Part shown: positions 1-53,685 of the stretch, piece by piece | How the letters are laid out: each line of letters opens with the position of its first letter | Position numbering within the stretch: the first letter of the stretch is position 1 | IMG/VR virus record: IMGVR_UViG_3300008267_000669 | Coordinates: 7,370-61,054 of that record | Source of the DNA: a virus | Length of the DNA: 53,685 nt | Direction: 5' to 3' (one strand) | Made by a program: the position numbers and the translations under genes | The notes under the pieces: generated by a model | What the model was told of the DNA's origin: nothing | The model's database searches: none | What the model saw: the letters and a program-made list of their open reading frames with translations, nothing else

Positions 1-107
1 AAATCACTTACAAGTTCCCACCTAGCGTGTTTACGATTCCATTGTCTGTCTTTGTGGACGAAAAGCTTTCCAATATTGTTTCTATATTGTTGTTCCAGTT
101 TTGTCAT
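1..107 (-). CDS. Hypothetical protein, N-terminal part only
   Basis: An open frame runs from an ATG at 107 leftward off the window edge with no stop (35 codons visible). The visible residues are basic and aromatic (KLFVHKDRQWNRKHARW). It lies just downstream of the terminator that follows the MoxR gene, in the same orientation. No good Shine-Dalgarno is visible, so the start is uncertain. No family recognised. Confidence 0.45.
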   Translation of the reverse strand, partial: MTKLEQQYRNNIGKLFVHKDRQWNRKHARWELVSD

Positions 108-141
108 ATATTCGGGCGGCTAGGCAAAGACATACAACAAA

Positions 142-170
142 AGCGGGGGAGTCATTCAACCTCCCCCGCT
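142..170 (-). terminator. Rho-independent terminator after the MoxR gene
   Basis: A perfect 10-bp inverted repeat (arms 142-151 and 161-170, GC-rich, 9-nt loop) lies 11 bp past the MoxR stop. In the minus direction it is followed by TTTTGTTG. The T-run on that side indicates it works on the leftward transcript. Confidence 0.85.
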
Positions 171-180
171 ATGTTATACA

Positions 181-1230
181 TTACTTCTTGGCAGCGGGAT
201 TCAGAATGGTGATGATACGGTCAGCCATCTTTTCATGGATCTTGACAGTATTCTTGACATTCTCGCTGGACAGGGCACGCCAGAACTTCATGCAAACCTC
301 AGACGGCATAAGGTGTGCATACTTAACAATGGCGTCAATCTTAACATCAGACAACTCCTCCTTAAAGATACCAGAGGCAACAAGCTTGTCTGCCATAGCG
401 GTATGGTCATTGATGCCCCAATCCTTAACCTTCTCAAGCTTGCCGTTGAGAATGTCGTCAATCGTAACCTGACGCTCATACTTGTCAACGAAATCACGGA
501 AGGCAACGGACGCCTCAAAGCCAACGAAAGCACAACCAATCTCATACAGCGGAGTAAGGTTTGCCTTTACATCGGCACCAAGGAACCCCGCAACGCTAAG
601 ACACTCATTAAGACGCATCCAAGAACGGCGCGAAGGATAAACCTTGTTAGGCTCAAACTCGCCCTTATGCTCAAGGTGTCCACGGTTCTGATTGATGAAA
701 TCCCACACAAGGGGATCAGCGTTAGTCTTTGCAAAGTCAAGCCAATCATCAACGGAAGGCTCAAGGTCAAAGACAGTCCAACGGTCCAACTCGGCAGGAT
801 CCATCTCACCCACCTGATACTGTGCGCCATGCACACCACCGTTGACCGCTGCAAAGATTAGCGTCTGGGGATGCAGCGTGTGACCGTTCAGCTTGCGGGA
901 ATCCGTCAACTCGAAAATACCCTGACGAACCTCAAGCGTGGCACGATCAACCTCGTCAAGAAACAGGACGCGAGGATTATCGCAACAATCCTTAAACCAA
1001 TCAGGAGGATTAAACTTGGTGCTGTTACCGTCAATAGACGGCAGGCCAATGAGGTCACCCTCGGTCATCTGAGAGGCTCGACGCTCGACCACCTTCATGC
1101 CACGATTGGCAGCAAAGGCATACACAGTCTCGCTCTTACCAACACCGTGACGACCACGGATAAGGACAGGCTTCTTGACAGCGGCAACGTGGGGAACAAC
1201 CTTAAGGAACGTCTTGAAATCAACAGCCAT
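181..1230 (-). CDS. MoxR-type AAA+ ATPase
   Basis: 349-residue AAA+ ATPase. The Walker A motif GRHGVGKS is near residues 26-33, Walker B is VLFLDEVD near 88-95, and an Asn-containing sensor strand (FAAVN) follows. This is the order seen in MoxR/RavA/CobS-like ATPases that remodel partner proteins, often together with a von Willebrand A protein. A GAGG Shine-Dalgarno lies 7 nt before the ATG. The gene has its own putative promoter at 1287-1314 and ends at a strong terminator, so it looks monocistronic. Its codon use is GC-richer than the genes right of 2.7 kb. The target is unknown. The only vWA protein seen here is the lipoprotein near 39 kb, and a link to it is speculative. Confidence 0.85.
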   Translation of the reverse strand: MAVDFKTFLKVVPHVAAVKKPVLIRGRHGVGKSETVYAFAANRGMKVVERRASQMTEGDLIGLPSIDGNSTKFNPPDWFKDCCDNPRVLFLDEVDRATLEVRQGIFELTDSRKLNGHTLHPQTLIFAAVNGGVHGAQYQVGEMDPAELDRWTVFDLEPSVDDWLDFAKTNADPLVWDFINQNRGHLEHKGEFEPNKVYPSRRSWMRLNECLSVAGFLGADVKANLTPLYEIGCAFVGFEASVAFRDFVDKYERQVTIDDILNGKLEKVKDWGINDHTAMADKLVASGIFKEELSDVKIDAIVKYAHLMPSEVCMKFWRALSSENVKNTVKIHEKMADRIITILNPAAKK

Positions 1231-1286
1231 TGTGAACCTCGTTTGTGCTATACTGCGTTGGTGGTTAACTGCGATTGAATGAACCT

Positions 1287-1314
1287 ATTATGCCACAAGC
1301 ACCGGGAAGCGCAA
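1287..1314 (-). promoter_or_regulatory. Putative promoter for the MoxR gene
   Basis: On the minus strand TTGCGC (1309-1314) and CATAAT (1287-1292) are separated by 16 nt, about 60 bp before the MoxR start. A TGTCAC-N6-GTGACA palindrome lies 15 bp upstream of the -35, the same arrangement as at two other promoters in the hub. Confidence 0.5.
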
Positions 1315-1344
1315 CCTCTTTTTTCTGGGTGTCACTTCCCGGTG
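1300..1344 (-). repeat. Inverted repeat between zinc-knuckle and MoxR genes
   Basis: Ten-bp arms (1300-1309 and 1335-1344) are perfect complements around a 25-nt loop. It overlaps both the -35 of the MoxR promoter and the 1330-1347 palindrome. There is no T-run after it on the minus strand, so it is more likely regulatory or a weak terminator than a classical one. Confidence 0.5.
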
Positions 1345-1347
1345 ACA
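1330..1347. promoter_or_regulatory. Palindromic operator-like site 1
   Basis: TGTCAC-N6-GTGACA, a perfect palindrome 15 bp upstream of the MoxR -35 box. It is one of four similar sites (others at 2026, 2205 and 2336). Confidence 0.55.
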
Positions 1348-1348
1348 G

Positions 1349-1942
1349 TCACTTGAAAATATCGTCAACCCCGCTTGTGCCCAACAGGAAACCATCGGGC
1401 ATATGCTTTTCAATATTGCCACCGCGAGAGATAACATGATAGTTATTCCAAGAATAACGACTATCATCATCCATCACCAAGGGAGCGCGGAATGACATAT
1501 ATTGATTCCAGTGGTCGGGATTGTGATGGAGCCTTTCACAGTTAACAATCCGCTGATCCCTGCGATTAGTTTGGATTTTATCCCATTCAATCTGGGTCAC
1601 AATGGCAAGATGTTCTGGCTTTAGATTGTCTAGACCATCCTTGGCATAATCCTTATGGATAACCAAGGCACCGATTGACAAACCCTCCCACTTCATCTTG
1701 TCAATAACTGCCTTGCGATACTCGCTGTTCTCCTTGATATATTGAAGCATATCATTAGTGCGCTTCTCACACTTGCGCTTGGTGTGTCCCTTCTCGCTGC
1801 AATAGGAACACTTACGGGCAAGATCCCCGTCCTTATATCGCTGCTTAGTTTCAGGGGATGCCTCTGGGCATGACCGCCTGTTATGTCCCGTCTGGAAACA
1901 CCGCCTGCAATAGACCGTACGCTTACCCTTTACCCATGCCAT
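1349..1942 (-). CDS. Zinc-knuckle (CCHC) protein
   Basis: About 197 residues. Two CX2CX4HX4C zinc knuckles sit near the N-terminus (CRRCFQTGHNRRSC and CSYCSEKGHTKRKC), the motif known from retroviral Gag and single-stranded nucleic-acid-binding proteins. The rest (about residues 70-197) matches no family I recognise. The ATG at 1942 is chosen because GGAGAG lies 7 nt upstream and the protein then begins just before the first knuckle; a longer frame from 2047 would run through the promoter. A single-stranded nucleic-acid-binding role is inferred from the knuckles only. Codon use is GC-rich, like the MoxR gene. Confidence 0.75.
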   Translation of the reverse strand: MAWVKGKRTVYCRRCFQTGHNRRSCPEASPETKQRYKDGDLARKCSYCSEKGHTKRKCEKRTNDMLQYIKENSEYRKAVIDKMKWEGLSIGALVIHKDYAKDGLDNLKPEHLAIVTQIEWDKIQTNRRDQRIVNCERLHHNPDHWNQYMSFRAPLVMDDDSRYSWNNYHVISRGGNIEKHMPDGFLLGTSGVDDIFK

Positions 1943-1980
1943 TGTTTTTCTCTCCGTGGTTCGCCGTTGAAGATGTACCC

Positions 1981-2008
1981 ATAATACACCACCTATTCCC
2001 CACGTCAA
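1981..2008 (-). promoter_or_regulatory. Putative promoter for the zinc-knuckle gene
   Basis: TTGACG (2003-2008) and TATTAT (1981-1986) are separated by 16 nt on the minus strand, about 38 bp before the zinc-knuckle ATG. A TGTAAC-N6-GTGAC palindrome begins 17 bp upstream of the -35. Confidence 0.65.
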
Positions 2009-2025
2009 CCAACCCCTTCCGGGGG

Positions 2026-2043
2026 TGTAACATGGGGGTGACG
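2026..2043. promoter_or_regulatory. Palindromic operator-like site 2
   Basis: TGTAAC-N6-GTGACG, a near-perfect palindrome lying just upstream of the zinc-knuckle promoter. Its sequence is matched at 17 of 18 positions by the reverse complement of site 4. Confidence 0.55.
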
Positions 2044-2073
2044 ACACCGGCAGGTGACACTCTAACTTTTCCC

Positions 2074-2103
2074 TTGACAGGGGGCGGCTAGGTCTGATAT
2101 AAT
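2074..2103 (+). promoter_or_regulatory. Consensus sigma70-like promoter on the plus strand
   Basis: TTGACA (2074-2079), an 18-nt spacer and TATAAT (2098-2103) preceded by TGA (extended -10). Both hexamers are perfect. It points rightward, against every gene in the window, into a stretch with no plausible ORF. It could make a non-coding or antisense RNA across the hub. Confidence 0.65.
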
Positions 2104-2158
2104 CCCGACCTTTTTAGCCCATAATGGCGGCTAGCACGGACACCCACACCGCGATATT

Positions 2159-2188
2159 AGTATAACACAGGTACCCCCATTCCCGCAA
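2159..2188 (-). promoter_or_regulatory. Putative minus-strand promoter in the hub
   Basis: TTGCGG (2183-2188), 18-nt spacer, TATACT (2159-2164) with an extended -10 TGT. Palindrome site 3 begins 16 bp upstream of the -35. The first gene downstream is the zinc-knuckle gene, via the promoter at 1981. Confidence 0.5.
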
Positions 2189-2204
2189 CCCCTTTTTTCC
2201 ATAC

Positions 2205-2222
2205 TGTCACAGCAGGGTGACA
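2205..2222. promoter_or_regulatory. Palindromic operator-like site 3
   Basis: TGTCAC-N6-GTGACA, a perfect palindrome with the same arms as site 1, upstream of the 2159-2188 promoter. Confidence 0.55.
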
Positions 2223-2244
2223 CGCCAGCCGCCGTCGTGCCCCC

Positions 2245-2272
2245 ATCATATCACAAGGGATGGAGAAGTCAA
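2245..2272 (-). promoter_or_regulatory. Putative minus-strand promoter in the hub
   Basis: TTGACT (2267-2272), 16-nt spacer, TATGAT (2245-2250) with extended -10 TGA. It is the third leftward promoter stacked upstream of the zinc-knuckle gene; no palindrome lies at the matching distance. Confidence 0.55.
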
Positions 2273-2335
2273 GCGCGTTTAATCATTAGTCTCATTAAGG
2301 AATCATATACAAGGAATATAGAGTGCTATACAGTG

Positions 2336-2353
2336 TGTCACCGCCATGTTACA
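2336..2353. promoter_or_regulatory. Palindromic operator-like site 4
   Basis: TGTCAC-N6-GTTACA, a palindrome with one mismatch, the fourth member of the set. Weak -35/-10 candidates lie to its left on the minus strand but are not convincing. Confidence 0.45.
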
Positions 2354-2596
2354 CTGGTATCTGTGTTTAGTTAAGGAGGATTGGTAAGGCAAATATTGTA
2401 TATCATTGGCATCGCGTAACCTCTTGAAATCATTAGACATTTTTTCGACGCGGGGCTTAAATACCGCCATTCTTTAGCAAGATTAGCAAAACCTATAAAG
2501 TATTCTTATACCGTCTACCATTAGATATTCTAATGACTCGCATATTGGCATCTTATATATGTTAGTAAAAAACTTGAAAAACTTTAATATTGCTAA

Positions 2597-2698
2597 TGTC
2601 AAAGTTATGTCGCTATGCCAAAGTTCTGACTCGTCAGGTTTCTGACGCGCCATGAGATTGGCGTCAACCGTTTGACACCGAACGTCAAGATTTTGACG
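2597..2698. repeat. Cluster of five 16-bp palindromes (iteron or operator array)
   Basis: Five sites of form YGTCAR-N4-YTGACR start at 2597, 2616, 2632, 2662 and 2683. Those at 2632 (CGTCAG/CTGACG) and 2683 (CGTCAA/TTGACG) are perfect; 2662 has one mismatch between its arms; 2616 is looser and 2597 is conserved in one arm only. Very AT-rich DNA flanks both sides (2551-2596 and 2704-2771). Repeated binding sites beside AT-rich DNA are typical of replication origins with iterons, or of a cooperative repressor array. Confidence 0.6.
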
Positions 2699-2749
2699 GT
2701 TTAGGCTAATAATATATACAAAACAAAGATAACAGATAATAGTAATATT

Positions 2750-2771
2750 ATATCTATAATGTTATAGATAT
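2750..2771. repeat. 22-bp AT-rich palindrome
   Basis: ATATCTATAA and TTATAGATAT are perfect arms around TG, located 9 bp past the stop of the last gene of the array. It could be a weak transcription stop or part of an AT-rich unwinding element. No T-run follows on the minus strand. Confidence 0.5.
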
Positions 2772-2779
2772 GGGTCTTT

Positions 2780-3250
2780 TCACGTTTGCTCCATTTGTTT
2801 GGATTGACCATCCATGAAGACCTCTGCTCTCAATTCTGGAGCATTTAATATAATTAGGTCTTTCAGGGGCACAATGCTTTCCTCATCCTCAAAGATATTA
2901 TGGTACCCATTGGACTGAGCATATTCCCAACGGATATCATAACCAATAAGTATAGGACTTTGCATTACAGCTTTATCATCACTATATCTTCTATCACTTA
3001 GGATATAACCAATCATATGGGTACTTATATTTATTAGTTCCCCGGTGGATTTACGTTTGGCTACAGCTTCACTATCATTGGCTATAAAGTTCTCCACTAC
3101 TTCTTTTGGTTCCATCCAACTGTATGTAGTGAAATAAGCTTTTATCTTATCCCTGTTTAGTCTCCCGCTTATCATATAGACCATCTCCCCCTGCCCTAAT
3201 AGTAGGTGGGTGGAGGGGGGGTGGATGGGTAGTGGGTAGGTAGTACTCAT
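2780..3250 (-). CDS. Hypothetical protein, divergent last member of the small-gene array
   Basis: Up to 156 residues. The middle (IGYILSDRR, then IRWEYAQ) resembles the second and third strands of the array family but the GDLV strand is missing. The ATG at 3250 directly follows the stop of the preceding gene. Alternative ATGs at 3184 and 3175 are possible, the latter with GGGGGAG about 9 nt upstream, and would skip a low-complexity Pro/His-rich N-terminus that is encoded opposite a G-rich tract. Function unknown. Confidence 0.6.
   Translation of the reverse strand: MSTTYPLPIHPPSTHLLLGQGEMVYMISGRLNRDKIKAYFTTYSWMEPKEVVENFIANDSEAVAKRKSTGELINISTHMIGYILSDRRYSDDKAVMQSPILIGYDIRWEYAQSNGYHNIFEDEESIVPLKDLIILNAPELRAEVFMDGQSKQMEQT
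3208..3236 (+). other. G-quadruplex-forming motif
   Basis: Four runs of three or more G (3208-3210, 3215-3221, 3227-3229, 3234-3236) with 4-5-nt loops on the plus strand, which is the template strand for the local genes. It stands out in an AT-rich neighbourhood and overlaps the 5' end of the 2780-3250 gene. Confidence 0.55.
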
Positions 3251-3442
3251 TTAGCTGTTCTTTAACTCCTCTACTAGTTTGATATATGGTATGATTCTTT
3301 CACATGAAAGAATCTCTTGGAAGCCGTTATCCCAACTTACAATGTAACGAATGTCCCTTTTGTCAACCACGTGACCAAATACATATTTGTCTAGGTTGCC
3401 GGTTCTTGCTACCACTAATGTTCCTATCTTTATATCGCTCAT
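3251..3442 (-). CDS. SH3/KOW-like small protein (array member 1)
   Basis: 63 residues with the family pattern: IGTLV, then FGHVVD, then YIVSWDNG, then a C-terminal helix. It forms a subgroup with the next two genes upstream, which share FGHVV and an ELKN/DIKN-type C-terminus. It overlaps its upstream neighbour by 4 nt (ATGA), which points to translational coupling. Function unknown; an SH3-like barrel is inferred from the strand pattern. Confidence 0.75.
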   Translation of the reverse strand: MSDIKIGTLVVARTGNLDKYVFGHVVDKRDIRYIVSWDNGFQEILSCERIIPYIKLVEELKNS

Positions 3443-3696
3443 GAGTTCTTTATATCCTCTATGTTCTGGAGATAAGGTTTCATTTCCTGCTCATTGTATT
3501 GGAAATCATTACCATTATCCCACATAACACGGTAAGTCTTAATAATGTTTTTGCTACCCACAACTTCCCTTATCTCCACCACATGACCAAATAATAAACC
3601 TGTGCGCTTGCTACCATCAACTATTTTGCTGCCGTTATTTAATGCATAAAGTCCTGTTATTTTAACAGCAACAAGACTTCCGACATGGGCTTTCAT
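3439..3696 (-). CDS. SH3/KOW-like small protein (array member 2)
   Basis: 85 residues. Begins with VGSLVAV and has an extra loop of about 20 residues before FGHVVEI; the third strand is YRVMWDNG. Closest by eye to members 1 and 3. A GAGGAG Shine-Dalgarno inside the upstream gene lies about 11 nt before the ATG, and the two genes overlap by 4 nt. Function unknown. Confidence 0.75.
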   Translation of the reverse strand: MKAHVGSLVAVKITGLYALNNGSKIVDGSKRTGLLFGHVVEIREVVGSKNIIKTYRVMWDNGNDFQYNEQEMKPYLQNIEDIKNS

Positions 3697-3923
3697 GGTT
3701 TCTTCAACTCCTCAACTAAACCTAGATAGTAATCTATTTCCCGTGTATTGTAAACAAAATCATCCGCATCATCATTTAACCATATAACTCTATAAGCATA
3801 ACCATGAGGATAACTTTCGTTCTGCATTATCTCTACTACATGACCAAACAAATATTTATTCGCATTTGTTGGTAAACGCCTATGGGCAACTAGGGCACCA
3901 ACTTTTGTGATAGGATGTTTCAT
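3693..3923 (-). CDS. SH3/KOW-like small protein (array member 3)
   Basis: 76 residues with VGALVAH, FGHVVEI and YRVIWLND strands and a C-terminal helix ending ELKKP. Same subgroup as members 1 and 2. It overlaps member 4 by 4 nt and no clear Shine-Dalgarno is visible, so re-initiation after the upstream gene is likely. Function unknown. Confidence 0.75.
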   Translation of the reverse strand: MKHPITKVGALVAHRRLPTNANKYLFGHVVEIMQNESYPHGYAYRVIWLNDDADDFVYNTREIDYYLGLVEELKKP

Positions 3924-4120
3924 AGGGTTTTCTTAAACTTTAGGAAAGATTGTCTGGCTTTCATCAATTCTGTTTGTGTATATCCTGAATATAGGAGGTC
4001 ACGACCAAACCATTCTACAGACCAAGATGTTCCATATTCTTCCACAATCATTCCAATCATGTATTCTTTACCAACATACTTTAGTATTAAATCACCTAGT
4101 TTTGGAATATAATCTTTCAT
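3920..4120 (-). CDS. SH3/KOW-like small protein (array member 4)
   Basis: 66 residues: LGDLIL, IGMIVEEY, WSVEWFG and a helix ending FLKFKKTL. This is close to the array consensus GDLV, LGMI, Y-VEWY, then a helix with R..YL..R. Overlaps member 5 by 4 nt. Function unknown. Confidence 0.78.
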   Translation of the reverse strand: MKDYIPKLGDLILKYVGKEYMIGMIVEEYGTSWSVEWFGRDLLYSGYTQTELMKARQSFLKFKKTL

Positions 4121-4383
4121 TTTATACTCTTTCTAAAAGCTTCATACCATTCACGATACTGATTAATATAATCGTAAGATAATCTTTCTTTATGTCCCCG
4201 TTGATAATCTTGTGGAGTATTGAACCATTCTATCTCATATATAAACATATCTTCTTTATGTCTTAGAGCAAGACTTGGATCAAAAGTCTTTGCTGATATA
4301 TTAGTAATCATGGCAATAGAATCACCATAAGTATTAAGTGCAATTAGGTCGCCAACTTGCGGAACATAATGTTTATATTTCAT
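4117..4383 (-). CDS. SH3/KOW-like small protein (array member 5)
   Basis: 88 residues. VGDLIAL, AMITNI, YEIEWFN, with a longer loop between strands two and three and a helix with YREWYEAFRK. The ATG at 4383 is preferred over a GTG two codons earlier because it gives the standard ATGA overlap with member 6. Function unknown. Confidence 0.75.
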   Translation of the reverse strand: MKYKHYVPQVGDLIALNTYGDSIAMITNISAKTFDPSLALRHKEDMFIYEIEWFNTPQDYQRGHKERLSYDYINQYREWYEAFRKSIK

Positions 4384-4571
4384 ACCCACTTCCTAAATTT
4401 GAAATATTCTCTACGAAAGCTTTCGGTGATATATTCTGAATACCTAAATTTGTATGGTGTAACATCCGCATTGCCATACCATTCAATAATATATTGTCCT
4501 TCAAAAGCACCAATAATCATTCCAAGATTATCGCTGTTCTGTAATACAAGATCACCAATTTTTAAGTTCAT
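4380..4571 (-). CDS. SH3/KOW-like small protein (array member 6)
   Basis: 63 residues, one of the shortest and most consensus-like copies: IGDLVLQ, LGMIIGA, YIIEWYGN, then a helix with FRREYFKFRK. Four-nt overlaps on both sides. Function unknown. Confidence 0.78.
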   Translation of the reverse strand: MNLKIGDLVLQNSDNLGMIIGAFEGQYIIEWYGNADVTPYKFRYSEYITESFRREYFKFRKWV

Positions 4572-4783
4572 AGTTTATTTTTTAGTTCCCGAAAACGTTT
4601 GCGATATAGCTGCACATCATCTAAACTTGAATAAGCTGAATCAACAGATGCATCTTTATAATACCAATCTATAACATATGGAAATTCACCATCGTCGCAT
4701 ATATCCACAATCATTCCAAGAATATAATCTTTTTTATAGTCATGCACAGCAACTAATTCACCTATGTATGGAGATTCTTGCAT
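4568..4783 (-). CDS. SH3/KOW-like small protein (array member 7)
   Basis: 71 residues: IGELVAV, LGMIVDI, YVIDWYYKD, helix with YRKRFRELK. Its start lies 22 nt inside the end of member 8, a second recurring overlap class in the array. Function unknown. Confidence 0.78.
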   Translation of the reverse strand: MQESPYIGELVAVHDYKKDYILGMIVDICDDGEFPYVIDWYYKDASVDSAYSSLDDVQLYRKRFRELKNKL

Positions 4784-5001
4784 TCACTGTCTCGCCATTT
4801 TACAAATTGTATTCTAAATGTATCTATGTCGCCAATGTTGTATTCATATGACGTTGTTTCGTCAAACCATTCTACCCTATAGTAATCTGCCCGTCCACCC
4901 TTTTTATATTTATCATATATCATTCCCAATATAATCTGCTGGGTTTCATCTTCAACCGCTAGCAAATCACCAACCTGTGGTTCATAGACGATATTTTTCA
5001 T
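4762..5001 (-). CDS. SH3/KOW-like small protein (array member 8)
   Basis: 79 residues: VGDLLAV, LGMIYDKY, YRVEWFDE, helix with FRIQFVKWR. It overlaps member 9 by 20 nt. The C-terminus SECKNLHT reads through the start of member 7 and is probably a by-product of the long overlap. Function unknown. Confidence 0.76.
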   Translation of the reverse strand: MKNIVYEPQVGDLLAVEDETQQIILGMIYDKYKKGGRADYYRVEWFDETTSYEYNIGDIDTFRIQFVKWRDSECKNLHT

Positions 5002-5188
5002 AAGCTTCTCTCATTTCAACAATTTCGCCTTCATCATATCCCCAAATACTTCCATTGCCCGCCCACCAAACTTTATATGGGAAAGCAATATTTGGGGTGC
5101 TATCGTATTCAACCACAATACCAACTTGTGGCTCAACACCTGATTCTCTCCATTCATCCACAACCCCATCACCAACTTTAACAACCAT
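4982..5188 (-). CDS. SH3/KOW-like small protein (array member 9)
   Basis: 68 residues, divergent in strand one (VGDGVVD) but keeping VGIVVEY and YKVWWAG. Acidic in its second half. One base separates it from member 10. Function unknown. Confidence 0.75.
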   Translation of the reverse strand: MVVKVGDGVVDEWRESGVEPQVGIVVEYDSTPNIAFPYKVWWAGNGSIWGYDEGEIVEMREAYEKYRL

Positions 5189-5189
5189 A

Positions 5190-5399
5190 TTATTTACACT
5201 CTATTTTAAACTTTAGATATTCTTGACGCATGTGGCGTAGCGTATCATAGTTATAGTAACCAAGATGTTTGCTGTAGCCTTTGTCATACCATTCAACCAC
5301 ATAAGTTTGACTATCAAAATATGTAAGCATGCCAAGTACTACGCTTTCATAATCTAAATTATTGGCTACGAGGTCACCTAATTGCGGATCATAACCCAT
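5190..5399 (-). CDS. SH3/KOW-like small protein (array member 10)
   Basis: 69 residues: LGDLVAN, LGMLTYF, YVVEWYDK, helix with MRQEYLKFK. Overlaps member 11 by 11 nt, a third recurring overlap length. Function unknown. Confidence 0.77.
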   Translation of the reverse strand: MGYDPQLGDLVANNLDYESVVLGMLTYFDSQTYVVEWYDKGYSKHLGYYNYDTLRHMRQEYLKFKIECK

Positions 5400-5607
5400 T
5401 ATCTTTTCTCCAACTTAGATAATCTTGTCTATATTCCCTTATACGTTCCACGGGATATCCTGTTTCAACGTTTTGTTTTGTTAACCAAAGAACGCGATAC
5501 AGGGTTCCGTCTATTGCATCGGGATCATAATCTGTATATTGGCGTATCTCTTTGATTATGCCAAGAGTATTATAACCCTTGGAAGATATTTGTGGATTAT
5601 AATTCAT
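5389..5607 (-). CDS. SH3/KOW-like small protein (array member 11, degenerate first strand)
   Basis: 72 residues. The GDLV strand is lost (replaced by QISSKGYN) while LGIIKEI, YRVLWLTK and the YRQDYLSWR helix remain. It may be a decaying or neofunctionalised copy. Two bases separate it from member 12. Function unknown. Confidence 0.72.
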   Translation of the reverse strand: MNYNPQISSKGYNTLGIIKEIRQYTDYDPDAIDGTLYRVLWLTKQNVETGYPVERIREYRQDYLSWRKDNGL

Positions 5608-5609
5608 AT

Positions 5610-5828
5610 TTACATTGATAATGGATGTCTGCCGTGTTTCTTATAATAAAGAAAGTCTTGCCGCATCAAACGTACTGTTGAAACATCATAACGATAAGTA
5701 TAGCGCATCTTGCCATACCATTCAACTACAAACTTGCTACCAAGCTGTTCTATGATCATGCCATAATTTTCCATGTCCATGACCATATCGCCAACTTTTG
5801 GTCGTGTTAGGATATCTTCTTCGTCCAT
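5610..5828 (-). CDS. SH3/KOW-like small protein (array member 12)
   Basis: 72 residues: VGDMVMD, YGMIIEQ, FVVEWYGK, helix with MRQDFLYYKK. Starts 22 nt inside member 13. Function unknown. Confidence 0.77.
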   Translation of the reverse strand: MDEEDILTRPKVGDMVMDMENYGMIIEQLGSKFVVEWYGKMRYTYRYDVSTVRLMRQDFLYYKKHGRHPLSM

Positions 5829-6028
5829 TTGTTATACTCGTCTATGTAAAACATTATTTGTGCTAACGTATAGTTAACCAATTTTGTTCCCCTATATTCA
5901 CCATACCATTCAACACGATATGGAACATGCGGGATATCTTCATCGTATCCAACAATCATTCCAATAGAAAAGCGATCATCTTCTTTATAACCAACCATAT
6001 GGCCTATGTAATGTTCGCCGTATTTCAT
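5807..6028 (-). CDS. SH3/KOW-like small protein (array member 13)
   Basis: 73 residues: IGHMVGY, IGMIVGY, YRVEWYGE, helix with YIDEYNKW. Four-nt overlap with member 14 and no Shine-Dalgarno visible, so coupled translation is likely. Function unknown. Confidence 0.77.
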   Translation of the reverse strand: MKYGEHYIGHMVGYKEDDRFSIGMIVGYDEDIPHVPYRVEWYGEYRGTKLVNYTLAQIMFYIDEYNKWTKKIS

Positions 6029-6228
6029 AACGTTTTACGTAGTTCTAAATAATTATCACGAAATAGTTTTATATCATCTGGCGTATACCAAGAAAATTCC
6101 ACTTCTATTCCATACCAATCTATTTTCCAACTGCTTGTGTTTCTAGCAACAATCATACCCAAACAAGTTTTGTCACCGTAAGCTGACCATTGCTGCGCTG
6201 ATACCAAATCACCAATCTTAAAGTTCAT
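6025..6228 (-). CDS. SH3/KOW-like small protein (array member 14)
   Basis: 67 residues: IGDLVSAQ, LGMIVAR, WKIDWYG, helix with FRDNYLELRK. Its N-terminus resembles that of member 15 (both FKIGDLV), suggesting a recent duplication. Function unknown. Confidence 0.78.
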   Translation of the reverse strand: MNFKIGDLVSAQQWSAYGDKTCLGMIVARNTSSWKIDWYGIEVEFSWYTPDDIKLFRDNYLELRKTL

Positions 6229-6433
6229 TTCGTTCCTTAAGCCATAAATATTTTTGTCTTAAAGCAGTTACGTGATATCCAAGAAACCATTCGGGTTCAT
6301 CACTTCCAAACCATTCTACTTTCCAAGAATGTCCGTGCTCATGACCGACGCCTTGAGTTATCATTCCCAAACGAATACTGTCTTCCCCTTCCCAAAAATC
6401 TGTTGCCACCAAATCACCAATCTTAAATTCCAT
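6218..6433 (-). CDS. SH3/KOW-like small protein (array member 15)
   Basis: 71 residues: IGDLVATD, LGMITQG, WKVEWFGS, helix with LRQKYLWLKE. Overlaps both neighbours by 11 nt. Function unknown. Confidence 0.78.
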   Translation of the reverse strand: MEFKIGDLVATDFWEGEDSIRLGMITQGVGHEHGHSWKVEWFGSDEPEWFLGYHVTALRQKYLWLKERNEL

Positions 6434-6629
6434 TAGAATATCCTTGAAGCTTAAGCAAATTCCTGAGTGTCACAAAGTGTTCACGTAATGCTCCAACACG
6501 TTCCTCTGGAATAAGTTCCAAGCGATTTGCTGCCCATTCAACTTGATATGTTTTATCTTTAACATCATAATTGGTTATCATACCGATTTTATAACCAAAT
6601 GCTACAAGGTCACCGATTGCGTATTTCAC
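6423..6629 (-). CDS. SH3/KOW-like small protein (array member 16, GTG start)
   Basis: 68 residues: IGDLVAF, IGMITNY, YQVEWAA, helix with LREHFVTLR. The start is GTG, overlapping the TGA of member 17 (GTGA). It lacks the loop between strands one and two, the most compact version of the fold in the array. Function unknown. Confidence 0.76.
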   Translation of the reverse strand: MKYAIGDLVAFGYKIGMITNYDVKDKTYQVEWAANRLELIPEERVGALREHFVTLRNLLKLQGYSNGI

Positions 6630-6817
6630 ATTTCACCTCTTAGTTTACGAACCAAATTGTTTTTAAATGTTTCCGCCCAATGATATGCATCGGCTGAATA
6701 TCTGTTTGAATTATACCAATAAATTGTTACACCATGTTCACGTAAATTAGTAATTACACCATAACCCGCATTACGTGAATAAAGTAAATCACCAATACAG
6801 TGCTGTTGTTTGCTCAT
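6626..6817 (-). CDS. SH3/KOW-like small protein (array member 17)
   Basis: 63 residues: IGDLLYS, YGVITNL, VTIYWYN, helix with FKNNLVRKLR. Four-nt overlaps on both sides. Function unknown. Confidence 0.75.
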   Translation of the reverse strand: MSKQQHCIGDLLYSRNAGYGVITNLREHGVTIYWYNSNRYSADAYHWAETFKNNLVRKLRGEM

Positions 6818-7008
6818 AGCTTGTTTTCATCCATGTAGTTTTCAAACGTCCTGATAAAATTGTTTATTGAAAAAGTAGGATAGCTGGCAACTTCTATGTT
6901 TCCGCCAAACCATTCAACCGTATGCCATCCATTATCTATATCTGTGTAGACAACCATTCCTAACCTATAGGCATAATTCATTACCAAGCGTCCAAGGAAT
7001 TGATTCAT
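6814..7008 (-). CDS. SH3/KOW-like small protein (array member 18)
   Basis: 64 residues: LGRLVMN, LGMVVYT, HTVEWFGG, C-terminal helix. Four-nt overlaps on both sides. Function unknown. Confidence 0.76.
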   Translation of the reverse strand: MNQFLGRLVMNYAYRLGMVVYTDIDNGWHTVEWFGGNIEVASYPTFSINNFIRTFENYMDENKL

Positions 7009-7217
7009 AGTTTATTTCTTATTTTATAAGCAAGAAAGTTATCTCTAAATTCTTTCGCCGTTTGTTCAAAACAATAATATTGTCCTGAAATTGGTTTATT
7101 AGAGAGCCAATCAATATAATAATAATAAGGGTTAATATCCGTAACTATTTTGGTAATTATTCCTAATCTACTTGGGTAGCTTCCAAACACTAGGTCGCCA
7201 ACTTTAGGTACGTTCAT
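7005..7217 (-). CDS. SH3/KOW-like small protein (array member 19)
   Basis: 70 residues: VGDLVFGS, LGIITKI, YYIDWLS, helix with FRDNFLAYK. A 67-bp gap separates it from member 20, the only real gap in the array, and that gap holds a possible promoter. Function unknown. Confidence 0.76.
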   Translation of the reverse strand: MNVPKVGDLVFGSYPSRLGIITKIVTDINPYYYYIDWLSNKPISGQYYCFEQTAKEFRDNFLAYKIRNKL

Positions 7218-7245
7218 AGATACATGATACCATAACCTTTCTAGA
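7217..7245 (-). promoter_or_regulatory. Possible internal promoter of the array
   Basis: An extended -10 (TGG followed by TATCAT) lies on the minus strand just before member 19, with only a poor -35 (TTCCAA-like) about 16 nt upstream. It is the only inter-gene space in the array large enough for a promoter. Confidence 0.35.
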
Positions 7246-7284
7246 TTGGAAGAAGAAAAATATTTTTAGGCGCTTCGCGTTTTT

Positions 7285-7515
7285 TCATTCAACCCGTGCC
7301 CCGCGTTTTTCCATAAACATATAACCAGTAAAGTTATCTCTATATTCTTGCAATTTAGAAATGGATAAATTAATTTTACCTTGTTTTGGATTATATGGAT
7401 ACCACTCAACATATCCACTATTATAATCTTTAATAGTTGGATGGTAAACTAAACTGGTTATCATTCCAAGATTACCAAACTTATTCATTATCAGGTCACC
7501 CACTTTTATTGACAT
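7285..7515 (-). CDS. SH3/KOW-like small protein (array member 20)
   Basis: 76 residues: VGDLIMN, LGMITSL, GYVEWYPY, helix with YRDNFTGYM. Overlaps member 21 by 20 nt. Its C-terminus (KRGARVE) extends past the usual family end. Function unknown. Confidence 0.76.
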   Translation of the reverse strand: MSIKVGDLIMNKFGNLGMITSLVYHPTIKDYNSGYVEWYPYNPKQGKINLSISKLQEYRDNFTGYMFMEKRGARVE

Positions 7516-7723
7516 ATGTTTGTAATAGTTCTTTCCAATGCTGTATCTCTGCCCATGAATACGCTTCTCCGTTTTCTAATCCATCGGCCCAATCAACATA
7601 ATAGGAGTTCTTTTCGTACTTTCTAACAATGCCAAAAACTAAAAGTGGTGTTTCGTCAATACTTGGTGTATTAAAATTTCTAGATAAAATCAAGTCACCA
7701 ATATTATGTTTCTTTCTTGCCAT
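7496..7723 (-). CDS. SH3/KOW-like small protein (array member 21)
   Basis: 75 residues: IGDLILS, FGIVRKY, YYVDWADG, helix with WKELLQTYV. It is the rightmost typical-length copy and overlaps member 22 by 20 nt. Function unknown. Confidence 0.76.
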   Translation of the reverse strand: MARKKHNIGDLILSRNFNTPSIDETPLLVFGIVRKYEKNSYYVDWADGLENGEAYSWAEIQHWKELLQTYVNKSG

Positions 7724-8042
7724 GAGCGTCCTCTATCATATCGTTTAGTTCATACAGTGTTAAATACAAAGGAGACTTAATAATTATTTCTTTCCTACCG
7801 AAAAAGTCTATCTGTGAAAAAACCTGTACGCAGTTATAAACTTCAAACGCATACAGTGGGTTTTCTTTTTGAACCCAATCTCTAACTGATTCTGGAGAAG
7901 ACATATCGTTTATTATATCTGTTTGAATACATAAAAGCAAACCAGTATAATAATGGCTATATTTTTTTAATAATGATTTACGATTATCTTCTCGGAATTT
8001 GTACAGTTTACCTATCTCTGGTTTTATTTTTAGTTCCCGCAT
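7704..8042 (-). CDS. Divergent, enlarged array member 22
   Basis: 112 residues. It keeps a recognisable pattern (IGKLYKF, then TGLLLCI, then YAFEVYN) with longer loops, so it is probably an expanded relative of the small SH3-like proteins. Starts 35 nt inside its upstream neighbour, the longest overlap in the array. Function unknown. Confidence 0.7.
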   Translation of the reverse strand: MRELKIKPEIGKLYKFREDNRKSLLKKYSHYYTGLLLCIQTDIINDMSSPESVRDWVQKENPLYAFEVYNCVQVFSQIDFFGRKEIIIKSPLYLTLYELNDMIEDAHGKKET

Positions 8043-8301
8043 TTAATAACCTCATATCATGATGAATTTGTGTTTCATAAAACTTAAACTTACAACCAGA
8101 TATATCTGCATTTGCTTTTATGCTTGACTCCGTACCTTTATAAATGTCAACGGTATAAACCATTTCGTCTATGTGTTCTCCCGGCTCAATAGAAATAACC
8201 ATTCCGTAACCTTCATAAATTAAATCATCGTGACTCCATAGCTGCTGCTTTTCTGTACAAAATTCTAACAAGTCTCCTACTTTGAATTTATCTTCCTGCA
8301 T
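8008..8301 (-). CDS. Divergent array member 23
   Basis: 97 residues: VGDLLEF, then YGMVISI, then YTVDIYKG, ending in a helical basic tail. It resembles member 24 in length and in the long first loop. Overlaps member 24 by 25 nt. Function unknown. Confidence 0.72.
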   Translation of the reverse strand: MQEDKFKVGDLLEFCTEKQQLWSHDDLIYEGYGMVISIEPGEHIDEMVYTVDIYKGTESSIKANADISGCKFKFYETQIHHDMRLLNAGTKNKTRDR

Positions 8302-8552
8302 AAAACTCCTATATCATTTTCATCAAGTTGAATAGTAGTATTTTTAACTTCTAATTCAACAAAGTTTTTCATCTGTTGTTTGATAAGTTTTCCGCAATAA
8401 ATATGATAAACTTTATAAGTTGTTCTGGCAAAACTATTTTCTTCGTGAATTTTTTCTATATATCCTATTCCTATCAAACGGTGTCTCCAATTAGGATAAT
8501 CAAAGTTTTCTGGAATAAACTCAACCAAGTCTCCTAATTTAAATTCACTCAT
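8277..8552 (-). CDS. Divergent array member 24
   Basis: 91 residues: LGDLVEF, then IGYIEKI, then YKVYHIY. It is the first array gene to be transcribed and overlaps the upstream zinc-ribbon gene by 4 nt. Function unknown. Confidence 0.72.
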   Translation of the reverse strand: MSEFKLGDLVEFIPENFDYPNWRHRLIGIGYIEKIHEENSFARTTYKVYHIYCGKLIKQQMKNFVELEVKNTTIQLDENDIGVLCRKINSK

Positions 8553-9004
8553 GGCTTTTCTTTAAGCGTCTTATAAATCTTTTTTTCTAATCTTTCTGAT
8601 GCTTCTCGATTTGTTCTATCAAGACAATCTATACAAATATTACGTATCCAATAACCAAGATGTTCTTTCTTGGCTCTGTTTTCCTCTACAAGCTTTATAC
8701 CACAATCTTCACATACGTTTTTGCTTTCACTTTCTTTTTTATTAATAAAGGAATATATTTCCTCCATCGTATCTCTATCAGTTAAAGGTTCGCCATTTTC
8801 ATCATAATCACAATCAAAATAAATTCTTAGTAGTCCAAACTTTTCTTTAATTTGCTGTGCGTGTATATGTTTAGATTTAGATTCTACGAATTGACAAACT
8901 TCGGCCACAAGATCAAACCATCCATTACCACATTCAATATAGAAATTTTCACGAATAAAATTTGGAAATGCTACTTTAAGAATATTAGTTTTGTTTTCAG
9001 TCAT
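8549..9004 (-). CDS. Hypothetical protein with a zinc ribbon
   Basis: 151 residues. A CEDC...CIDC pair in the C-terminal half looks like a zinc ribbon. The N-terminal part (FYIECGNGWFDLV, then FGLLRIYFDCD) resembles small phage proteins of unknown function. The ATG at 9004 has GGAG 5 nt upstream; an in-frame extension to 9061 would run back through a terminator hairpin. It leads the SH3-like array operon, probably from the promoter at 9033-9061. Confidence 0.7.
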   Translation of the reverse strand: MTENKTNILKVAFPNFIRENFYIECGNGWFDLVAEVCQFVESKSKHIHAQQIKEKFGLLRIYFDCDYDENGEPLTDRDTMEEIYSFINKKESESKNVCEDCGIKLVEENRAKKEHLGYWIRNICIDCLDRTNREASERLEKKIYKTLKEKP

Positions 9005-9022
9005 TGTATCTCCAATGCAAAA

Positions 9023-9049
9023 CGCCCACCTGATTGTATCAGGTGGGCG
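9023..9049 (-). terminator. Terminator of the 9091-9369 gene, interlocked with a promoter
   Basis: A perfect 12-bp stem (9023-9034 with 9038-9049) with a 3-nt loop, followed by TTTT on the minus strand. The -10 of a putative downstream promoter (9033-9038) lies in the loop and top of the stem. Confidence 0.85.
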
Positions 9050-9061
9050 GCAGATTTGCAA
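9033..9061 (-). promoter_or_regulatory. Putative promoter of the array operon, inside the terminator
   Basis: TTGCAA (9056-9061), 17-nt spacer, TACAAT (9033-9038) with extended -10 TGA. The expected start point, about 9026, is in the 3' arm of the terminator stem, so the new transcript would not carry the full hairpin. Confidence 0.55.
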
Positions 9062-9090
9062 CTATTCTATTTTAGATCTGCTGCTTTTGT

Positions 9091-9369
9091 TTAGCGAGCG
9101 AGAACAGAAAGCTCACGATCAAGGAATGCCTTGAATGCACGGGCTTCGGCAAGAGACATTACGAAACGGCGTGAAGGACCGTCGCTGTCAGTTGGCTTCC
9201 AGAGCACTACGTTGGAATAATCACCGTGACGGGTATCACCACGGCGAATTCCCATACCGATACGTGAAAGCTTGCGCTCACGCTTGTAAACGCCCTTTTC
9301 AGTTACATTGTAAACTGGACGGGAGTTGCGGTTAGAGGAACGACGGGTTGAGTTAGTACGGTTTGACAT
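9091..9369 (-). CDS. Small basic hypothetical protein
   Basis: 92 residues, with a Ser/Asn/Arg-rich basic N-terminus and a C-terminal part with a strand (NVVLWKPTD) and helix (SLAEARAFKAFLDREL). The shape is compatible with a small DNA-binding protein, but no family is recognised. Codon use is somewhat GC-richer than neighbours. AAGGA lies 8 nt before the ATG. The gene stands alone between a promoter (9415) and a terminator (9023). Confidence 0.7.
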   Translation of the reverse strand: MSNRTNSTRRSSNRNSRPVYNVTEKGVYKRERKLSRIGMGIRRGDTRHGDYSNVVLWKPTDSDGPSRRFVMSLAEARAFKAFLDRELSVLAR

Positions 9370-9389
9370 TATTTTTTCCTTTGGTTAAG

Positions 9390-9401
9390 AGCCTTTCGGC
9401 T
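9390..9401 (-). promoter_or_regulatory. GAAA-tetraloop hairpin in the 5' leader
   Basis: AGCC-GAAA-GGCT on the minus strand, a few bases after the expected start point of the 9415-9442 promoter and upstream of the Shine-Dalgarno. Hsp20 has a leader hairpin of the same kind. Confidence 0.5.
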
Positions 9402-9414
9402 AACTACGAGAACT

Positions 9415-9443
9415 ACTATACATCTACTGCATCTGATTGTACA
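9415..9443 (-). promoter_or_regulatory. Putative promoter for the small basic protein gene
   Basis: TATAGT at 9415-9420 with a weak -35 (TGTACA, 9438-9443) 17 nt upstream on the minus strand. Confidence 0.4.
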
Positions 9444-9465
9444 GCACTTTATATTCTTTTTTAAT

Positions 9466-10461
9466 TTACAACTTATCGGGTGAATCACTCCAATAAATCT
9501 GTACATCTGGTAATACTTCTTGCATCCATTGTTTCATTAAATCTTCATCTTGGAAGTTAATAAGATTACCATTTACATCATATGCCTTCCATTGATTAAT
9601 CTTGCGAAGGATATCTGCTTTATTAAATACAACACGATTAACACCATTGATTCTGGCAGCTTTGCGTAAGAGTGCTGTGTTTATCCAATTACATTGACGA
9701 GGACGACCAGTTGTGGCACCATATTCACCACCAAGTTCACGAATGGTGACAAATATAGGATCAGCAGGTTCAAACTTTTTACCGCCAACATATGTCTCAT
9801 ATACTTTAGTTATTCCCCATACATTCCTAATTTTGCTTGGAGGAACGCCGTTAGCAACAGCAGCGCCAACTGTGCAAGTGGAGCTAGTGCAGTAAGGATA
9901 ATCACCAAAATCAATATCCAAACCAAATCCTTGAGCGCCTTCAAAAAGGATGCGACATCTTGTATTGTCACTATGAAGCTCTTCATATATGTCTATTAAA
10001 TAGTTTTGTAATTCTGGAATCTGTTCTGCACGAATTCCTTTTCTAGCATATTTGTCACGATATGCTGGTCCATTGCCTCGCTTCGTTGTACCTATCTTAG
10101 CATCTTGTCTATCTTCTTGCAAGTGTTCTTCTGTTATGATATGAACATTCTTTGCGATATAAACAAGACCTTCTGTTTTAATACCAGCATCCTGCAACTC
10201 CTTTAGTTCATCAAAAAATTGCTTGACGTTCATTACACAGCCGGGACCAATAATAGACTTAACGCCATGCACAACTCCTGTTGGAATTGAGTGGGTTACA
10301 ATCTTTTTACCTTCGTGATAAATGGTATGGCCTGCGTTATTTGATCCATTGTACCTAATACAATGCGTATATTCACCGCTCTTACTAAGTAAGTGTGTTA
10401 CTTTTCCCTTACCGGAATCACCATAAGCCAAGTCAACAATAACATCAGCGTAATCAATCAT
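9466..10461 (-). CDS. Adenylosuccinate synthetase family protein (PurA/PurZ-like)
   Basis: 331 residues, about 100 shorter than bacterial PurA and in the range of archaeal PurA and phage PurZ. Family blocks are all visible: YGDSGKGK near residues 13-20, NNAGHT with the catalytic His, IGTT...GNGPAY, ARKGIR with the phosphate-binding Arg, LFEGAQGFGLDID, YPYCTSSTCT, and GATTGRPRQ. PurA joins IMP and aspartate using GTP; PurZ does this with dGMP on the way to 2-aminoadenine. The Asp of GDEGKGK is kept, as in PurA, but the next Glu is Ser. The YPYCTS block and short length look PurZ-like. Substrate cannot be decided by eye. GAGGA lies 5 nt before the ATG; a TTAACA-type promoter sits at 10492-10519. 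Confidence 0.85.
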   Translation of the reverse strand: MIDYADVIVDLAYGDSGKGKVTHLLSKSGEYTHCIRYNGSNNAGHTIYHEGKKIVTHSIPTGVVHGVKSIIGPGCVMNVKQFFDELKELQDAGIKTEGLVYIAKNVHIITEEHLQEDRQDAKIGTTKRGNGPAYRDKYARKGIRAEQIPELQNYLIDIYEELHSDNTRCRILFEGAQGFGLDIDFGDYPYCTSSTCTVGAAVANGVPPSKIRNVWGITKVYETYVGGKKFEPADPIFVTIRELGGEYGATTGRPRQCNWINTALLRKAARINGVNRVVFNKADILRKINQWKAYDVNGNLINFQDEDLMKQWMQEVLPDVQIYWSDSPDKL

Positions 10462-10491
10462 TTATTCCTCACTAGCTGAACGACATAACTG

Positions 10492-10519
10492 ATACTACCA
10501 CAGCACTTTCACTTGTTAA
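10492..10519 (-). promoter_or_regulatory. Putative promoter for the PurA/PurZ gene
   Basis: TTAACA (10514-10519), 16-nt spacer, TAGTAT (10492-10497) with extended -10 TGG. The -35 starts 5 bp after the stop of the upstream gene. Confidence 0.5.
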
Positions 10520-10524
10520 TAACT

Positions 10525-11217
10525 TTATATTAAATCTCCAGCGTCTATTTTTATTTGATCATCGCGGAGACAAAGCTCTTTATATAATTCTTTATCTTCA
10601 CTCCATTTATAGCCCATCCACCATTGAAAACCGGGATATTGGCTTTTATAAATGGAACAACTTTCATACCCAGAAGATAAATAAATATATTTACACCGTT
10701 TAAAACGAGCAAAAAGAGAATTGTAGTAAACATTGACATGACCCAAAGAAAGTTTTGGTTCGCCATAATCCCACGCAAATTCTATGCCCAAGTAAGCATC
10801 GCTAATAACTTTGAAAAACGCGAATGCAATGATTTCGTTGTTGTATACGTAGTAGATATGACCATGACTATTAGAGATAATATCATCAATTGACATATCA
10901 CTACTATACCCTTTATTTTCAAGATATTTTTGATATATTTTATCAAGACGTTTCCTTTTTTCCTTTGTCATGTTTACATCGGGAAAGTGCTTAACTTTTT
11001 TAGATAGTCTTAAAACAGTTTTTGTGGGTTTATACAAATCTAAATTTATTCTTGTGCTGCGAGTTTGAAACCAAATATTTTCATTTGCTGGATACCAACC
11101 GTTTTCTAGATATTCTTTATATTCATTTGGCTCTAATAACGCAGCAGCAGGAGAATAAATTATGTTTTGATTCGACATTTTGCCGAATCCATAAGTATGG
11201 TCAAATAACCATTTCAT
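10525..11217 (-). CDS. GNAT-like protein, possibly arginyl-tRNA-protein transferase-like
   Basis: 230 residues. The N-terminal half (GWYP...WFQTRSTRI, then LRLSKK) and the C-terminal half (YYVYNNEIIAFAFFKV, GIEFAWDYGEP, LGHVNVYYN, KYIYLSSGYE) follow the pattern of the aminoacyl-tRNA-protein transferase (Ate1/Bpt) GNAT fold, which adds residues to protein N-termini. The match is by eye and moderate. No Shine-Dalgarno is clear; it follows an acidic-protein gene by 8 bp and probably shares its transcript. Confidence 0.5.
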   Translation of the reverse strand: MKWLFDHTYGFGKMSNQNIIYSPAAALLEPNEYKEYLENGWYPANENIWFQTRSTRINLDLYKPTKTVLRLSKKVKHFPDVNMTKEKRKRLDKIYQKYLENKGYSSDMSIDDIISNSHGHIYYVYNNEIIAFAFFKVISDAYLGIEFAWDYGEPKLSLGHVNVYYNSLFARFKRCKYIYLSSGYESCSIYKSQYPGFQWWMGYKWSEDKELYKELCLRDDQIKIDAGDLI

Positions 11218-11225
11218 GCATATAA

Positions 11226-11504
11226 TTAGTCTTCTATTGGCTCTTCCTCATCGTCAGGATAGGAATAATCATCAGCATATTCTTCTTCATCTACGTATTC
11301 ATCATCGTAGTCTTCATATTTACGTACATCTTTTTTAGCTGAAGCCCAATAGAATTCCTCTTCTTCTGCTTCGGCAATAAGGGACTCTACTTCTTCTTGG
11401 TGGTCTTCGTCCAATAAATCAAGATCAACGAACTCTTCAAGTTTTTCACGGGCATCTTCTGGTGTAAACTTACCCTTTTCTAGTCCCTTACAAATCATGC
11501 ACAT
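11226..11504 (-). CDS. Highly acidic small protein
   Basis: 92 residues. A CMIC motif near the N-terminus is followed by a predicted helix and then a strongly acidic Asp/Glu/Tyr tail over the last 30 residues. Acidic tails of this kind occur in DNA mimics and in proteins that contact basic partners, but nothing specific identifies this one. AGGAG lies about 10 nt before the ATG. Transcribed from the promoter at 11546-11574. Confidence 0.7.
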   Translation of the reverse strand: MCMICKGLEKGKFTPEDAREKLEEFVDLDLLDEDHQEEVESLIAEAEEEEFYWASAKKDVRKYEDYDDEYVDEEEYADDYSYPDDEEEPIED

Positions 11505-11545
11505 AGATAGTTAGCTCCTTAAGAAAGTACAACTAAGTAGTAGTA

Positions 11546-11574
11546 TCTATACCAAAGAGAAAAAAGTTTGTTAA
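11546..11574 (-). promoter_or_regulatory. Putative promoter for the acidic protein gene
   Basis: TTAACA (11569-11574), 17-nt spacer, TATAGA (11546-11551) with extended -10 TGG, 12 bp after the stop of the HAD gene. Confidence 0.55.
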
Positions 11575-11586
11575 GCCTTTTTTAAT

Positions 11587-12858
11587 TTACATATTAGAAG
11601 TGTCTATACTTCTATAATAAAGAGCCATTCCTGAAGCTTCTATTAAATCTTCTAATGCGTATGTAGGCCAATTACCTTCTGTTAATTGTTCACAAACCTG
11701 TAAGGCTTCTTGTGCTTTTTTTAATAATGCTTGTTCATTTACATTAGGATCGTTATATTGATACACTCTATCTAACAAATCATCGTTGTGAACTTCGCAA
11801 TCATCTTTTTTTGTTGCTGTTTTTGGATTATCAACATCATCTAATTTATCAACAACCTCATCACCGTCTTTTATCTTTTTAATCTTAGCCAATCCCGATA
11901 GTGCTAACAATCTAGCTGATTGTTTAGCCATAGGACTAACATCACCCCTGTCATTCATTATACCTTCTGGATAGAACTTAAATAATACAGACATCATATA
12001 TCTACCCATGCCAGAGCCTTTTATACTTGGGTTCTGCGCTAATATACTTCTTTCAGCGGCACCCATGCATGGATTCTTTAGCTTATCGTTTGGAGTTACT
12101 GCGGCATAAGATAAAGTAATATTGTTGTCTATTAATGCAGCGCTATCCATATCTGGATTATCTTTTGGTAATTGCGAAACAAAATGTATTAATCTTTTAG
12201 TATCAAAAAGAACAAACTTACGTTTGTCTAAAGTTAATAGACCGACATTATTTACATCATATTTTACATCTTCAAATTTTCCTGCTTCATTTAAATCTTC
12301 ATCGCCAACCATATAGATTTTATAATCTATTTTATCAGCAAACTCTTCTGAGTATTTATCTGCTTTTTCTCGTTGATCTTCCCACATTAACAACTTATCT
12401 ACATTTGGTAATTTACTCAATAAATTATTAATAGCATCTATCTTGTATTGAGCGGTATCGCCACCAAATTCATTATAATATGTTTTAGCAAAAGTTAAAC
12501 CTTTGCTTTTTAACATGGCATCTATTTTTTCACCAAATATATTTCCTATTCGTCCTGTCATCATTACACAATAAACAGAGGGATCTTCGCACATTTCCTG
12601 TGCCTTAGAAACTATATCTAAATTCCAATCTTCGTCTTTAGGATTATCTGGCAATGATTCTGGCTTGATGTGCCAGTTGCCTTTGTAGTTTTTTGGTGCC
12701 TCTGGACTTTGAAATAAAGTATCGTCAAAATCGAATACTGCTAGAGTTTTAATAATTGTAAGATCGCGTTTTTTCTTTTGCTTTTTTTCTACAAGCAAAG
12801 GTTTATTATTTACGAACTTACGCCAATTATTAAAAATATCTTGCACTTTATTCACCAA
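11587..12858 (-). CDS. HAD-family phosphatase fused to a GNAT-like domain
   Basis: 423 residues. Residues about 38-200 form a HAD domain of the Swiss-army-knife RNA-repair type: the DxD nucleophile motif FDFDDTLFQSP (Asp43, Asp45), the MMTGR motif, and a later MWEDQR acidic motif. Residues about 265-345 (SGMGRYMMSVLFKFY, then NDRGDVS) match the GNAT-like domain often seen in phage virion operons. The start overlaps the upstream gene by 11 nt. It lies at the end of a structural gene cluster, so it may be packaged. Substrate unknown. Confidence 0.7.
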   Translation of the reverse strand: MVNKVQDIFNNWRKFVNNKPLLVEKKQKKKRDLTIIKTLAVFDFDDTLFQSPEAPKNYKGNWHIKPESLPDNPKDEDWNLDIVSKAQEMCEDPSVYCVMMTGRIGNIFGEKIDAMLKSKGLTFAKTYYNEFGGDTAQYKIDAINNLLSKLPNVDKLLMWEDQREKADKYSEEFADKIDYKIYMVGDEDLNEAGKFEDVKYDVNNVGLLTLDKRKFVLFDTKRLIHFVSQLPKDNPDMDSAALIDNNITLSYAAVTPNDKLKNPCMGAAERSILAQNPSIKGSGMGRYMMSVLFKFYPEGIMNDRGDVSPMAKQSARLLALSGLAKIKKIKDGDEVVDKLDDVDNPKTATKKDDCEVHNDDLLDRVYQYNDPNVNEQALLKKAQEALQVCEQLTEGNWPTYALEDLIEASGMALYYRSIDTSNM

Positions 12859-13213
12859 TAGTTGTTACTTGAACAGGCATAGCTTGTTGTTGTGGGCCAC
12901 GAACTTTTTCATATTGCATATAATGAGCTACTGAATCCATCATAGAAGCCGCAACAGCAATCTTTTCTTGCACCCAAGGTTCAAGATTTTGTTCATCTTG
13001 AATCATATTATGAAGTTGCATAGAGTATTCTGCCATTTTAAAAAGATTACTTTTTGCCATTCTTCCTTCATATCCATCTGGATCAGGCGCAGAACCACCC
13101 ATCATTGGTGGCTTTGCTGGTTCAATAGCAGGAGCAAAATTAGATACACCTACGCCCATATCTTGCATACATTCTTTTACTAATTTACGTAACAAGTCTT
13201 TATTTATTTTCAT
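12848..13213 (-). CDS. Hypothetical protein, probably virion-associated
   Basis: About 121 residues from the ATG at 13213, which has GGAAGAGG upstream; a longer frame begins at 13240. A Pro/Gly-rich middle is followed by a helical segment (MQLHNMIQD, then WVQEKIAVAASMMDSVAHYM) of a type common in marine phage head genes. The upstream kinase gene overlaps it by 14 nt. Confidence 0.65.
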   Translation of the reverse strand: MKINKDLLRKLVKECMQDMGVGVSNFAPAIEPAKPPMMGGSAPDPDGYEGRMAKSNLFKMAEYSMQLHNMIQDEQNLEPWVQEKIAVAASMMDSVAHYMQYEKVRGPQQQAMPVQVTTIGE

Positions 13214-14348
13214 TTTTCTTTTCCTCTTCCATTGGACCAAATTGTGCGCCGGGAGCTATAGCAACTTGTCCTTTTTTAGCTGCTTGTTTTCTTTTTTTAT
13301 CAAATCCCTTTTTCAAGCCGCGCTCGGGCTTAGTCTCAAATGATTGAGAACCGCTACCGACCTTTTTTAGTCTATCTTTTGGATGCATTAATTCTACTTC
13401 TTTTTGTAATTTTCTTTCTTCACGTTTCTTCAAATATTCTTTTCTATTCTTTTTCATTTGACGCATCATTTTATCAACATCGTCAGACATGCATGATGCT
13501 TCTTCTAATTCTTTTTCAAAAAGAGCATAAACCTTTTCATTCATTTTAACGCTTTTTTCTTGTTCTTTTAATGCCCAATCACGATCATTTTTATTGGGCC
13601 ATTGACGTTCAGCTTTTAAAGCTCTGCGTTTTGCACGGTCCTTCCAGTATTTACTTAACTTACTTTCAATCAATAGTTTATCCTCAACAGAAGATTTCTT
13701 TTCTAATTTTCCGTTTAGCCAATCAATAAATTGTTTATGGTTATATTCTTTCATTTGTTCTTTATCCTTAAAACGATTATAGCTTTGTATTTCGTCAAAA
13801 CCTTCTTCTTCTGTGGGAGGATCAGCTTTTATTCTAGACATTACTGATTTAATATGATCTGGATTTATAGCCTTTCTTTCAGGTCTTTCTTGAGATCTTT
13901 TAATGTCAGCTTTTATTATTTCATCTTCAAAGCCTTCAAAACTAAACATAACACCAATTATTTTATATTCTGGATAATTATTTTTTACGCGGTTTAATAT
14001 ATTTTCTCTTGTTCTGCTATCAGCGTTAATCATATCTACAATTACGTTATCCGGCAATTCATCTAATACGCTCATAACAATAGAATTGTAATATGTATTT
14101 AATTTTTGTAATGCTTCTTCCGCTTCTGGTGTTCTATTTTTTACATATAACTCTGCCGCTGTAAGACCGTACTCTTTATAAAGAATCTTGTCTATAATTT
14201 CATCTTTGCTGATGACTTTATGTGGTTTGCCAGAAAAGTTATTTTTTATCCATGTGCTTTTACCAACGCCGGGAGGACCAATTAAGAAATAAATATTCTT
14301 ACTTTTATTTTCTATGGCTTCATAAAGCCACTTCCAATATTTATCCAT
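13200..14348 (-). CDS. P-loop kinase (polynucleotide-kinase-like) with basic C-terminal extension
   Basis: 382 residues. The N-terminal 200 residues hold Walker A GPPGVGKS (24-31), a VIVDMIN strand and an ERPER lid segment, as in polynucleotide kinase and zeta-toxin-type kinases. The rest is a Lys/Arg/Glu-rich, probably coiled-coil extension not seen in the basic enzyme. The ATG overlaps the upstream exonuclease gene by 8 nt. Substrate (nucleic acid end, nucleotide or protein) is unknown. Confidence 0.7.
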   Translation of the reverse strand: MDKYWKWLYEAIENKSKNIYFLIGPPGVGKSTWIKNNFSGKPHKVISKDEIIDKILYKEYGLTAAELYVKNRTPEAEEALQKLNTYYNSIVMSVLDELPDNVIVDMINADSRTRENILNRVKNNYPEYKIIGVMFSFEGFEDEIIKADIKRSQERPERKAINPDHIKSVMSRIKADPPTEEEGFDEIQSYNRFKDKEQMKEYNHKQFIDWLNGKLEKKSSVEDKLLIESKLSKYWKDRAKRRALKAERQWPNKNDRDWALKEQEKSVKMNEKVYALFEKELEEASCMSDDVDKMMRQMKKNRKEYLKKREERKLQKEVELMHPKDRLKKVGSGSQSFETKPERGLKKGFDKKRKQAAKKGQVAIAPGAQFGPMEEEKKNENK

Positions 14349-15309
14349 TTTTTTTCTTCCAAGATATCTTTAGTTTAGATTGTTTCTCGTTTACTTTTTT
14401 ATTTTTTTGTCTCCAAACGGCTAAACGTGCTGCTGCTAATTCATTACCCCATTGACCCTGTAGTTTAACTACTTCATCGGCATCGTCTGGTAAACCATCA
14501 AATGTTTGCACAAAAGCCATTGTAACTTTTGCTGCCGCTTCACTATCTGCACCGGCATCATGGGCATTATCAAGAGACACTTTATAGTGTGTTGCAACAG
14601 TTTTTAATTTATGATCTGGCAAATCTAAATGTTTCTGCACCCAAATCATTGGATCAAGCCAAGGCTTTTGTGGAATTGGTACATTAGCTATTTGAAATTC
14701 TCTTTCAACTACAGGTTTATCAAAGCGAGTATTGTAAGACATAATTATCTTACATGATTCCATATCACTTTTAATCTCTTTCATTACAGAAGAAAAATTA
14801 CCTGCCTTTGAAGCCTGCAATTTCTTTCTATCAATACCGGTAATTGCTGCTGCTGCTGGATCAATTTCTACGTCTTCACCGGGATCAACAAGTTTGTTAA
14901 ATACTTTTACTACCTTCATGTTGTCTACGATTGCATATCCTATTTGTACAACACGCGGATCTTTTCTATTTGGATTTTTACGATCTGGCGGTAATCCTGA
15001 AGTTTCTGTATCTAAAAACATCCATCTACTATTTTTCCAAGCAATAACTTCGCGTTTTACAGGATCTATATTTTGTTCTTCTTCTAATTCATCAACTCCT
15101 GCTGCTTTTAATTTACGGTAATAATCTGGATCTTTTGATAAGTGATCTTTAGCTATTTCTTTACCAATATCTTTATCGAGAGTATGTTCACCGGTTTCAT
15201 CGTCTATACCAATAGATAATTGTTCAGGATCAAAATCACTATCGGGTTTATTATCTCCTGCTCCACCTTTTAATTTTTCTTTTTCACTTAATATTTTGAT
15301 TTTGATCAT
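14341..15309 (-). CDS. DnaQ-like DEDDh 3'-5' exonuclease
   Basis: 322 residues. After about 90 residues of charged N-terminal sequence comes a DEDDh exonuclease domain: FLDTETSGLPP (Asp100, Glu102), PAAAAITGI, SYNTRFD (second Asp) and NAHDAGADSEAA (His and last Asp). This is the catalytic set of DNA polymerase proofreading subunits and RNase T. It sits between tail-fibre and kinase genes rather than with replication genes, so it could be a virion-associated nuclease. Confidence 0.82.
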   Translation of the reverse strand: MIKIKILSEKEKLKGGAGDNKPDSDFDPEQLSIGIDDETGEHTLDKDIGKEIAKDHLSKDPDYYRKLKAAGVDELEEEQNIDPVKREVIAWKNSRWMFLDTETSGLPPDRKNPNRKDPRVVQIGYAIVDNMKVVKVFNKLVDPGEDVEIDPAAAAITGIDRKKLQASKAGNFSSVMKEIKSDMESCKIIMSYNTRFDKPVVEREFQIANVPIPQKPWLDPMIWVQKHLDLPDHKLKTVATHYKVSLDNAHDAGADSEAAAKVTMAFVQTFDGLPDDADEVVKLQGQWGNELAAARLAVWRQKNKKVNEKQSKLKISWKKKNG

Positions 15310-15310
15310 G

Positions 15311-17440
15311 TTATTTACTTTCCAATAAAGCTAATCTTAATAGGATATCCTGCATTTGTTTATCTTTTTCTTGTAGTTTATTTTTTAAGTAGTCATTTTC
15401 AGATGATAATTCTTGAATAGCTTTAACTATCGGAGCAATAAATTCTTCGTATCTCAAGCCTTTTAGGTCGCTATCTTTATCGTGAGTATAGCCAGCAAAA
15501 TCTTTATCTCCCAAAACATTTTTAATTTGTTGCGCTATAAATCCATAATGTGGACGAACGCCGGGAATATTTTGAATCACATCATTTCCAAATTCATCTT
15601 TAACTATTTTTTTATCTCTTGATTTTAATTTGTATGATACTGGTTCAATTTTTTTTATAAACTCCAATCCCAAATCAGAATTTTTTATCTCATATTTAGA
15701 TCTTTCATCAGATGTTGTGTTAAGACCAGTGGTGCAGTGCAATTCACCCCATGCTTGACCTGAAGTTCCTAATCTAATTGTTCCATGATTACCGGGTACA
15801 ACATCTACTGATTCAGCATATGTAGAACCTAATTTTATATTTCCACCATCTGGATTTATATAAAACCAATATTCGGCTGTACCATTAATATTCGTAGAAG
15901 ATGCATTACTTCTAACTTGCACAGCACCTGCATTTGAACTATCTCTGGTATAATGGAAATAATAAGTGTTGACATCGCCATTTGTTACTAATATATCTGT
16001 TTCTACATTTAATTTAGCAACATTTCTAGTATTCCCTACATTAACCTTACCGCCAGCAGAATTAATACGTATATCTGTGCCACCAACAGTTTGTATTCTC
16101 GCATATTCCTCTGTTTGGTTTCCAAAAATTAAAGGAGAAGTATCCAATTGATATCGATAACCTATTTGAAGACCTCTACTGTTTGAATCTTCATCTCGCA
16201 CAAATAATTGTCCTTGGTCTAGACCGAGGCCATCGGTTTCAGATGTTTCACCTATTATTACAGTAGTGGGACTAGTAATGTTTGTCCTACCTTTTTCTAT
16301 TTGTATTTGATCGGCTTTTAATGATAAAATACTATCTTTAATAATAGTAGCTTCACCATTAGTTTTAATCATAGTTTCGTTTTCGTTATAACCGCCTGCC
16401 GATGATTCATCTATGCTATATTCTCTTTTAGAATATGCTATAACTTCTTCTAAATTCCAATATTTTTTTCCAGCGGTACTACCCATATAAGAATAAGAAT
16501 TAATTTTAAATGGGTTTGTTCCTGTAGGATACGAAACGGTATATGCCCAATAGTTTGGAGGTGTTGGATAATTTCTGGTGCCAGCAAAAAAACTATTATA
16601 GTTAAAGGCTTTTAATAAACTAAAATCCGATAAACCTGAATATATACTAGCTTTATAAGCCGATTCATCATTTTCATTTTCAGAAAAAGCTTTTGTTTTT
16701 CTAGAAAATTCATCTATATTTGTTTTTGTAGTACCGGTAAAAGCATTTACACTAGACGTATAATCACCGTAAGAGCCACTAAGAATTACAACATCATCTA
16801 ATACTCCATCTACTTTGCCATCTAACCCATCTACTCTAGATTTAAATGATTCAGAGTTTTGATTAACCAAATTAGTTAATGAAATTCTTAAGAGCCTTCC
16901 GCTTTCTTCCATAGAAGTACTGAGAGAGCTACTAACATCTAATATTGTTCCGCCAACAGCCTTTAATCCTTCTCTTAATGCAGCAGCAGAAGAACTTAAG
17001 GAAGCGCTTGTAGATTGGCTTAACTGTATTACGGCACTTATATTAGCACCTAAAGCTAATTCTAGTGCCTCTTTAGTGGTTTTTAAAGAAGTACTCAAAG
17101 AACTACTGGCTGTTATTAAAGCACCCGCATTAGCTTCAAGACCGGCTTGTAATGCGTTTTTAGCTTGATCCAAAGATACACTTAAAGAACTACTAACATT
17201 TAATAAAGCAGAGGCATTAGCTTCTAACCCTAATTGTAGAGCACTTTTTGCTTGTTCAAGTGATACACTTAGAGAATTACTAACATTTATTAGCGCTCCT
17301 GCATTTGCGGCAACACCAGCGTTTAAAGCTGATGCTGCATCTTGCAGAGAAACATCAAAAGAGCTACTTACGCTATATAGCGAATCGTATAAACGTACAA
17401 TTCTAAATCTTAATCTATCTAGTTCAGTTTTTCCATACAT
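15311..17440 (-). CDS. Tail fibre / adhesin with 29-residue repeats and S74 chaperone domain
   Basis: 709 residues. Residues about 20-185 contain five to six tandem 29-residue repeats built on the pattern NVSSSLSVSL then ALQAGLEANA, likely a trimeric stalk. A beta-rich region follows. The last about 135 residues are an intramolecular chaperone of the peptidase S74 type: TTSDERSK at the self-cleavage site (near residue 573), GLEFIKKIEPVSYKL, YGFIAQQI, and a C-terminal coiled coil. Such domains trimerise fibres and then cut themselves off. The ATG follows the EF-hand gene by 6 bp. Confidence 0.85.
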   Translation of the reverse strand: MYGKTELDRLRFRIVRLYDSLYSVSSSFDVSLQDAASALNAGVAANAGALINVSNSLSVSLEQAKSALQLGLEANASALLNVSSSLSVSLDQAKNALQAGLEANAGALITASSSLSTSLKTTKEALELALGANISAVIQLSQSTSASLSSSAAALREGLKAVGGTILDVSSSLSTSMEESGRLLRISLTNLVNQNSESFKSRVDGLDGKVDGVLDDVVILSGSYGDYTSSVNAFTGTTKTNIDEFSRKTKAFSENENDESAYKASIYSGLSDFSLLKAFNYNSFFAGTRNYPTPPNYWAYTVSYPTGTNPFKINSYSYMGSTAGKKYWNLEEVIAYSKREYSIDESSAGGYNENETMIKTNGEATIIKDSILSLKADQIQIEKGRTNITSPTTVIIGETSETDGLGLDQGQLFVRDEDSNSRGLQIGYRYQLDTSPLIFGNQTEEYARIQTVGGTDIRINSAGGKVNVGNTRNVAKLNVETDILVTNGDVNTYYFHYTRDSSNAGAVQVRSNASSTNINGTAEYWFYINPDGGNIKLGSTYAESVDVVPGNHGTIRLGTSGQAWGELHCTTGLNTTSDERSKYEIKNSDLGLEFIKKIEPVSYKLKSRDKKIVKDEFGNDVIQNIPGVRPHYGFIAQQIKNVLGDKDFAGYTHDKDSDLKGLRYEEFIAPIVKAIQELSSENDYLKNKLQEKDKQMQDILLRLALLESK

Positions 17441-17446
17441 TATTGA

Positions 17447-18139
17447 TTACCATTTTTTACATGACCAATAACGAGCTTTAGTACGTGGACCGGGATTTGC
17501 ACAATTATGACGAGCGCGGAAACTTTTACGGCGTTTTGGATTGCTTTTTTTAATACGCATTTTCTTATCACCAAAATTTACTTTTTTAACATTTCCTGTT
17601 TTTGGATCGCGTACATAAACTTTAAATTTTTTAACATCACCTTTCATTGGTTTGCCAAGTGGAACTTTACGTCCTTGATATTCTGCTTCGGTAAGTAAAC
17701 TTTTATTTTCAATAATTGTTTCGTATAAGCAAGCTTCACAAACAGGTGTGTTATTTTCTAAAGTGGCAAAAGATTCCTTAACAGGAACACAGTTTGGAAC
17801 TTCTTTGCCATTTTTTTTCTTCATTCCATATTGTTCATAGCCTTTCCAGCACTCTTCTTCTAGATCACTAGTTTCATCAAATATCTCTGGGTGTCTTTCG
17901 TGCCATTGAACGTGTTTTTTATATTCATCAGGCGTTACTTTGCCGTCACGATTTAAATCAAAATGTTTTTTTAATTCCGCAGCACTGTATTGTCCGTCAT
18001 CATTTAGATCTGGATTTTGCGTTGGAGATTCGCCTGTTTCTTCTTCCATAGTACGGTAGTCTAACTCACCGCGATTCATTTCACCGCCACGATGTTTGAT
18101 ATCGTGATAATCTTCTTTAATTTTGTATTTTATTTTCAT
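17447..18139 (-). CDS. EF-hand protein, probably virion-associated
   Basis: 230 residues. Two EF-hand-type calcium loops (DLNDDGQYSAAEL and DLNRDGKVTPDEY) occupy about residues 42-75. A CWKGYEQYGMK/NCVPV segment and a basic, Lys-rich C-terminus (GDKKMRIKK, then ARHNCANPGPRTKARYWSCKKW spread over the end) match proteins found in structural operons of marine phages. Calcium binding is inferred from the loops. It follows the Hsp20 terminator and uses the promoter overlapping that terminator. Confidence 0.75.
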   Translation of the reverse strand: MKIKYKIKEDYHDIKHRGGEMNRGELDYRTMEEETGESPTQNPDLNDDGQYSAAELKKHFDLNRDGKVTPDEYKKHVQWHERHPEIFDETSDLEEECWKGYEQYGMKKKNGKEVPNCVPVKESFATLENNTPVCEACLYETIIENKSLLTEAEYQGRKVPLGKPMKGDVKKFKVYVRDPKTGNVKKVNFGDKKMRIKKSNPKRRKSFRARHNCANPGPRTKARYWSCKKW

Positions 18140-18165
18140 AATATATAAGTAGTTAAAAAAACAAA

Positions 18166-18193
18166 GAGAAGCAGGCTTTTTTGCCTACTTCTC
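18166..18193 (-). terminator. Terminator after Hsp20, interlocked with a promoter
   Basis: An 11-bp stem with one G-U (18166-18176 with 18183-18193), a 6-nt loop, followed by TTTGTTTTTTT on the minus strand. The EF-hand gene's promoter sits against its 5' arm. Confidence 0.85.
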
Positions 18194-18196
18194 CTT

Positions 18197-18225
18197 AGTT
18201 TACTCTTTATTTATTTTTTTGTTAA
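18197..18225 (-). promoter_or_regulatory. Putative promoter for the EF-hand gene
   Basis: TTAACA (18220-18225) includes the TAA stop of hsp20; after 17 nt comes TAAACT (18197-18202). The start point would be in the 5' arm of the terminator. Confidence 0.45.
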
Positions 18226-18596
18226 GATATAGATATTGCTACGCTTTTCTTTACTGGTTTAATTCTTGGTAAGGTAACTAATAATAAACCATTTTCTAGT
18301 TTTGCTGTAATTCCAGAAACTTCAATTGTATCATCAATATACCAAGACTTTTTTACTGCCCGTGTTGCTTTTGATTTAACAGTAGGCGTTGCTTGAATAG
18401 TCAACATGCTATCTTCTACGTCAACCTTTAAAGCATCTTTTGAAATTCCCGGCATAGGCATTTCAATAGTTACTTGCTTATCATCAGAGCTTACATAATA
18501 TTCATCTTTTGTATATGTAAAGTCAGAAGAAAATCCGGGTGTTGCATAAATATCAAAAACGTTATTCAAAAAACGATCTAAAGCATGTACAGACAT
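18222..18596 (-). CDS. Small heat-shock protein, Hsp20 family
   Basis: 124 residues forming one alpha-crystallin domain: VTIEMPMPGISKDALKVDVED, WYIDDTIEVSGITAKLENGLLLVTLPR, with the C-terminal IXI-like anchor (VAISIS). These holdases bind unfolding proteins without ATP. AAGGAG lies 8 nt before the ATG. It has its own promoter with a perfect TTGACA and a leader hairpin. Together with GroEL, GroES and ClpP it forms a phage chaperone set. Confidence 0.9.
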   Translation of the reverse strand: MSVHALDRFLNNVFDIYATPGFSSDFTYTKDEYYVSSDDKQVTIEMPMPGISKDALKVDVEDSMLTIQATPTVKSKATRAVKKSWYIDDTIEVSGITAKLENGLLLVTLPRIKPVKKSVAISIS

Positions 18597-18621
18597 ATTA
18601 TATCTCCTTATAGTTTAATTT

Positions 18622-18633
18622 GCGGTTTCCCGC
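18622..18633 (-). promoter_or_regulatory. GAAA-tetraloop hairpin in the hsp20 leader
   Basis: GCGG-GAAA-CCGC on the minus strand, starting about 4 nt after the expected start point. Same position and loop as the leader hairpin at 9390. Confidence 0.55.
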
Positions 18634-18643
18634 TCACAACTAC

Positions 18644-18671
18644 AAGATAAATCAGCTGTCATAACTGTCAA
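18644..18671 (-). promoter_or_regulatory. Putative promoter for hsp20
   Basis: TTGACA (18666-18671), 16-nt spacer, TATCTT (18644-18649) on the minus strand. Confidence 0.6.
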
Positions 18672-18676
18672 GCGGA

Positions 18677-19057
18677 TTAGTTAACTAAAGTTGAAAATCC
18701 ATAATTTTTATTGAGATATTCTTTTGTTTCTTCAAAATTGATAACTAAACTTTGTAATAACCCTAATTCGTTTTTTGTAACTAAAACACCATCTACTTTA
18801 TTTTTCTTGGCATATTCTACTAATATGGGATCTGGCTCTTTTAACCGTTTATCAAGAAAATCTCTTAATACTTTTGCATTAAGATAACCGTCCATATAAT
18901 CTGGCACAGGACTTGAAGACCAATTTTCAGTATCATATTTCTCCACCATAGTTTTTACTGTAGTGGCAAACATCCGCATGCATCTATCTGAATCAACTAG
19001 TAAATTTAATACTTTTTCTAATCTAACAGTATAATATTGTGCCGGTTTAGTGGACAT
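18677..19057 (-). CDS. Hypothetical protein
   Basis: 126 residues, mostly helical, with no motif I recognise. It follows the AT-hook-like gene by 20 bp in the same direction and ends just before the hsp20 promoter. Likely part of the virion/assembly operon. Confidence 0.65.
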   Translation of the reverse strand: MSTKPAQYYTVRLEKVLNLLVDSDRCMRMFATTVKTMVEKYDTENWSSSPVPDYMDGYLNAKVLRDFLDKRLKEPDPILVEYAKKNKVDGVLVTKNELGLLQSLVINFEETKEYLNKNYGFSTLVN

Positions 19058-19077
19058 TAATTAATTTCCTTGTGGGT

Positions 19078-19629
19078 TTACCACCTGTCTCCTTCTCCCC
19101 AGAAGTTATCATTTTTTCTTTCATCAGTTGAAAGTTCCAGAATAGCCATTTCATAGCCAAATCTATTTGTGAACTTTGGGTTCTTATTAATTAGTTCCAA
19201 ATAACCGTATTTAGAAGTAGGGGGCTTTTTGGCGTATTTCTTTTTAGGCTCCACGGCATTAAGATAATTAATGCAACGACCAATTATCTCTTCGTTAGCC
19301 ATACCTTCGGTTCTGTACTTATCAAAATCTGCCTTAAGATATGCTAATACAACCCACTTTTCTTTGTTAAAACCATCAATGTAATAGGTAGAACTGCTAT
19401 ATCTACCTAATTTTCTTTCTGGCTTTGGATCATTAAAGATTTCATATTGAGCCAATGGAACAAATTCGCATTGAATCATAGAAGAAGGATCAACCTCTAC
19501 GGGTTTTGGTTCTTCTTTCTTTTGTACCGCTGGTGTAACTACAGTAAATGTAGTACCAGATTCTACTGGTTGTGGGTTCTTAGGTGGACGACCAAGACGC
19601 TTACCATTTGCAGAAAATCGTGGAGCCAT
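19078..19629 (-). CDS. Hypothetical protein with an AT-hook-like N-terminus
   Basis: 183 residues. GKRLGRPPKNP near residues 8-18 matches an AT-hook, a minor-groove DNA-binding motif. The rest (YYIDGFNKEKWVVLAYL, then ATP-independent-looking mixed sequence ending FWGEGDRW) is unrecognised. AAAGGA lies 8 nt before the ATG. Confidence 0.65.
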   Translation of the reverse strand: MAPRFSANGKRLGRPPKNPQPVESGTTFTVVTPAVQKKEEPKPVEVDPSSMIQCEFVPLAQYEIFNDPKPERKLGRYSSSTYYIDGFNKEKWVVLAYLKADFDKYRTEGMANEEIIGRCINYLNAVEPKKKYAKKPPTSKYGYLELINKNPKFTNRFGYEMAILELSTDERKNDNFWGEGDRW

Positions 19630-19634
19630 TATAA

Positions 19635-19955
19635 TTATCCTTTCAGGGTTTTCTTGGGCTTACCAATTAAATCTTCTTCGTTGAATAGGGACATGATTTG
19701 TGAAAGATCTCCAACAACTACAATATCTTGTCCAACATTTCCACGGGATAAAGCAATGCGAGTAAATCTTTGATTGCTTGTTATGGCAGGTGGTAATCTA
19801 CCTTCCTTGAGATAATTCTGCATTACTACATCTTCGCGCATACAAGTAATAAAACGTCTATTAATTACTACATCGCGTATATGATAAAGTTTTTGTCCTT
19901 CCGCCTTATTGTGATGTACTACCTCTTCGTACACTTCCATAAGCTTTAATAGCAT
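19635..19955 (-). CDS. Hypothetical protein
   Basis: 106 residues. Begins with a helix (LLKLMEVYEEV) and strands (YHIRDVVINRRFITCMRED, then FTRIALSRG), a pattern of small phage proteins of unknown function. Its ATG overlaps the upstream stop as TAATG. Confidence 0.65.
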   Translation of the reverse strand: MLLKLMEVYEEVVHHNKAEGQKLYHIRDVVINRRFITCMREDVVMQNYLKEGRLPPAITSNQRFTRIALSRGNVGQDIVVVGDLSQIMSLFNEEDLIGKPKKTLKG

Positions 19956-20206
19956 TATTTACCACCCTTTCTAATAAGAACCATATCTTCTTTTCTCAAC
20001 AAATATTCTTCAAGTCCAATAGAAACTTTATAATATTCTGAAAAGTCTCTGTTTAAAATTAAACCTACAGATGGTTTTTCTAGTGCTTTTACAGGTCTTG
20101 CGGTCTTTTCTTTTATAACATTAATTGGTGTATACAATACAACTCCACTTGGTATATGCACCAAGTCACCTACAGCAAACGGATTATCCATTTGACTGAT
20201 TACCAT
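19955..20206 (-). CDS. SH3/KOW-like small protein, solitary relative of the array
   Basis: 83 residues: VGDLVHI, then VGLILNRD, then YKVSIG and a short C-terminal strand. The order matches the 2.8-8.5 kb array family but the helix is replaced by a strand. AGGAG lies 7 nt before the ATG at 20206, which is 23 nt inside the upstream gene. Confidence 0.65.
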   Translation of the reverse strand: MVISQMDNPFAVGDLVHIPSGVVLYTPINVIKEKTARPVKALEKPSVGLILNRDFSEYYKVSIGLEEYLLRKEDMVLIRKGGK

Positions 20207-20495
20207 CTTTATTCTCCTGTTCTTGTGGAGCTAGATCATTCATACGCTTTTCAGCTTGATATTTAGTGTATCCTAATAAAACATTGTAACAATCTTCATA
20301 GTTCAAGTCAATCAAAGAAAGTTTTTTTCTAATATCATCTATTTTTTCAATCTTTTTTAATTGATCGTCGCTATTAATTAACTCGCTTGTTTCGTTCATT
20401 ATTTGCTCTAATTCTATATTAATATCATCTAATAAACTTGTTACTTTGTGAGGTATTTTATCAATTGGTACTGTTATAACCATTTTTGCGTTCAT
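20184..20495 (-). CDS. Hypothetical coiled-coil protein
   Basis: 103 residues from the ATG at 20495, chosen for GGAG 5 nt upstream; a longer frame to 20540 runs into a terminator. Sequence is helical and charged (LLDDINIELEQIMNE, then KKIEKIDDIRKKL). Function unknown. Confidence 0.65.
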   Translation of the reverse strand: MNAKMVITVPIDKIPHKVTSLLDDINIELEQIMNETSELINSDDQLKKIEKIDDIRKKLSLIDLNYEDCYNVLLGYTKYQAEKRMNDLAPQEQENKDGNQSNG

Positions 20496-20513
20496 ATTTT
20501 CTCCAAATAAAAA

Positions 20514-20536
20514 GGGAACGGCATCAATCCGTTCCC
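20514..20536 (-). terminator. Terminator of the holin-like gene, interlocked with a promoter
   Basis: An 8-bp stem (20514-20521 with 20529-20536), 7-nt loop, followed by TTTTTATTT on the minus strand. The Shine-Dalgarno of the next gene follows within a few bases. Confidence 0.85.
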
Positions 20537-20538
20537 TC

Positions 20539-20547
20539 ACTATACCA
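20539..20547 (-). promoter_or_regulatory. Extended -10 element abutting the terminator
   Basis: TGG-TATAGT on the minus strand, 3 bp before the terminator stem. The -35 is weak. The expected start point lies in the 5' arm of the hairpin. Confidence 0.45.
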
Positions 20548-20566
20548 CAACTATGATACAGTTATA

Positions 20567-20896
20567 CTACTTTTGAAGCATGTTTAATATCATATCTCCC
20601 AAAGCAGTTAATGTTCCACCGCCTAATAACCACAAAATCTTTGTTACTGTAGATTGATTTTGCTTTAAAATTGCAACATCCTCGATAAGATTTCGTGGAA
20701 CTAGTTGTTCTAATTTAGTTAAACGTCTATCCTGCTCAGACAAGGAAGTGTGTAAATCTTCTACACTTCTTTCCAATTTTTCAATATTATCATTAACTTG
20801 TTCTAATTTGGTAACAAGTCTTTCTGTATTCACTTTTATTTCATGAATACTCTCTGTCAAATCTCTGACAGCGTATTCAAGGTTTGACGGCTCCAT
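20567..20896 (-). CDS. Holin-like protein (XhlA type)
   Basis: 109 residues from the ATG at 20896. A long N-terminal coiled coil (EYAVRDLTESIHEIK to DRRLTKLEQL) is followed by one C-terminal hydrophobic segment (ILWLLGGGTLTALGDMIL, about residues 84-103). This is the layout of XhlA-family membrane proteins used in phage lysis. GGGAG lies 7 nt before the ATG. No endolysin gene is visible nearby, so the lysis role is tentative. Confidence 0.6.
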   Translation of the reverse strand: MEPSNLEYAVRDLTESIHEIKVNTERLVTKLEQVNDNIEKLERSVEDLHTSLSEQDRRLTKLEQLVPRNLIEDVAILKQNQSTVTKILWLLGGGTLTALGDMILNMLQK

Positions 20897-20946
20897 GAAA
20901 AAACTCCCGCTTTGCCAGAAAAATGGCAGGCTAAATATAATTAGTT

Positions 20947-22527
20947 TTAAGTTTCGATAATGGCATGTGAAGTAGTGAGTAATGTAGACGCAGCACTTAC
21001 AGCATTTTGTAGAGCACATCTAGTAACTTTAGCTGGATCTATAATACCTGCTGTATCTAATGCTACAAATTCTCCTGTAGCAAAATTAACACCAGACCAG
21101 AAATTGCTAGTATTTTCAACTACTTTCTCAGTCATAACGTCTGGTTTCATGCCACAGTTTTCAGCTAGTTTACGCATTGGTTCTTCGCAGGCTTTCATTA
21201 TAATCTCAACACCAAAACGTTCATCTTCATTCTCAACGCTTATTTCTTTATCAAGATTACGGGATAACTTTAATAAAGCTGTTCCACCACCCGGTAATAT
21301 ACCTTCCATCTGAGCACTTTTAACGGCTTCTAGAGCGTCTTCAATTCTATGCTTCCGTTCTACCATGTCTACCTCTGTTAAGCCTCCTACGCGAATTATA
21401 GCGATTCCAGAGGCTAATCTGGTGATACGTTCTTGTATGCGTTCACATTCTCGCATATCGCTGGTAGCAGCTATTTCAGTTTTTAATGATTCTATGCGCT
21501 TGTCTACTTCGTCATAATTACCGCCTCCTCCAACAATAGTAGTCCAAGTCTTTAAACTTTCTACTGTTTTGGCAGTACCTAAATGCTGGCGTTTCATTTC
21601 ATTAATTAATATGCCGCTTTCACGGGAAACAAATGTAGCACCAACGGATAATGCTAAATCCTTAAGAATGTTTCTACGCTCTTCACCATAACGCGGAGCT
21701 TTAATGGCAGCTACTCGCATAGAACCACGAACTGTGTTTAGGATTAATGCAGCCAATAATTGACCTTCAACGTTGTCAGCAACGATAATAAATGGTTTAT
21801 TTTCTCTAGCCGCTACTTCTAAGATAGGCATCATTTCATCAATAGAAGAAAGGCTATGATCTGTAACCATAACTAATGCATTTTCATAACGCACTGCCCC
21901 ACGTCTTTCATCAGTAATAAATTGTGGAGATACAAACCCGCTATCGAACTGGAAGCCTTCTACAATATCTAATACTGTATCTAATGCCTTGCCTTCTTCA
22001 ATTGTTACTGCTCCATCTTTACCTACCTTATCAACGGCAGTAGCAATAAGCTTGCCAATCTTATTATCACCATTGGCAGATATGGTTGCTATGTTTTCTA
22101 CATCTTCTAAGCTAGTAACTGGCTTGCTGACTTCTTTAATCTTGCTAACAATTTTTGCAGCAGCACTTTCCATGCCGCGTTTTAAATCTGTTGGAGAAGC
22201 ACCAGCAATAATATACTTTTGCGCTTGATTAACAATAGCTCTTGCTAATACTGTTGCTGTTGTTGTACCGTCACCTGCTTCTGTTGCTGTAACGGCTGAT
22301 GCTTGTTTTAATACTTGTGCCCCAACGTTTTCAAATACATCTTCTAATACAACTGCATTGGCGACCGTGACGCCATCTTTTGTGATTACAGGATTCTTGC
22401 CTTTGCTTTGAATAACAACGTTGCGTCCTTTTGGACCTAATGTACAACTTACTGCATCGGCTAGTTTATTTACACCAGTTAAAATCTTAGAGTTTAAAGA
22501 CAAACCATTATCATATACTTTCTTCAC
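20947..22527 (-). CDS. groEL: GroEL chaperonin
   Basis: 526 residues, full family length. Visible motifs are LGPKGRNVVI, ITKDGVTVA, the ATPase motif GDGTTTATVLA, the apical segment, and RVGGLTEVDMVERKHRIEDAL with the second catalytic Asp, then GILPGGG. The usual Gly-Gly-Met-rich tail is absent; it ends TTSHAIIET. The start codon is GTG. A GroES-like protein is encoded separately at 43.3 kb. Phage chaperonins are known from several large phages and may help fold virion proteins. Confidence 0.95.
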   Translation of the reverse strand: MKKVYDNGLSLNSKILTGVNKLADAVSCTLGPKGRNVVIQSKGKNPVITKDGVTVANAVVLEDVFENVGAQVLKQASAVTATEAGDGTTTATVLARAIVNQAQKYIIAGASPTDLKRGMESAAAKIVSKIKEVSKPVTSLEDVENIATISANGDNKIGKLIATAVDKVGKDGAVTIEEGKALDTVLDIVEGFQFDSGFVSPQFITDERRGAVRYENALVMVTDHSLSSIDEMMPILEVAARENKPFIIVADNVEGQLLAALILNTVRGSMRVAAIKAPRYGEERRNILKDLALSVGATFVSRESGILINEMKRQHLGTAKTVESLKTWTTIVGGGGNYDEVDKRIESLKTEIAATSDMRECERIQERITRLASGIAIIRVGGLTEVDMVERKHRIEDALEAVKSAQMEGILPGGGTALLKLSRNLDKEISVENEDERFGVEIIMKACEEPMRKLAENCGMKPDVMTEKVVENTSNFWSGVNFATGEFVALDTAGIIDPAKVTRCALQNAVSAASTLLTTSHAIIET

Positions 22528-22545
22528 AAAACACCACGCCTTTCT

Positions 22546-23307
22546 TTAAATCGTTTCTATATTATCTTGTTCTGGAACTCTTGAGTCGCCACCTAAATCA
22601 ATAAGAACTAATGTACCATCTGTTCTTTTCATTATATTGCCAGCACCAAAATCTCCAAACTCAATATCATTGTCATATAATTCATTAATTATATTTCCAA
22701 AACCAATCGAATCTAGAAATCTTACTGCTATTATACCCTCTTCTATATCTCGCTTATTATATTTCTTTTTTAAACTTTCATTATGTTCCCATTTTACAAT
22801 TGTGTCGGCAACTATTGATCTGACTTCATGCCACGGTCTAAACAAAACATAATAATCACCATCGGCTAAGTATCTAATTTTTGCAACACCATATGCTATG
22901 TTCATTCCTTGTTCTTTTGGAAGGGGAAATAATTTTTCTTGTAATACGCCGTAAAATGTTCCCGGTAAATTAGCGTTTGGTGGAAATTTAAAAACATCTT
23001 TTATTTTTACTAAATGTTTAGTATTTAATTTTTTTATATAATTTGATGTTTTTGCTTCGGATTCATCTGCGGTAATTTTAAATATATCGCCATTTTTTAA
23101 TTGATAAGCCTTACCGTTTCCACCAGAACCAATTTGTTTAGCGCCTTTTATGTCAATTCCTTTAGCCAATAATTTTTTTAAATTATTCTCTATTTGTTTT
23201 CCAATAAGTTTTTCACCTTGAATAAAGTTATCATAATTATGTTTATTTATATAAGAGGGTATTTCTACTTCTTTTAATTTCTTATTTTTAATTTTAACTT
23301 TAATCAT
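22546..23307 (-). CDS. Protein-kinase-like protein
   Basis: 253 residues. A glycine-rich loop GSGGNG (residues 60-65), a candidate ATP-binding Lys in IFKITAD (Lys77), a catalytic-loop-like FGDFGAGN (about 214-221) and IDLG (about 232-235) in place of DFG match the protein-kinase fold. Similar kinase-like genes occur in phage structural operons. The ATG overlaps the upstream stop as TAATG. Targets unknown. Confidence 0.65.
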   Translation of the reverse strand: MIKVKIKNKKLKEVEIPSYINKHNYDNFIQGEKLIGKQIENNLKKLLAKGIDIKGAKQIGSGGNGKAYQLKNGDIFKITADESEAKTSNYIKKLNTKHLVKIKDVFKFPPNANLPGTFYGVLQEKLFPLPKEQGMNIAYGVAKIRYLADGDYYVLFRPWHEVRSIVADTIVKWEHNESLKKKYNKRDIEEGIIAVRFLDSIGFGNIINELYDNDIEFGDFGAGNIMKRTDGTLVLIDLGGDSRVPEQDNIETI

Positions 23308-23561
23308 TAGCGTGTCTTAATCTTCAAGTTTTGTTTATCGTCGCTCAACATATCGCTATGGAACTTAACGCTGTGTATTGTTAGCGGCTCTAGGCCGGGA
23401 ATATCAATAACTATACGGCTATCTTCTTGTCTAACAATATCAGCTTTGTTCATACCTTTAGCTTTAATAGTTTCTAAATCTGGCTTACCGCCATCTTTGG
23501 ATTCTAACTTAACACCTTCACTGGTACTTGTTAAGACATAAAATTTATTCACTTCTTTCAT
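23307..23561 (-). CDS. Hypothetical protein
   Basis: 84 residues from the ATG at 23561, which overlaps the upstream gene by 17 nt. Beta-rich (KFYVLTSTSEGVKLES, then RIVIDIPGLEPLTIHSVKF). No family recognised. It ends at the start of the kinase-like gene. Confidence 0.6.
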   Translation of the reverse strand: MKEVNKFYVLTSTSEGVKLESKDGGKPDLETIKAKGMNKADIVRQEDSRIVIDIPGLEPLTIHSVKFHSDMLSDDKQNLKIKTR

Positions 23562-24552
23562 CTTCAACACCCATATGTGCTTCATTAACCATTGCAACCA
23601 ATTCTTTTAATTTCATACGGCGCAAATTAGTTGTCAATACGTCACGAACCTTTGCATATAACTCACTCATTGCTTCTTTGTAAATATCTGGATGTTTCTC
23701 TTTTGCCGACACCATCCATGATGGTGCTTCATAATCTTCTGCGCCGGGACTATATTTTCTGCTTCCCACTTTACTTGCAAATATCTGTCGGCCTACCATC
23801 CACCAAGGTTTACCACTTGGATTACGTACAAGATTATCATCTTTCTCGTCACCATATCCAAGATTCTTATTATAAGTAAACCTCACACCACGTCCTTCTT
23901 CGGTAACCAGTTTAATGGATAGACCGACTTTTCTTCCATCACTTAATGTTAGCACCAAGTCAGCTTTATTATTGGCGCTACCAACACTTTCTGCATTGAC
24001 TACTTGCCCAATTTTCTTTTCTATTAAATGCTTACCCTTTAAAGCAACATCTAATACGTCCGCATAATCACCTTTTAATTTTTCTTTTACTTCCTGTTTG
24101 CTTGCTTCTGGAGATAAATCAAGACGGTTCTTTAATTCGTCTGTTATCTTTCTTGTTAATAGAAATTGTACAACGTGTTCTAAGGCTAAACCTTCACGGG
24201 AGCCAATATCATATTTATAAACAACATAAACACGTCCTGAACCATCGCTAAATTCTGCAACGGTACATTCAATGCTTGGATCGAACTTTGCAACAACTTT
24301 ATCTTCAAGAGATATACCTTCGCCTTTTATAGCAGAACGCACTTTCTTTCTTGCTGCATCAATGTTTTCTTTATCGTCAACGCGAACTACCAGAGCCATA
24401 TCGCTTTTATTAGAAGTGGTAACAGAAATATCTTTTATGTCCGCTAGCACGTCTTTAACGTGAGACATTAACTTTTGTTGATTTTCTAATTCTTCTTCTA
24501 ATTCGTGTTGAATTTGTTCAAGAAGATATTTTTTAAAATTAAATATTTGCAT
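23545..24552 (-). CDS. Nuclease-fold protein, possible PD-(D/E)XK type
   Basis: About 335 residues (ATG at 24552; an ATG three codons earlier is possible). The core NKADLVLTLSDGRKVGLSIKL has an Asp strand followed by S-I-K, the arrangement of PD-(D/E)XK nucleases with Ser in place of the acidic residue. N-terminal half is helical and charged. The neighbour upstream shows a similar core, so the two may be distant relatives or partners. Lies in the virion region. Confidence 0.5.
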   Translation of the reverse strand: MQIFNFKKYLLEQIQHELEEELENQQKLMSHVKDVLADIKDISVTTSNKSDMALVVRVDDKENIDAARKKVRSAIKGEGISLEDKVVAKFDPSIECTVAEFSDGSGRVYVVYKYDIGSREGLALEHVVQFLLTRKITDELKNRLDLSPEASKQEVKEKLKGDYADVLDVALKGKHLIEKKIGQVVNAESVGSANNKADLVLTLSDGRKVGLSIKLVTEEGRGVRFTYNKNLGYGDEKDDNLVRNPSGKPWWMVGRQIFASKVGSRKYSPGAEDYEAPSWMVSAKEKHPDIYKEAMSELYAKVRDVLTTNLRRMKLKELVAMVNEAHMGVEDERSE

Positions 24553-25945
24553 CTTGTTCATCACTGGAAACCGTTTTAACTACTTTTTGTGTTTGAGGTT
24601 CTAATTGTTTTGCATATTCTAATGCTCTCATGCCATCTTTTGCTCTATTTGATGCAATAGAAGTTAAGTAAGAGCTAATTGACTGAGAAAAACCATCAAG
24701 ATTATTAAATATTTGAACTATTTGTTCATCTAATTGTTCTACCGATGCCTGTAAAGCATCATTTATTTGTTTATCGGAAAAACTAATTGTTATTTCATCA
24801 ACGCCCATTTGATCAGCAAAAGGACGCCAATGTGCTTCAGACTTAGAAAATTCTCTTTCCAAACCACCTGAAGCTTTTTCTATTTCACGTCTAGAAATTT
24901 GAATACTAGCTAAGGAAGCAACGTTTTTATTTATAATATCTTTTATTTTTGGATCGTCAGTAAAAAGTTTTCCTTTTTTAACATCTTTAACTAATTGATC
25001 GAAAACAACTGGTCCTAGATGAGAAGTCATTTTTTGTAATTCCTCTTGAGGAATAGGTTCTTCGGCACCAACAATTTTTCCAACTAATTCATATCTTTGA
25101 AGCTTTCTTTCTTTTGCTTCTGAAACGTTTTGATTATCTTGTACATCTTTACCACCTTTTTTAAATTGTGCTTTTGGAATTAGTTTACCGTTTTGCAAAC
25201 TAAAATAATCTTTTCCTAAAAATTGATTAATATTATTAGCATCAACGACAAATCTGGAAACTTTTAATGTGCCAACGTGCTTATCTTTGCCTCCACCTTC
25301 TGACACTTTTTCATATATATCAAAATATACCTTTCCTGCTCTATTAATTGATTCATATAAATTTTCTATACTTCCATCAACTATAAGACCACCAGAACCT
25401 TTTGTTTTAATAGAAATTGGAATACCGCTTGGATCTGTAACATCACCAATATCTTTTGCTTTATTCGCTGCTCCAGCAGAAGTCTGCTCACCGCCATAAA
25501 ATACGCTTAATAACGCTTCATTTATAAAACCCGCTGGTGCAGGTTGAAAAGATTTAAATAATCTATTCATTGTCTCAAGAAGTATTATTTGTGATAATAT
25601 TCTTCTTGGATTTTTAATTTTTTCAAATTTTCCAGAACTTAATTTGGTCATCTGGTCTTGAATGATTCTTAATTTATCAAATACGTTTTTTTTACCCCGC
25701 GTGGCGGTATCAACTATACGTTCTAATTCACTTCGTTCAACGCTATTTGCTTTACCCCAATTTTCTGATATTTGTAATTTTGGGAGTTTCAATACTCTAT
25801 TATCTGTCTTATTCACAGGAGCAGAATCTTCTTTTAACTTTTTTCTATATTCAAGAAATAAAAGCTTCTCTAATTCTTTAGAGCCTAAAACATTTTCTTC
25901 TTGTGCGAATAACCCTTCTACCAATTTTTCAAATTTGTCTGACAT
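24539..25945 (-). CDS. Virion-region protein with a possible PD-(D/E)XK-like core
   Basis: 468 residues. Around residues 155-185, INEALLSVFYGGEQ is followed by IGDVTD and PISIKTKG, giving the Asp...(S)XK pattern of restriction-endonuclease-like folds. The flanking parts are helical. Related proteins are common in tailed-phage head operons without known function. Its ATG is 2 bp past the ClpP-like gene's far neighbour boundary, and it overlaps the downstream gene by 14 nt. Confidence 0.5.
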   Translation of the reverse strand: MSDKFEKLVEGLFAQEENVLGSKELEKLLFLEYRKKLKEDSAPVNKTDNRVLKLPKLQISENWGKANSVERSELERIVDTATRGKKNVFDKLRIIQDQMTKLSSGKFEKIKNPRRILSQIILLETMNRLFKSFQPAPAGFINEALLSVFYGGEQTSAGAANKAKDIGDVTDPSGIPISIKTKGSGGLIVDGSIENLYESINRAGKVYFDIYEKVSEGGGKDKHVGTLKVSRFVVDANNINQFLGKDYFSLQNGKLIPKAQFKKGGKDVQDNQNVSEAKERKLQRYELVGKIVGAEEPIPQEELQKMTSHLGPVVFDQLVKDVKKGKLFTDDPKIKDIINKNVASLASIQISRREIEKASGGLEREFSKSEAHWRPFADQMGVDEITISFSDKQINDALQASVEQLDEQIVQIFNNLDGFSQSISSYLTSIASNRAKDGMRALEYAKQLEPQTQKVVKTVSSDEQDANI

Positions 25946-25946
25946 T

Positions 25947-26606
25947 TTAAAATACCTCGTCCGCTATTCCATATTTAACTGCTTCTTCTGCTGATAAATA
26001 AATATTTACATGTTGTTCCAAAAGTTCTTTCATGATTTTTGGAGTTAAATTAGTTTCTTGTGTTAGGGTTTTAGAATAAGCTTCTTGAACAAATTTAATT
26101 TCTTCAAATTCGTTCTGAATATTAAATAATGGTCCTTCGCTTCCGCCCAATACTGAATGAATCATAACGCGAGCATTTCGACCAATCTTGCGTTTACCTT
26201 TTGTTCCTGCGGCCAATAATAACACACCAGCACTCATGATTTTACCAATACCGATTGTGTGTATCTCACAATTCTTTTTTGCATTACGCATCATATCGTA
26301 TATAGCAAACATATCGCTAGCAGAACCACCGTGTGTATTTAAATAAAATTCAATAGGAGGATGGCTATATTTATCTTTACGTTCTTTTTTAGGAATTTCT
26401 CCCATTTTGCTTAATACTAATAAGTTTTGAACTACCTCTGCACAGGTTTGTTCATTAACATCACCAAATAATCCAACAACGCGCATTTGACTTTCTGGCG
26501 CTTGTTCAAGTTGAAACATTGGAATATCTAATACTTTTTCTAAACCATCTAAATCTAGTGGTTTGCTATTCTTCTTTTTTGGTTGTTTTGGATTCTTTGT
26601 GATCAT
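25947..26606 (-). CDS. ClpP-like serine protease (S14), possible prohead protease
   Basis: 219 residues. ClpP fold motifs: FYLNTHGGSASD, GIGKIMSAG with nucleophile Ser125, ARVMIHS with His150, and YLSAEEAVKYGIADEVF. The position of the third catalytic residue (Asp in E. coli ClpP) is Asn201. ClpP-like proteases serve as capsid maturation proteases in some phages, and a scaffold-like gene lies 1 kb upstream, which favours that role. No Clp ATPase is seen in the window. It overlaps the upstream gene by 41 nt. Confidence 0.88.
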   Translation of the reverse strand: MITKNPKQPKKKNSKPLDLDGLEKVLDIPMFQLEQAPESQMRVVGLFGDVNEQTCAEVVQNLLVLSKMGEIPKKERKDKYSHPPIEFYLNTHGGSASDMFAIYDMMRNAKKNCEIHTIGIGKIMSAGVLLLAAGTKGKRKIGRNARVMIHSVLGGSEGPLFNIQNEFEEIKFVQEAYSKTLTQETNLTPKIMKELLEQHVNIYLSAEEAVKYGIADEVF

Positions 26607-26868
26607 TTTTAGCTTCTTTCTTTTTTGTAATTATTCCATCTACCCATCTTAAATCTAGCTTTCCGTTAAGGAAAAGTTCTAAATCTTTCATATACATATC
26701 TATTACTTGAGGATTTTTAGAGTTTTGAAATATCCAATTAATTATAGATTTAGCAATAAAAAGACGTTCAGACAAAAGAATATTATCTTCTATTGTGAGA
26801 AAGTTTTTAAGTATATATTTTATTGCTTCATCTTTGTCTTTATAATATTTCATTAAAGCCGTACTCAT
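26566..26868 (-). CDS. Hypothetical protein
   Basis: 100 residues, helical, with a very Lys/Glu-rich C-terminus that overlaps the start of the ClpP-like gene. No family recognised. Confidence 0.6.
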   Translation of the reverse strand: MSTALMKYYKDKDEAIKYILKNFLTIEDNILLSERLFIAKSIINWIFQNSKNPQVIDMYMKDLELFLNGKLDLRWVDGIITKKKEAKNDHKESKTTKKEE

Positions 26869-26871
26869 GAA

Positions 26872-27246
26872 TTAAATTTTCTTTCCTTCATTAAGTAGTT
26901 TCTCAACATATTGTATGGCAGAATTCCAATCATTATATTCTGTTTTATATGGTAATAATTTTGTAAAATTTATTACCCATGTATTACCAAATTCATTAAA
27001 CTTTTCATGTATTTTAGCTACAACTAATTTTGCTTCTTCTTTCTTTTCTGGATTAGTTTGCGCCGCTTCTTCATAAGCTAATTCTAATATCTGTATAGCA
27101 TGATATTTGAATTGTATAAGATACATTGCCCCTAGCAAGAATTGCCTTTCAACAATTACAAATGATTGTTTAATAGAAAATACTTTTAAACTTTCAAATA
27201 ATAATCCACAAAAAAGAAATCCAAGAGCAAAATAAAAAAAATTCAT
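26872..27246 (-). CDS. Hypothetical protein with an N-terminal membrane segment
   Basis: 124 residues. The first about 20 residues (FFYFALGFLFCGLLFESL) are hydrophobic and can span a membrane or act as an uncleaved signal; the rest is helical and probably soluble. It sits between scaffold-like and ClpP-like genes. Function unknown. Confidence 0.65.
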   Translation of the reverse strand: MNFFYFALGFLFCGLLFESLKVFSIKQSFVIVERQFLLGAMYLIQFKYHAIQILELAYEEAAQTNPEKKEEAKLVVAKIHEKFNEFGNTWVINFTKLLPYKTEYNDWNSAIQYVEKLLNEGKKI

Positions 27247-27255
27247 ATATGTCCT

Positions 27256-27504
27256 TTAAATACACAAAACCCACTGCTGTCCATTGTAGCAAAGGATGAA
27301 AGCGGCAAAAGCACTATAAGGAATTTCGCTTTCTTCTAAAACTTCTAAGAAATCGATTAATGCTTCTTTGGAAACCGTTTCTTCATTTCCTTCATAACCA
27401 GCTACATAGCCTTCTAAAAGGGTATCAAGGTTATCTTTTTCTGTTGAAACTCTTTCCATTTCTTCGCTGATAATATCTTTTAATTGTTTTTTAGAGATTT
27501 GCAT
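27256..27504 (-). CDS. Hypothetical protein
   Basis: 82 residues. N-terminus KKQLKDIISEEMERV resembles the N-termini of other genes in this operon (for example KINKDLLRKLVKECM at 13.2 kb), a pattern seen in phage core or scaffold-related proteins. AAGGA upstream of the ATG directly follows the T-run of the 27528 terminator. Confidence 0.6.
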   Translation of the reverse strand: MQISKKQLKDIISEEMERVSTEKDNLDTLLEGYVAGYEGNEETVSKEALIDFLEVLEESEIPYSAFAAFILCYNGQQWVLCI

Positions 27505-27527
27505 TTTGTATATCCTTAAACCTAAAA

Positions 27528-27560
27528 CACCGGCACACCTTTTTACGGGATATGCCGGTG
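27528..27560 (-). terminator. Terminator after the scaffold-like gene
   Basis: An 8-bp GC-rich stem (27528-27535 with 27553-27560) around a 17-nt loop, flanked by CCTAAAA and TTTTAGG that can extend it. TTTT follows on the minus strand. Confidence 0.8.
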
Positions 27561-27592
27561 AGCTTTTAGGAAATAATACTATGACTATTCAA

Positions 27593-28507
27593 TTATACTT
27601 TCTTCTTGTTGCCGCCTAGAGTTGCAAGATTCTTCCCACCGTGTGTTACAGTGTGTTCGGCTTTTGCTGGAAGGACTTCCATTTGGTGACCACCCTTGCC
27701 TTCTTTACCTTTTGCATAGGCCATATCTGTGTGACCTTTATAGGTGTCGTGTTTATTGCCACCTTTGCTTAATAAAGGACCACCGCCCTTTGAATCGGTC
27801 GCTTCTTCCATTACATCCTTCTTATCTTCTTTCTTTTTCTTGTCATCTTTTTTAGCTTTCATCTTAGCCTTAACAGATGAATCTTTCTTTTTCTTTTTTG
27901 CTTCTGCGACAAGACGAGCGGTTACGCGGGCAAGAACAGTTTCTACTAATTCATCTTCAGAAAGTTTCTTAGATTCTTTCTTTTCTTCGCCTTCCTCTTC
28001 TTCTTTTTCTTCTTCTTTGGCTTCGTCTAGTTCTTTTTCTTCTTCTTTGGCTTCGTCTAGTTCATCATCTTCGCCGCCTGCTTCTTCTTCACCTCCTTCA
28101 TCGCCTGCGTCTTCTTCATCGGAATCTTCACCGTCAAGATCGTGCATTTCTTCGCCACCTTCTTCGTCATGCTCTTCTTGACTTTCTAATTCTACATCAA
28201 TGCCCATTGCATCAGCTAGTGCTTGAACGGCAGCTTCAAAAGCGCTTCTCTTTTCTGGATCTACATCGTCACCTACTTCTACTTCTATTTCTTCTTCGCC
28301 ACCCATATCAGCTGGTGGGGCATCCATAGATGCATCTGGCGACATAGCCATTGGATCTTCTGCTTCGCTTTTTGCTAAAGCACCCATTGTTCTACGATCC
28401 ATAGCAGGATGCATTTCGCTTAATACGTTTTTAGCTAATGGTTCAAGATTAGCTAATTTCATAAAACGACGAATTTCTGATTCGTTCAACAATTGTTTCT
28501 TGCTCAT
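27593..28507 (-). CDS. Scaffold- or core-like acidic/basic protein
   Basis: 304 residues. After an N-terminal helix (LNESEIRRFMKLANLEPLA) typical of marine phage core proteins comes a Met/Pro-rich linker, a long Glu/Asp-rich stretch (about residues 108-180, with the segment ELDEAKEEEK repeated exactly) and a Lys-rich block. Such low-complexity, helical, charged proteins often act as internal scaffold and are removed by the head protease; the ClpP-like gene is nearby. AGGAG lies before the ATG. Confidence 0.65.
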   Translation of the reverse strand: MSKKQLLNESEIRRFMKLANLEPLAKNVLSEMHPAMDRRTMGALAKSEAEDPMAMSPDASMDAPPADMGGEEEIEVEVGDDVDPEKRSAFEAAVQALADAMGIDVELESQEEHDEEGGEEMHDLDGEDSDEEDAGDEGGEEEAGGEDDELDEAKEEEKELDEAKEEEKEEEEGEEKKESKKLSEDELVETVLARVTARLVAEAKKKKKDSSVKAKMKAKKDDKKKKEDKKDVMEEATDSKGGGPLLSKGGNKHDTYKGHTDMAYAKGKEGKGGHQMEVLPAKAEHTVTHGGKNLATLGGNKKKV

Positions 28508-28524
28508 GTATTATCTCCTAAAAG

Positions 28525-28543
28525 AATTTGTATGATACAAATT
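28525..28543 (-). terminator. AT-rich hairpin upstream of the scaffold-like gene
   Basis: AATTTGTA and TACAAATT are perfect arms around TGA, followed on the minus strand by TTCTTTTAGGAG, which merges into the next Shine-Dalgarno. Could be a weak terminator or a leader hairpin. Confidence 0.5.
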
Positions 28544-28551
28544 TAAAATAA

Positions 28552-28579
28552 ATAGTATTGTTTATGGCAAAACGTACAA
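28552..28579 (-). promoter_or_regulatory. Putative promoter for the scaffold-like gene
   Basis: TTGTAC (28574-28579), 16-nt spacer, TACTAT (28552-28557), just past the stop of the sigma-like gene. Confidence 0.4.
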
Positions 28580-28592
28580 ATTTCTTCAATAA

Positions 28593-28838
28593 TTACTTCA
28601 TTCTTCCTAACCTTATATTCATTTTTTTTAATGCACTTTCTTCTAATTGTTTAACCCTTACAAAAGAACATTTTAATCGTTTAGCTACATCTCTAAGTGT
28701 CATTTTATCATTATTATCAATCGATATTAATGCACAATTTAAATCTTGTTCATAGTTTATCCAACTTCTACAATCTTTATTTGGGCATGATACATTCAAT
28801 TTTTGACATGCCTGCACACAACTTTTAAATTGACTCAT
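28593..28838 (-). CDS. Sigma-70 region-4-like protein with Cys-rich N-terminus
   Basis: 81 residues. The last 35 (MTLRDVAKRLKCSFVRVKQLEESALKKM) match the helix-turn-helix of sigma factor region 4, which reads -35 boxes. The N-terminal part has four Cys (CVQAC...CPNKDC) that could bind zinc. No regions 2 or 3 are present, so it would act as an accessory or promoter-recognition factor. Overlaps the RHH-like gene by 4 nt. Confidence 0.7.
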   Translation of the reverse strand: MSQFKSCVQACQKLNVSCPNKDCRSWINYEQDLNCALISIDNNDKMTLRDVAKRLKCSFVRVKQLEESALKKMNIRLGRMK

Positions 28839-29149
28839 AAATCTGAATTCTCGCTTTCTATCATATCAAATATATTTTCTATTTCCTCTTTATTTAAAGC
28901 AAAGTTGTTTATTGTTTGCTCTTCTTCTTGTCTATCTTTTTTTCTGTTTCTTTTTTTAGCTACACTTAATTTAGCGGCTAATATTTCATCTATAAAATTA
29001 CGAATATGATAATTGTTGGTTAAATAACCCGCAATAATATGTTTAATAAATGTTGACTGACCCATACGGTCATAATATAAAGCGATCTTAAAACGTGCAT
29101 GAAGGTCTTCATCTATATTAAATACTAACTTCTTTCCGTTATTATCCAT
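28835..29149 (-). CDS. Ribbon-helix-helix-like DNA-binding protein
   Basis: 104 residues. LVFNIDEDLHARFKIALYYDRMGQSTFIKHIIAGYL near the N-terminus (residues 8-43, one strand then two helices) fits a ribbon-helix-helix dimer motif, followed by a basic KKRNRKKDR segment and an acidic tail. With the adjacent sigma-like protein it may regulate phage transcription. Overlaps the IMPDH/GMPR gene by 8 nt. Confidence 0.55.
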   Translation of the reverse strand: MDNNGKKLVFNIDEDLHARFKIALYYDRMGQSTFIKHIIAGYLTNNYHIRNFIDEILAAKLSVAKKRNRKKDRQEEEQTINNFALNKEEIENIFDMIESENSDL

Positions 29150-30161
29150 TTTTTAATATATGTGGCGAACTTTCTATTTGACCAGCAGTACTTTGTTTAA
29201 TAAATAAAGCCTTACCTTGTAACTCACTTATTGTTCTCGCTCCACTATAAGATAGTCCACTCCGAACATTACGTACAATATCTCCAAGAACGTCGTTAAG
29301 CAAACCCTTATATGCTACTCTATGAGACACGCCCTCAAAAGAGGAATAAGAACCCTTCCAATTTATTTGCGCTTCTTTGCTAGCCATGCCACGATAGAGT
29401 TTAAAACGTCTACCGTTATCTTCAAATGTTTCTCCCGGTGTTTCATGCGTTCCCGCTAACATTGAACCTAACATTACAAAGTCTGCTCCAGCGGCTAAAG
29501 CCTTAACAATATCCCCAGAGGTTTTAATTCCTCCATCGGCAACTAGCGAAGAGCCATAGTCGGTACCCTGACAATCAATAATGGAAGTTAATGTTGGAAC
29601 GCCATGTCCTGTTTGAATTCTTGTAGAACATATGCTTCCGCCACCTACGCCAACACGGATACTATTTGCTCCCCAAGATGATAAATCTTTAAATGCCTGC
29701 TGAGTAGCAACATTTCCTGCCATTATATGGATATCTCTACCTAATACGTTTCGTAATTGTTCTAATGCATTTTTAACGCTAACGTGGTGTCCATGTGCAA
29801 CATCTACACATAATACGTTTGCGCCGCATTTTACTAACTTTTGTGCTCTCTCTAAATAATCGTCGGTAACACCAATAGCTGCACCAATATTTACAGCACC
29901 ATCACTAATAGCATTTTTAATTATTGTAGCCTGCTGTTCAATTGTATTGTAGCGATGAACTATTCCTAATCCTCCCATTAGGGAAATGGATGCTGCCATA
30001 TGTCCTTCGGTAACAGTATCCATAGGACTAGATATAATCGGTATATCTAATTTAATATTAGTGCCAAGATGCGACGATAAATCAACTTCCTTTCTAGATT
30101 CTATATCGCTATATCTTGGTACCAACAAAACATCATCAAACGCAATTGTTTCCTTGAACAT
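29142..30161 (-). CDS. IMP dehydrogenase / GMP reductase family protein without CBS domains
   Basis: 339 residues. The (beta/alpha)8 core motifs are [35 protein letters not shown] and [15 protein letters not shown] with catalytic Cys178. The [10 protein letters not shown] and [11 protein letters not shown] segments look GMP-reductase-like, while the C-terminal [10 protein letters not shown] resembles IMPDH. IMPDH makes XMP from IMP; GMP reductase turns GMP into IMP. Which reaction it runs is unclear. The ATG at 30161 has GGAGGA 5 nt upstream. It could work with the PurA/PurZ protein. Confidence 0.88.
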
Positions 30162-30384
30162 TATTCCTCCGATCATTTTGACACTTTGGGCAGTATAGAT
30201 CAACGCGCTTTTGTTCATTATATACCTCAACAAACCAACTCATAACCATCATTTTATTTTTTTTATCAAAAGGTTCACTACAACTTTTACATTTATCTGG
30301 TATTTGTAAAATAAGAGCAGCTTGTTGAGCCATTCTATTTTCTAGATTTTTCTTTTTGTTACCCGTCTTGCTTCTGGATCCCAT
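30136..30384 (-). CDS. Small zinc-ribbon protein
   Basis: 82 residues. CKSC...CPKC spaced by about 35 residues forms a zinc ribbon; the N-terminus is basic (GSRSKTGNKKKNLENR). The ATG at 30384 has GAGG 6 nt upstream. It overlaps the IMPDH/GMPR start by 26 nt. Function unknown. Confidence 0.65.
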   Translation of the reverse strand: MGSRSKTGNKKKNLENRMAQQAALILQIPDKCKSCSEPFDKKNKMMVMSWFVEVYNEQKRVDLYCPKCQNDRRNNVQGNNCV

Positions 30385-30407
30385 ATTTAGCCTCATATTC
30401 TTTTCTG

Positions 30408-30569
30408 CTACTTGCTCTCATGCGTAAGTGATGTTCTGGATATTCTAGCGTGTGAAGGATAATAATGTTCTGAATGCATCATTATTCTAGATCCTAAAAC
30501 AATAGCAGTATCATCTACGTTTCCTTCGGAATCATGGAATAGAATCAATTCACCAATTTGATATGACAT
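30408..30569 (-). CDS. Very small protein, IGEL-type relative of the SH3-like family
   Basis: 53 residues from an ATG that shares its A with the dUTPase stop (TAATG). Begins SYQIGELILFHDSEG, recalling the first strand of the array family, followed by AIVLGSRIMM. Tight overlap with dUTPase supports it as a real gene. Function unknown. Confidence 0.55.
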   Translation of the reverse strand: MSYQIGELILFHDSEGNVDDTAIVLGSRIMMHSEHYYPSHARISRTSLTHESK

Positions 30570-31009
30570 TATTTATTTCCTGTAGAGCCAAAACCGCCTG
30601 CTCCTCTAGTATTAGAGGGTATATCAAAATCTTGCACAACATCTAATACACTATCATTAACACGATTTACTGTAAACTGAGCAATTTTATCGTGATGATT
30701 AATTACAATAGTTTCTGGCGTACTATTAAAAAGAATAACTCCCCACGGACCAGTATAATAAGCATCAACTAAACCAAGAGCAACTAATTTACCTTTACTA
30801 GACATTCCACTTCTACCCCTAATATCACATGACCAACCTTGTGGTGGCATAACAGCAATATTAGTTGGGACAATTTTAGTCTGTCCAGCAGCTATATGTA
30901 AATCTCCATTTGGAAGGTCTGCAAATAAATCATATGCTGCGTCTTCTGAATGAGCCTTAGATGGAATTTTTGCTGTCTCTGATAGTTTTTTACATTGCAG
31001 TTTAATCAT
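30569..31009 (-). CDS. dut: dUTPase (deoxyuridine triphosphatase)
   Basis: 146 residues with all five trimeric dUTPase motifs: DAAYDLFA, GRSGMSSKG, GLVDAYYTG, HDKIAQF and RGAGGFGSTG. It hydrolyses dUTP to dUMP and diphosphate, keeping uracil out of DNA and feeding ThyX. Eleven bp follow the upstream cytidylyltransferase-like gene. Confidence 0.93.
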   Translation of the reverse strand: MIKLQCKKLSETAKIPSKAHSEDAAYDLFADLPNGDLHIAAGQTKIVPTNIAVMPPQGWSCDIRGRSGMSSKGKLVALGLVDAYYTGPWGVILFNSTPETIVINHHDKIAQFTVNRVNDSVLDVVQDFDIPSNTRGAGGFGSTGNK

Positions 31010-31020
31010 TATCTATTCCT

Positions 31021-31416
31021 TTACTTTGCTAGAAGCCATGAAGAACTTTGAATTTTATTTCCTAATCCATCAACCATTAAAATACCCAATGTATTACATA
31101 CTTCTGCTTCAGGAATTTCAGAAGCAAATCTATCTCCACCTTTAGCAAAAATATCTGGCTTGATCATTTCTAAGCTCTTGCAAACAGTTGGGTCCATATC
31201 TATTGATAGTACCACTTCATCAACACACCGTAAAGCTTTTAAAATAACCATACGCTCTTCTTGACTCATGAATTCCTTTGAGCCTTTCAGGGCGCGTTGA
31301 TGGTCGTTATTTAAAATGACCACTAGTTTGTCACCAAGAGATTTTGCTTTTTCTAGATATTCTACATGACCTTTATGTAAGGGATTAAAATAACCGCTAG
31401 CAGCTACTGTTATCAT
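31021..31416 (-). CDS. Cytidylyltransferase-like protein (RfaE/TagD type)
   Basis: 131 residues from the ATG at 31416, 1 bp after the cupin stop. GYFNPLHKGHVEYLEKAKSLGD contains the HxGH nucleotidyltransferase motif, and KGGDRF and IQSSSWLL close the fold, as in the C-terminal half of HldE and in glycerol-3-phosphate cytidylyltransferase. It likely activates a sugar or polyol phosphate with CTP or ATP. Together with the cupin it points to surface sugar synthesis. Confidence 0.82.
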   Translation of the reverse strand: MITVAASGYFNPLHKGHVEYLEKAKSLGDKLVVILNNDHQRALKGSKEFMSQEERMVILKALRCVDEVVLSIDMDPTVCKSLEMIKPDIFAKGGDRFASEIPEAEVCNTLGILMVDGLGNKIQSSSWLLAK

Positions 31417-31417
31417 A

Positions 31418-31756
31418 TTATGCTCTCCCGTAATCATCACTATAGCGAACAATATCATCTTCGCCAAAATAACTACCTGTTTGAACTTCAATAAATTCTA
31501 AATCTTCCACACCATCGTTTTTTACACGATGCTTTGCTCCTAATGGTATACGTATAATAGAGCCGGGAATTACTAAAATATCTTTATCATCTAAAGTTAC
31601 ATAACCTCTACCTTTTAATACAATCCATAATTCTTCACGTTTTGCATGAGATTGCAAACTTAAACGCTGATTTGGATTAACACAAATACGTTTAACTTTA
31701 TGCGCGGAAGCGTCTTCTAAAATCTTATAATATCCCCAAGGTCTTTGTTCAGTCAT
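31418..31756 (-). CDS. Mannose-6-phosphate isomerase, type II cupin
   Basis: 112 residues. RPWGYYKILED, LSLQSHAKREELWIVLKGRG, IIRIPLGAKHRVKN and FIEVQTGSYFGEDDIVRYSDDYGR are the standard blocks of the cupin half of ManC/AlgA, which interconverts fructose-6-phosphate and mannose-6-phosphate. The stand-alone cupin lacks the guanylyltransferase half. A phosphomannomutase is encoded at 42 kb. Confidence 0.88.
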   Translation of the reverse strand: MTEQRPWGYYKILEDASAHKVKRICVNPNQRLSLQSHAKREELWIVLKGRGYVTLDDKDILVIPGSIIRIPLGAKHRVKNDGVEDLEFIEVQTGSYFGEDDIVRYSDDYGRA

Positions 31757-31759
31757 ATC

Positions 31760-32827
31760 TTATCCTAATAGTTTAAATGTGTGCTTAATACTTCTGGTGC
31801 TAAATCCCCATGTCTCATCGTACTGTAACTTACCAAGATATGGTCTGTTAAGCCAGATCTTATCCTTTTCTGGATTTACTCCCCAACACTTGATATTGGT
31901 AATCTTGTTTGTAATATCCGTAGTCTCAAGAATCCAAAACATCTTTCCATTCTTTGTTTTCTTTTCTGTAATCTTGCGAGGAATAAACCAAACAACTTCC
32001 CCTAATGCTGGCTCATAATCTCCAATCGGAGGAATATACTTATCTTCGATATTCTTTAGAGTTTTTGCATCAACAACAAGGTTGATTGGATATACACCAG
32101 AAAGTGAGGTTAGATTTTCAATTGTTTCTTCCGTTGTGAAATCTCCTTCGGGCTTATACTTATCAATATTTTCATGAAGCTTCTTAACATTCTTTGGACG
32201 GTCTACTACAACCGCAGACCAGAAGTGTTTTAATCCAGTAAATCTTTTGTCCATTAGATTATTCATAGCTCCGCTGCGTGTTAATGCGTCCAAAGCTTTC
32301 TTGTTTAGCTTGCTGTAAACAATATCTTCACTGAATAGTAAATGTTCTACATCCCTAAATGGACGATGCTTCATGATTTCCGCCATAGCAGTATCACCAA
32401 GACCCTTAATAGAAGATAGCGGTTGGATTAATGTTTTACCATCACTATCAACTTCCCATTTAGTACCAGACAAATTAATGTCTAGACCCTTGATATTATA
32501 TCCATAATATTTAGCAAGGCTTATTGCTGCTTCTTTTCTGTCTTCTGGTTCTTTATCCAAGAAGGCAGCAAGCCATTCAGCAGGGTAATGATAGAAAAGA
32601 TAAGCACACTGATAAGAAAGTATAGAATAACAGATAGCATGAGAAAGGTTAAAGCCATATCCTGAGAAGAATTCCATAGTCTTCCAAAGAGAGATTCCGT
32701 CATCCTCTGAAAGACCTTTTTCGGTGCAACCGGCAATGAACTTGCGGATTATTCTTTGCAGTGATATAATTTTCATGCACGTTTGCAGATAGAGGACCGG
32801 GACGGAAAATTGACGTAATCGCGGCAA
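31760..32827 (-). CDS. dnaE: DNA polymerase III alpha, C-terminal fragment
   Basis: 355 codons, of which about the first 28 (to about 32745) are out of the true frame. From KFIAGCTEKG onward it matches DnaE: FFSGYGFNLSHAICYSILSYQCAYLF, the helix-hairpin-helix IKGLGDTA, then the OB-fold region. The segment before it, normally containing the TYG...FQEQ block of about 60-70 residues, is missing between this frame and the middle fragment. It cannot start independently in a sensible way, so the gene is broken here. Confidence 0.8.
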   Translation of the reverse strand: MPRLRQFSVPVLYLQTCMKIISLQRIIRKFIAGCTEKGLSEDDGISLWKTMEFFSGYGFNLSHAICYSILSYQCAYLFYHYPAEWLAAFLDKEPEDRKEAAISLAKYYGYNIKGLDINLSGTKWEVDSDGKTLIQPLSSIKGLGDTAMAEIMKHRPFRDVEHLLFSEDIVYSKLNKKALDALTRSGAMNNLMDKRFTGLKHFWSAVVVDRPKNVKKLHENIDKYKPEGDFTTEETIENLTSLSGVYPINLVVDAKTLKNIEDKYIPPIGDYEPALGEVVWFIPRKITEKKTKNGKMFWILETTDITNKITNIKCWGVNPEKDKIWLNRPYLGKLQYDETWGFSTRSIKHTFKLLG

Positions 32828-34577
32828 TATCTACAATGTTCTTTGGCTTTGCTTGCATACAGAATTTCTGTGCATTCTTGCTAGTGAACTGGAATGTTCC
32901 ACAGAAATTGCCTTCATTAAAGACATGCTTATATACACCTTCGTCATTAAGGTCAATCTTTTCTGGATGTAGCTTTTCATTGTAATACTTCTTGATATCC
33001 GCAAATGACGGATTTGGCATATTGTGGTGCCGCTTCAAGATATGCTCAATCGCACCTTCAATCATGCGAAGTGAAGCAAGGCCAAGGATATCAAACTTAA
33101 TGAATCCAAGCGGTTCTAAATGACGAACGGTTTGTCCTTCGGTCCAAGGAGTTTGAATAATACCACCGCTGTTAATTAGCGGCATTACTTGGTCAATATT
33201 GTCTGCAAACAATACACCACCAGCATGGCGAGAGATTGAACGAACTTGCTTCTGCAAGTTATCAACGTGTGTCGCAACGTGTGGATATTTCTTTAGATAT
33301 GACACAAGAGAAGGAGAATGTTCCTTTAACTCTTCCCAAGTAGGCTCATACACACCCGCAATAATTCCATGAATCTTCTTACAGACAGGAGTTGCCTCAT
33401 GAATCATTTTGGACGTAACTTCGTTTACCTCTGTAAAAGGAATGCCATATAGCTTGCTGATATCCTTAACAAGAGAACGTGCCTTTAGAGTGTTATAATT
33501 TGAGATAGGAACAACAGTGTTCTCACCGAATTCCTTGATAAACATTTCCTTGATTTCCATCGGGTCGGAAACGTCAAAGTCAATATCAGGCATGTCCTTT
33601 GCATTACGGCGAATAAAACGTGAGAACTGAAGCTTATACTTGATTGGGTCTACCTCTGTAATATTGAGGAGATAAGATACAAGCGAACCTGCGCCAGAGC
33701 CACGACCTGCACCGCAAAGCTGGACTTCTTTAGACTTGTCCGAAATCTTTTTCATTGTAAGGAAATACTTGGAGAATCCACGGTCCTTAATGGTGTGGAG
33801 TTCTTCCTTAAGTCTGGAAACATAATCGTTGTCTTTGTACAGACCAGTATTCTTTAATGCATCAACGGCAATCTTTGCCAATGCGCTATCAGCACTTTCG
33901 CCTTCTGGAATAACGAAGGACGGAAGCTTAACTGCCGTATCAGGCATATAATCTTCAATGCGATTCTTGAGAATATCCGCAGTACGAGCGATACTCTCCT
34001 CTACCAATTTATCATCGTAATTAAATCCAAGAGCGCCTGAAAAACGCTTATACGTTGCGAATAGTTCGTCACCATTCTTGGGATAAAGTTGGTATTCCAT
34101 TTCTTCCAATGTGTGTGGAAGCGCATCAATCTTAAGTTCATTCTTACCTTTTCCAAGCCAGCCAAGCATCTTATAAATCTCACGGTCCTTCCACATATCT
34201 GGTGAAGGAAAATGTGCATCACAAGTGCTGATAAGTTTGAAGCCAAATTGCTTGGAAAGATTAATAACAAACTGATTTACAATATGTTGCTCTTTATAGT
34301 TTGCCCATTGCAACTCACCATAAAAGCGGTCGCCAAAGATATCCATCATATTCTGGACAGTCTTTTCCATTGCTGCATAAACAGCCTTCTCGCCCTTATC
34401 TATGTTTGCCCAATAATCATTACTCAACACTCCACCAAGGCAGGCAGAGCTTGCAATAACTCCCTCATTATACTTCTTGAGCATTTCATAATCCATACGT
34501 GGGAAACGATAAAAGTTATCCCCACGATATGAATCTGAAACAAGCTTAAATATCAACTTGCTTGGCGAGCTTTGCAT
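32700..34577 (-). CDS. dnaE: DNA polymerase III alpha, middle fragment with palm domain
   Basis: 625 codons. FKLVSDSYRG through to AITSIFRPGPLSANVHENYITAKNNP match DnaE, including GAGRGSGAGSLVSY and the catalytic PDIDFDV. The last about 13 codons (after about 32745) read the C-terminal fragment's DNA in the wrong frame. The first residues (MQSSPS) likewise overlap the N-terminal fragment out of frame. Catalytic Asp residues are present, but conserved segments are lost at both ends. Confidence 0.85.
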   Translation of the reverse strand: MQSSPSKLIFKLVSDSYRGDNFYRFPRMDYEMLKKYNEGVIASSACLGGVLSNDYWANIDKGEKAVYAAMEKTVQNMMDIFGDRFYGELQWANYKEQHIVNQFVINLSKQFGFKLISTCDAHFPSPDMWKDREIYKMLGWLGKGKNELKIDALPHTLEEMEYQLYPKNGDELFATYKRFSGALGFNYDDKLVEESIARTADILKNRIEDYMPDTAVKLPSFVIPEGESADSALAKIAVDALKNTGLYKDNDYVSRLKEELHTIKDRGFSKYFLTMKKISDKSKEVQLCGAGRGSGAGSLVSYLLNITEVDPIKYKLQFSRFIRRNAKDMPDIDFDVSDPMEIKEMFIKEFGENTVVPISNYNTLKARSLVKDISKLYGIPFTEVNEVTSKMIHEATPVCKKIHGIIAGVYEPTWEELKEHSPSLVSYLKKYPHVATHVDNLQKQVRSISRHAGGVLFADNIDQVMPLINSGGIIQTPWTEGQTVRHLEPLGFIKFDILGLASLRMIEGAIEHILKRHHNMPNPSFADIKKYYNEKLHPEKIDLNDEGVYKHVFNEGNFCGTFQFTSKNAQKFCMQAKPKNIVDIAAITSIFRPGPLSANVHENYITAKNNPQVHCRLHRKRSFRG

Positions 34578-34875
34578 CTTCCTTGTGCTTTAAATGTTCT
34601 TGCTTCCACTGAGAGATTGAGGGGTGAATATAAGCCTCAATTCCGTAGGCAATCTTAAAGTCGTTTATTCCCTGCTCTTTCATTTTTTTGGCTTTCATGA
34701 AAGCATGGCTAAAGGAATTCATTGAGCCGTGCTCGGTCATAGCCATTCCCGATAATCCGTTACCGTAAGAAAAGTCAGCAAAATCATCAGGATAGCCAAT
34801 CCCATCATATATGGAATAAGTGGAGTGCATATGCATGGAGAAAAACGGAATTGATGATTTCTTTCTATCAGACAT
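34546..34875 (-). CDS. dnaE: DNA polymerase III alpha, N-terminal PHP fragment
   Basis: 109 residues. SMHMHSTYSIYDG, MAMTEHG and YGIEAYI are PHP-domain motifs at the start of bacterial-type replicative polymerases. The frame stops at 34546 just where the middle fragment begins in another frame, and about 15-25 residues normally found between EAY and LFKLVS are absent. ATG overlaps the upstream stop. Confidence 0.82.
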   Translation of the reverse strand: MSDRKKSSIPFFSMHMHSTYSIYDGIGYPDDFADFSYGNGLSGMAMTEHGSMNSFSHAFMKAKKMKEQGINDFKIAYGIEAYIHPSISQWKQEHLKHKEDAKLAKQVDI

Positions 34876-35102
34876 TATTCATCCTTTTTATGTTCAATGT
34901 ATTCTTCACAATTTTCTTTATTTTTTGAGGCAAATTCTGGTGTATAGGTAGGAATCTTACGAAATTCATCATATACAAGTTCCATTAATTGCTTAAGATT
35001 TGTATACTTATCTTGATTATCATAAAAGTTTTGGAAAGCCGCGTGAACAGCGTGTTTTACATCTTCTACGTAACATAATGGTTTTAGTGGTATATCAGAC
35101 AT
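34875..35102 (-). CDS. Hypothetical protein
   Basis: 75 residues, helical and acidic at the C-terminus, in the run of small genes upstream of the polymerase. Overlaps its upstream neighbour by 8 nt. No family recognised. Confidence 0.6.
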   Translation of the reverse strand: MSDIPLKPLCYVEDVKHAVHAAFQNFYDNQDKYTNLKQLMELVYDEFRKIPTYTPEFASKNKENCEEYIEHKKDE

Positions 35103-35307
35103 TATTTACCTCATGAACTTCCAATTGTTGTTGTAATACTCCTACCAAATTTTTTATTGCTTGTCTATGGGTTTCTTTTGTCATGTCAAAAGGAAACTCT
35201 GTGTAATTAGAATAATACTCATGGACTTGCAACTGAACGACTGAAGCTCTTACCACTACATCAACGCCCCTATCTTCTTCTTCAATAATTGAAATATCAG
35301 CGCTCAT
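35095..35307 (-). CDS. Hypothetical protein
   Basis: 70 residues: a strand-rich first half (VDVVVRASVVQLQVHEYY) and a helical second half (THRQAIKNLVGVLQQQL). No family recognised. Confidence 0.6.
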   Translation of the reverse strand: MSADISIIEEEDRGVDVVVRASVVQLQVHEYYSNYTEFPFDMTKETHRQAIKNLVGVLQQQLEVHEVNNV

Positions 35308-35310
35308 TAT

Positions 35311-35643
35311 TTATTCCTTATCCTCTGGGTCTTTTAAGTAGATTTGTTCTGCGCCATGCGGCATCGGCTGCACTTGAACTATCTGCTTACCAAGATAGCT
35401 TACCACGCTCTCGCTATAATTGCAAGAGAAACAAATAATACTTCCAGAATAAGGACCAGTTAAAGGCATACTTCTAATTTTCAGTGTTTCTTTATTACAA
35501 CTTGGACATTTACTACCAATAGGAGCATCCCTCTCCATAAGCAGATTAGAAGGTAATAATTTATCTCCTTTGGCAACACGCTTTTGATTTTCAATCATTT
35601 GTTTAACTAATTCGTCTTTTAGCTTGCCGTCTTTATCAAACAC
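35311..35643 (-). CDS. Hypothetical zinc-ribbon protein
   Basis: 110 residues with CPSC...CFSC (about residues 46-49 and 71-74), a zinc ribbon, flanked by a charged N-terminal helix. Overlaps the upstream gene by 8 nt. Function unknown. Confidence 0.65.
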   Translation of the reverse strand: MFDKDGKLKDELVKQMIENQKRVAKGDKLLPSNLLMERDAPIGSKCPSCNKETLKIRSMPLTGPYSGSIICFSCNYSESVVSYLGKQIVQVQPMPHGAEQIYLKDPEDKE

Positions 35644-35827
35644 TAGAAAGCTCCCTCTTCAATAGCAACAAGATTTTTTCTATCTCTACGATACTTCCAA
35701 CTCCAAGTAGCGTGCGGTCATAAAAACGTTGATTTTTTCTTAACTGATTTTCCAGAATCTTTACCGCTTTCCGTAATCCTTGAATACGACCACGTTCGTA
35801 GTCGCTAGACTTTTTTCTTTCGCTCAT
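35636..35827 (-). CDS. Hypothetical coiled-coil protein
   Basis: 63 residues, nearly all helical and basic (ERGRIQGLRKAVKILENQLRKN). Starts MSERKKSS, similar to MSERKKK of the next gene upstream, hinting at duplicated 5' ends. Function unknown. Confidence 0.6.
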   Translation of the reverse strand: MSERKKSSDYERGRIQGLRKAVKILENQLRKNQRFYDRTLLGVGSIVEIEKILLLLKRELSSV

Positions 35828-35834
35828 TTTTTAT

Positions 35835-36050
35835 TTACCTTTTATTTCCAGCAGTTATACCCATACGATTTTTAAATTCAGCAGCAGTTAAAACTTCACC
35901 ACGATAATATCGTGTAATATCGTATTCATATCCTAAATCCATCTTCTTTACTTCTTCTTTATTATAGGCCCAAACAACAATCCATTCATCATCGCGGCGG
36001 TCTGTTTTATTGTTTAGCCAAACTATGAACTTTTTCTTTCTTTCGCTCAT
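35835..36050 (-). CDS. Hypothetical protein
   Basis: 71 residues: FIVWLNNKTD then WIVVWAYNKEEVKKM, a small alpha/beta protein. Overlaps the 52-residue gene upstream by 44 nt. Function unknown. Confidence 0.6.
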   Translation of the reverse strand: MSERKKKFIVWLNNKTDRRDDEWIVVWAYNKEEVKKMDLGYEYDITRYYRGEVLTAAEFKNRMGITAGNKR

Positions 36051-36165
36051 TCTTCATCCTTTGTAAGACTTCTAATCTATAGTATTCTAATTCTCTTCTA
36101 TTGTCAAACTCATTGTTATTGCCTGCGGCACGAATTAATAAATCTAATAATTCTTCGTTAGACAT
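36007..36165 (-). CDS. Very small helical protein
   Basis: 52 residues from an ATG that shares a base with the upstream stop (TAATG). Sequence is charged and helical (NEEHL-type start, then RRELEYYRLEVLQRMKNERKK). Its last third overlaps the start of the downstream gene by 44 nt, so either end could be mis-set. Function unknown. Confidence 0.5.
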   Translation of the reverse strand: MSNEELLDLLIRAAGNNNEFDNRRELEYYRLEVLQRMKNERKKEKVHSLAKQ

Positions 36166-36362
36166 TATTTGTTTACCTTTATGCAACGGTTTAAGAAATA
36201 TTCTAACGATGAATTACCGACTGTGTTACAGCTTATATTATGCCACCAAATCCACTCTTGGTCAAGAGAAGAAGAAGTCATCATTTTTTGTGTGGTGATA
36301 AACAAATAATTATCATTATGTTTATCTAACCATAATTCTCCAGCTAGTGGGTTATCACTCAT
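36165..36362 (-). CDS. Hypothetical protein
   Basis: 65 residues: LAGELWLDKHNDNYLFITT, then WIWWHNI; a small beta protein that may be another SH3-like variant. TAATG-type junction with the downstream gene. Function unknown. Confidence 0.6.
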   Translation of the reverse strand: MSDNPLAGELWLDKHNDNYLFITTQKMMTSSSLDQEWIWWHNISCNTVGNSSLEYFLNRCIKVNK

Positions 36363-36631
36363 TATTCCTCCACAACATCAAATTCATCATCGGTGCAATG
36401 TTCGCCTATAAAAACTTCATTACCGTCTTTATAGCCTTTTCCATACCAATATTCATCATTTGTGCCTTTTCCACCGTTTGAACCAACTACATAGATTCCA
36501 CGATAAATAGCAGAGCTTGTTGAAGTGCCATCATCATTAAATAAAGTACCATAAGCAAACATTTCGTCTTCTCTAAACGCTTCTGAGCCTTCTTTAAAGA
36601 ATGTGTCTTTTTTGGCAAAATAGCGCTTCAT
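36362..36631 (-). CDS. Hypothetical protein ending DVVEE
   Basis: 89 residues from the ATG at 36631, which has GGAGGA supplied by the last codons of the upstream gene. Beta-rich with Gly/Asn loops. It ends in the same six residues, FDVVEE, as the upstream gene. Those codons again provide GGAGGA for the next gene. Confidence 0.65.
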   Translation of the reverse strand: MKRYFAKKDTFFKEGSEAFREDEMFAYGTLFNDDGTSTSSAIYRGIYVVGSNGGKGTNDEYWYGKGYKDGNEVFIGEHCTDDEFDVVEE

Positions 36632-36632
36632 C

Positions 36633-36869
36633 TTATTCCTCCACAACATCAAAACACTCTTTATACAACTCTACCTGTAACCAACCATCTGTATTTTCAT
36701 AACATGTGATGATTTTACCTGTCCAAAACATATCATCTTCCTTTTCTTTTTGGAAGTCAATAGGAACATTTAACCATGAAGTACCAAACTGGTAATGTCC
36801 AGCACCACCACCTAAATGGTCATTTAATACTGGACAAATATAAGGCACTCTATTTAACTTGATTTTCAT
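36633..36869 (-). CDS. Hypothetical protein ending DVVEE
   Basis: 78 residues: MFWTGKIITCYENTDGWLQVELYKECFDVVEE resembles a small beta barrel. The C-terminal codons GTGGAGGAATAA double as the Shine-Dalgarno of the next gene. Four-nt overlap with the upstream gene. Confidence 0.65.
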   Translation of the reverse strand: MKIKLNRVPYICPVLNDHLGGGAGHYQFGTSWLNVPIDFQKEKEDDMFWTGKIITCYENTDGWLQVELYKECFDVVEE

Positions 36870-37390
36870 TGTGTGTCCTCTGTCACTCTTAACGCTTCAC
36901 GTACCTGTTCTTCTACCTTTTTCGGTAGTTCAAGGAATGGATTACGTACATTCCAACCATCGTGTGTGTATATATTGCTGCTATTGGTAGCTTCGTCAAA
37001 TAAGATATCCAAAGCACTTCTAAGTAACTTTACTTTTTCTAATGCTTTGTCGCGTTCATGTTCGCGGAAAGCTACAAGCGACTTACTTTGAGCAAGTTCG
37101 GAACGCAAAGAAGCTGCTGCCTCTGGAGAATAAAGCTTTTTCACACCCTCAAGCATTTTTTCTGCTTTTTCAGCCCGTTCACGCTGTTCTTTAACGGCTA
37201 AGTGCAATGAATCAGCCATTTCCCATCCCCGAGTAGCAGATGCTTCTATCTGTTTTATTTTATCTTCCAACTCACAACGACAAGGTTCGTCGGGAAACTT
37301 CATTGCCCAACCACACTTATCACATTCTAGACCCTTTGTCTGGGTTTCTTCAAGTAGTTTCTGGTGAAGATTTTCATACTTATGCTTCAT
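36866..37390 (-). CDS. Hypothetical coiled-coil protein with zinc-binding Cys
   Basis: 174 residues. CDKCGW...CRCE near the N-terminus suggests zinc binding, followed by a long coiled coil (ELEDKIKQIEASATRGWEM to EKVKLLRSALDILFDEA). Function unknown. Confidence 0.65.
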   Translation of the reverse strand: MKHKYENLHQKLLEETQTKGLECDKCGWAMKFPDEPCRCELEDKIKQIEASATRGWEMADSLHLAVKEQRERAEKAEKMLEGVKKLYSPEAAASLRSELAQSKSLVAFREHERDKALEKVKLLRSALDILFDEATNSSNIYTHDGWNVRNPFLELPKKVEEQVREALRVTEDTQ

Positions 37391-37427
37391 GCATGGCTTA
37401 TCAATCGGGCAATGAATAAGAAGCGGG

Positions 37428-37553
37428 TTATCGCCATAAGTACAAATAAATTAATGCGGCTATAAAAACAGCAAAAAAAGCAGCAGGAATAAAAACAATC
37501 TGTAGTGTAAGAATAACAGGGTCTTGGTTTCTAAAATAATCTTTTAAGTTCAT
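37428..37553 (-). CDS. Micro-membrane protein
   Basis: 41 residues: a short polar start, then a hydrophobic segment from VILTLQIVFIPAAFF to LIYLYLW and a terminal Arg. A single membrane span is clear. It overlaps the next small membrane gene by 4 nt (ATGA) and has GGAG 9 nt upstream. Function unknown; small membrane proteins of this size often modulate host membranes or lysis. Confidence 0.6.
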   Translation of the reverse strand: MNLKDYFRNQDPVILTLQIVFIPAAFFAVFIAALIYLYLWR

Positions 37554-37675
37554 TTTCTAGCACTCCATTCTCCAAACATTATACCAATATCAAGAGCAGC
37601 AATAATATACCAAATAAAAATCCATCTTTCCATTGATATAGTTTCATTGTGCCATTCTAGAATTGAATGAAACAT
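37550..37675 (-). CDS. Micro-membrane protein
   Basis: 41 residues with one hydrophobic segment (WIFIWYIIAALDIGIMF) between short polar ends. Begins 1 bp after the upstream stop (TAATATG) and overlaps the following gene by 4 nt. Function unknown. Confidence 0.6.
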   Translation of the reverse strand: MFHSILEWHNETISMERWIFIWYIIAALDIGIMFGEWSARK

Positions 37676-37676
37676 A

Positions 37677-37931
37677 TTAATAAACCTCAAAATCTTCTTC
37701 TTTTATAGAGCAAGTAAATACTCCACGGTCATCCATTAAAACAGCATTATCGCCAAATTCAGGATTGTTTGTAATCCAACCCATAAAAAGATAACGGGCA
37801 TTTTTATTTAATTTATCACTCCACATACTAGGACGATTACACTTAATCCAAGTATAAGGTTTAAATGTACGAACTTCTGGAGTTTCTGCCGCTGCTTCAA
37901 TTACTTTTTGCAGTTTAGATTTCTTAGGCAT
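37677..37931 (-). CDS. Hypothetical protein
   Basis: 84 residues: basic N-terminus, then strands WIKCNRP, RYLFMGWIT, AVLMDDRGVFTCSI and EEDFEVY. The strand order recalls small SH3-like phage proteins. Function unknown. Confidence 0.6.
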   Translation of the reverse strand: MPKKSKLQKVIEAAAETPEVRTFKPYTWIKCNRPSMWSDKLNKNARYLFMGWITNNPEFGDNAVLMDDRGVFTCSIKEEDFEVY

Positions 37932-37946
37932 ATTAAGTTTCTTTCT

Positions 37947-38147
37947 TTACAGATTCTTAAACACAAATCGGTTAGCCCACCTACGAACAGGGTGAAAAGC
38001 CTTTTCGGTTCTATGACAAATATATGTGTTTATACCGTCGGGTGCATATATCTTAATCCCGTTCTTAGTTTCATTTAAAATGCAACCAGCTTTTTCTAAT
38101 GATTCTAATAAATTATTTAAAGATTTTGATTTATGATTACCGCTCAT
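37947..38147 (-). CDS. HicA-like small protein
   Basis: 66 residues: LNNLLESLEKAGC, then GIKIYAPDGINTYICHRT and PVRRWANR. The order helix, two strands, helix fits the dsRBD-like HicA/YcfA fold and resembles HicA-like proteins of phages. No HicB antitoxin partner is seen next to it, so toxin activity is doubtful. Confidence 0.4.
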   Translation of the reverse strand: MSGNHKSKSLNNLLESLEKAGCILNETKNGIKIYAPDGINTYICHRTEKAFHPVRRWANRFVFKNL

Positions 38148-38353
38148 ACCTTTTCAAACCTTTCAGTTCTATCGTAATCAACATGCCATGTATCTAACTT
38201 TACACCACACCACGGGCAGAAGTCAACTATAATCCACCATTCTTCACCTTCATACATTATCATGAACTCTTTACGTTTATGGAGATAATGAAGAGCTTGG
38301 TTTCCCTTTTCACAGCATTTAACGTTGGTTTTATTGATAGTAAGATTATTCAA
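38144..38353 (-). CDS. Hypothetical Cys-rich protein
   Basis: 69 residues with CC near residue 13 and CPWCG near residue 47, likely one zinc site. Four-nt overlap with the downstream gene. Function unknown. Confidence 0.6.
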   Translation of the reverse strand: MNNLTINKTNVKCCEKGNQALHYLHKRKEFMIMYEGEEWWIIVDFCPWCGVKLDTWHVDYDRTERFEKV

Positions 38354-38753
38354 AACAATCCTCGCAAACTCTCATGTCATCTTTTTTCTTTGCGTGTTCC
38401 CAATAAACATCCACTCCACATTCATCACATGATTGACAATTTGATGCATGAAAACATTTTGGGCAAGACAAATTATTTTGTTCGCTATTCTTAACCATAG
38501 CACATGCGTCTAGACAGCTTTCGCATTTATAATCATACGGGAGGTCTAGAATATTAATTGTCTTTAATAAAGTTTTACATTCTTCCATAGCTGGTTCATC
38601 GCTGCTATGATTTTCAAATCCGATATAAACAAAATAATATATCTTGCCAATCTTTTTTACATCTACAATTGCATATTTGTCGGTACGATTTGGGAATGTA
38701 AAAATTGCATTTATTTCTTTGCGAAAATATGCTTCATCTTTTTTAATTGGCAT
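38346..38753 (-). CDS. Hypothetical protein with several zinc-binding Cys pairs
   Basis: 135 residues. The last 60 carry CESC, CPKC, CQSCDEC and CEDC, enough for two to three zinc sites; the first 70 are alpha/beta. Overlaps its neighbours at both ends. Function unknown. Confidence 0.65.
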   Translation of the reverse strand: MPIKKDEAYFRKEINAIFTFPNRTDKYAIVDVKKIGKIYYFVYIGFENHSSDEPAMEECKTLLKTINILDLPYDYKCESCLDACAMVKNSEQNNLSCPKCFHASNCQSCDECGVDVYWEHAKKKDDMRVCEDCFE

Positions 38754-40021
38754 TAGAAAGCACCGCAGCTACACTGTACCCAATCTTTGTGCCAATAACA
38801 ATCTTTATCATGACCAGTTATTGACATATCTTTAATCCCCTTGCCACGAACAGAACGTTTTAAATATGCTTTTCCGCCATCAACGGCAACATTTCCACAG
38901 CTACATCTCACAAAATCATGACGATGCGTACTCTCAACAATTTCATTACAATTTAAACATTGTGCTGCGTTCTTAATTATTTGCACGTTTCCTGGGTATG
39001 TAAAAATATAAACGCTTCTATTACCGTCAACGGCCATATCTACTACTTCTTGTAATTGTAACGGTGGTGAATACTCATACGATTGTCCTGTTTCATCTGT
39101 AAACATGACAACGACTTTAACAGAATTTGTTCTCCATGTCAAACCCAATTCATTTAGAGAATTACTTAATAGATATATTGCATCCCAAGTTGGCTCATAA
39201 GCACAAAGACCTGCATGTTGATTAGACAGAGAGACTGAAGCGATACTGGCACTTGTTAAATCCTGTATCAAAAGCGTTTGTCCGTCATATGTTGGATTAG
39301 ACCAAGGGGCTGCAACAACGGCAAATTTTAAATCTGCCCTGTTATTATACTTTGTTACCCATGTTTTAGAAACATTAGCTACATTTCTTATCACGCTTTC
39401 CATTGAACCGCTTTCATCTATAACAAATACAATATCTATTAAGCGGTTTGGTTTTGTTACACCTTCGTCTATTTCGCCATCACAATCATTGTCTTTACCA
39501 TCACAATTTTCATATTTTGGTAATTGTTGATTTATGCACTGTACTTTTCCTGCTATACATCTGCTAGAGCCGGGATGACATTCGCCATACATTAAATCTC
39601 CCGCATCACCAGTATAACATGGTTGTGATACGAATTGGAAATCGTCTACCTTTCCATTACAATCATTATCTTTACCGTCGCATATTTCGGCTTGAGGCTT
39701 TGGGGCATCGCAATTAACAAATTGCCCATTACTGCATATTTCAAAACCAGCACCGCATTGTGTTTGGCATGGCTGAATTATAGATTCATCTACAGCACCA
39801 TCACAATCATTATCTAAACCATCACATACCTCTTTACCTGCCGCTCCATAACCTACACATTCAGGCTCTGGTCGGTTATCACATTCCCAATAGCCTAGCG
39901 TACAAACACCAATACCAGCTTTTTTAGAATCTGGATGGCATACTTGCCCGCAGACGTTATAATTTTGAATTTTTGGACTACCGCAGGATAATAAAATTAA
40001 TAATAATAGTGCCTTTCTCAT
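38753..40021 (-). CDS. MopE-repeat and vWA lipoprotein, apparently fused to a small zinc protein
   Basis: 422 residues. A lipoprotein signal (KALLLLILLSC, lipid on Cys13) is followed by repeats with CDGLDNDCDG, CDGKDNDCNG and CDGKDNDCDGEIDE, the MopE-type metal-binding motif of deltaproteobacteria. A von Willebrand A domain follows, with MIDAS motif DESGSM and VVMFTDETG. From about residue 348 (codons below about 38980) the sequence changes to CLNCNEIVEST and HDFVRCSCG...VDGGKAYLKR, typical of a separate cytoplasmic phage protein (DUF7695-like). The vWA domain looks cut short, so the two genes may have been fused by a deletion. Confidence 0.75.
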   Translation of the reverse strand: MRKALLLLILLSCGSPKIQNYNVCGQVCHPDSKKAGIGVCTLGYWECDNRPEPECVGYGAAGKEVCDGLDNDCDGAVDESIIQPCQTQCGAGFEICSNGQFVNCDAPKPQAEICDGKDNDCNGKVDDFQFVSQPCYTGDAGDLMYGECHPGSSRCIAGKVQCINQQLPKYENCDGKDNDCDGEIDEGVTKPNRLIDIVFVIDESGSMESVIRNVANVSKTWVTKYNNRADLKFAVVAAPWSNPTYDGQTLLIQDLTSASIASVSLSNQHAGLCAYEPTWDAIYLLSNSLNELGLTWRTNSVKVVVMFTDETGQSYEYSPPLQLQEVVDMAVDGNRSVYIFTYPGNVQIIKNAAQCLNCNEIVESTHRHDFVRCSCGNVAVDGGKAYLKRSVRGKGIKDMSITGHDKDCYWHKDWVQCSCGAF

Positions 40022-40054
40022 AAGATGCCCTCATATTAACTAGGCATCATAAAG

Positions 40055-40306
40055 TTATTCGGCATCATTTAAAAGATCGTCTAAATCATTCATTGCAATA
40101 TAAATTAAATCAGCACTAACAGCTGCATCAGCTAAAGACTTTTTTATCTTTTTAATATCTAGCTTTTGCGAACTGGCAAAATAGAATTCATTAATAAACA
40201 ACATTTGGTCTACACTTAAATCAAGATAGTTAAGTGGTAGATTTAGTGCCTGCTTCATGTGCAACGGAATCTTGTTGTAAATCTTTTCTGCTTGAACGAT
40301 CATCAT
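40055..40306 (-). CDS. Hypothetical protein
   Basis: 83 residues, all helical (KKIKKSLADAAVSADLIYIAMNDLDDLLND). GGAG lies 5 nt before the ATG. The upstream nucleotidyltransferase frame runs 77 nt into it. Function unknown. Confidence 0.65.
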   Translation of the reverse strand: MMIVQAEKIYNKIPLHMKQALNLPLNYLDLSVDQMLFINEFYFASSQKLDIKKIKKSLADAAVSADLIYIAMNDLDDLLNDAE

Positions 40307-41126
40307 ATCTTCTCCGATTGCCTTTAAATAGGGTAACAGGCTTTGTATGTAGCTTACTTTGTTCTGATGATAAATAGTTTCTATAACCTTCCCAAGAACT
40401 AATATCGTGAAACCAAGGTAATTCTATCATTTGTGATGCATCGGTGTCAAGACCTTTAAAAACTGCTGCTAAATCATAAAATCTTGCACTTTTTTCTCCC
40501 CATTCTTCTGCTTGTTTATGTTTAACAATATCACGACACCGAAAAAAATCTTGTGCATCAAATGTAAAAGGTAAATGTAAATTATCTTTTACTGTTTTTC
40601 CTTCGTAATTAAACAAAGCCTTTTTATCAGATGAAAATAATATTCTGTTTTCTCGTAAACTTTCATCAGGCACAATACCATACGGAAAAGAACAAAAAAA
40701 TCTTTCTGGCGCTATCCATTTACTAATAAAATTAGATATTCTATATGCACTATCAGCTGCATATAGCACACTCCATCCAAGACAATCTCTTTTTTCCCTA
40801 TCTCTTGGATGAATTGGAATATAATAAACACTCACTTCTTTTAAACGTTTATAAGAAGCTGGATTTATTGACAATCCAATAGGGTCTACAATAATATCGC
40901 CTACTCTTTTACGAATAAGTGGCTGAGTGCCGACATGACCAATAATCCAAATAGTTTCGCAACCAGCTAATACACATTGAAAAACCGCTCTTTCAACAGC
41001 AAGGTAATTTTGTGCTATCGGCATTAAAGAATCATGCCAAGGCATATTAAAATCTAAAGGTTGACCAGCAACTGGTACAATTCCTGCTAAGTGTTGAACT
41101 GTTTTATCTTTGTTTATTTGTTCCAT
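40230..41126 (-). CDS. Nucleotidyltransferase-like (GT-A fold) protein
   Basis: 298 codons. IVPVAGQPLDF, then AVERAVFQCVLAGCETIWIIGH, resembles the start of sugar-phosphate nucleotidyltransferases, but the signature G-x-G-x-R loop is replaced by PLDFNMPWHD. It sits beside a phosphomannomutase, so it may supply a nucleotide sugar. The last about 25 codons (RRRYDD onward) overlap the next gene and look like noise, suggesting a frameshift or a lost stop near 40310. Confidence 0.6.
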   Translation of the reverse strand: MEQINKDKTVQHLAGIVPVAGQPLDFNMPWHDSLMPIAQNYLAVERAVFQCVLAGCETIWIIGHVGTQPLIRKRVGDIIVDPIGLSINPASYKRLKEVSVYYIPIHPRDREKRDCLGWSVLYAADSAYRISNFISKWIAPERFFCSFPYGIVPDESLRENRILFSSDKKALFNYEGKTVKDNLHLPFTFDAQDFFRCRDIVKHKQAEEWGEKSARFYDLAAVFKGLDTDASQMIELPWFHDISSWEGYRNYLSSEQSKLHTKPVTLFKGNRRRYDDRSSRKDLQQDSVAHEAGTKSTT

Positions 41127-41944
41127 AAGTATCTATCTTCTACTAATTTATACCATTTAGCATCATATTCTGCATTTGATAATATTTTTGTATGATCATC
41201 GTATAATACAGAGATACTTAACGGTAAATTATCATATATATTTTTACCTAAAGGATATATGTCGCGTTTGACAGAGGAAATTTTTGGTTTAACATACTGG
41301 TTATTTGTTTTATCCCAATTTCCTTTAATGCCAGATTGTTTCATCATCTTTAATATTTTTAATCTAGCTATATTTTGGTCATAATCGTCACTTTTTAAAT
41401 TTTCATCACTTATTTTTGATACAGCTAAAAGATCTTTTTTATCTATATTACAATAAAATCTTTCTGATAAATAAAAATATATTTTTTTTACAAAACCATC
41501 ATCTTTATCGTCAATAAATTCTAAATCATGCTTTGCGCCAACATTTACATTAAACCAATCAATTACCCAATTATCATAATTTGTTTTTGAAGTTGGTGGT
41601 GAAAGCCCCTCTATATTTTTATCATTAGAAATGGTTAACTTTTCAAAGTTAACAGTCGCTACAAGACCAAACTTAGTAACTACTTTTAATTTTTTTTCAT
41701 CCTCTATTCTTATAGAAACTATTTTGTCACTGAATGGAATATATTTATCATTTGATAACAAATAAGCTAAATCATTCCAAAGAGCTATGTCTTCTTCCCA
41801 AATACCTTTTTCATTATATTTGTATGGCCTATCAACTGATAAAAAAATTGTTGGGCATTTATTAACATGACAATAAGAAAGCGCACTCAAGTCACTACCA
41901 ATGACCAATTGATCATAATGCAGTTCAAGAGTGCGCTGAATCAT
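41114..41944 (-). CDS. Hypothetical protein with a Rossmann-like N-terminus
   Basis: 276 residues. YDQLVIGSDLSALSYC near the N-terminus is a strand, Gly/Ser turn and helix as in FAD- or NAD-binding proteins such as UDP-galactopyranose mutase; the rest is not recognisable. It lies between phosphomannomutase and nucleotidyltransferase genes with overlapping ends, so a role in sugar modification is plausible. Confidence 0.5.
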   Translation of the reverse strand: MIQRTLELHYDQLVIGSDLSALSYCHVNKCPTIFLSVDRPYKYNEKGIWEEDIALWNDLAYLLSNDKYIPFSDKIVSIRIEDEKKLKVVTKFGLVATVNFEKLTISNDKNIEGLSPPTSKTNYDNWVIDWFNVNVGAKHDLEFIDDKDDGFVKKIYFYLSERFYCNIDKKDLLAVSKISDENLKSDDYDQNIARLKILKMMKQSGIKGNWDKTNNQYVKPKISSVKRDIYPLGKNIYDNLPLSISVLYDDHTKILSNAEYDAKWYKLVEDRYLWNK

Positions 41945-41945
41945 A

Positions 41946-42662
41946 TTAAATTTGCTCTAATATACTTTTTAGATCTTCTGGACCTTCTACTTGATAGAAA
42001 CCACTAAAACTATCCATATTCTTAATTATATCTTCTACAATGGCTCTATCATTTCCGCCTACCATTGTTTTATCGCCAAAGAATATAATATCTGTATCAG
42101 ATACATGCATACGAACAAATGCACTAGCTTGGCTTTTATTCTTACCTTTGTTTTGAATATCAATGCTTATCTGTCCACCAACACACGCTTCCATATCGGG
42201 ATATGTTCTATTAATGTAATCGGCAATTCTTTGACGTTCGCCGTTTAACTTATCCCATTCGTAATATGCATTACGTTCTTCTACTGTAGAATCTCTACCA
42301 GCAACAGAGAAGTTTAACATACCACTACGAAATTCTAGATTGTTAGTTCTTTTAACAGGATAAGGTGATTTTTCTAATTGTTGCTTAAGCCAAAAGATTA
42401 ATTCATCGGATATCTTTAGTTCATTTTTGTATAACTGCTTATCGCCCTTATAAAGCTCATTAGCCATAGAGCAAAAGATTCCTTGACAGGAAAGAAGAAT
42501 TCTTTCACTTAATTGCTCTTTTACTTTAACTAAATCACTTCCTGTTACAAGAAATACCATTCTATCTTGCATCCAATTAAAAAAGAACTCCTCAAATTCT
42601 GGAGTTATCTTTTGTCTTGGCTGTGTTAATGTTCCGTCAATATCAAATAAATAACTAATCAT
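41946..42662 (-). CDS. Phosphomannomutase, eukaryotic PMM2-type HAD enzyme
   Basis: 238 residues from the ATG at 42662, 1 bp after the ThyX stop. HAD motif LFDIDGTLT (Asp7, Asp9) is followed by TPEFEEFF, TGSDLVKVKEQL, FRSGMLNFSVAGR, GGQISIDI and FFGDKTMVGGND. This block order is that of eukaryotic alpha-phosphomannomutase (PMM1/PMM2), not of the bacterial ManB family. It converts mannose-6-phosphate to mannose-1-phosphate, matching the cupin isomerase at 31.4 kb. Confidence 0.88.
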   Translation of the reverse strand: MISYLFDIDGTLTQPRQKITPEFEEFFFNWMQDRMVFLVTGSDLVKVKEQLSERILLSCQGIFCSMANELYKGDKQLYKNELKISDELIFWLKQQLEKSPYPVKRTNNLEFRSGMLNFSVAGRDSTVEERNAYYEWDKLNGERQRIADYINRTYPDMEACVGGQISIDIQNKGKNKSQASAFVRMHVSDTDIIFFGDKTMVGGNDRAIVEDIIKNMDSFSGFYQVEGPEDLKSILEQI

Positions 42663-42663
42663 A

Positions 42664-43284
42664 TTAATATCCAAACGCTTTCAGACTTTCATCAAAGTGA
42701 CCCGTTGCTTTTACTAAATCTAACATCTTTTGTGCTAGTTCACGCACCTCTAATTGTGCATGTTCACTATTTCTTAAACCTTGGAAATGCATGAAGCTTC
42801 TGAAATTAAAAGAAATATCAGAGGTAATTTGATTACCATATGGCAAATAGAATCTTGCACTTTCCTTCGCACGCTTTCTTGGAACACCCTTTTCCACCAA
42901 ACGGTTAAGAGTGTCGTGATATTGTTTTAGGGCATCTTCCATAAAAGTAATATACTTGCCTTGTTCTTCTGAATCCCAATCGCTTGGGACATAAAACTTA
43001 TCATCTTTCAACTCCTTGTATCTTGCACTTTCGGCATTTACTGAAACACCAACACGGTGTTTTAGAATGTGAATATGCGTAGCAATATCAGTAGTCACAA
43101 GAAAATGAAACATGCTCTTTTCGAACGGGGTATGATGGCCTTCAGAACCAAGCATATTTAAAAGCTTTGGCAAACGCGCTAGCTTATCTTCTGGTAAATC
43201 ACGACTAGTGCTTGTCCAAGCAGACAAGCCGTGCAACAGGTCACTTCCATAATATCCGAGCAATTCAACTTTGTTATCGTTCAT
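42664..43284 (-). CDS. thyX: Flavin-dependent thymidylate synthase ThyX
   Basis: 206 residues. The ThyX signature appears as KHRVGVSVNAESARY (residues 75-89), with Lys in place of the first Arg of RHR. HHTPFE and NFRSFMHFQGLR also match. ThyX methylates dUMP to dTMP using FAD and methylene-tetrahydrofolate. It follows GroES by 7 bp and fits with dUTPase and dCMP deaminase. Confidence 0.92.
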   Translation of the reverse strand: MNDNKVELLGYYGSDLLHGLSAWTSTSRDLPEDKLARLPKLLNMLGSEGHHTPFEKSMFHFLVTTDIATHIHILKHRVGVSVNAESARYKELKDDKFYVPSDWDSEEQGKYITFMEDALKQYHDTLNRLVEKGVPRKRAKESARFYLPYGNQITSDISFNFRSFMHFQGLRNSEHAQLEVRELAQKMLDLVKATGHFDESLKAFGY

Positions 43285-43291
43285 TATTCAC

Positions 43292-43570
43292 CTAGTTATA
43301 GAATACGCCATAAACGCCCTGTTCGGGCACTACGTAATAACTTCTGCCATGCACCTTGATTTCCTCAACCATGTTTGCAGGAACAACCACAAGGCATCCT
43401 AGGCAATCGTGATATGAAGAACCGCTTGGTGCGCTTAATAATCTAACTAACTTATGTGTTTCTACCTTTTTATAGTCGTCAGGTAAAATGAAGCCAGAGG
43501 TTTTTTCCTCTGGCTTCTTATCTTCTACCTGTTCGACCAAAAGATATTTATTCTTTGGTCTAAAATCCAT
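43292..43570 (-). CDS. groES: GroES-like co-chaperonin
   Basis: 92 residues. KYLLVEQVEDKKPEEKTSGFILPDD includes the mobile-loop region of GroES, and VVVPANMVEEIKVHGRSYYVVPEQGVYGV matches the closing strands. Size and pattern fit GroES or T4 gp31-type caps for a chaperonin ring. A phage GroEL is encoded 21 kb away. Confidence 0.82.
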   Translation of the reverse strand: MDFRPKNKYLLVEQVEDKKPEEKTSGFILPDDYKKVETHKLVRLLSAPSGSSYHDCLGCLVVVPANMVEEIKVHGRSYYVVPEQGVYGVFYN

Positions 43571-43571
43571 T

Positions 43572-43832
43572 TTACTTTACCTTGTTGAAAGCATCTACAA
43601 ACTTATCAATATCAAAGTCGCTCTTCTTTGCAAGAGTATAAGCCTTTGATACGTATTTCATATCTTCCTTGCTTAACCAATCGTTCTCAACATAATTCTT
43701 TTTTAGATCCGCACGTTGTTCACGGAATGGTTGCATAGCTTGGTCAATAGAACCTAGCGCACGAACAAAATCCTTGATGCGTTCTTCCTTAGACTTCGGC
43801 TTATCAGATACGTTGGCAACAGATTGTGACAT
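43572..43832 (-). CDS. Hypothetical helical protein
   Basis: 86 residues, charged and helical (EERIKDFVRALGSIDQAMQPFREQRADLKKNYV). It lies 1 bp upstream of GroES. The pattern recalls small nucleoid-type proteins such as GapR but no match is claimed. Confidence 0.6.
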   Translation of the reverse strand: MSQSVANVSDKPKSKEERIKDFVRALGSIDQAMQPFREQRADLKKNYVENDWLSKEDMKYVSKAYTLAKKSDFDIDKFVDAFNKVK

Positions 43833-43842
43833 ATTTTATCCC

Positions 43843-44085
43843 CTATCGGTTAGTGACCTTCTCAATTTGTCCAAGAAGGACTTTGTACTTATCCTCTAAT
43901 CTACCACGCTCTTCGGCTTCTTGCAAGTGATCTAATCTAACTTTAATACCTGTGTCTTTATTATCAACGATTAGCTTACGATAAAAACCAAAATCATCAG
44001 ACATATAATATGATTCATGAGAAAAACGTACATCTCGTTGTGAGCGATTAGATAATTCATTTTCAATGATTTTGATATTAAACAT
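43843..44085 (-). CDS. Hypothetical protein
   Basis: 80 residues from the ATG at 44085, chosen for GGAGGA 6 nt upstream; the longer frame from 44130 crosses a terminator. Alpha/beta with a charged C-terminal helix. Function unknown. Confidence 0.65.
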   Translation of the reverse strand: MFNIKIIENELSNRSQRDVRFSHESYYMSDDFGFYRKLIVDNKDTGIKVRLDHLQEAEERGRLEDKYKVLLGQIEKVTNR

Positions 44086-44104
44086 AGCTATTCCTCCAAA
44101 AGAA

Positions 44105-44139
44105 AACGGCACTACAGTAATTTGTACCATAGTGCCGTT
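44105..44139 (-). terminator. Terminator after the RNR gene, interlocked with a promoter
   Basis: A 10-bp stem (44105-44114 with 44130-44139) around a 15-nt loop, followed by TTCTTTT on the minus strand. The -10 of the next promoter lies in the loop. Confidence 0.82.
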
Positions 44140-44149
44140 AGCTTGTTAA
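44121..44149 (-). promoter_or_regulatory. Putative promoter inside the RNR terminator
   Basis: TTAACA (44144-44149), 17-nt spacer, TACAAA (44121-44126) with extended -10 TGG. The start point would be at the base of the hairpin's 3' arm. Confidence 0.45.
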
Positions 44150-44158
44150 GAAGAAAAA

Positions 44159-46021
44159 TTACTTAACTGGACAGACACCGCCTTCACATTCTAATGAGCT
44201 TAATAAATCACCATCACCCACACCATTATCAATATTAATTGGTTTAATCTTTGCAGATAGCTTTTCATATTGTTCTTTGCTAATCTTTTCTTTTGGTGCC
44301 TGTTTAAAACCGTGCTCACTGTGGCAAAGGAATGAAATAGTCTTTAAATACTTAAGATTATCTTTTAACCATGTCTTTAATTCTTCTAGTTCGCTTTGTT
44401 TATAATATACAGTAACACTTACTGCTTGGTCTGCCCAATGTTTCTGAGCCATTTTAACAACATCTAATTGTTTCCATGTTGTCCAATCCTCATCAGCTAC
44501 AGGGGCATTTTCTGGTGCCGCAACATAAAAGTCTACAACTTGTGTGTTGTGGTCTAATGTACCATCAAAGCGAATTGTTGGTTCCATATAGTGTCCTGCT
44601 TCACGTAATAATGGAAGCAATGGGTCATTACCAGCAAAACGTACACGTTGGATAATATAACGTGAGTATGCTGGGTGTACGCCTTCATAACAATCCATAA
44701 CTTTGCTGATTGTTCCACTTGGCTTAATAACAGTAGTGCGGATACTTTCTGGAATATTTAATTCTTTTGAATATTCCCGATTCTCTTTTTGAATTGCCGC
44801 ATAAGCTCTATCTAAAGTGTCAGGATTAAATAGCGAACTTTGTAAGCATCCAGTAATACCTGTACCAATTCTGCGATTACGTTTCACAACGGAGTCACAT
44901 TTTGGTTGGTGATATGTTTCCATAGTTACACGCTTACCCCAACGATGCATTAAACGTGCTGCTTCGATAAACTCTTCTTCGTTGAGAAGATTTGGTAATG
45001 CAATTTCTTGAAGATTGCATGGTTCACCATCTTCTAGTGTCGCTTCTGCACATGGATTTACGCCAACTGCTGTATCAGGCTTTAAATCTCCCATACGTGC
45101 ATATTTCTGGATGTTCTTACGGTTTACAATACCAAATGGTTCGCCTTGTTCATATGTTTTCCAGAATAGGGGATGCAAATCTTCTACATCGTCTACAACA
45201 ACAGAGAAATTAGCCATTGCACGTTGAGTTGGAATATTGCCTAAATCCCAACGCTTTGCTTTTAGATATTCCTTATCCCAAGGATCGCCTAGGATAATAA
45301 TAGCAGAACGACGAACGTTACCGCTAACAACCATTTCTCCAATTGAACAGAGAATATCTGCTGCATCCACAGGACGTAAATGACGACCTTCACGGGACTT
45401 TAATAGTCCTACTAATTTTTCTACATAAACCACTAATGGTTTTGGACCGCTAGATACACCGCCAAAACCTTTAATTTGTTCTCCTGCTGGACGGATACAT
45501 ACTGTAGAATATGAGAAAGACTTACCAGTTACAAAGTAAGCCTCTAATACTCTACGAGTTAATTCATTCCAACCTTCACGGGAATCAGGAACAATAAAAT
45601 CTGCATCTTTTGTTTCACGGCTAACGATATTTACATCTTTCTTTAATCTTGGCAATTTTGAAACAAAGCGGTGCTCCACGCTCATACCTACACCACCACC
45701 AAGCATTAGCAAATCTTGTGCTAATACAAAGTTATTCCATTCGTCACCAGCGACGAACCAACAATTATTAAGAGCAACACCTCCAAGTTTTTTATGACTT
45801 GGTGCGCCACTATACCACCAACCACGCCCAGCTGGTCCCGCCTTGCGATTAAGTAGGTAATAACGCAAACGCTCAATTTCTTCCGCTGAAACATTATGAC
45901 CCTGAACATTACCACGAACTACACGCTCAACAGTATCTGCCCAATTTTCTAGCGTCCCATTGTCCTTACGGGCATATGTGCGCTTATAAACTACTTTTGC
46001 AAGGTTAGACCAGTTAGACAT
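44159..46021 (-). CDS. Ribonucleotide reductase, class II (adenosylcobalamin-dependent)
   Basis: 620 residues of the monomeric class II type. Motifs are KAGPAGRGWWYSG, LNNCW (first active Cys), LMLGGGVGMSVE, FGGVSSGPKPL, GNVRRSA, NPCAEATLEDGEPCNL (radical-site region), KPSGTISK and a C-terminal LECEGGVC with the redox Cys pair. It makes deoxyribonucleotides without oxygen using B12, so it works in oxic or anoxic hosts. A thioredoxin immediately upstream probably re-reduces it. AAGGA lies 9 nt before the ATG. Confidence 0.93.
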   Translation of the reverse strand: MSNWSNLAKVVYKRTYARKDNGTLENWADTVERVVRGNVQGHNVSAEEIERLRYYLLNRKAGPAGRGWWYSGAPSHKKLGGVALNNCWFVAGDEWNNFVLAQDLLMLGGGVGMSVEHRFVSKLPRLKKDVNIVSRETKDADFIVPDSREGWNELTRRVLEAYFVTGKSFSYSTVCIRPAGEQIKGFGGVSSGPKPLVVYVEKLVGLLKSREGRHLRPVDAADILCSIGEMVVSGNVRRSAIIILGDPWDKEYLKAKRWDLGNIPTQRAMANFSVVVDDVEDLHPLFWKTYEQGEPFGIVNRKNIQKYARMGDLKPDTAVGVNPCAEATLEDGEPCNLQEIALPNLLNEEEFIEAARLMHRWGKRVTMETYHQPKCDSVVKRNRRIGTGITGCLQSSLFNPDTLDRAYAAIQKENREYSKELNIPESIRTTVIKPSGTISKVMDCYEGVHPAYSRYIIQRVRFAGNDPLLPLLREAGHYMEPTIRFDGTLDHNTQVVDFYVAAPENAPVADEDWTTWKQLDVVKMAQKHWADQAVSVTVYYKQSELEELKTWLKDNLKYLKTISFLCHSEHGFKQAPKEKISKEQYEKLSAKIKPINIDNGVGDGDLLSSLECEGGVCPVK

Positions 46022-46034
46022 TGTTTTGTTTCCT

Positions 46035-46289
46035 TTATTGATTTATAAATGCTTTTAATTTATCTGCCGATGCTCCACCGCTCATACGTGCTACTTCCGT
46101 ATTATCCCTAAGTAGTACAAAAGTAGGTACAGCACGAATATTAAATTGTGTAGCTAAATCACCTTGTTCATCAACGTCAACAAGTTGGTATTCTACATCA
46201 GTTACACTTTCTTTTAAGGTATTAAAATGTGGTTTTGTTGCTTTGCAAGGTCCACACCAAGTGGCTGAAAACATGATTACTTTTTTCAT
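46035..46289 (-). CDS. Thioredoxin
   Basis: 84 residues with WCGPC and the cis-proline segment AVPTFVLL. Shorter than host thioredoxin but complete in its core. It lies just upstream of the RNR in the same transcript, so it likely reduces it. AAAGGA is before the ATG. Confidence 0.92.
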   Translation of the reverse strand: MKKVIMFSATWCGPCKATKPHFNTLKESVTDVEYQLVDVDEQGDLATQFNIRAVPTFVLLRDNTEVARMSGGASADKLKAFINQ

Positions 46290-46290
46290 A

Positions 46291-46596
46291 TTATTCCTTT
46301 TTTTGTTCTGGAACTTCTATATACCCAATATTAGCGTTCTTATATAATGGATTTTTAACTGCAAATTCTGCTGCTGTTTTTCCAATAGAAAATTTAAGTC
46401 CTAAAAGCTTTGTTCTATACCAATCGGAAAACATATTTAAAGCATTAAAAAATACTAATCCAAATATTGGAGGATGCACTTTAATATATTTTTTTACTGG
46501 TTTTTCTGTTCCTGCTAAAACTGAATCTTTAGAGCCGGTCACTACTAGTCTTTTTTGATAGCCAAATAATTTAAAAGCAAAATCTATAAATTTCAT
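46291..46596 (-). CDS. Hypothetical protein
   Basis: 101 residues: a basic start, a hydrophobic helix region (PPIFGLVFFNALNMFSDWY) and a C-terminal YIEVPEQKK. May be membrane-associated. Function unknown. Confidence 0.6.
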   Translation of the reverse strand: MKFIDFAFKLFGYQKRLVVTGSKDSVLAGTEKPVKKYIKVHPPIFGLVFFNALNMFSDWYRTKLLGLKFSIGKTAAEFAVKNPLYKNANIGYIEVPEQKKE

Positions 46597-46599
46597 ATA

Positions 46600-46938
46600 T
46601 TACCCTTTCTTTTCTTTCTTATAGTTTTTGTACTTCTGTTTAAGATTCTCTTCTTGTTTCTTTGTTGCCTTCTCAATTATCTCTGTTGCACTTTCTGCAC
46701 TTTGAGAAAGAACCTTTATTTTAACATTACTTGTATCCATGAATATCGGAAAAACTAATCCATCAGGACCGTTTCTATTTTTAGCTACGAATAGTCTACC
46801 TTCATTCATATTTTTATCTTTGATTGTTCTGGAAATAGTAAAGATGAAATCCGCTACGAAACACTTGTTGAACGCTTCGGAAATACTTTCCATTGTGATT
46901 ACTTCTGCATTTAGTCCAGAACGATTTGTTTGTGATGC
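46600..46938 (-). CDS. DnaB-type helicase, C-terminal fragment
   Basis: From an in-frame ATG at 46893 the frame gives 97 codons, but recognisable helicase sequence begins upstream of it, at about 46938 (ASQTNRSG, then AEVITMESISEAFNKC), and continues through FIFTISRT and FVAKNRNGPDGL. It joins the middle fragment out of frame. The stretch that should precede it, with Walker B and the following helices (about 60 residues), is absent. Confidence 0.75.
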   Translation of the reverse strand, partial: ASQTNRSGLNAEVITMESISEAFNKCFVADFIFTISRTIKDKNMNEGRLFVAKNRNGPDGLVFPIFMDTSNVKIKVLSQSAESATEIIEKATKKQEENLKQKYKNYKKEKKG

Positions 46939-47339
46939 GCAGACTTAGTTGGGTATTCCTTGATAATAAGTTTACCCTTAACGTCCTTAACGCCATTCCA
47001 AACAATATCCTTTTGTTCCTTAACGTCGGTTAGGGAAATGCCCGTAATACATGAATCATAACGTAAGGCTACAACCTTATCCTGTAATTCAAGCGTATAA
47101 TGCACTACGTTTAATCCTGCTTGCAGGGCCATAGCACCAAGATGAACAAGTGCCATGCTTTTTCCTGCGCCAGTTGGAGCAATTACAACTCCTAATTCAC
47201 CACGACCAAGACCACCCTTGGAAATGTTATCAATAAGCTCCCAACCAGTTGAAACTGGATTGCGAGCCTTCAATTCAAAACGTTTTTCAAAGTCAAGAAT
47301 AAAATCATAACCATGATTATTATCTGTTAGGAATTCTGA
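46911..47339 (-). CDS. DnaB-type helicase, middle fragment with Walker A
   Basis: The frame is open from about 47339 (DNNHGYDFILDFEKRFEL) through STGWELIDNI, GRGELGVVIAPTGAGKS (Walker A), HYTLELQ and IIKEYPTKSA, then leaves frame near 46940 and stops at 46911. An in-frame start at 47273 is a TTG. Helicase sequence that should continue to Walker B is missing. Confidence 0.8.
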   Translation of the reverse strand, partial: SEFLTDNNHGYDFILDFEKRFELKARNPVSTGWELIDNISKGGLGRGELGVVIAPTGAGKSMALVHLGAMALQAGLNVVHYTLELQDKVVALRYDSCITGISLTDVKEQKDIVWNGVKDVKGKLIIKEYPTKSAHHKQIVLD

Positions 47340-47743
47340 ATAAGACCTACGCTTTTAATCATTGCTTCTTTTAACTTCTGTTTTTTACAGAAATCAAGAG
47401 AAGTATCTTTAATATGTTGTTCGCCGTCTACGCTAAATTCATTAGATGATATACGAGCAAAATATTCACGAACTTGCTTTTGTAATAGTTCGTTTTCTTT
47501 GTCAATATCTGTACGTAGGATAGTTGTAATTGTATCCCGCGATGGATGAGTACCGTATTTCTTACGGTAATCAAATATTTTGTCTACGAATACACGTAAA
47601 TATTTTAGTTCTAAAAAGCTTGTATCCATTACTTCGCTGATTTGGTCAGCAAAAGCCCTATCATCCAAAATTAATTGAACAAGGTTTTCCTGAAATGTTT
47701 TTCCGAAACGCTCAAAAGATTGTTTTTCGTTAATAAACGACAT
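47327..47743 (-). CDS. DnaB-type helicase, N-terminal fragment
   Basis: 138 residues resembling the N-terminal domain of replicative helicases (ERFGKTFQENLVQLILDDRAFADQ, then KKQKLKEAMIKSVGLIQNS). It stops at 47327 where the middle fragment is already open in another frame, and a short linker appears lost. A good promoter and GGAGGA precede it. Confidence 0.7.
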   Translation of the reverse strand: MSFINEKQSFERFGKTFQENLVQLILDDRAFADQISEVMDTSFLELKYLRVFVDKIFDYRKKYGTHPSRDTITTILRTDIDKENELLQKQVREYFARISSNEFSVDGEQHIKDTSLDFCKKQKLKEAMIKSVGLIQNS

Positions 47744-47765
47744 TGTTCCTCCAAAGGTTCACTAT

Positions 47766-47793
47766 ACTATAACACCTATACAGATTGTTTCAA
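47766..47793 (-). promoter_or_regulatory. Putative promoter for the helicase
   Basis: TTGAAA (47788-47793), 16-nt spacer, TATAGT (47766-47771) with extended -10 TGT, about 23 bp before the helicase ATG. Confidence 0.55.
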
Positions 47794-48662
47794 TCCTTCT
47801 TTTTATTAGACAGTATAGAATATGTTTTTAAACGCCTTGCTTTTTCTTCGGATGACATCACAGAATATTTGTCTATAAGATTTTTTCTACTAGCAACCAT
47901 ATTGCAAAATTCTAATAATTCTTTTACGGTACTTTTATTTCTAATCATATTAGCTGTTTTGGTAACTAGAATTATATTATCTTTGCTATAACCTTTCATA
48001 TTATCTGTTCTATCAATAGACCAATTATTATCTCTACTATTAATAGCAGTACAGTTTAATTTTGCACCACTGAAAGCGCATAGACCATTTTGTTCTTTAA
48101 ATTTTTCAAAAACATCTTCTGGTGTTATTTCAAAAATAAGATTTCTTCTTTTTGCTCCTTTAATATACTTATTCCAAATAGCTTTATTAATGTAAAAACC
48201 GGTTTTTTCATCTTTGAAAGTCTTTGCTTTTTCATTAAGTTTTTTAGAGTATTGTTGTATACCGCATTTTTGACAGCCACAGCCTTGTAAATGACTATCA
48301 GGTGTTTGCAGAAACACATTTTGACAAGACCTACATTGTATTTTTATTTTTGTTTTATAAGCTTCATAAGCTGATAGGTAAATAAATTTATCAGGATGAA
48401 TTTCCTGCGCTTCTTCAAGAAAGCGTTGATGTGTTTTAGTGTGTTTTTCAACAGCACATTTTGGACAGCCCTTGCCTTCTAAATGATTTTTAGGACTTTG
48501 TTTAAAAATGCCATGAAGAAGACAAACTATGTCTATAGAAGTATTAGTATTTTTATAGTCTACTAAACTATAATCATACTTATCTTTATTTTGTGGAAAT
48601 TTTTCTAATACAGCTTTAACCCAAGATTCTTTTGTATGTTTTTTAAAACATAATTTATTCAT
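47790..48662 (-). CDS. Free-standing HNH-type homing endonuclease
   Basis: 290 residues from the ATG at 48662. The N-terminal half has two copies of a zinc module (CLLHG...CPKC; CRSC...CQKCG), and the C-terminal half has CAFSG, WSIDRTDNMKGYSKDNI and NMIRN, an HNH-like nuclease core of phage homing endonucleases. It sits between exonuclease and helicase genes, a usual place for such mobile genes, and near the broken helicase. Confidence 0.72.
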   Translation of the reverse strand: MNKLCFKKHTKESWVKAVLEKFPQNKDKYDYSLVDYKNTNTSIDIVCLLHGIFKQSPKNHLEGKGCPKCAVEKHTKTHQRFLEEAQEIHPDKFIYLSAYEAYKTKIKIQCRSCQNVFLQTPDSHLQGCGCQKCGIQQYSKKLNEKAKTFKDEKTGFYINKAIWNKYIKGAKRRNLIFEITPEDVFEKFKEQNGLCAFSGAKLNCTAINSRDNNWSIDRTDNMKGYSKDNIILVTKTANMIRNKSTVKELLEFCNMVASRKNLIDKYSVMSSEEKARRLKTYSILSNKKKD

Positions 48663-48663
48663 A

Positions 48664-49638
48664 TCAGCAATTCTCCACGACAATTTTATTCATATGAGCA
48701 TATAATTCTTCAAAATTACTTTCTCCAAAACCGTCTTTTAACATCATAGTCACAAGTTCAGTTTTGTTAAATGTACATTCGCTATTTTCTAATGCATAAT
48801 TAATTTTTTGCATATCCTGAATAGACATATTAGGAATAGCTAATTGCATTATTTTATAGTTTTCCCGAATTAAATCTTGATGTTCTATGATATTAGAGAA
48901 TAACTTAATTTTGCTTTCTGTGCTTTTGCAAACATCAACAATATCATCAATACGATAGGAATTATCTTCCCTTAATTGCGGAAATCTTTTAGCAATTGTT
49001 GGCAAACCTGCACCACCAACCCCGACCAAATTATCGCTTGTATCACCAGAAATGGATCTTGCCAAGCAAAAATTAGTAGGGTGAATACCATATTCTTCTA
49101 CGATCCGTTTTGTGTTCAAAATTTCATCTTGAACGGGTCTATACAGAATAGTATCATGTTTGCAAAGCTGTATAAAATCCTTATCGTTGGATACAATTAC
49201 TTTATTATAATCTGTTAATTGTGGATGCTGGCAAATAGCAGAAATAATATCATCAGCTTCTACCGCGTCTAGTAGTAGCTGAATAATAGGAAAGTTATTT
49301 AAATACTCTACTACTCTGGTCATTTGCCAGATTTTGTTTTCTAGTTCTTCATTTTCATTTAAGTTACGAATGTTTCGATTTAAACGAAATGGCTTACGTC
49401 CCTCTTTATAATTCTTGTTTACCGCTCTGCGCTTTGATGAACCACCTTTACCATCCCAAGCAATAACAATACGATTTGGCTTAATTTCACGACACAACTT
49501 TTGTAAAGACTTAATCGTACCAAATATTCCACCAATGGGATCTCCCTTGGTAGATACAGCTGGATTCATAACATAATTGCGGATATAAAGATTATTACCG
49601 TCAATAACTAATATACGCTTCTTAGTAGAGTCGTTCAT
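48664..49638 (-). CDS. 5'-3' exonuclease / flap endonuclease (RNase H-like)
   Basis: 324 residues from the ATG at 49638. LVIDGNNLYIRNY, IAWDGKGGSSKRR, AVEADDIIS, VSNDKDFIQL and SGDTSDNLVGVGGAG are the metal-binding and helix-hairpin-helix motifs of T4 RNase H and T5 exonuclease. It removes RNA primers during lagging-strand synthesis. Overlaps the upstream gene by 17 nt. Confidence 0.9.
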   Translation of the reverse strand: MNDSTKKRILVIDGNNLYIRNYVMNPAVSTKGDPIGGIFGTIKSLQKLCREIKPNRIVIAWDGKGGSSKRRAVNKNYKEGRKPFRLNRNIRNLNENEELENKIWQMTRVVEYLNNFPIIQLLLDAVEADDIISAICQHPQLTDYNKVIVSNDKDFIQLCKHDTILYRPVQDEILNTKRIVEEYGIHPTNFCLARSISGDTSDNLVGVGGAGLPTIAKRFPQLREDNSYRIDDIVDVCKSTESKIKLFSNIIEHQDLIRENYKIMQLAIPNMSIQDMQKINYALENSECTFNKTELVTMMLKDGFGESNFEELYAHMNKIVVENC

Positions 49639-49834
49639 TTGGACAATTTCCTTTCCAATGATGTTCATCTAGACATTGCCCATGAATAGTTAATAGCTCT
49701 AATCTAAGATTTTGTACCTCTTTACGTAGATTAGACAAATCATCCATAGCTACTTTTAATTGTGTCTTGAGAAAGTCATTCTCACTTTCAAGATTAGAAA
49801 TATATTTAGTTATATTAATAATATGTTCATTCAT
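49622..49834 (-). CDS. Hypothetical coiled-coil protein
   Basis: 70 residues. A coiled coil (YISNLESENDFLKTQLKVAMDD to LRLELL) is followed by a Cys/His tail (HGQCLDEHHWKGNC) that may bind zinc. Overlaps both neighbours. Function unknown. Confidence 0.62.
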   Translation of the reverse strand: MNEHIINITKYISNLESENDFLKTQLKVAMDDLSNLRKEVQNLRLELLTIHGQCLDEHHWKGNCPNERLY

Positions 49835-50169
49835 TAATCTAAATCCTTTTTACCAGTAAAACCATCAGCTAATGCAAGCAATACTCTTCCTTGTGGACTA
49901 ACGCCATTATGTTTTAACTTGGCAACTTTTTTATTCTTTAAACAGTTATCGCAAGGAACATAATTAAAAGATTTTAAATTCTCCAAAAGCTGCTTTTTAT
50001 TCTTTTTGTTTTTTATTTCTGTTCTTAAATTTTCTGCATTTCTTCCATACATAAAAGGAACGATACAACATTCTGGGATACCAGAATAAACCCCTTCTAC
50101 GGCATCAAAAGCTTGCAACAGCGATACAATTAAAAATTGATTTCTCTTAGGCACCTTTTCCTCCATCAA
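49834..50169 (-). CDS. Hypothetical Cys-rich protein
   Basis: 111 residues. GIPECCIVPFMYGR and PCDNCLKNKK give four to five Cys that may bind a metal; a helix links them. TAATG-like overlap with the downstream gene. Function unknown. Confidence 0.62.
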   Translation of the reverse strand: MMEEKVPKRNQFLIVSLLQAFDAVEGVYSGIPECCIVPFMYGRNAENLRTEIKNKKNKKQLLENLKSFNYVPCDNCLKNKKVAKLKHNGVSPQGRVLLALADGFTGKKDLD

Positions 50170-50479
50170 TCAAACGAAAACCACTCTTTTCCTGAGTAGA
50201 TTGATACTGATCCTTGTAGCTCTTAAACATTACAACTACTCCAACCTCTACTTTAAATTTATGATTACAGACATTACACTGAAAGTTAAAAGTTGTATCA
50301 TCGATTGGCTTTCTATTAACTTTTTTCCAAAGATATTGTGTATTTTCTACAATCGTATCACAAAGAGGACAAACAAAATCCGTTCTCCAAGGATTAGTGG
50401 CATTTCTCATTTCCCACTCAGAACGAATTAATGCTTTATTGTTAAATTTATTAAAAAAATTAATAATAGTCTTAAGCAT
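50147..50479 (-). CDS. Hypothetical zinc-ribbon protein
   Basis: 110 residues from the ATG at 50479. CPLC...CNVC (about 29 residues apart) for zinc, plus a strand VEVGVVVMF. The start is just past the dCMP deaminase stop. Function unknown. Confidence 0.62.
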   Translation of the reverse strand: MLKTIINFFNKFNNKALIRSEWEMRNATNPWRTDFVCPLCDTIVENTQYLWKKVNRKPIDDTTFNFQCNVCNHKFKVEVGVVVMFKSYKDQYQSTQEKSGFRLIDGGKGA

Positions 50480-50483
50480 AATT

Positions 50484-50952
50484 TTAGAACCTATAAGTGC
50501 CGACCACCTCATTATCAACAGTATAATAAACCTTACGAATACCGCGCTCTTCCATTACGGCATGGCACATATTACAAGGCTTGCTCATACGCGCTTCGTC
50601 ACCATTCTTAGAGCAGCGTGCAACATACATAACAGAACCCTTAGTAACGTGTCGAGGAATATTTAAGAGCGCCTTGATCTCCGCGTGGTACGTGGCGTTT
50701 CCTTTTTCTTCGGGACGATAATCTTTTCCAACTGAGCAATACCGCTCTGAATTGATCCCCATGCCAATAATGGCACCGCCGCGCACAAGAACCGCACCAT
50801 GTCTAAAATTACCATAAGTAGAATTACCAGCAAGCTTTTTAGCTAACTGGAAGATACCTCCGAACCTTTTTAGAAGCTTCCAAATTAGGAATTTGCATAT
50901 CCGTAATATTGTTGTGCTTCTTCATATAGCTCGTCGTCGCATCGGTATCCAT
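50484..50952 (-). CDS. dCMP deaminase, disrupted by a one-base frameshift
   Basis: Zinc-dependent deaminase motifs are clear in the second part: THAE-like TYHAEIKALL and SKPCNMCHAV. The matching N-terminal part starts at an ATG at 50952 with AAGGAG upstream. The two frames join at a five-A run (50867-50871 on the plus strand as T); removing one A gives a continuous protein through RFGGIFQLAKKLAGN and HGAVLV. It turns dCMP into dUMP for ThyX. The break is most likely a sequencing indel. Confidence 0.8.
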
Positions 50953-50982
50953 TGCTTTCTCCTTGGTTGGAACTACAAATAC

Positions 50983-51010
50983 ATAGTACCACACTATTTC
51001 GTGCTTGCAA
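50983..51010 (-). promoter_or_regulatory. Putative promoter for dCMP deaminase
   Basis: TTGCAA (51005-51010), 16-nt spacer, TACTAT (50983-50988) with extended -10 TGG, about 30 bp before the ATG. The -35 lies within the end of the upstream gene. Confidence 0.5.
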
Positions 51011-51206
51011 CATCATTTAATAAACGTAAATTTTTTGATTGTAGAGTAATAATCCAATTATTGGATAAAAACGTAACCTCTACTAAACCATCGGGAAATA
51101 TATGAGTTATCATTCCTAAATGTTCCTTGGGATATGAGCCGTCAATAGAACCACCCATATCCCAAGAAACTAATTGTCCAATTTTAGGTTTAAACTTTGA
51201 TTTCAT
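50994..51206 (-). CDS. SH3/KOW-like small protein, solitary relative of the array
   Basis: 70 residues: IGQLVSW, LGMITHI, LVEVTFLSNNW, closing strand SKNLRLL. First two strands match the array consensus closely although it lies 43 kb away. Overlaps the UvdE gene by 17 nt. Function unknown. Confidence 0.68.
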   Translation of the reverse strand: MKSKFKPKIGQLVSWDMGGSIDGSYPKEHLGMITHIFPDGLVEVTFLSNNWIITLQSKNLRLLNDVASTK

Positions 51207-52119
51207 AATCTTGCCTTAACTTAATTAGAGCAAGATTTTTCATTTTAGCCTCAACATCGACATCAATAAAATTATCTCTCATGGCTGCTAGTTGAATATC
51301 TGGCACATAATGAATAAACTTTGAATGCGATCTTCTATCACTAAAAGAACCATTTTGCTTTCCTACCTCTGTATTGGAAAGATGTTGTAATGGCTTTATC
51401 TTACCCCATGTTTTTAAGGTTTCATAAAATGCGTCTATGAGAGATAGATCATTACTTCCAAAAGAATGGTGATGAGTATCAAGAACGATAGGAACACCAG
51501 TTTTTTCGTGGACTGTGAGTAATTGTTTAACATTAAAGCACCTTTCGTCATTCTCAAAAGTAAGACGGCTTTTCACATTTTCTGGTAACGTATTTGTTAC
51601 TTCTACAAGTTTTTCTAGATTACCGCGTTTACCACCATGAATATTGATTGCATAATGTGGTGTTTTATCAAATCCCATCATATCAAAAATCCATGCATGA
51701 TATTCAAGTTCACGAATAGAATTTTGAATAATACGGTCTGCGTTACTGTTAATGATTGTAAATTGGCCGGGATGTGTAGTTACGCGAATGCCGTGCTTGA
51801 AAAATAAACCACCCAAATAGGCAAGTTTATTAATAAGAGATTGATCATTTCTAGCTAGATTTCCCGCAAACTCATAAAGAGGAAATAGGGAACTAGAAAT
51901 ACGAAACGACTTGATGTTGTTTTCAATCAGTTTAGGAAAAAACTTAATATGTTCATCTACATTATGATGATAGGTAGATAGAATCTTTTGATCGCTATAT
52001 TTACCATTGCGGTATTGACCTAACTGTAAAGCTTTTTCCTCAATTATGTTTTCATATACACTTTCACCGTTACGCTTTTTACGTTCTTGAAGCCACTGAC
52101 AGCAAACAGATAGAGCCAT
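51190..52119 (-). CDS. UV damage endonuclease UvdE/UvsE
   Basis: 309 residues from the ATG at 52119 (GGAG 5 nt upstream). TIM-barrel motifs FRISSSLFPLYEF, HPGQFTIINS, INIHGGKRG, LTFENDE and VLDTHHHSFG provide the His/Asp/Glu metal ligands of UvdE, which nicks DNA 5' of UV lesions. It lies next to RecA, consistent with a repair module. Confidence 0.9.
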   Translation of the reverse strand: MALSVCCQWLQERKKRNGESVYENIIEEKALQLGQYRNGKYSDQKILSTYHHNVDEHIKFFPKLIENNIKSFRISSSLFPLYEFAGNLARNDQSLINKLAYLGGLFFKHGIRVTTHPGQFTIINSNADRIIQNSIRELEYHAWIFDMMGFDKTPHYAINIHGGKRGNLEKLVEVTNTLPENVKSRLTFENDERCFNVKQLLTVHEKTGVPIVLDTHHHSFGSNDLSLIDAFYETLKTWGKIKPLQHLSNTEVGKQNGSFSDRRSHSKFIHYVPDIQLAAMRDNFIDVDVEAKMKNLALIKLRQDYEIKV

Positions 52120-52138
52120 ATAATCTCCAAATAAAAAA

Positions 52139-52167
52139 CCGCACCAGTACATACTACACTGGTGCGG
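52139..52167 (-). terminator. Terminator after recA, interlocked with a promoter
   Basis: A perfect 10-bp stem (52139-52148 with 52158-52167), 9-nt loop, followed by TTTTTTATTT on the minus strand; the UvdE Shine-Dalgarno follows directly. Confidence 0.88.
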
Positions 52168-52179
52168 CTCTACTTGCAA
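52151..52179 (-). promoter_or_regulatory. Putative promoter inside the recA terminator
   Basis: TTGCAA (52174-52179), 17-nt spacer, TAGTAT (52151-52156), which lies in the hairpin loop. The start point would fall in the 3' arm. Confidence 0.45.
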
Positions 52180-52190
52180 GAACTAATTTA

Positions 52191-53333
52191 TTAATTTAAT
52201 TCTTGTTCTGCGGGTTCTTCACCTTCAATATTATAGAAATTCTTTGCATCGCCTTCACGGGTATCAAACTTTACAACCACTTCCCGATCCATAATACCAA
52301 GAACGGCATTCTTGAAACCTTCTTCCTTCATTAAATCTTCCCATGAAGATTGCTGGAATTTTTTAGCCTGTCCATCAACTTCCATTTCATACCAAGCACC
52401 AGTTTGTTTAATGAAAGGTTTAATTGCCTCAAAGATGCTTTCATTGTCAAGAACGCCGATTGCTCCACCCCACATAATTTTGAAAAGACATTCTCTTCCT
52501 GCTGTTCCAAACCGAGATTTTTCAAGCCGTGCCTTAACTTCGCTGCCAACCTTATATCCGCGTTCATCAAGAACATAACTATCTTTTGCCTTTCTACCTG
52601 TTAACCAAATACGGAGGCTGTAAGCATATGATAAAGCCTTACCACCGGGAGTAGTATATTTTTCGCTATCAGTTGCGTACTTAATATTCTGAACCTGTAG
52701 GTTAGTCTTTAACTGGTTTAAAACCAGAAGTGTGCTTTGACTATTTGCAATTGGTTGAATAAGTTTGGATAAGCCCTTCGCAAGAATACGCGGCTTAACA
52801 GCCATAGAAGATTGTGGATCAAAATCGCCTTCTAAATCTGTTTTGCTTGGAGTTAAAGCCATAGAGTCCCAAATAAATAACATACGGTTTTGATTATTCT
52901 TTAAGAGATCTTCAATACTTTCCAAAACATATTCTACATTTTCTGCTTGAACATAAAGAATACGAGACATATCACACCCCGCTTTCTTCATGAATTCTGG
53001 ATCAATTGCACTTTCGCTGTCAAAATAAATTACGTCAATACCCATTTTTTGGGCATTAGCAGCAATTTGTGCAGCCATATAAGATTTACCACTTCCTTCA
53101 AGGCCAGCTAATTCGCTAATCTTGCCTACTGGAATTCCAGCTAGCTTTCCACGACAAATAATTGAATCAAGCCAGCGAGAACCAGTTGGGATCCAATCAG
53201 TAACTTCAGTTGGATTCTCGTCTTGCAAATCATATGCAACTTCACGACCACTTTTTTTATTTAATAAATCACGTAATTGTCCAATAGATACTTTTCCTGC
53301 TGATTCTTTATTTTTAGTCTTAGCCATTGACAT
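52191..53333 (-). CDS. recA: RecA/UvsX-type recombinase
   Basis: 380 residues. Walker A GLEGSGKS near residues 76-83, Walker B LFIWDSMA, DNA-binding L2-like region with TTPGGKALSY, and ATP-sensing LVLNQ. It forms filaments on single-stranded DNA for strand exchange and repair. GGAG lies 5 nt before the ATG. Confidence 0.93.
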   Translation of the reverse strand: MSMAKTKNKESAGKVSIGQLRDLLNKKSGREVAYDLQDENPTEVTDWIPTGSRWLDSIICRGKLAGIPVGKISELAGLEGSGKSYMAAQIAANAQKMGIDVIYFDSESAIDPEFMKKAGCDMSRILYVQAENVEYVLESIEDLLKNNQNRMLFIWDSMALTPSKTDLEGDFDPQSSMAVKPRILAKGLSKLIQPIANSQSTLLVLNQLKTNLQVQNIKYATDSEKYTTPGGKALSYAYSLRIWLTGRKAKDSYVLDERGYKVGSEVKARLEKSRFGTAGRECLFKIMWGGAIGVLDNESIFEAIKPFIKQTGAWYEMEVDGQAKKFQQSSWEDLMKEEGFKNAVLGIMDREVVVKFDTREGDAKNFYNIEGEEPAEQELN

Positions 53334-53341
53334 GTTATCTC

Positions 53342-53554
53342 CTATTTCCTAACTTCTATATCTATACCATAATCACGAAGCTTGTTAACTAAATCAATAA
53401 CAACTTCTGGATTTCTTTTCTGCATACCGACAGAATCCATAAAAACAACAGTACGTAACATTATCTCTATTTCACCTCTTTTTTGTTCTGGAAGATGTGA
53501 AACTTTTTCTAATTCATTTTGTATAAGTTCTTCTATGCTGAAATTTTGATCCAT
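53342..53554 (-). CDS. Hypothetical protein upstream of recA
   Basis: 70 residues from the ATG at 53554 (AGGA 6 nt upstream). Helical with an acidic start; ends YGIDIEVRK. Co-transcribed with recA, 8 bp away. Function unknown. Confidence 0.65.
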   Translation of the reverse strand: MDQNFSIEELIQNELEKVSHLPEQKRGEIEIMLRTVVFMDSVGMQKRNPEVVIDLVNKLRDYGIDIEVRK

Positions 53555-53573
53555 GTTATATCCTATAAAAGAA

Positions 53574-53603
53574 GAAGGGAACAAGTTTTACCCTGTTCCC
53601 TTC
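53574..53603 (-). terminator. Terminator of the rightmost gene, interlocked with a promoter
   Basis: A 10-bp stem (53574-53583 with 53594-53603), 10-nt loop, followed by TTCTTTTAT on the minus strand. Confidence 0.8.
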
Positions 53604-53632
53604 TTTATACTATACTCTATTCACTTTGTTAA
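53604..53632 (-). promoter_or_regulatory. Putative promoter for the recA operon
   Basis: TTAACA (53627-53632) contains the TAA stop of the rightmost gene; after 17 nt comes TATAAA (53604-53609), abutting the terminator stem. Confidence 0.5.
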
Positions 53633-53685
53633 TTAGACATTAACTCTTCAAATGCAGAATCTACAGCGCTCTTAGACTTTACTGG
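53629..53685 (-). CDS. C-terminal end of an unidentified protein
   Basis: Eighteen codons before a TAA at 53629-53631, reading VKSKSAVDSAFEELMSN; the rest lies beyond the window. The short acidic end next to recA would suit a single-stranded DNA-binding protein, but this is only a guess. Confidence 0.5.
   Translation of the reverse strand, partial: PVKSKSAVDSAFEELMSN

Follow-up and report, generated by a model that had tools for sequence, protein, structure and literature searches.

A virus that infects bacteria carries a tandem array of 21 short genes from a single, strongly diversified protein family, which is under purifying selection and predicted to fold as an SH3-like barrel. The window analysed here is 53,685 nt long (positions 7,370 to 61,054 of IMG/VR record IMGVR_UViG_3300008267_000669). 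Large lytic phages are rich in small genes of unclear function, origin and turnover; here one family fills such a region, joints for whole-gene exchange are visible, and copy number ranges from 1 to 21 at one site between relatives. Gain, loss and swapping of copies most likely maintains a changing set of host-acting proteins. Two questions thereby become testable: how phages build host-acting repertoires, and whether one minimal fold can be retargeted many times per genome.

Genes of the array and its surroundings

The 21 ORFs, all open, lie head to tail on the minus strand between 3251 and 7723 and encode proteins of 63-90 aa. In transcription order they occupy 7496-7723, 7285-7515, 7005-7217, 6814-7008, 6626-6817, 6423-6629, 6218-6433, 6025-6228, 5807-6028, 5610-5828, 5389-5607, 5190-5399, 4982-5188, 4762-5001, 4568-4783, 4380-4571, 4117-4389 (or 4117-4383), 3920-4120, 3693-3923, 3439-3696 and 3251-3442, each called from its ORF, similarity and profile match. 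Their junctions are mainly overlaps of 4, 11 or 20-22 nt.

Two longer family members lie upstream on the same strand: one of 97 aa (8008-8301; E 2.6e-6 with a profile widened by relatives; 93% identical orthologue in a close relative) and one of 91 aa (8277-8552; E 2.3e-6; homologues in relatives L007, L008 and L021), the latter kept even in relatives whose array is down to one gene. The first-pass annotation had counted about 24 related genes over 3251-8552. We retain 23, because the 112-aa gene of the same operon at 7704-8042 (minus strand; 87% identical orthologue in the close relative) had no match at E 1e-3 with the widened family profile and is not assigned to the family. A lone member stands far from the array at 50994-51206 (minus strand; E 9e-6), and the widened profile finds seven more copies to the left of the window in the remaining part of the record, giving 31 copies in 61 kb. 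The array is not an assembly artefact, because its orthologous counterpart occurs in a contig from a separate assembly (IMG/VR 3300034200_001896).

The variable site is bounded upstream by the first gene of the probable operon, encoding 151 aa with cysteine motifs (8549-9004), and downstream by a 156-aa gene (2780-3250), both on the minus strand and both with orthologues in L007, L008, L009, L021 and the close relative. A terminator-like hairpin precedes the operon (9023-9049, minus strand; 12-bp stem with 8 GC, T-run); it is only a candidate, because such sites in total are as numerous as expected by chance. No near-consensus promoter falls within the window's own array, no structural gene was recognised beside it, and no tRNAs or known RNA families were found. 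Further downstream on the same strand are a zinc-knuckle protein (1349-2047; zf-CCHC_2 E 5.8e-5, under Pfam's cut-off) and a MoxR-type AAA+ ATPase (181-1230; phrog_1297 E 1e-52, AAA_5, linkage), the anchor gene beside arrays in relatives, after which comes a DUF2201 metallopeptidase-VWA gene. By eye, a stretch of the zinc-knuckle protein resembles the family core, a likeness that is not significant.

One diversified family

All-against-all BLASTP links the 21 proteins at 20-45% identity, with E-values down to 3e-12. Absence of significant similarity between copies was the outcome that the first-pass annotation had set against its own proposal of a diversified single family with intact frames; that proposal holds. 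Over the whole array the copies share 15-45% identity, with the fold-determining residues kept and all other positions near maximal entropy. Amplification of dose by similar copies is rejected because identity is this low. A profile built from the 21 proteins recovers each at 4e-10 to 7e-22, a range that is not independent of the proteins used to build it; the widened profile, with relatives from other contigs added, recovers all 21 at 3e-6 or better. Reversed or shuffled ORF decoys gave no match to the family profile in any round. A core-only control ruled out that the similarity is due only to the conserved joint (MKVGDLV at the start, ESR at the end): its three rounds matched 37, 123 and 205 of 1497 relatives, with a background of 2 among 9620 other ORFs and none among shuffled ORFs, so the core alone confirms only 205 of these relatives.

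Orthologues in the window and the close relative have dN/dS of 0.05-0.49 (median 0.19, 15 pairs) and are under purifying selection, in agreement with the earlier suggestion that the family is selected. The array value is marginally higher than that of neighbouring genes (0.12, p 0.05), and the dN/dS of array orthologues gives no sign of positive selection.

Structures were predicted for two members (pLDDT 93.9 and 86.1). The better model (pLDDT 94) shows a small barrel of SH3-like type followed by a C-terminal helix, and by prediction only the family falls in the SH3-like small barrel class, five-stranded or a close variant. All structure-search matches are in that class, none at E <= 1e-3, and Pfam gives weak matches to the same class. 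The best Foldseek matches of a relative's member are PetP (7r0w, 2n5u) and YorP of the SPbeta region (2heq), with probability 1.00 and TM 0.68-0.72. For the window member, which has the C-terminal helix, the search puts forward domains of the PWWP, MBT and Tudor types, all as weak matches. Neither PetP nor YorP matches the family in sequence. Of the original label, SH3/KOW-like, the first half and the C-terminal helix are thus borne out by prediction, and the second applies to fold class only: KOW models searched against 118 members gave one match (KOWx_SPT5, 6.5e-4) and no other, so the proteins probably do not belong to the KOW family of NusG, Spt5, L24 and the MotB N-terminus. PADLOC defence-protein models gave one marginal match (E 0.0095) among 118 members, and no member matched a known counter-defence or takeover protein, counter-defence proteins not having been searched as a set.

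Copy number, joints and gene turnover in relatives

A first set of relatives was collected via MoxR, and a second scan used the joint pattern without MoxR. SH3-like arrays occur beside the MoxR-VWA gene pair in a clade of uncultured phages with contigs up to 190-290 kb, adjoining MoxR on the same strand. Sampling bias as the source of this linkage is ruled out, since the scan without MoxR gave the same result: 27 of the 37 records found by joint pattern alone contain MoxR, including all nine longer than 100 kb. DNA and protein searches of cultured phages gave no convincing relative (one weak Klebsiella phage match, E 1e-3), the tandem joint pattern is absent from 84,980 bacterial and archaeal genomes, and single window members have close relatives only in contig 3300034200_001896. 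The initial remark that no array of this size is known must therefore be withdrawn for uncultured phages, many of which carry similar arrays, though it fits the cultured phages searched.

Comparison between related phages, as had been proposed, gave 1, 1, 2, 6-8, 18 and 21 copies at the same syntenic site. The close relative has no orthologue for six of the 21 window units, and the window has none for 3 of that relative's 18. In the four indels examined, all breaks lie at gene boundaries, and comparison among relatives gave 22 clean whole-gene indels. The array thus belongs to the general kind of modular shuffling of small phage genes, in which entire genes are gained or lost at joints that relatives have in common. 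In a 159-kb relative the 32 copies are all on the same strand within a single region, and 17 of 29 near-consensus sigma-70 sites fall there (p 5e-7).

Neighbouring genes in most relatives share a conserved 14-nt overlap block, a joint seen in 270 of 430 successive gene pairs. One gene has its ribosome-binding site and its start inside this block, which at the same time encodes the C-terminus of the preceding gene; codon use there indicates constraint at the nucleotide level. Such a block would be a ready-made cassette joint. Joints in the window lineage differ: they are short overlaps of the ATGA type or slightly longer ones. Of the 123 inner branches of the family tree, 74 are too weak to draw; its main signal is that copies from block-type phages group apart (5 changes versus 41.6 in shuffles).

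Possible functions

We give about even odds to reading the array as a repertoire of diverse small interaction modules that is shaped by recombination, expressed early and directed against host functions. This reading builds on the observed family, purifying selection, MoxR-VWA linkage, copy-number variation, boundary breaks and dual-coding block, together with the predicted fold; the sigma-70 sites clustered in the array region of the 159-kb relative also favour it, as do the SPO1 and T4-type precedents discussed below. Each gene would encode one free-standing SH3-like barrel with a fixed core and other residues that vary from copy to copy. Successive genes abut or overlap at a common translation-start segment, so that recombination there would give an intact, translated gene, and the repertoire would be altered through whole-gene gain, loss and exchange. 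Recombination would then be the cause of turnover, and the window phage would express its array early, as part of a host-takeover region of its genome. The modules would bind different host or defence proteins, disabling or redirecting them, and the useful subset would differ from host to host. Against this stand the absence of a near-consensus promoter from the window array, dN/dS values that show no positive selection, and the failure of any member to match a known counter-defence or takeover protein in the searches above; the variable residues may also be drifting freely rather than being selected for binding.

Binding to nucleic acids, which the first-pass annotation had also suggested, we think doubtful as a common role. 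As small KOW/Sso7d-like or Tudor-like proteins the barrels could act by coating DNA or RNA, or by adjusting transcription or translation as proposed for T4 MotB, a DNA-binding protein with a predicted KOW domain (PMC7827196). Their fold class is common to KOW, PWWP, Tudor and ribosomal domains, a zinc-knuckle gene is nearby, and relative L073 has one fusion of a family member to GIY-YIG. Charge, however, lends no support: members have pI 4.3-9.2, those of the window being mostly acidic or neutral, and the alignment columns contain no conserved basic patch. Nor would a common ligand call for 20-30 diverged copies.

The gene neighbourhood raises the alternative that the barrels are exchangeable adaptors or clients of the phage MoxR-VWA AAA+ machine, each delivering a different protein to be remodelled or to be cut by the metallopeptidase-VWA partner. 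A phage-encoded adaptor of an AAA+ protein has a precedent in SPO1 Gp53 (PMC6873191), and the linkage and gene order described above agree with the idea; but MoxR-VWA also occurs in relatives that have at most one family gene close to it, and the linkage may merely mark a variable region. On balance we regard it as unlikely. A fusion of this idea with the interaction repertoire, in which a shuffled library of free-standing SH3-like adaptors would feed different host targets to the MoxR-VWA unfoldase and the dual-coding joint would combine the roles of ribosome-binding site, start, stop and site of recombination, seems rather improbable. SH3-like domains are found in phage structural proteins, and the barrels could also be virion or assembly components, either minor structural proteins or scaffolds, which MoxR-VWA would help to process. 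MoxR-VWA is present in jumbo phages with a proposed role in virion assembly (PMC7824862), which favours such components and speaks against adaptors. We nevertheless consider them very unlikely, given the variation from 1 to 21 copies between close relatives, the host-type promoters in the array region of the 159-kb relative and the lack of a recognised structural gene beside the array. That same variation, with the whole-gene indels, would suit neutral proliferation, in which joints let genes multiply and turn over by recombination with little benefit to the phage. This is highly improbable: all frames are intact, the dN/dS of the 15 measured pairs already speaks against it, and the copies are old and diverged rather than fresh duplicates.

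Comparison with known systems

Joints in T4-type phages are reportedly a promoter and a stem-loop between genes of many families; those of the array are coding overlaps that include a ribosome-binding site, and almost every unit is from a single family. T4-type phages are described as recombining at short regulatory signals (cited in PMC4177764). The PeSLs (mobile regulatory cassettes) and hyperplastic regions of these phages (Arbiol 2010; Comeau 2014; as cited in PMC4177764 and PMC4503421) resemble the array in that small lineage-specific genes are swapped as modules via short conserved regulatory sequences. The early promoter and stem-loop expected between PeSL units are missing from the window array, where units abut or overlap, no near-consensus promoter occurs and terminator-like sites are at chance level.

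The host takeover module of Bacillus phage SPO1 is likewise a cluster of many small genes: about 26, most of them small, share an early region, have strong signals for expression and act on different host targets, but their description does not make them a single family linked by exchangeable joints (PMC6873191). Early expression and host targets are described for SPO1 and proposed for the array; promoter-like sites are concentrated in the relative's array region and absent from that of the window. Bacillus phage G, also a large phage, has multiplied a small zinc-ribbon domain to about 35 copies, again a lineage-specific expansion, with a different fold and, in the passage concerned, no report of a tandem array, copy-number variation or joints (PMC7824862). 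The ORFanage of the marine cyanophage S-PM2 is a block of small unique genes whose complete loss leaves the phage viable, but its 33 ORFans are not described as one family (PMC4503421). T4 MotB, a phage early protein, shares a predicted SH3-like/KOW N-terminal domain (PMC7827196); it is a single gene with an OB-fold as second domain, unlike the single barrels of 63-90 aa found here. The array adds a new variant to the modular early regions already described in phage genomes.

Gene family

The 21 small head-to-tail genes described in the first-pass annotation are all open (window 3251-7723, minus strand; 63-90 aa), and they are, as it had stated, widely diverged yet related: many BLASTP pairs among them are significant (best 2.6e-12) at 20-45% identity, and their own profile recovers each member at 4e-10 to 7e-22. 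Of three longer neighbours that it had also counted as relatives, 8008-8301 and 8277-8552 were matched (~2e-6) by a profile widened by relatives, and 7704-8042 was not. Successive array genes mostly overlap by 4, 11 or 20-22 nt, with a 67-nt gap at 7218-7284. No Pfam or PHROG family covers the array members tested. The window spans positions 7370-61054 of a 61-kb virus record, and the whole record holds 31 family copies. A second small cluster lies at its left end (L005:14-685, left of the window); some of its genes are almost unchanged in the close relative described below (identity up to 100%), and the cluster may continue past the contig end.

The SH3-like assignment agrees with an AlphaFold2 model of 6025-6228, made with an alignment of 118 members (mean pLDDT 93.9), in which an SH3-like strand arrangement is followed by a helix at residues 50-66. 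For L097:4987-5187, a member from a relative, the prediction (pLDDT 86) is a barrel of five strands that lacks the helix. Neither model gave a Foldseek match at E <= 1e-3, but the folds ranked short of that threshold agree: 6025-6228 brings up PWWP, MBT and Tudor, and L097:4987-5187 brings up PetP, YorP, PWWP, Tudor and ribosomal SH3-like domains. Weak sequence matches fall in the same fold class (KOWx_SPT5, Tudor_5, Spin-Ssty, NdhO; chromodomain and PWWP proteins). Columns G6, D7, L8, V9, G24, I26, Y34, V36, W38 and L/I53 are conserved; their hydrophobicity and the secondary structure suggest that they would lie in the core or in tight turns. Most other columns are highly variable, and charge differs from copy to copy (pI 4.3-9.2). 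One relative has an in-frame fusion of the domain with a GIY-YIG nuclease domain (L073:14330-14797; E 2e-16), and several longer proteins of relatives have it at the end (e.g. L030:15859-16533).

Variation at one site

Among clade relatives, 1 to 21 family genes lie between the orthologue of 8549-9004 and that of 2780-3250, leaving out the 8277-8552 homologue where present. L007 and L008, which carry a synthetase-like neighbour of 89-90% identity, have one each; L021 has two, L009 has six to eight depending on threshold, the close relative (IMG/VR contig 3300034200_001896) has 18, and the window has 21.

The close relative (85.8 kb) matches the array region piecewise at 75-91% DNA identity. 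It has reciprocal orthologues for 15 of the 21 array units and none for the other six, and three of its own 18 units lack a window orthologue. Some units at orthologous positions share only 49-58% identity, as if replaced. Four indels were examined; their breaks fall at gene boundaries, and some adjoin short shared stretches. The proposal that the family is under selection was upheld by dN/dS of 0.05-0.49 (median 0.19) between orthologues, which indicates purifying selection; the value for neighbouring genes is 0.12, a marginal difference (p 0.05).

Joints between genes

In most relatives, successive family genes share an exact 14-nt overlap (270 of 430 pairs; logo approximately TTGGAGGTNATCARTGAAAGTCGGTGATTTRGT). 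One frame gives the C-terminal end of gene n, L-E-V-I-S/N-E-S-R-stop; the other carries a Shine-Dalgarno sequence, a start codon and the first residues encoded by gene n+1, M-K-V-G-D-L-V. In the block, codon use is skewed relative to gene interiors (Glu GAG, 98% versus 42%; Arg CGG, 93% versus 7%; Ser AGT, 100% versus 20%), so nucleotides are kept beyond the amino acids alone. The 615 block copies in distinct contexts include 517 at a family-gene start, 383 at a family-gene end and 96 at the end of another ORF; the same joint may therefore serve other genes, though some of the 96 are probably diverged members. Whole-gene gain or loss between relatives with the joint kept was found in 22 clean cases, most commonly as one 14-nt joint versus two. 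The window lineage lacks the block and has ATGA-type and longer overlaps instead.

The joints preserve the reading frame along with the start and the ribosome-binding site, and recombination between any two of them would thus delete, add or swap genes as complete units. Among the phage's genes is one for a RecA/UvsX-like recombinase (52191-53333, minus strand); an endonuclease gene lies at 51190-52179 on the same strand. For T4-type phages, 'semilegitimate' recombination at short regulatory signals, including translation-initiation regions, has been proposed (as cited in PMC4177764).

Distribution and linkage to MoxR

Four profile rounds on the first locus set, fetched via the synthetase-like neighbour and the MoxR AAA+ ATPase gene beside the array (181-1230, minus strand), yielded 906 distinct family ORFs, of which two are antisense; reversed or shuffled decoy ORFs gave zero family matches. 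Later-found loci bring the family to 1590 ORFs (1268 distinct). The densest arrays reach 31 ORFs within 21 kb (L040), and a 159-kb contig has its 32 copies all on one strand, at 126-148 kb. Since MoxR had served to pick the first set, linkage was tested independently with 58 stretches picked by the tandem joint pattern alone, which led to 37 further records. MoxR is present in 27 of these, among them every one of the nine that exceed 100 kb (in two of the nine at 36-38% identity). Where both are listed, the joints sit no more than about 10 kb from MoxR and on its strand (G035, G042, G054 and G061 are examples); in G027 they are 11-26 kb away.

Transcription

Of the 29 coding-strand sigma-70-like sites (<=1 mismatch) in the 159-kb relative, 17 fall inside the array region, 123-150 kb (binomial p 5e-7, with region limits set after seeing the data), and over all loci the exact consensus promoter occurs 89 times on the coding strand versus once on the opposite one. 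This distribution suggests that host polymerase transcribes the family arrays early in infection. The window array contains no sigma-70-like site; the left cluster, which is not part of the window, does have such sites, and a terminator-like hairpin lies ahead of the array operon. We infer early expression in this phage.

The sole antisense site among the 90 is at window 2074-2103 (plus strand), a perfect consensus (TTGACA-18-TATAAT with TG). All genes are on the other strand, and the surrounding 700 bp contain no clear ones; the close relative keeps the site with TATACT.

Other genes in the window

The adenylosuccinate-synthetase-like gene (9466-10461, minus strand) matches the phage 2-amino-adenylosuccinate synthetase family (phrog_1211, E 4e-70), and this genome may carry modified adenine. 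A DnaE-like DNA polymerase III alpha (31760-34577, minus strand) is split into overlapping ORFs, 32700-34577 and 31760-32827, matching successive parts of one family; the split may be natural, a frameshift or a sequencing error. Also on the minus strand are genes for a GroEL-like chaperonin (20947-22527) and a ribonucleotide reductase (44159-46021), and a weak match to the arginyl-tRNA-protein transferase C-terminal (acetyltransferase-like) domain (10525-11217; E 4e-5, just under Pfam's cut-off).

Interpretation and comparison with known systems

The combination of a single fold, variable non-core residues, turnover, an early-type region and purifying selection on every copy that is kept fits a repertoire of proteins that bind different targets, either host or defence. 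The most interesting rival is that family members are adaptors for the neighbouring MoxR-VWA machine. Downstream of MoxR lies a DUF2201 metallopeptidase-VWA gene, and this kind of pair has been described in group 2.2 jumbo phages, with a proposed role in virion assembly (PMC7824862). Family members might themselves act in virion assembly, against which the early-type region speaks, or bind nucleic acid, as MotB does, against which their range of charge speaks. A further rival is neutral proliferation of the genes, against which the purifying selection on retained copies speaks.

In the limited set of papers searched, there was no report of one SH3-like family that forms arrays across a clade and has dual-coding cassette joints. 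Modular early regions are already known from SPO1 (PMC6873191) and T4-type phages, as is expansion of a single domain: phage G carries about 35 zinc ribbons (PMC7824862).
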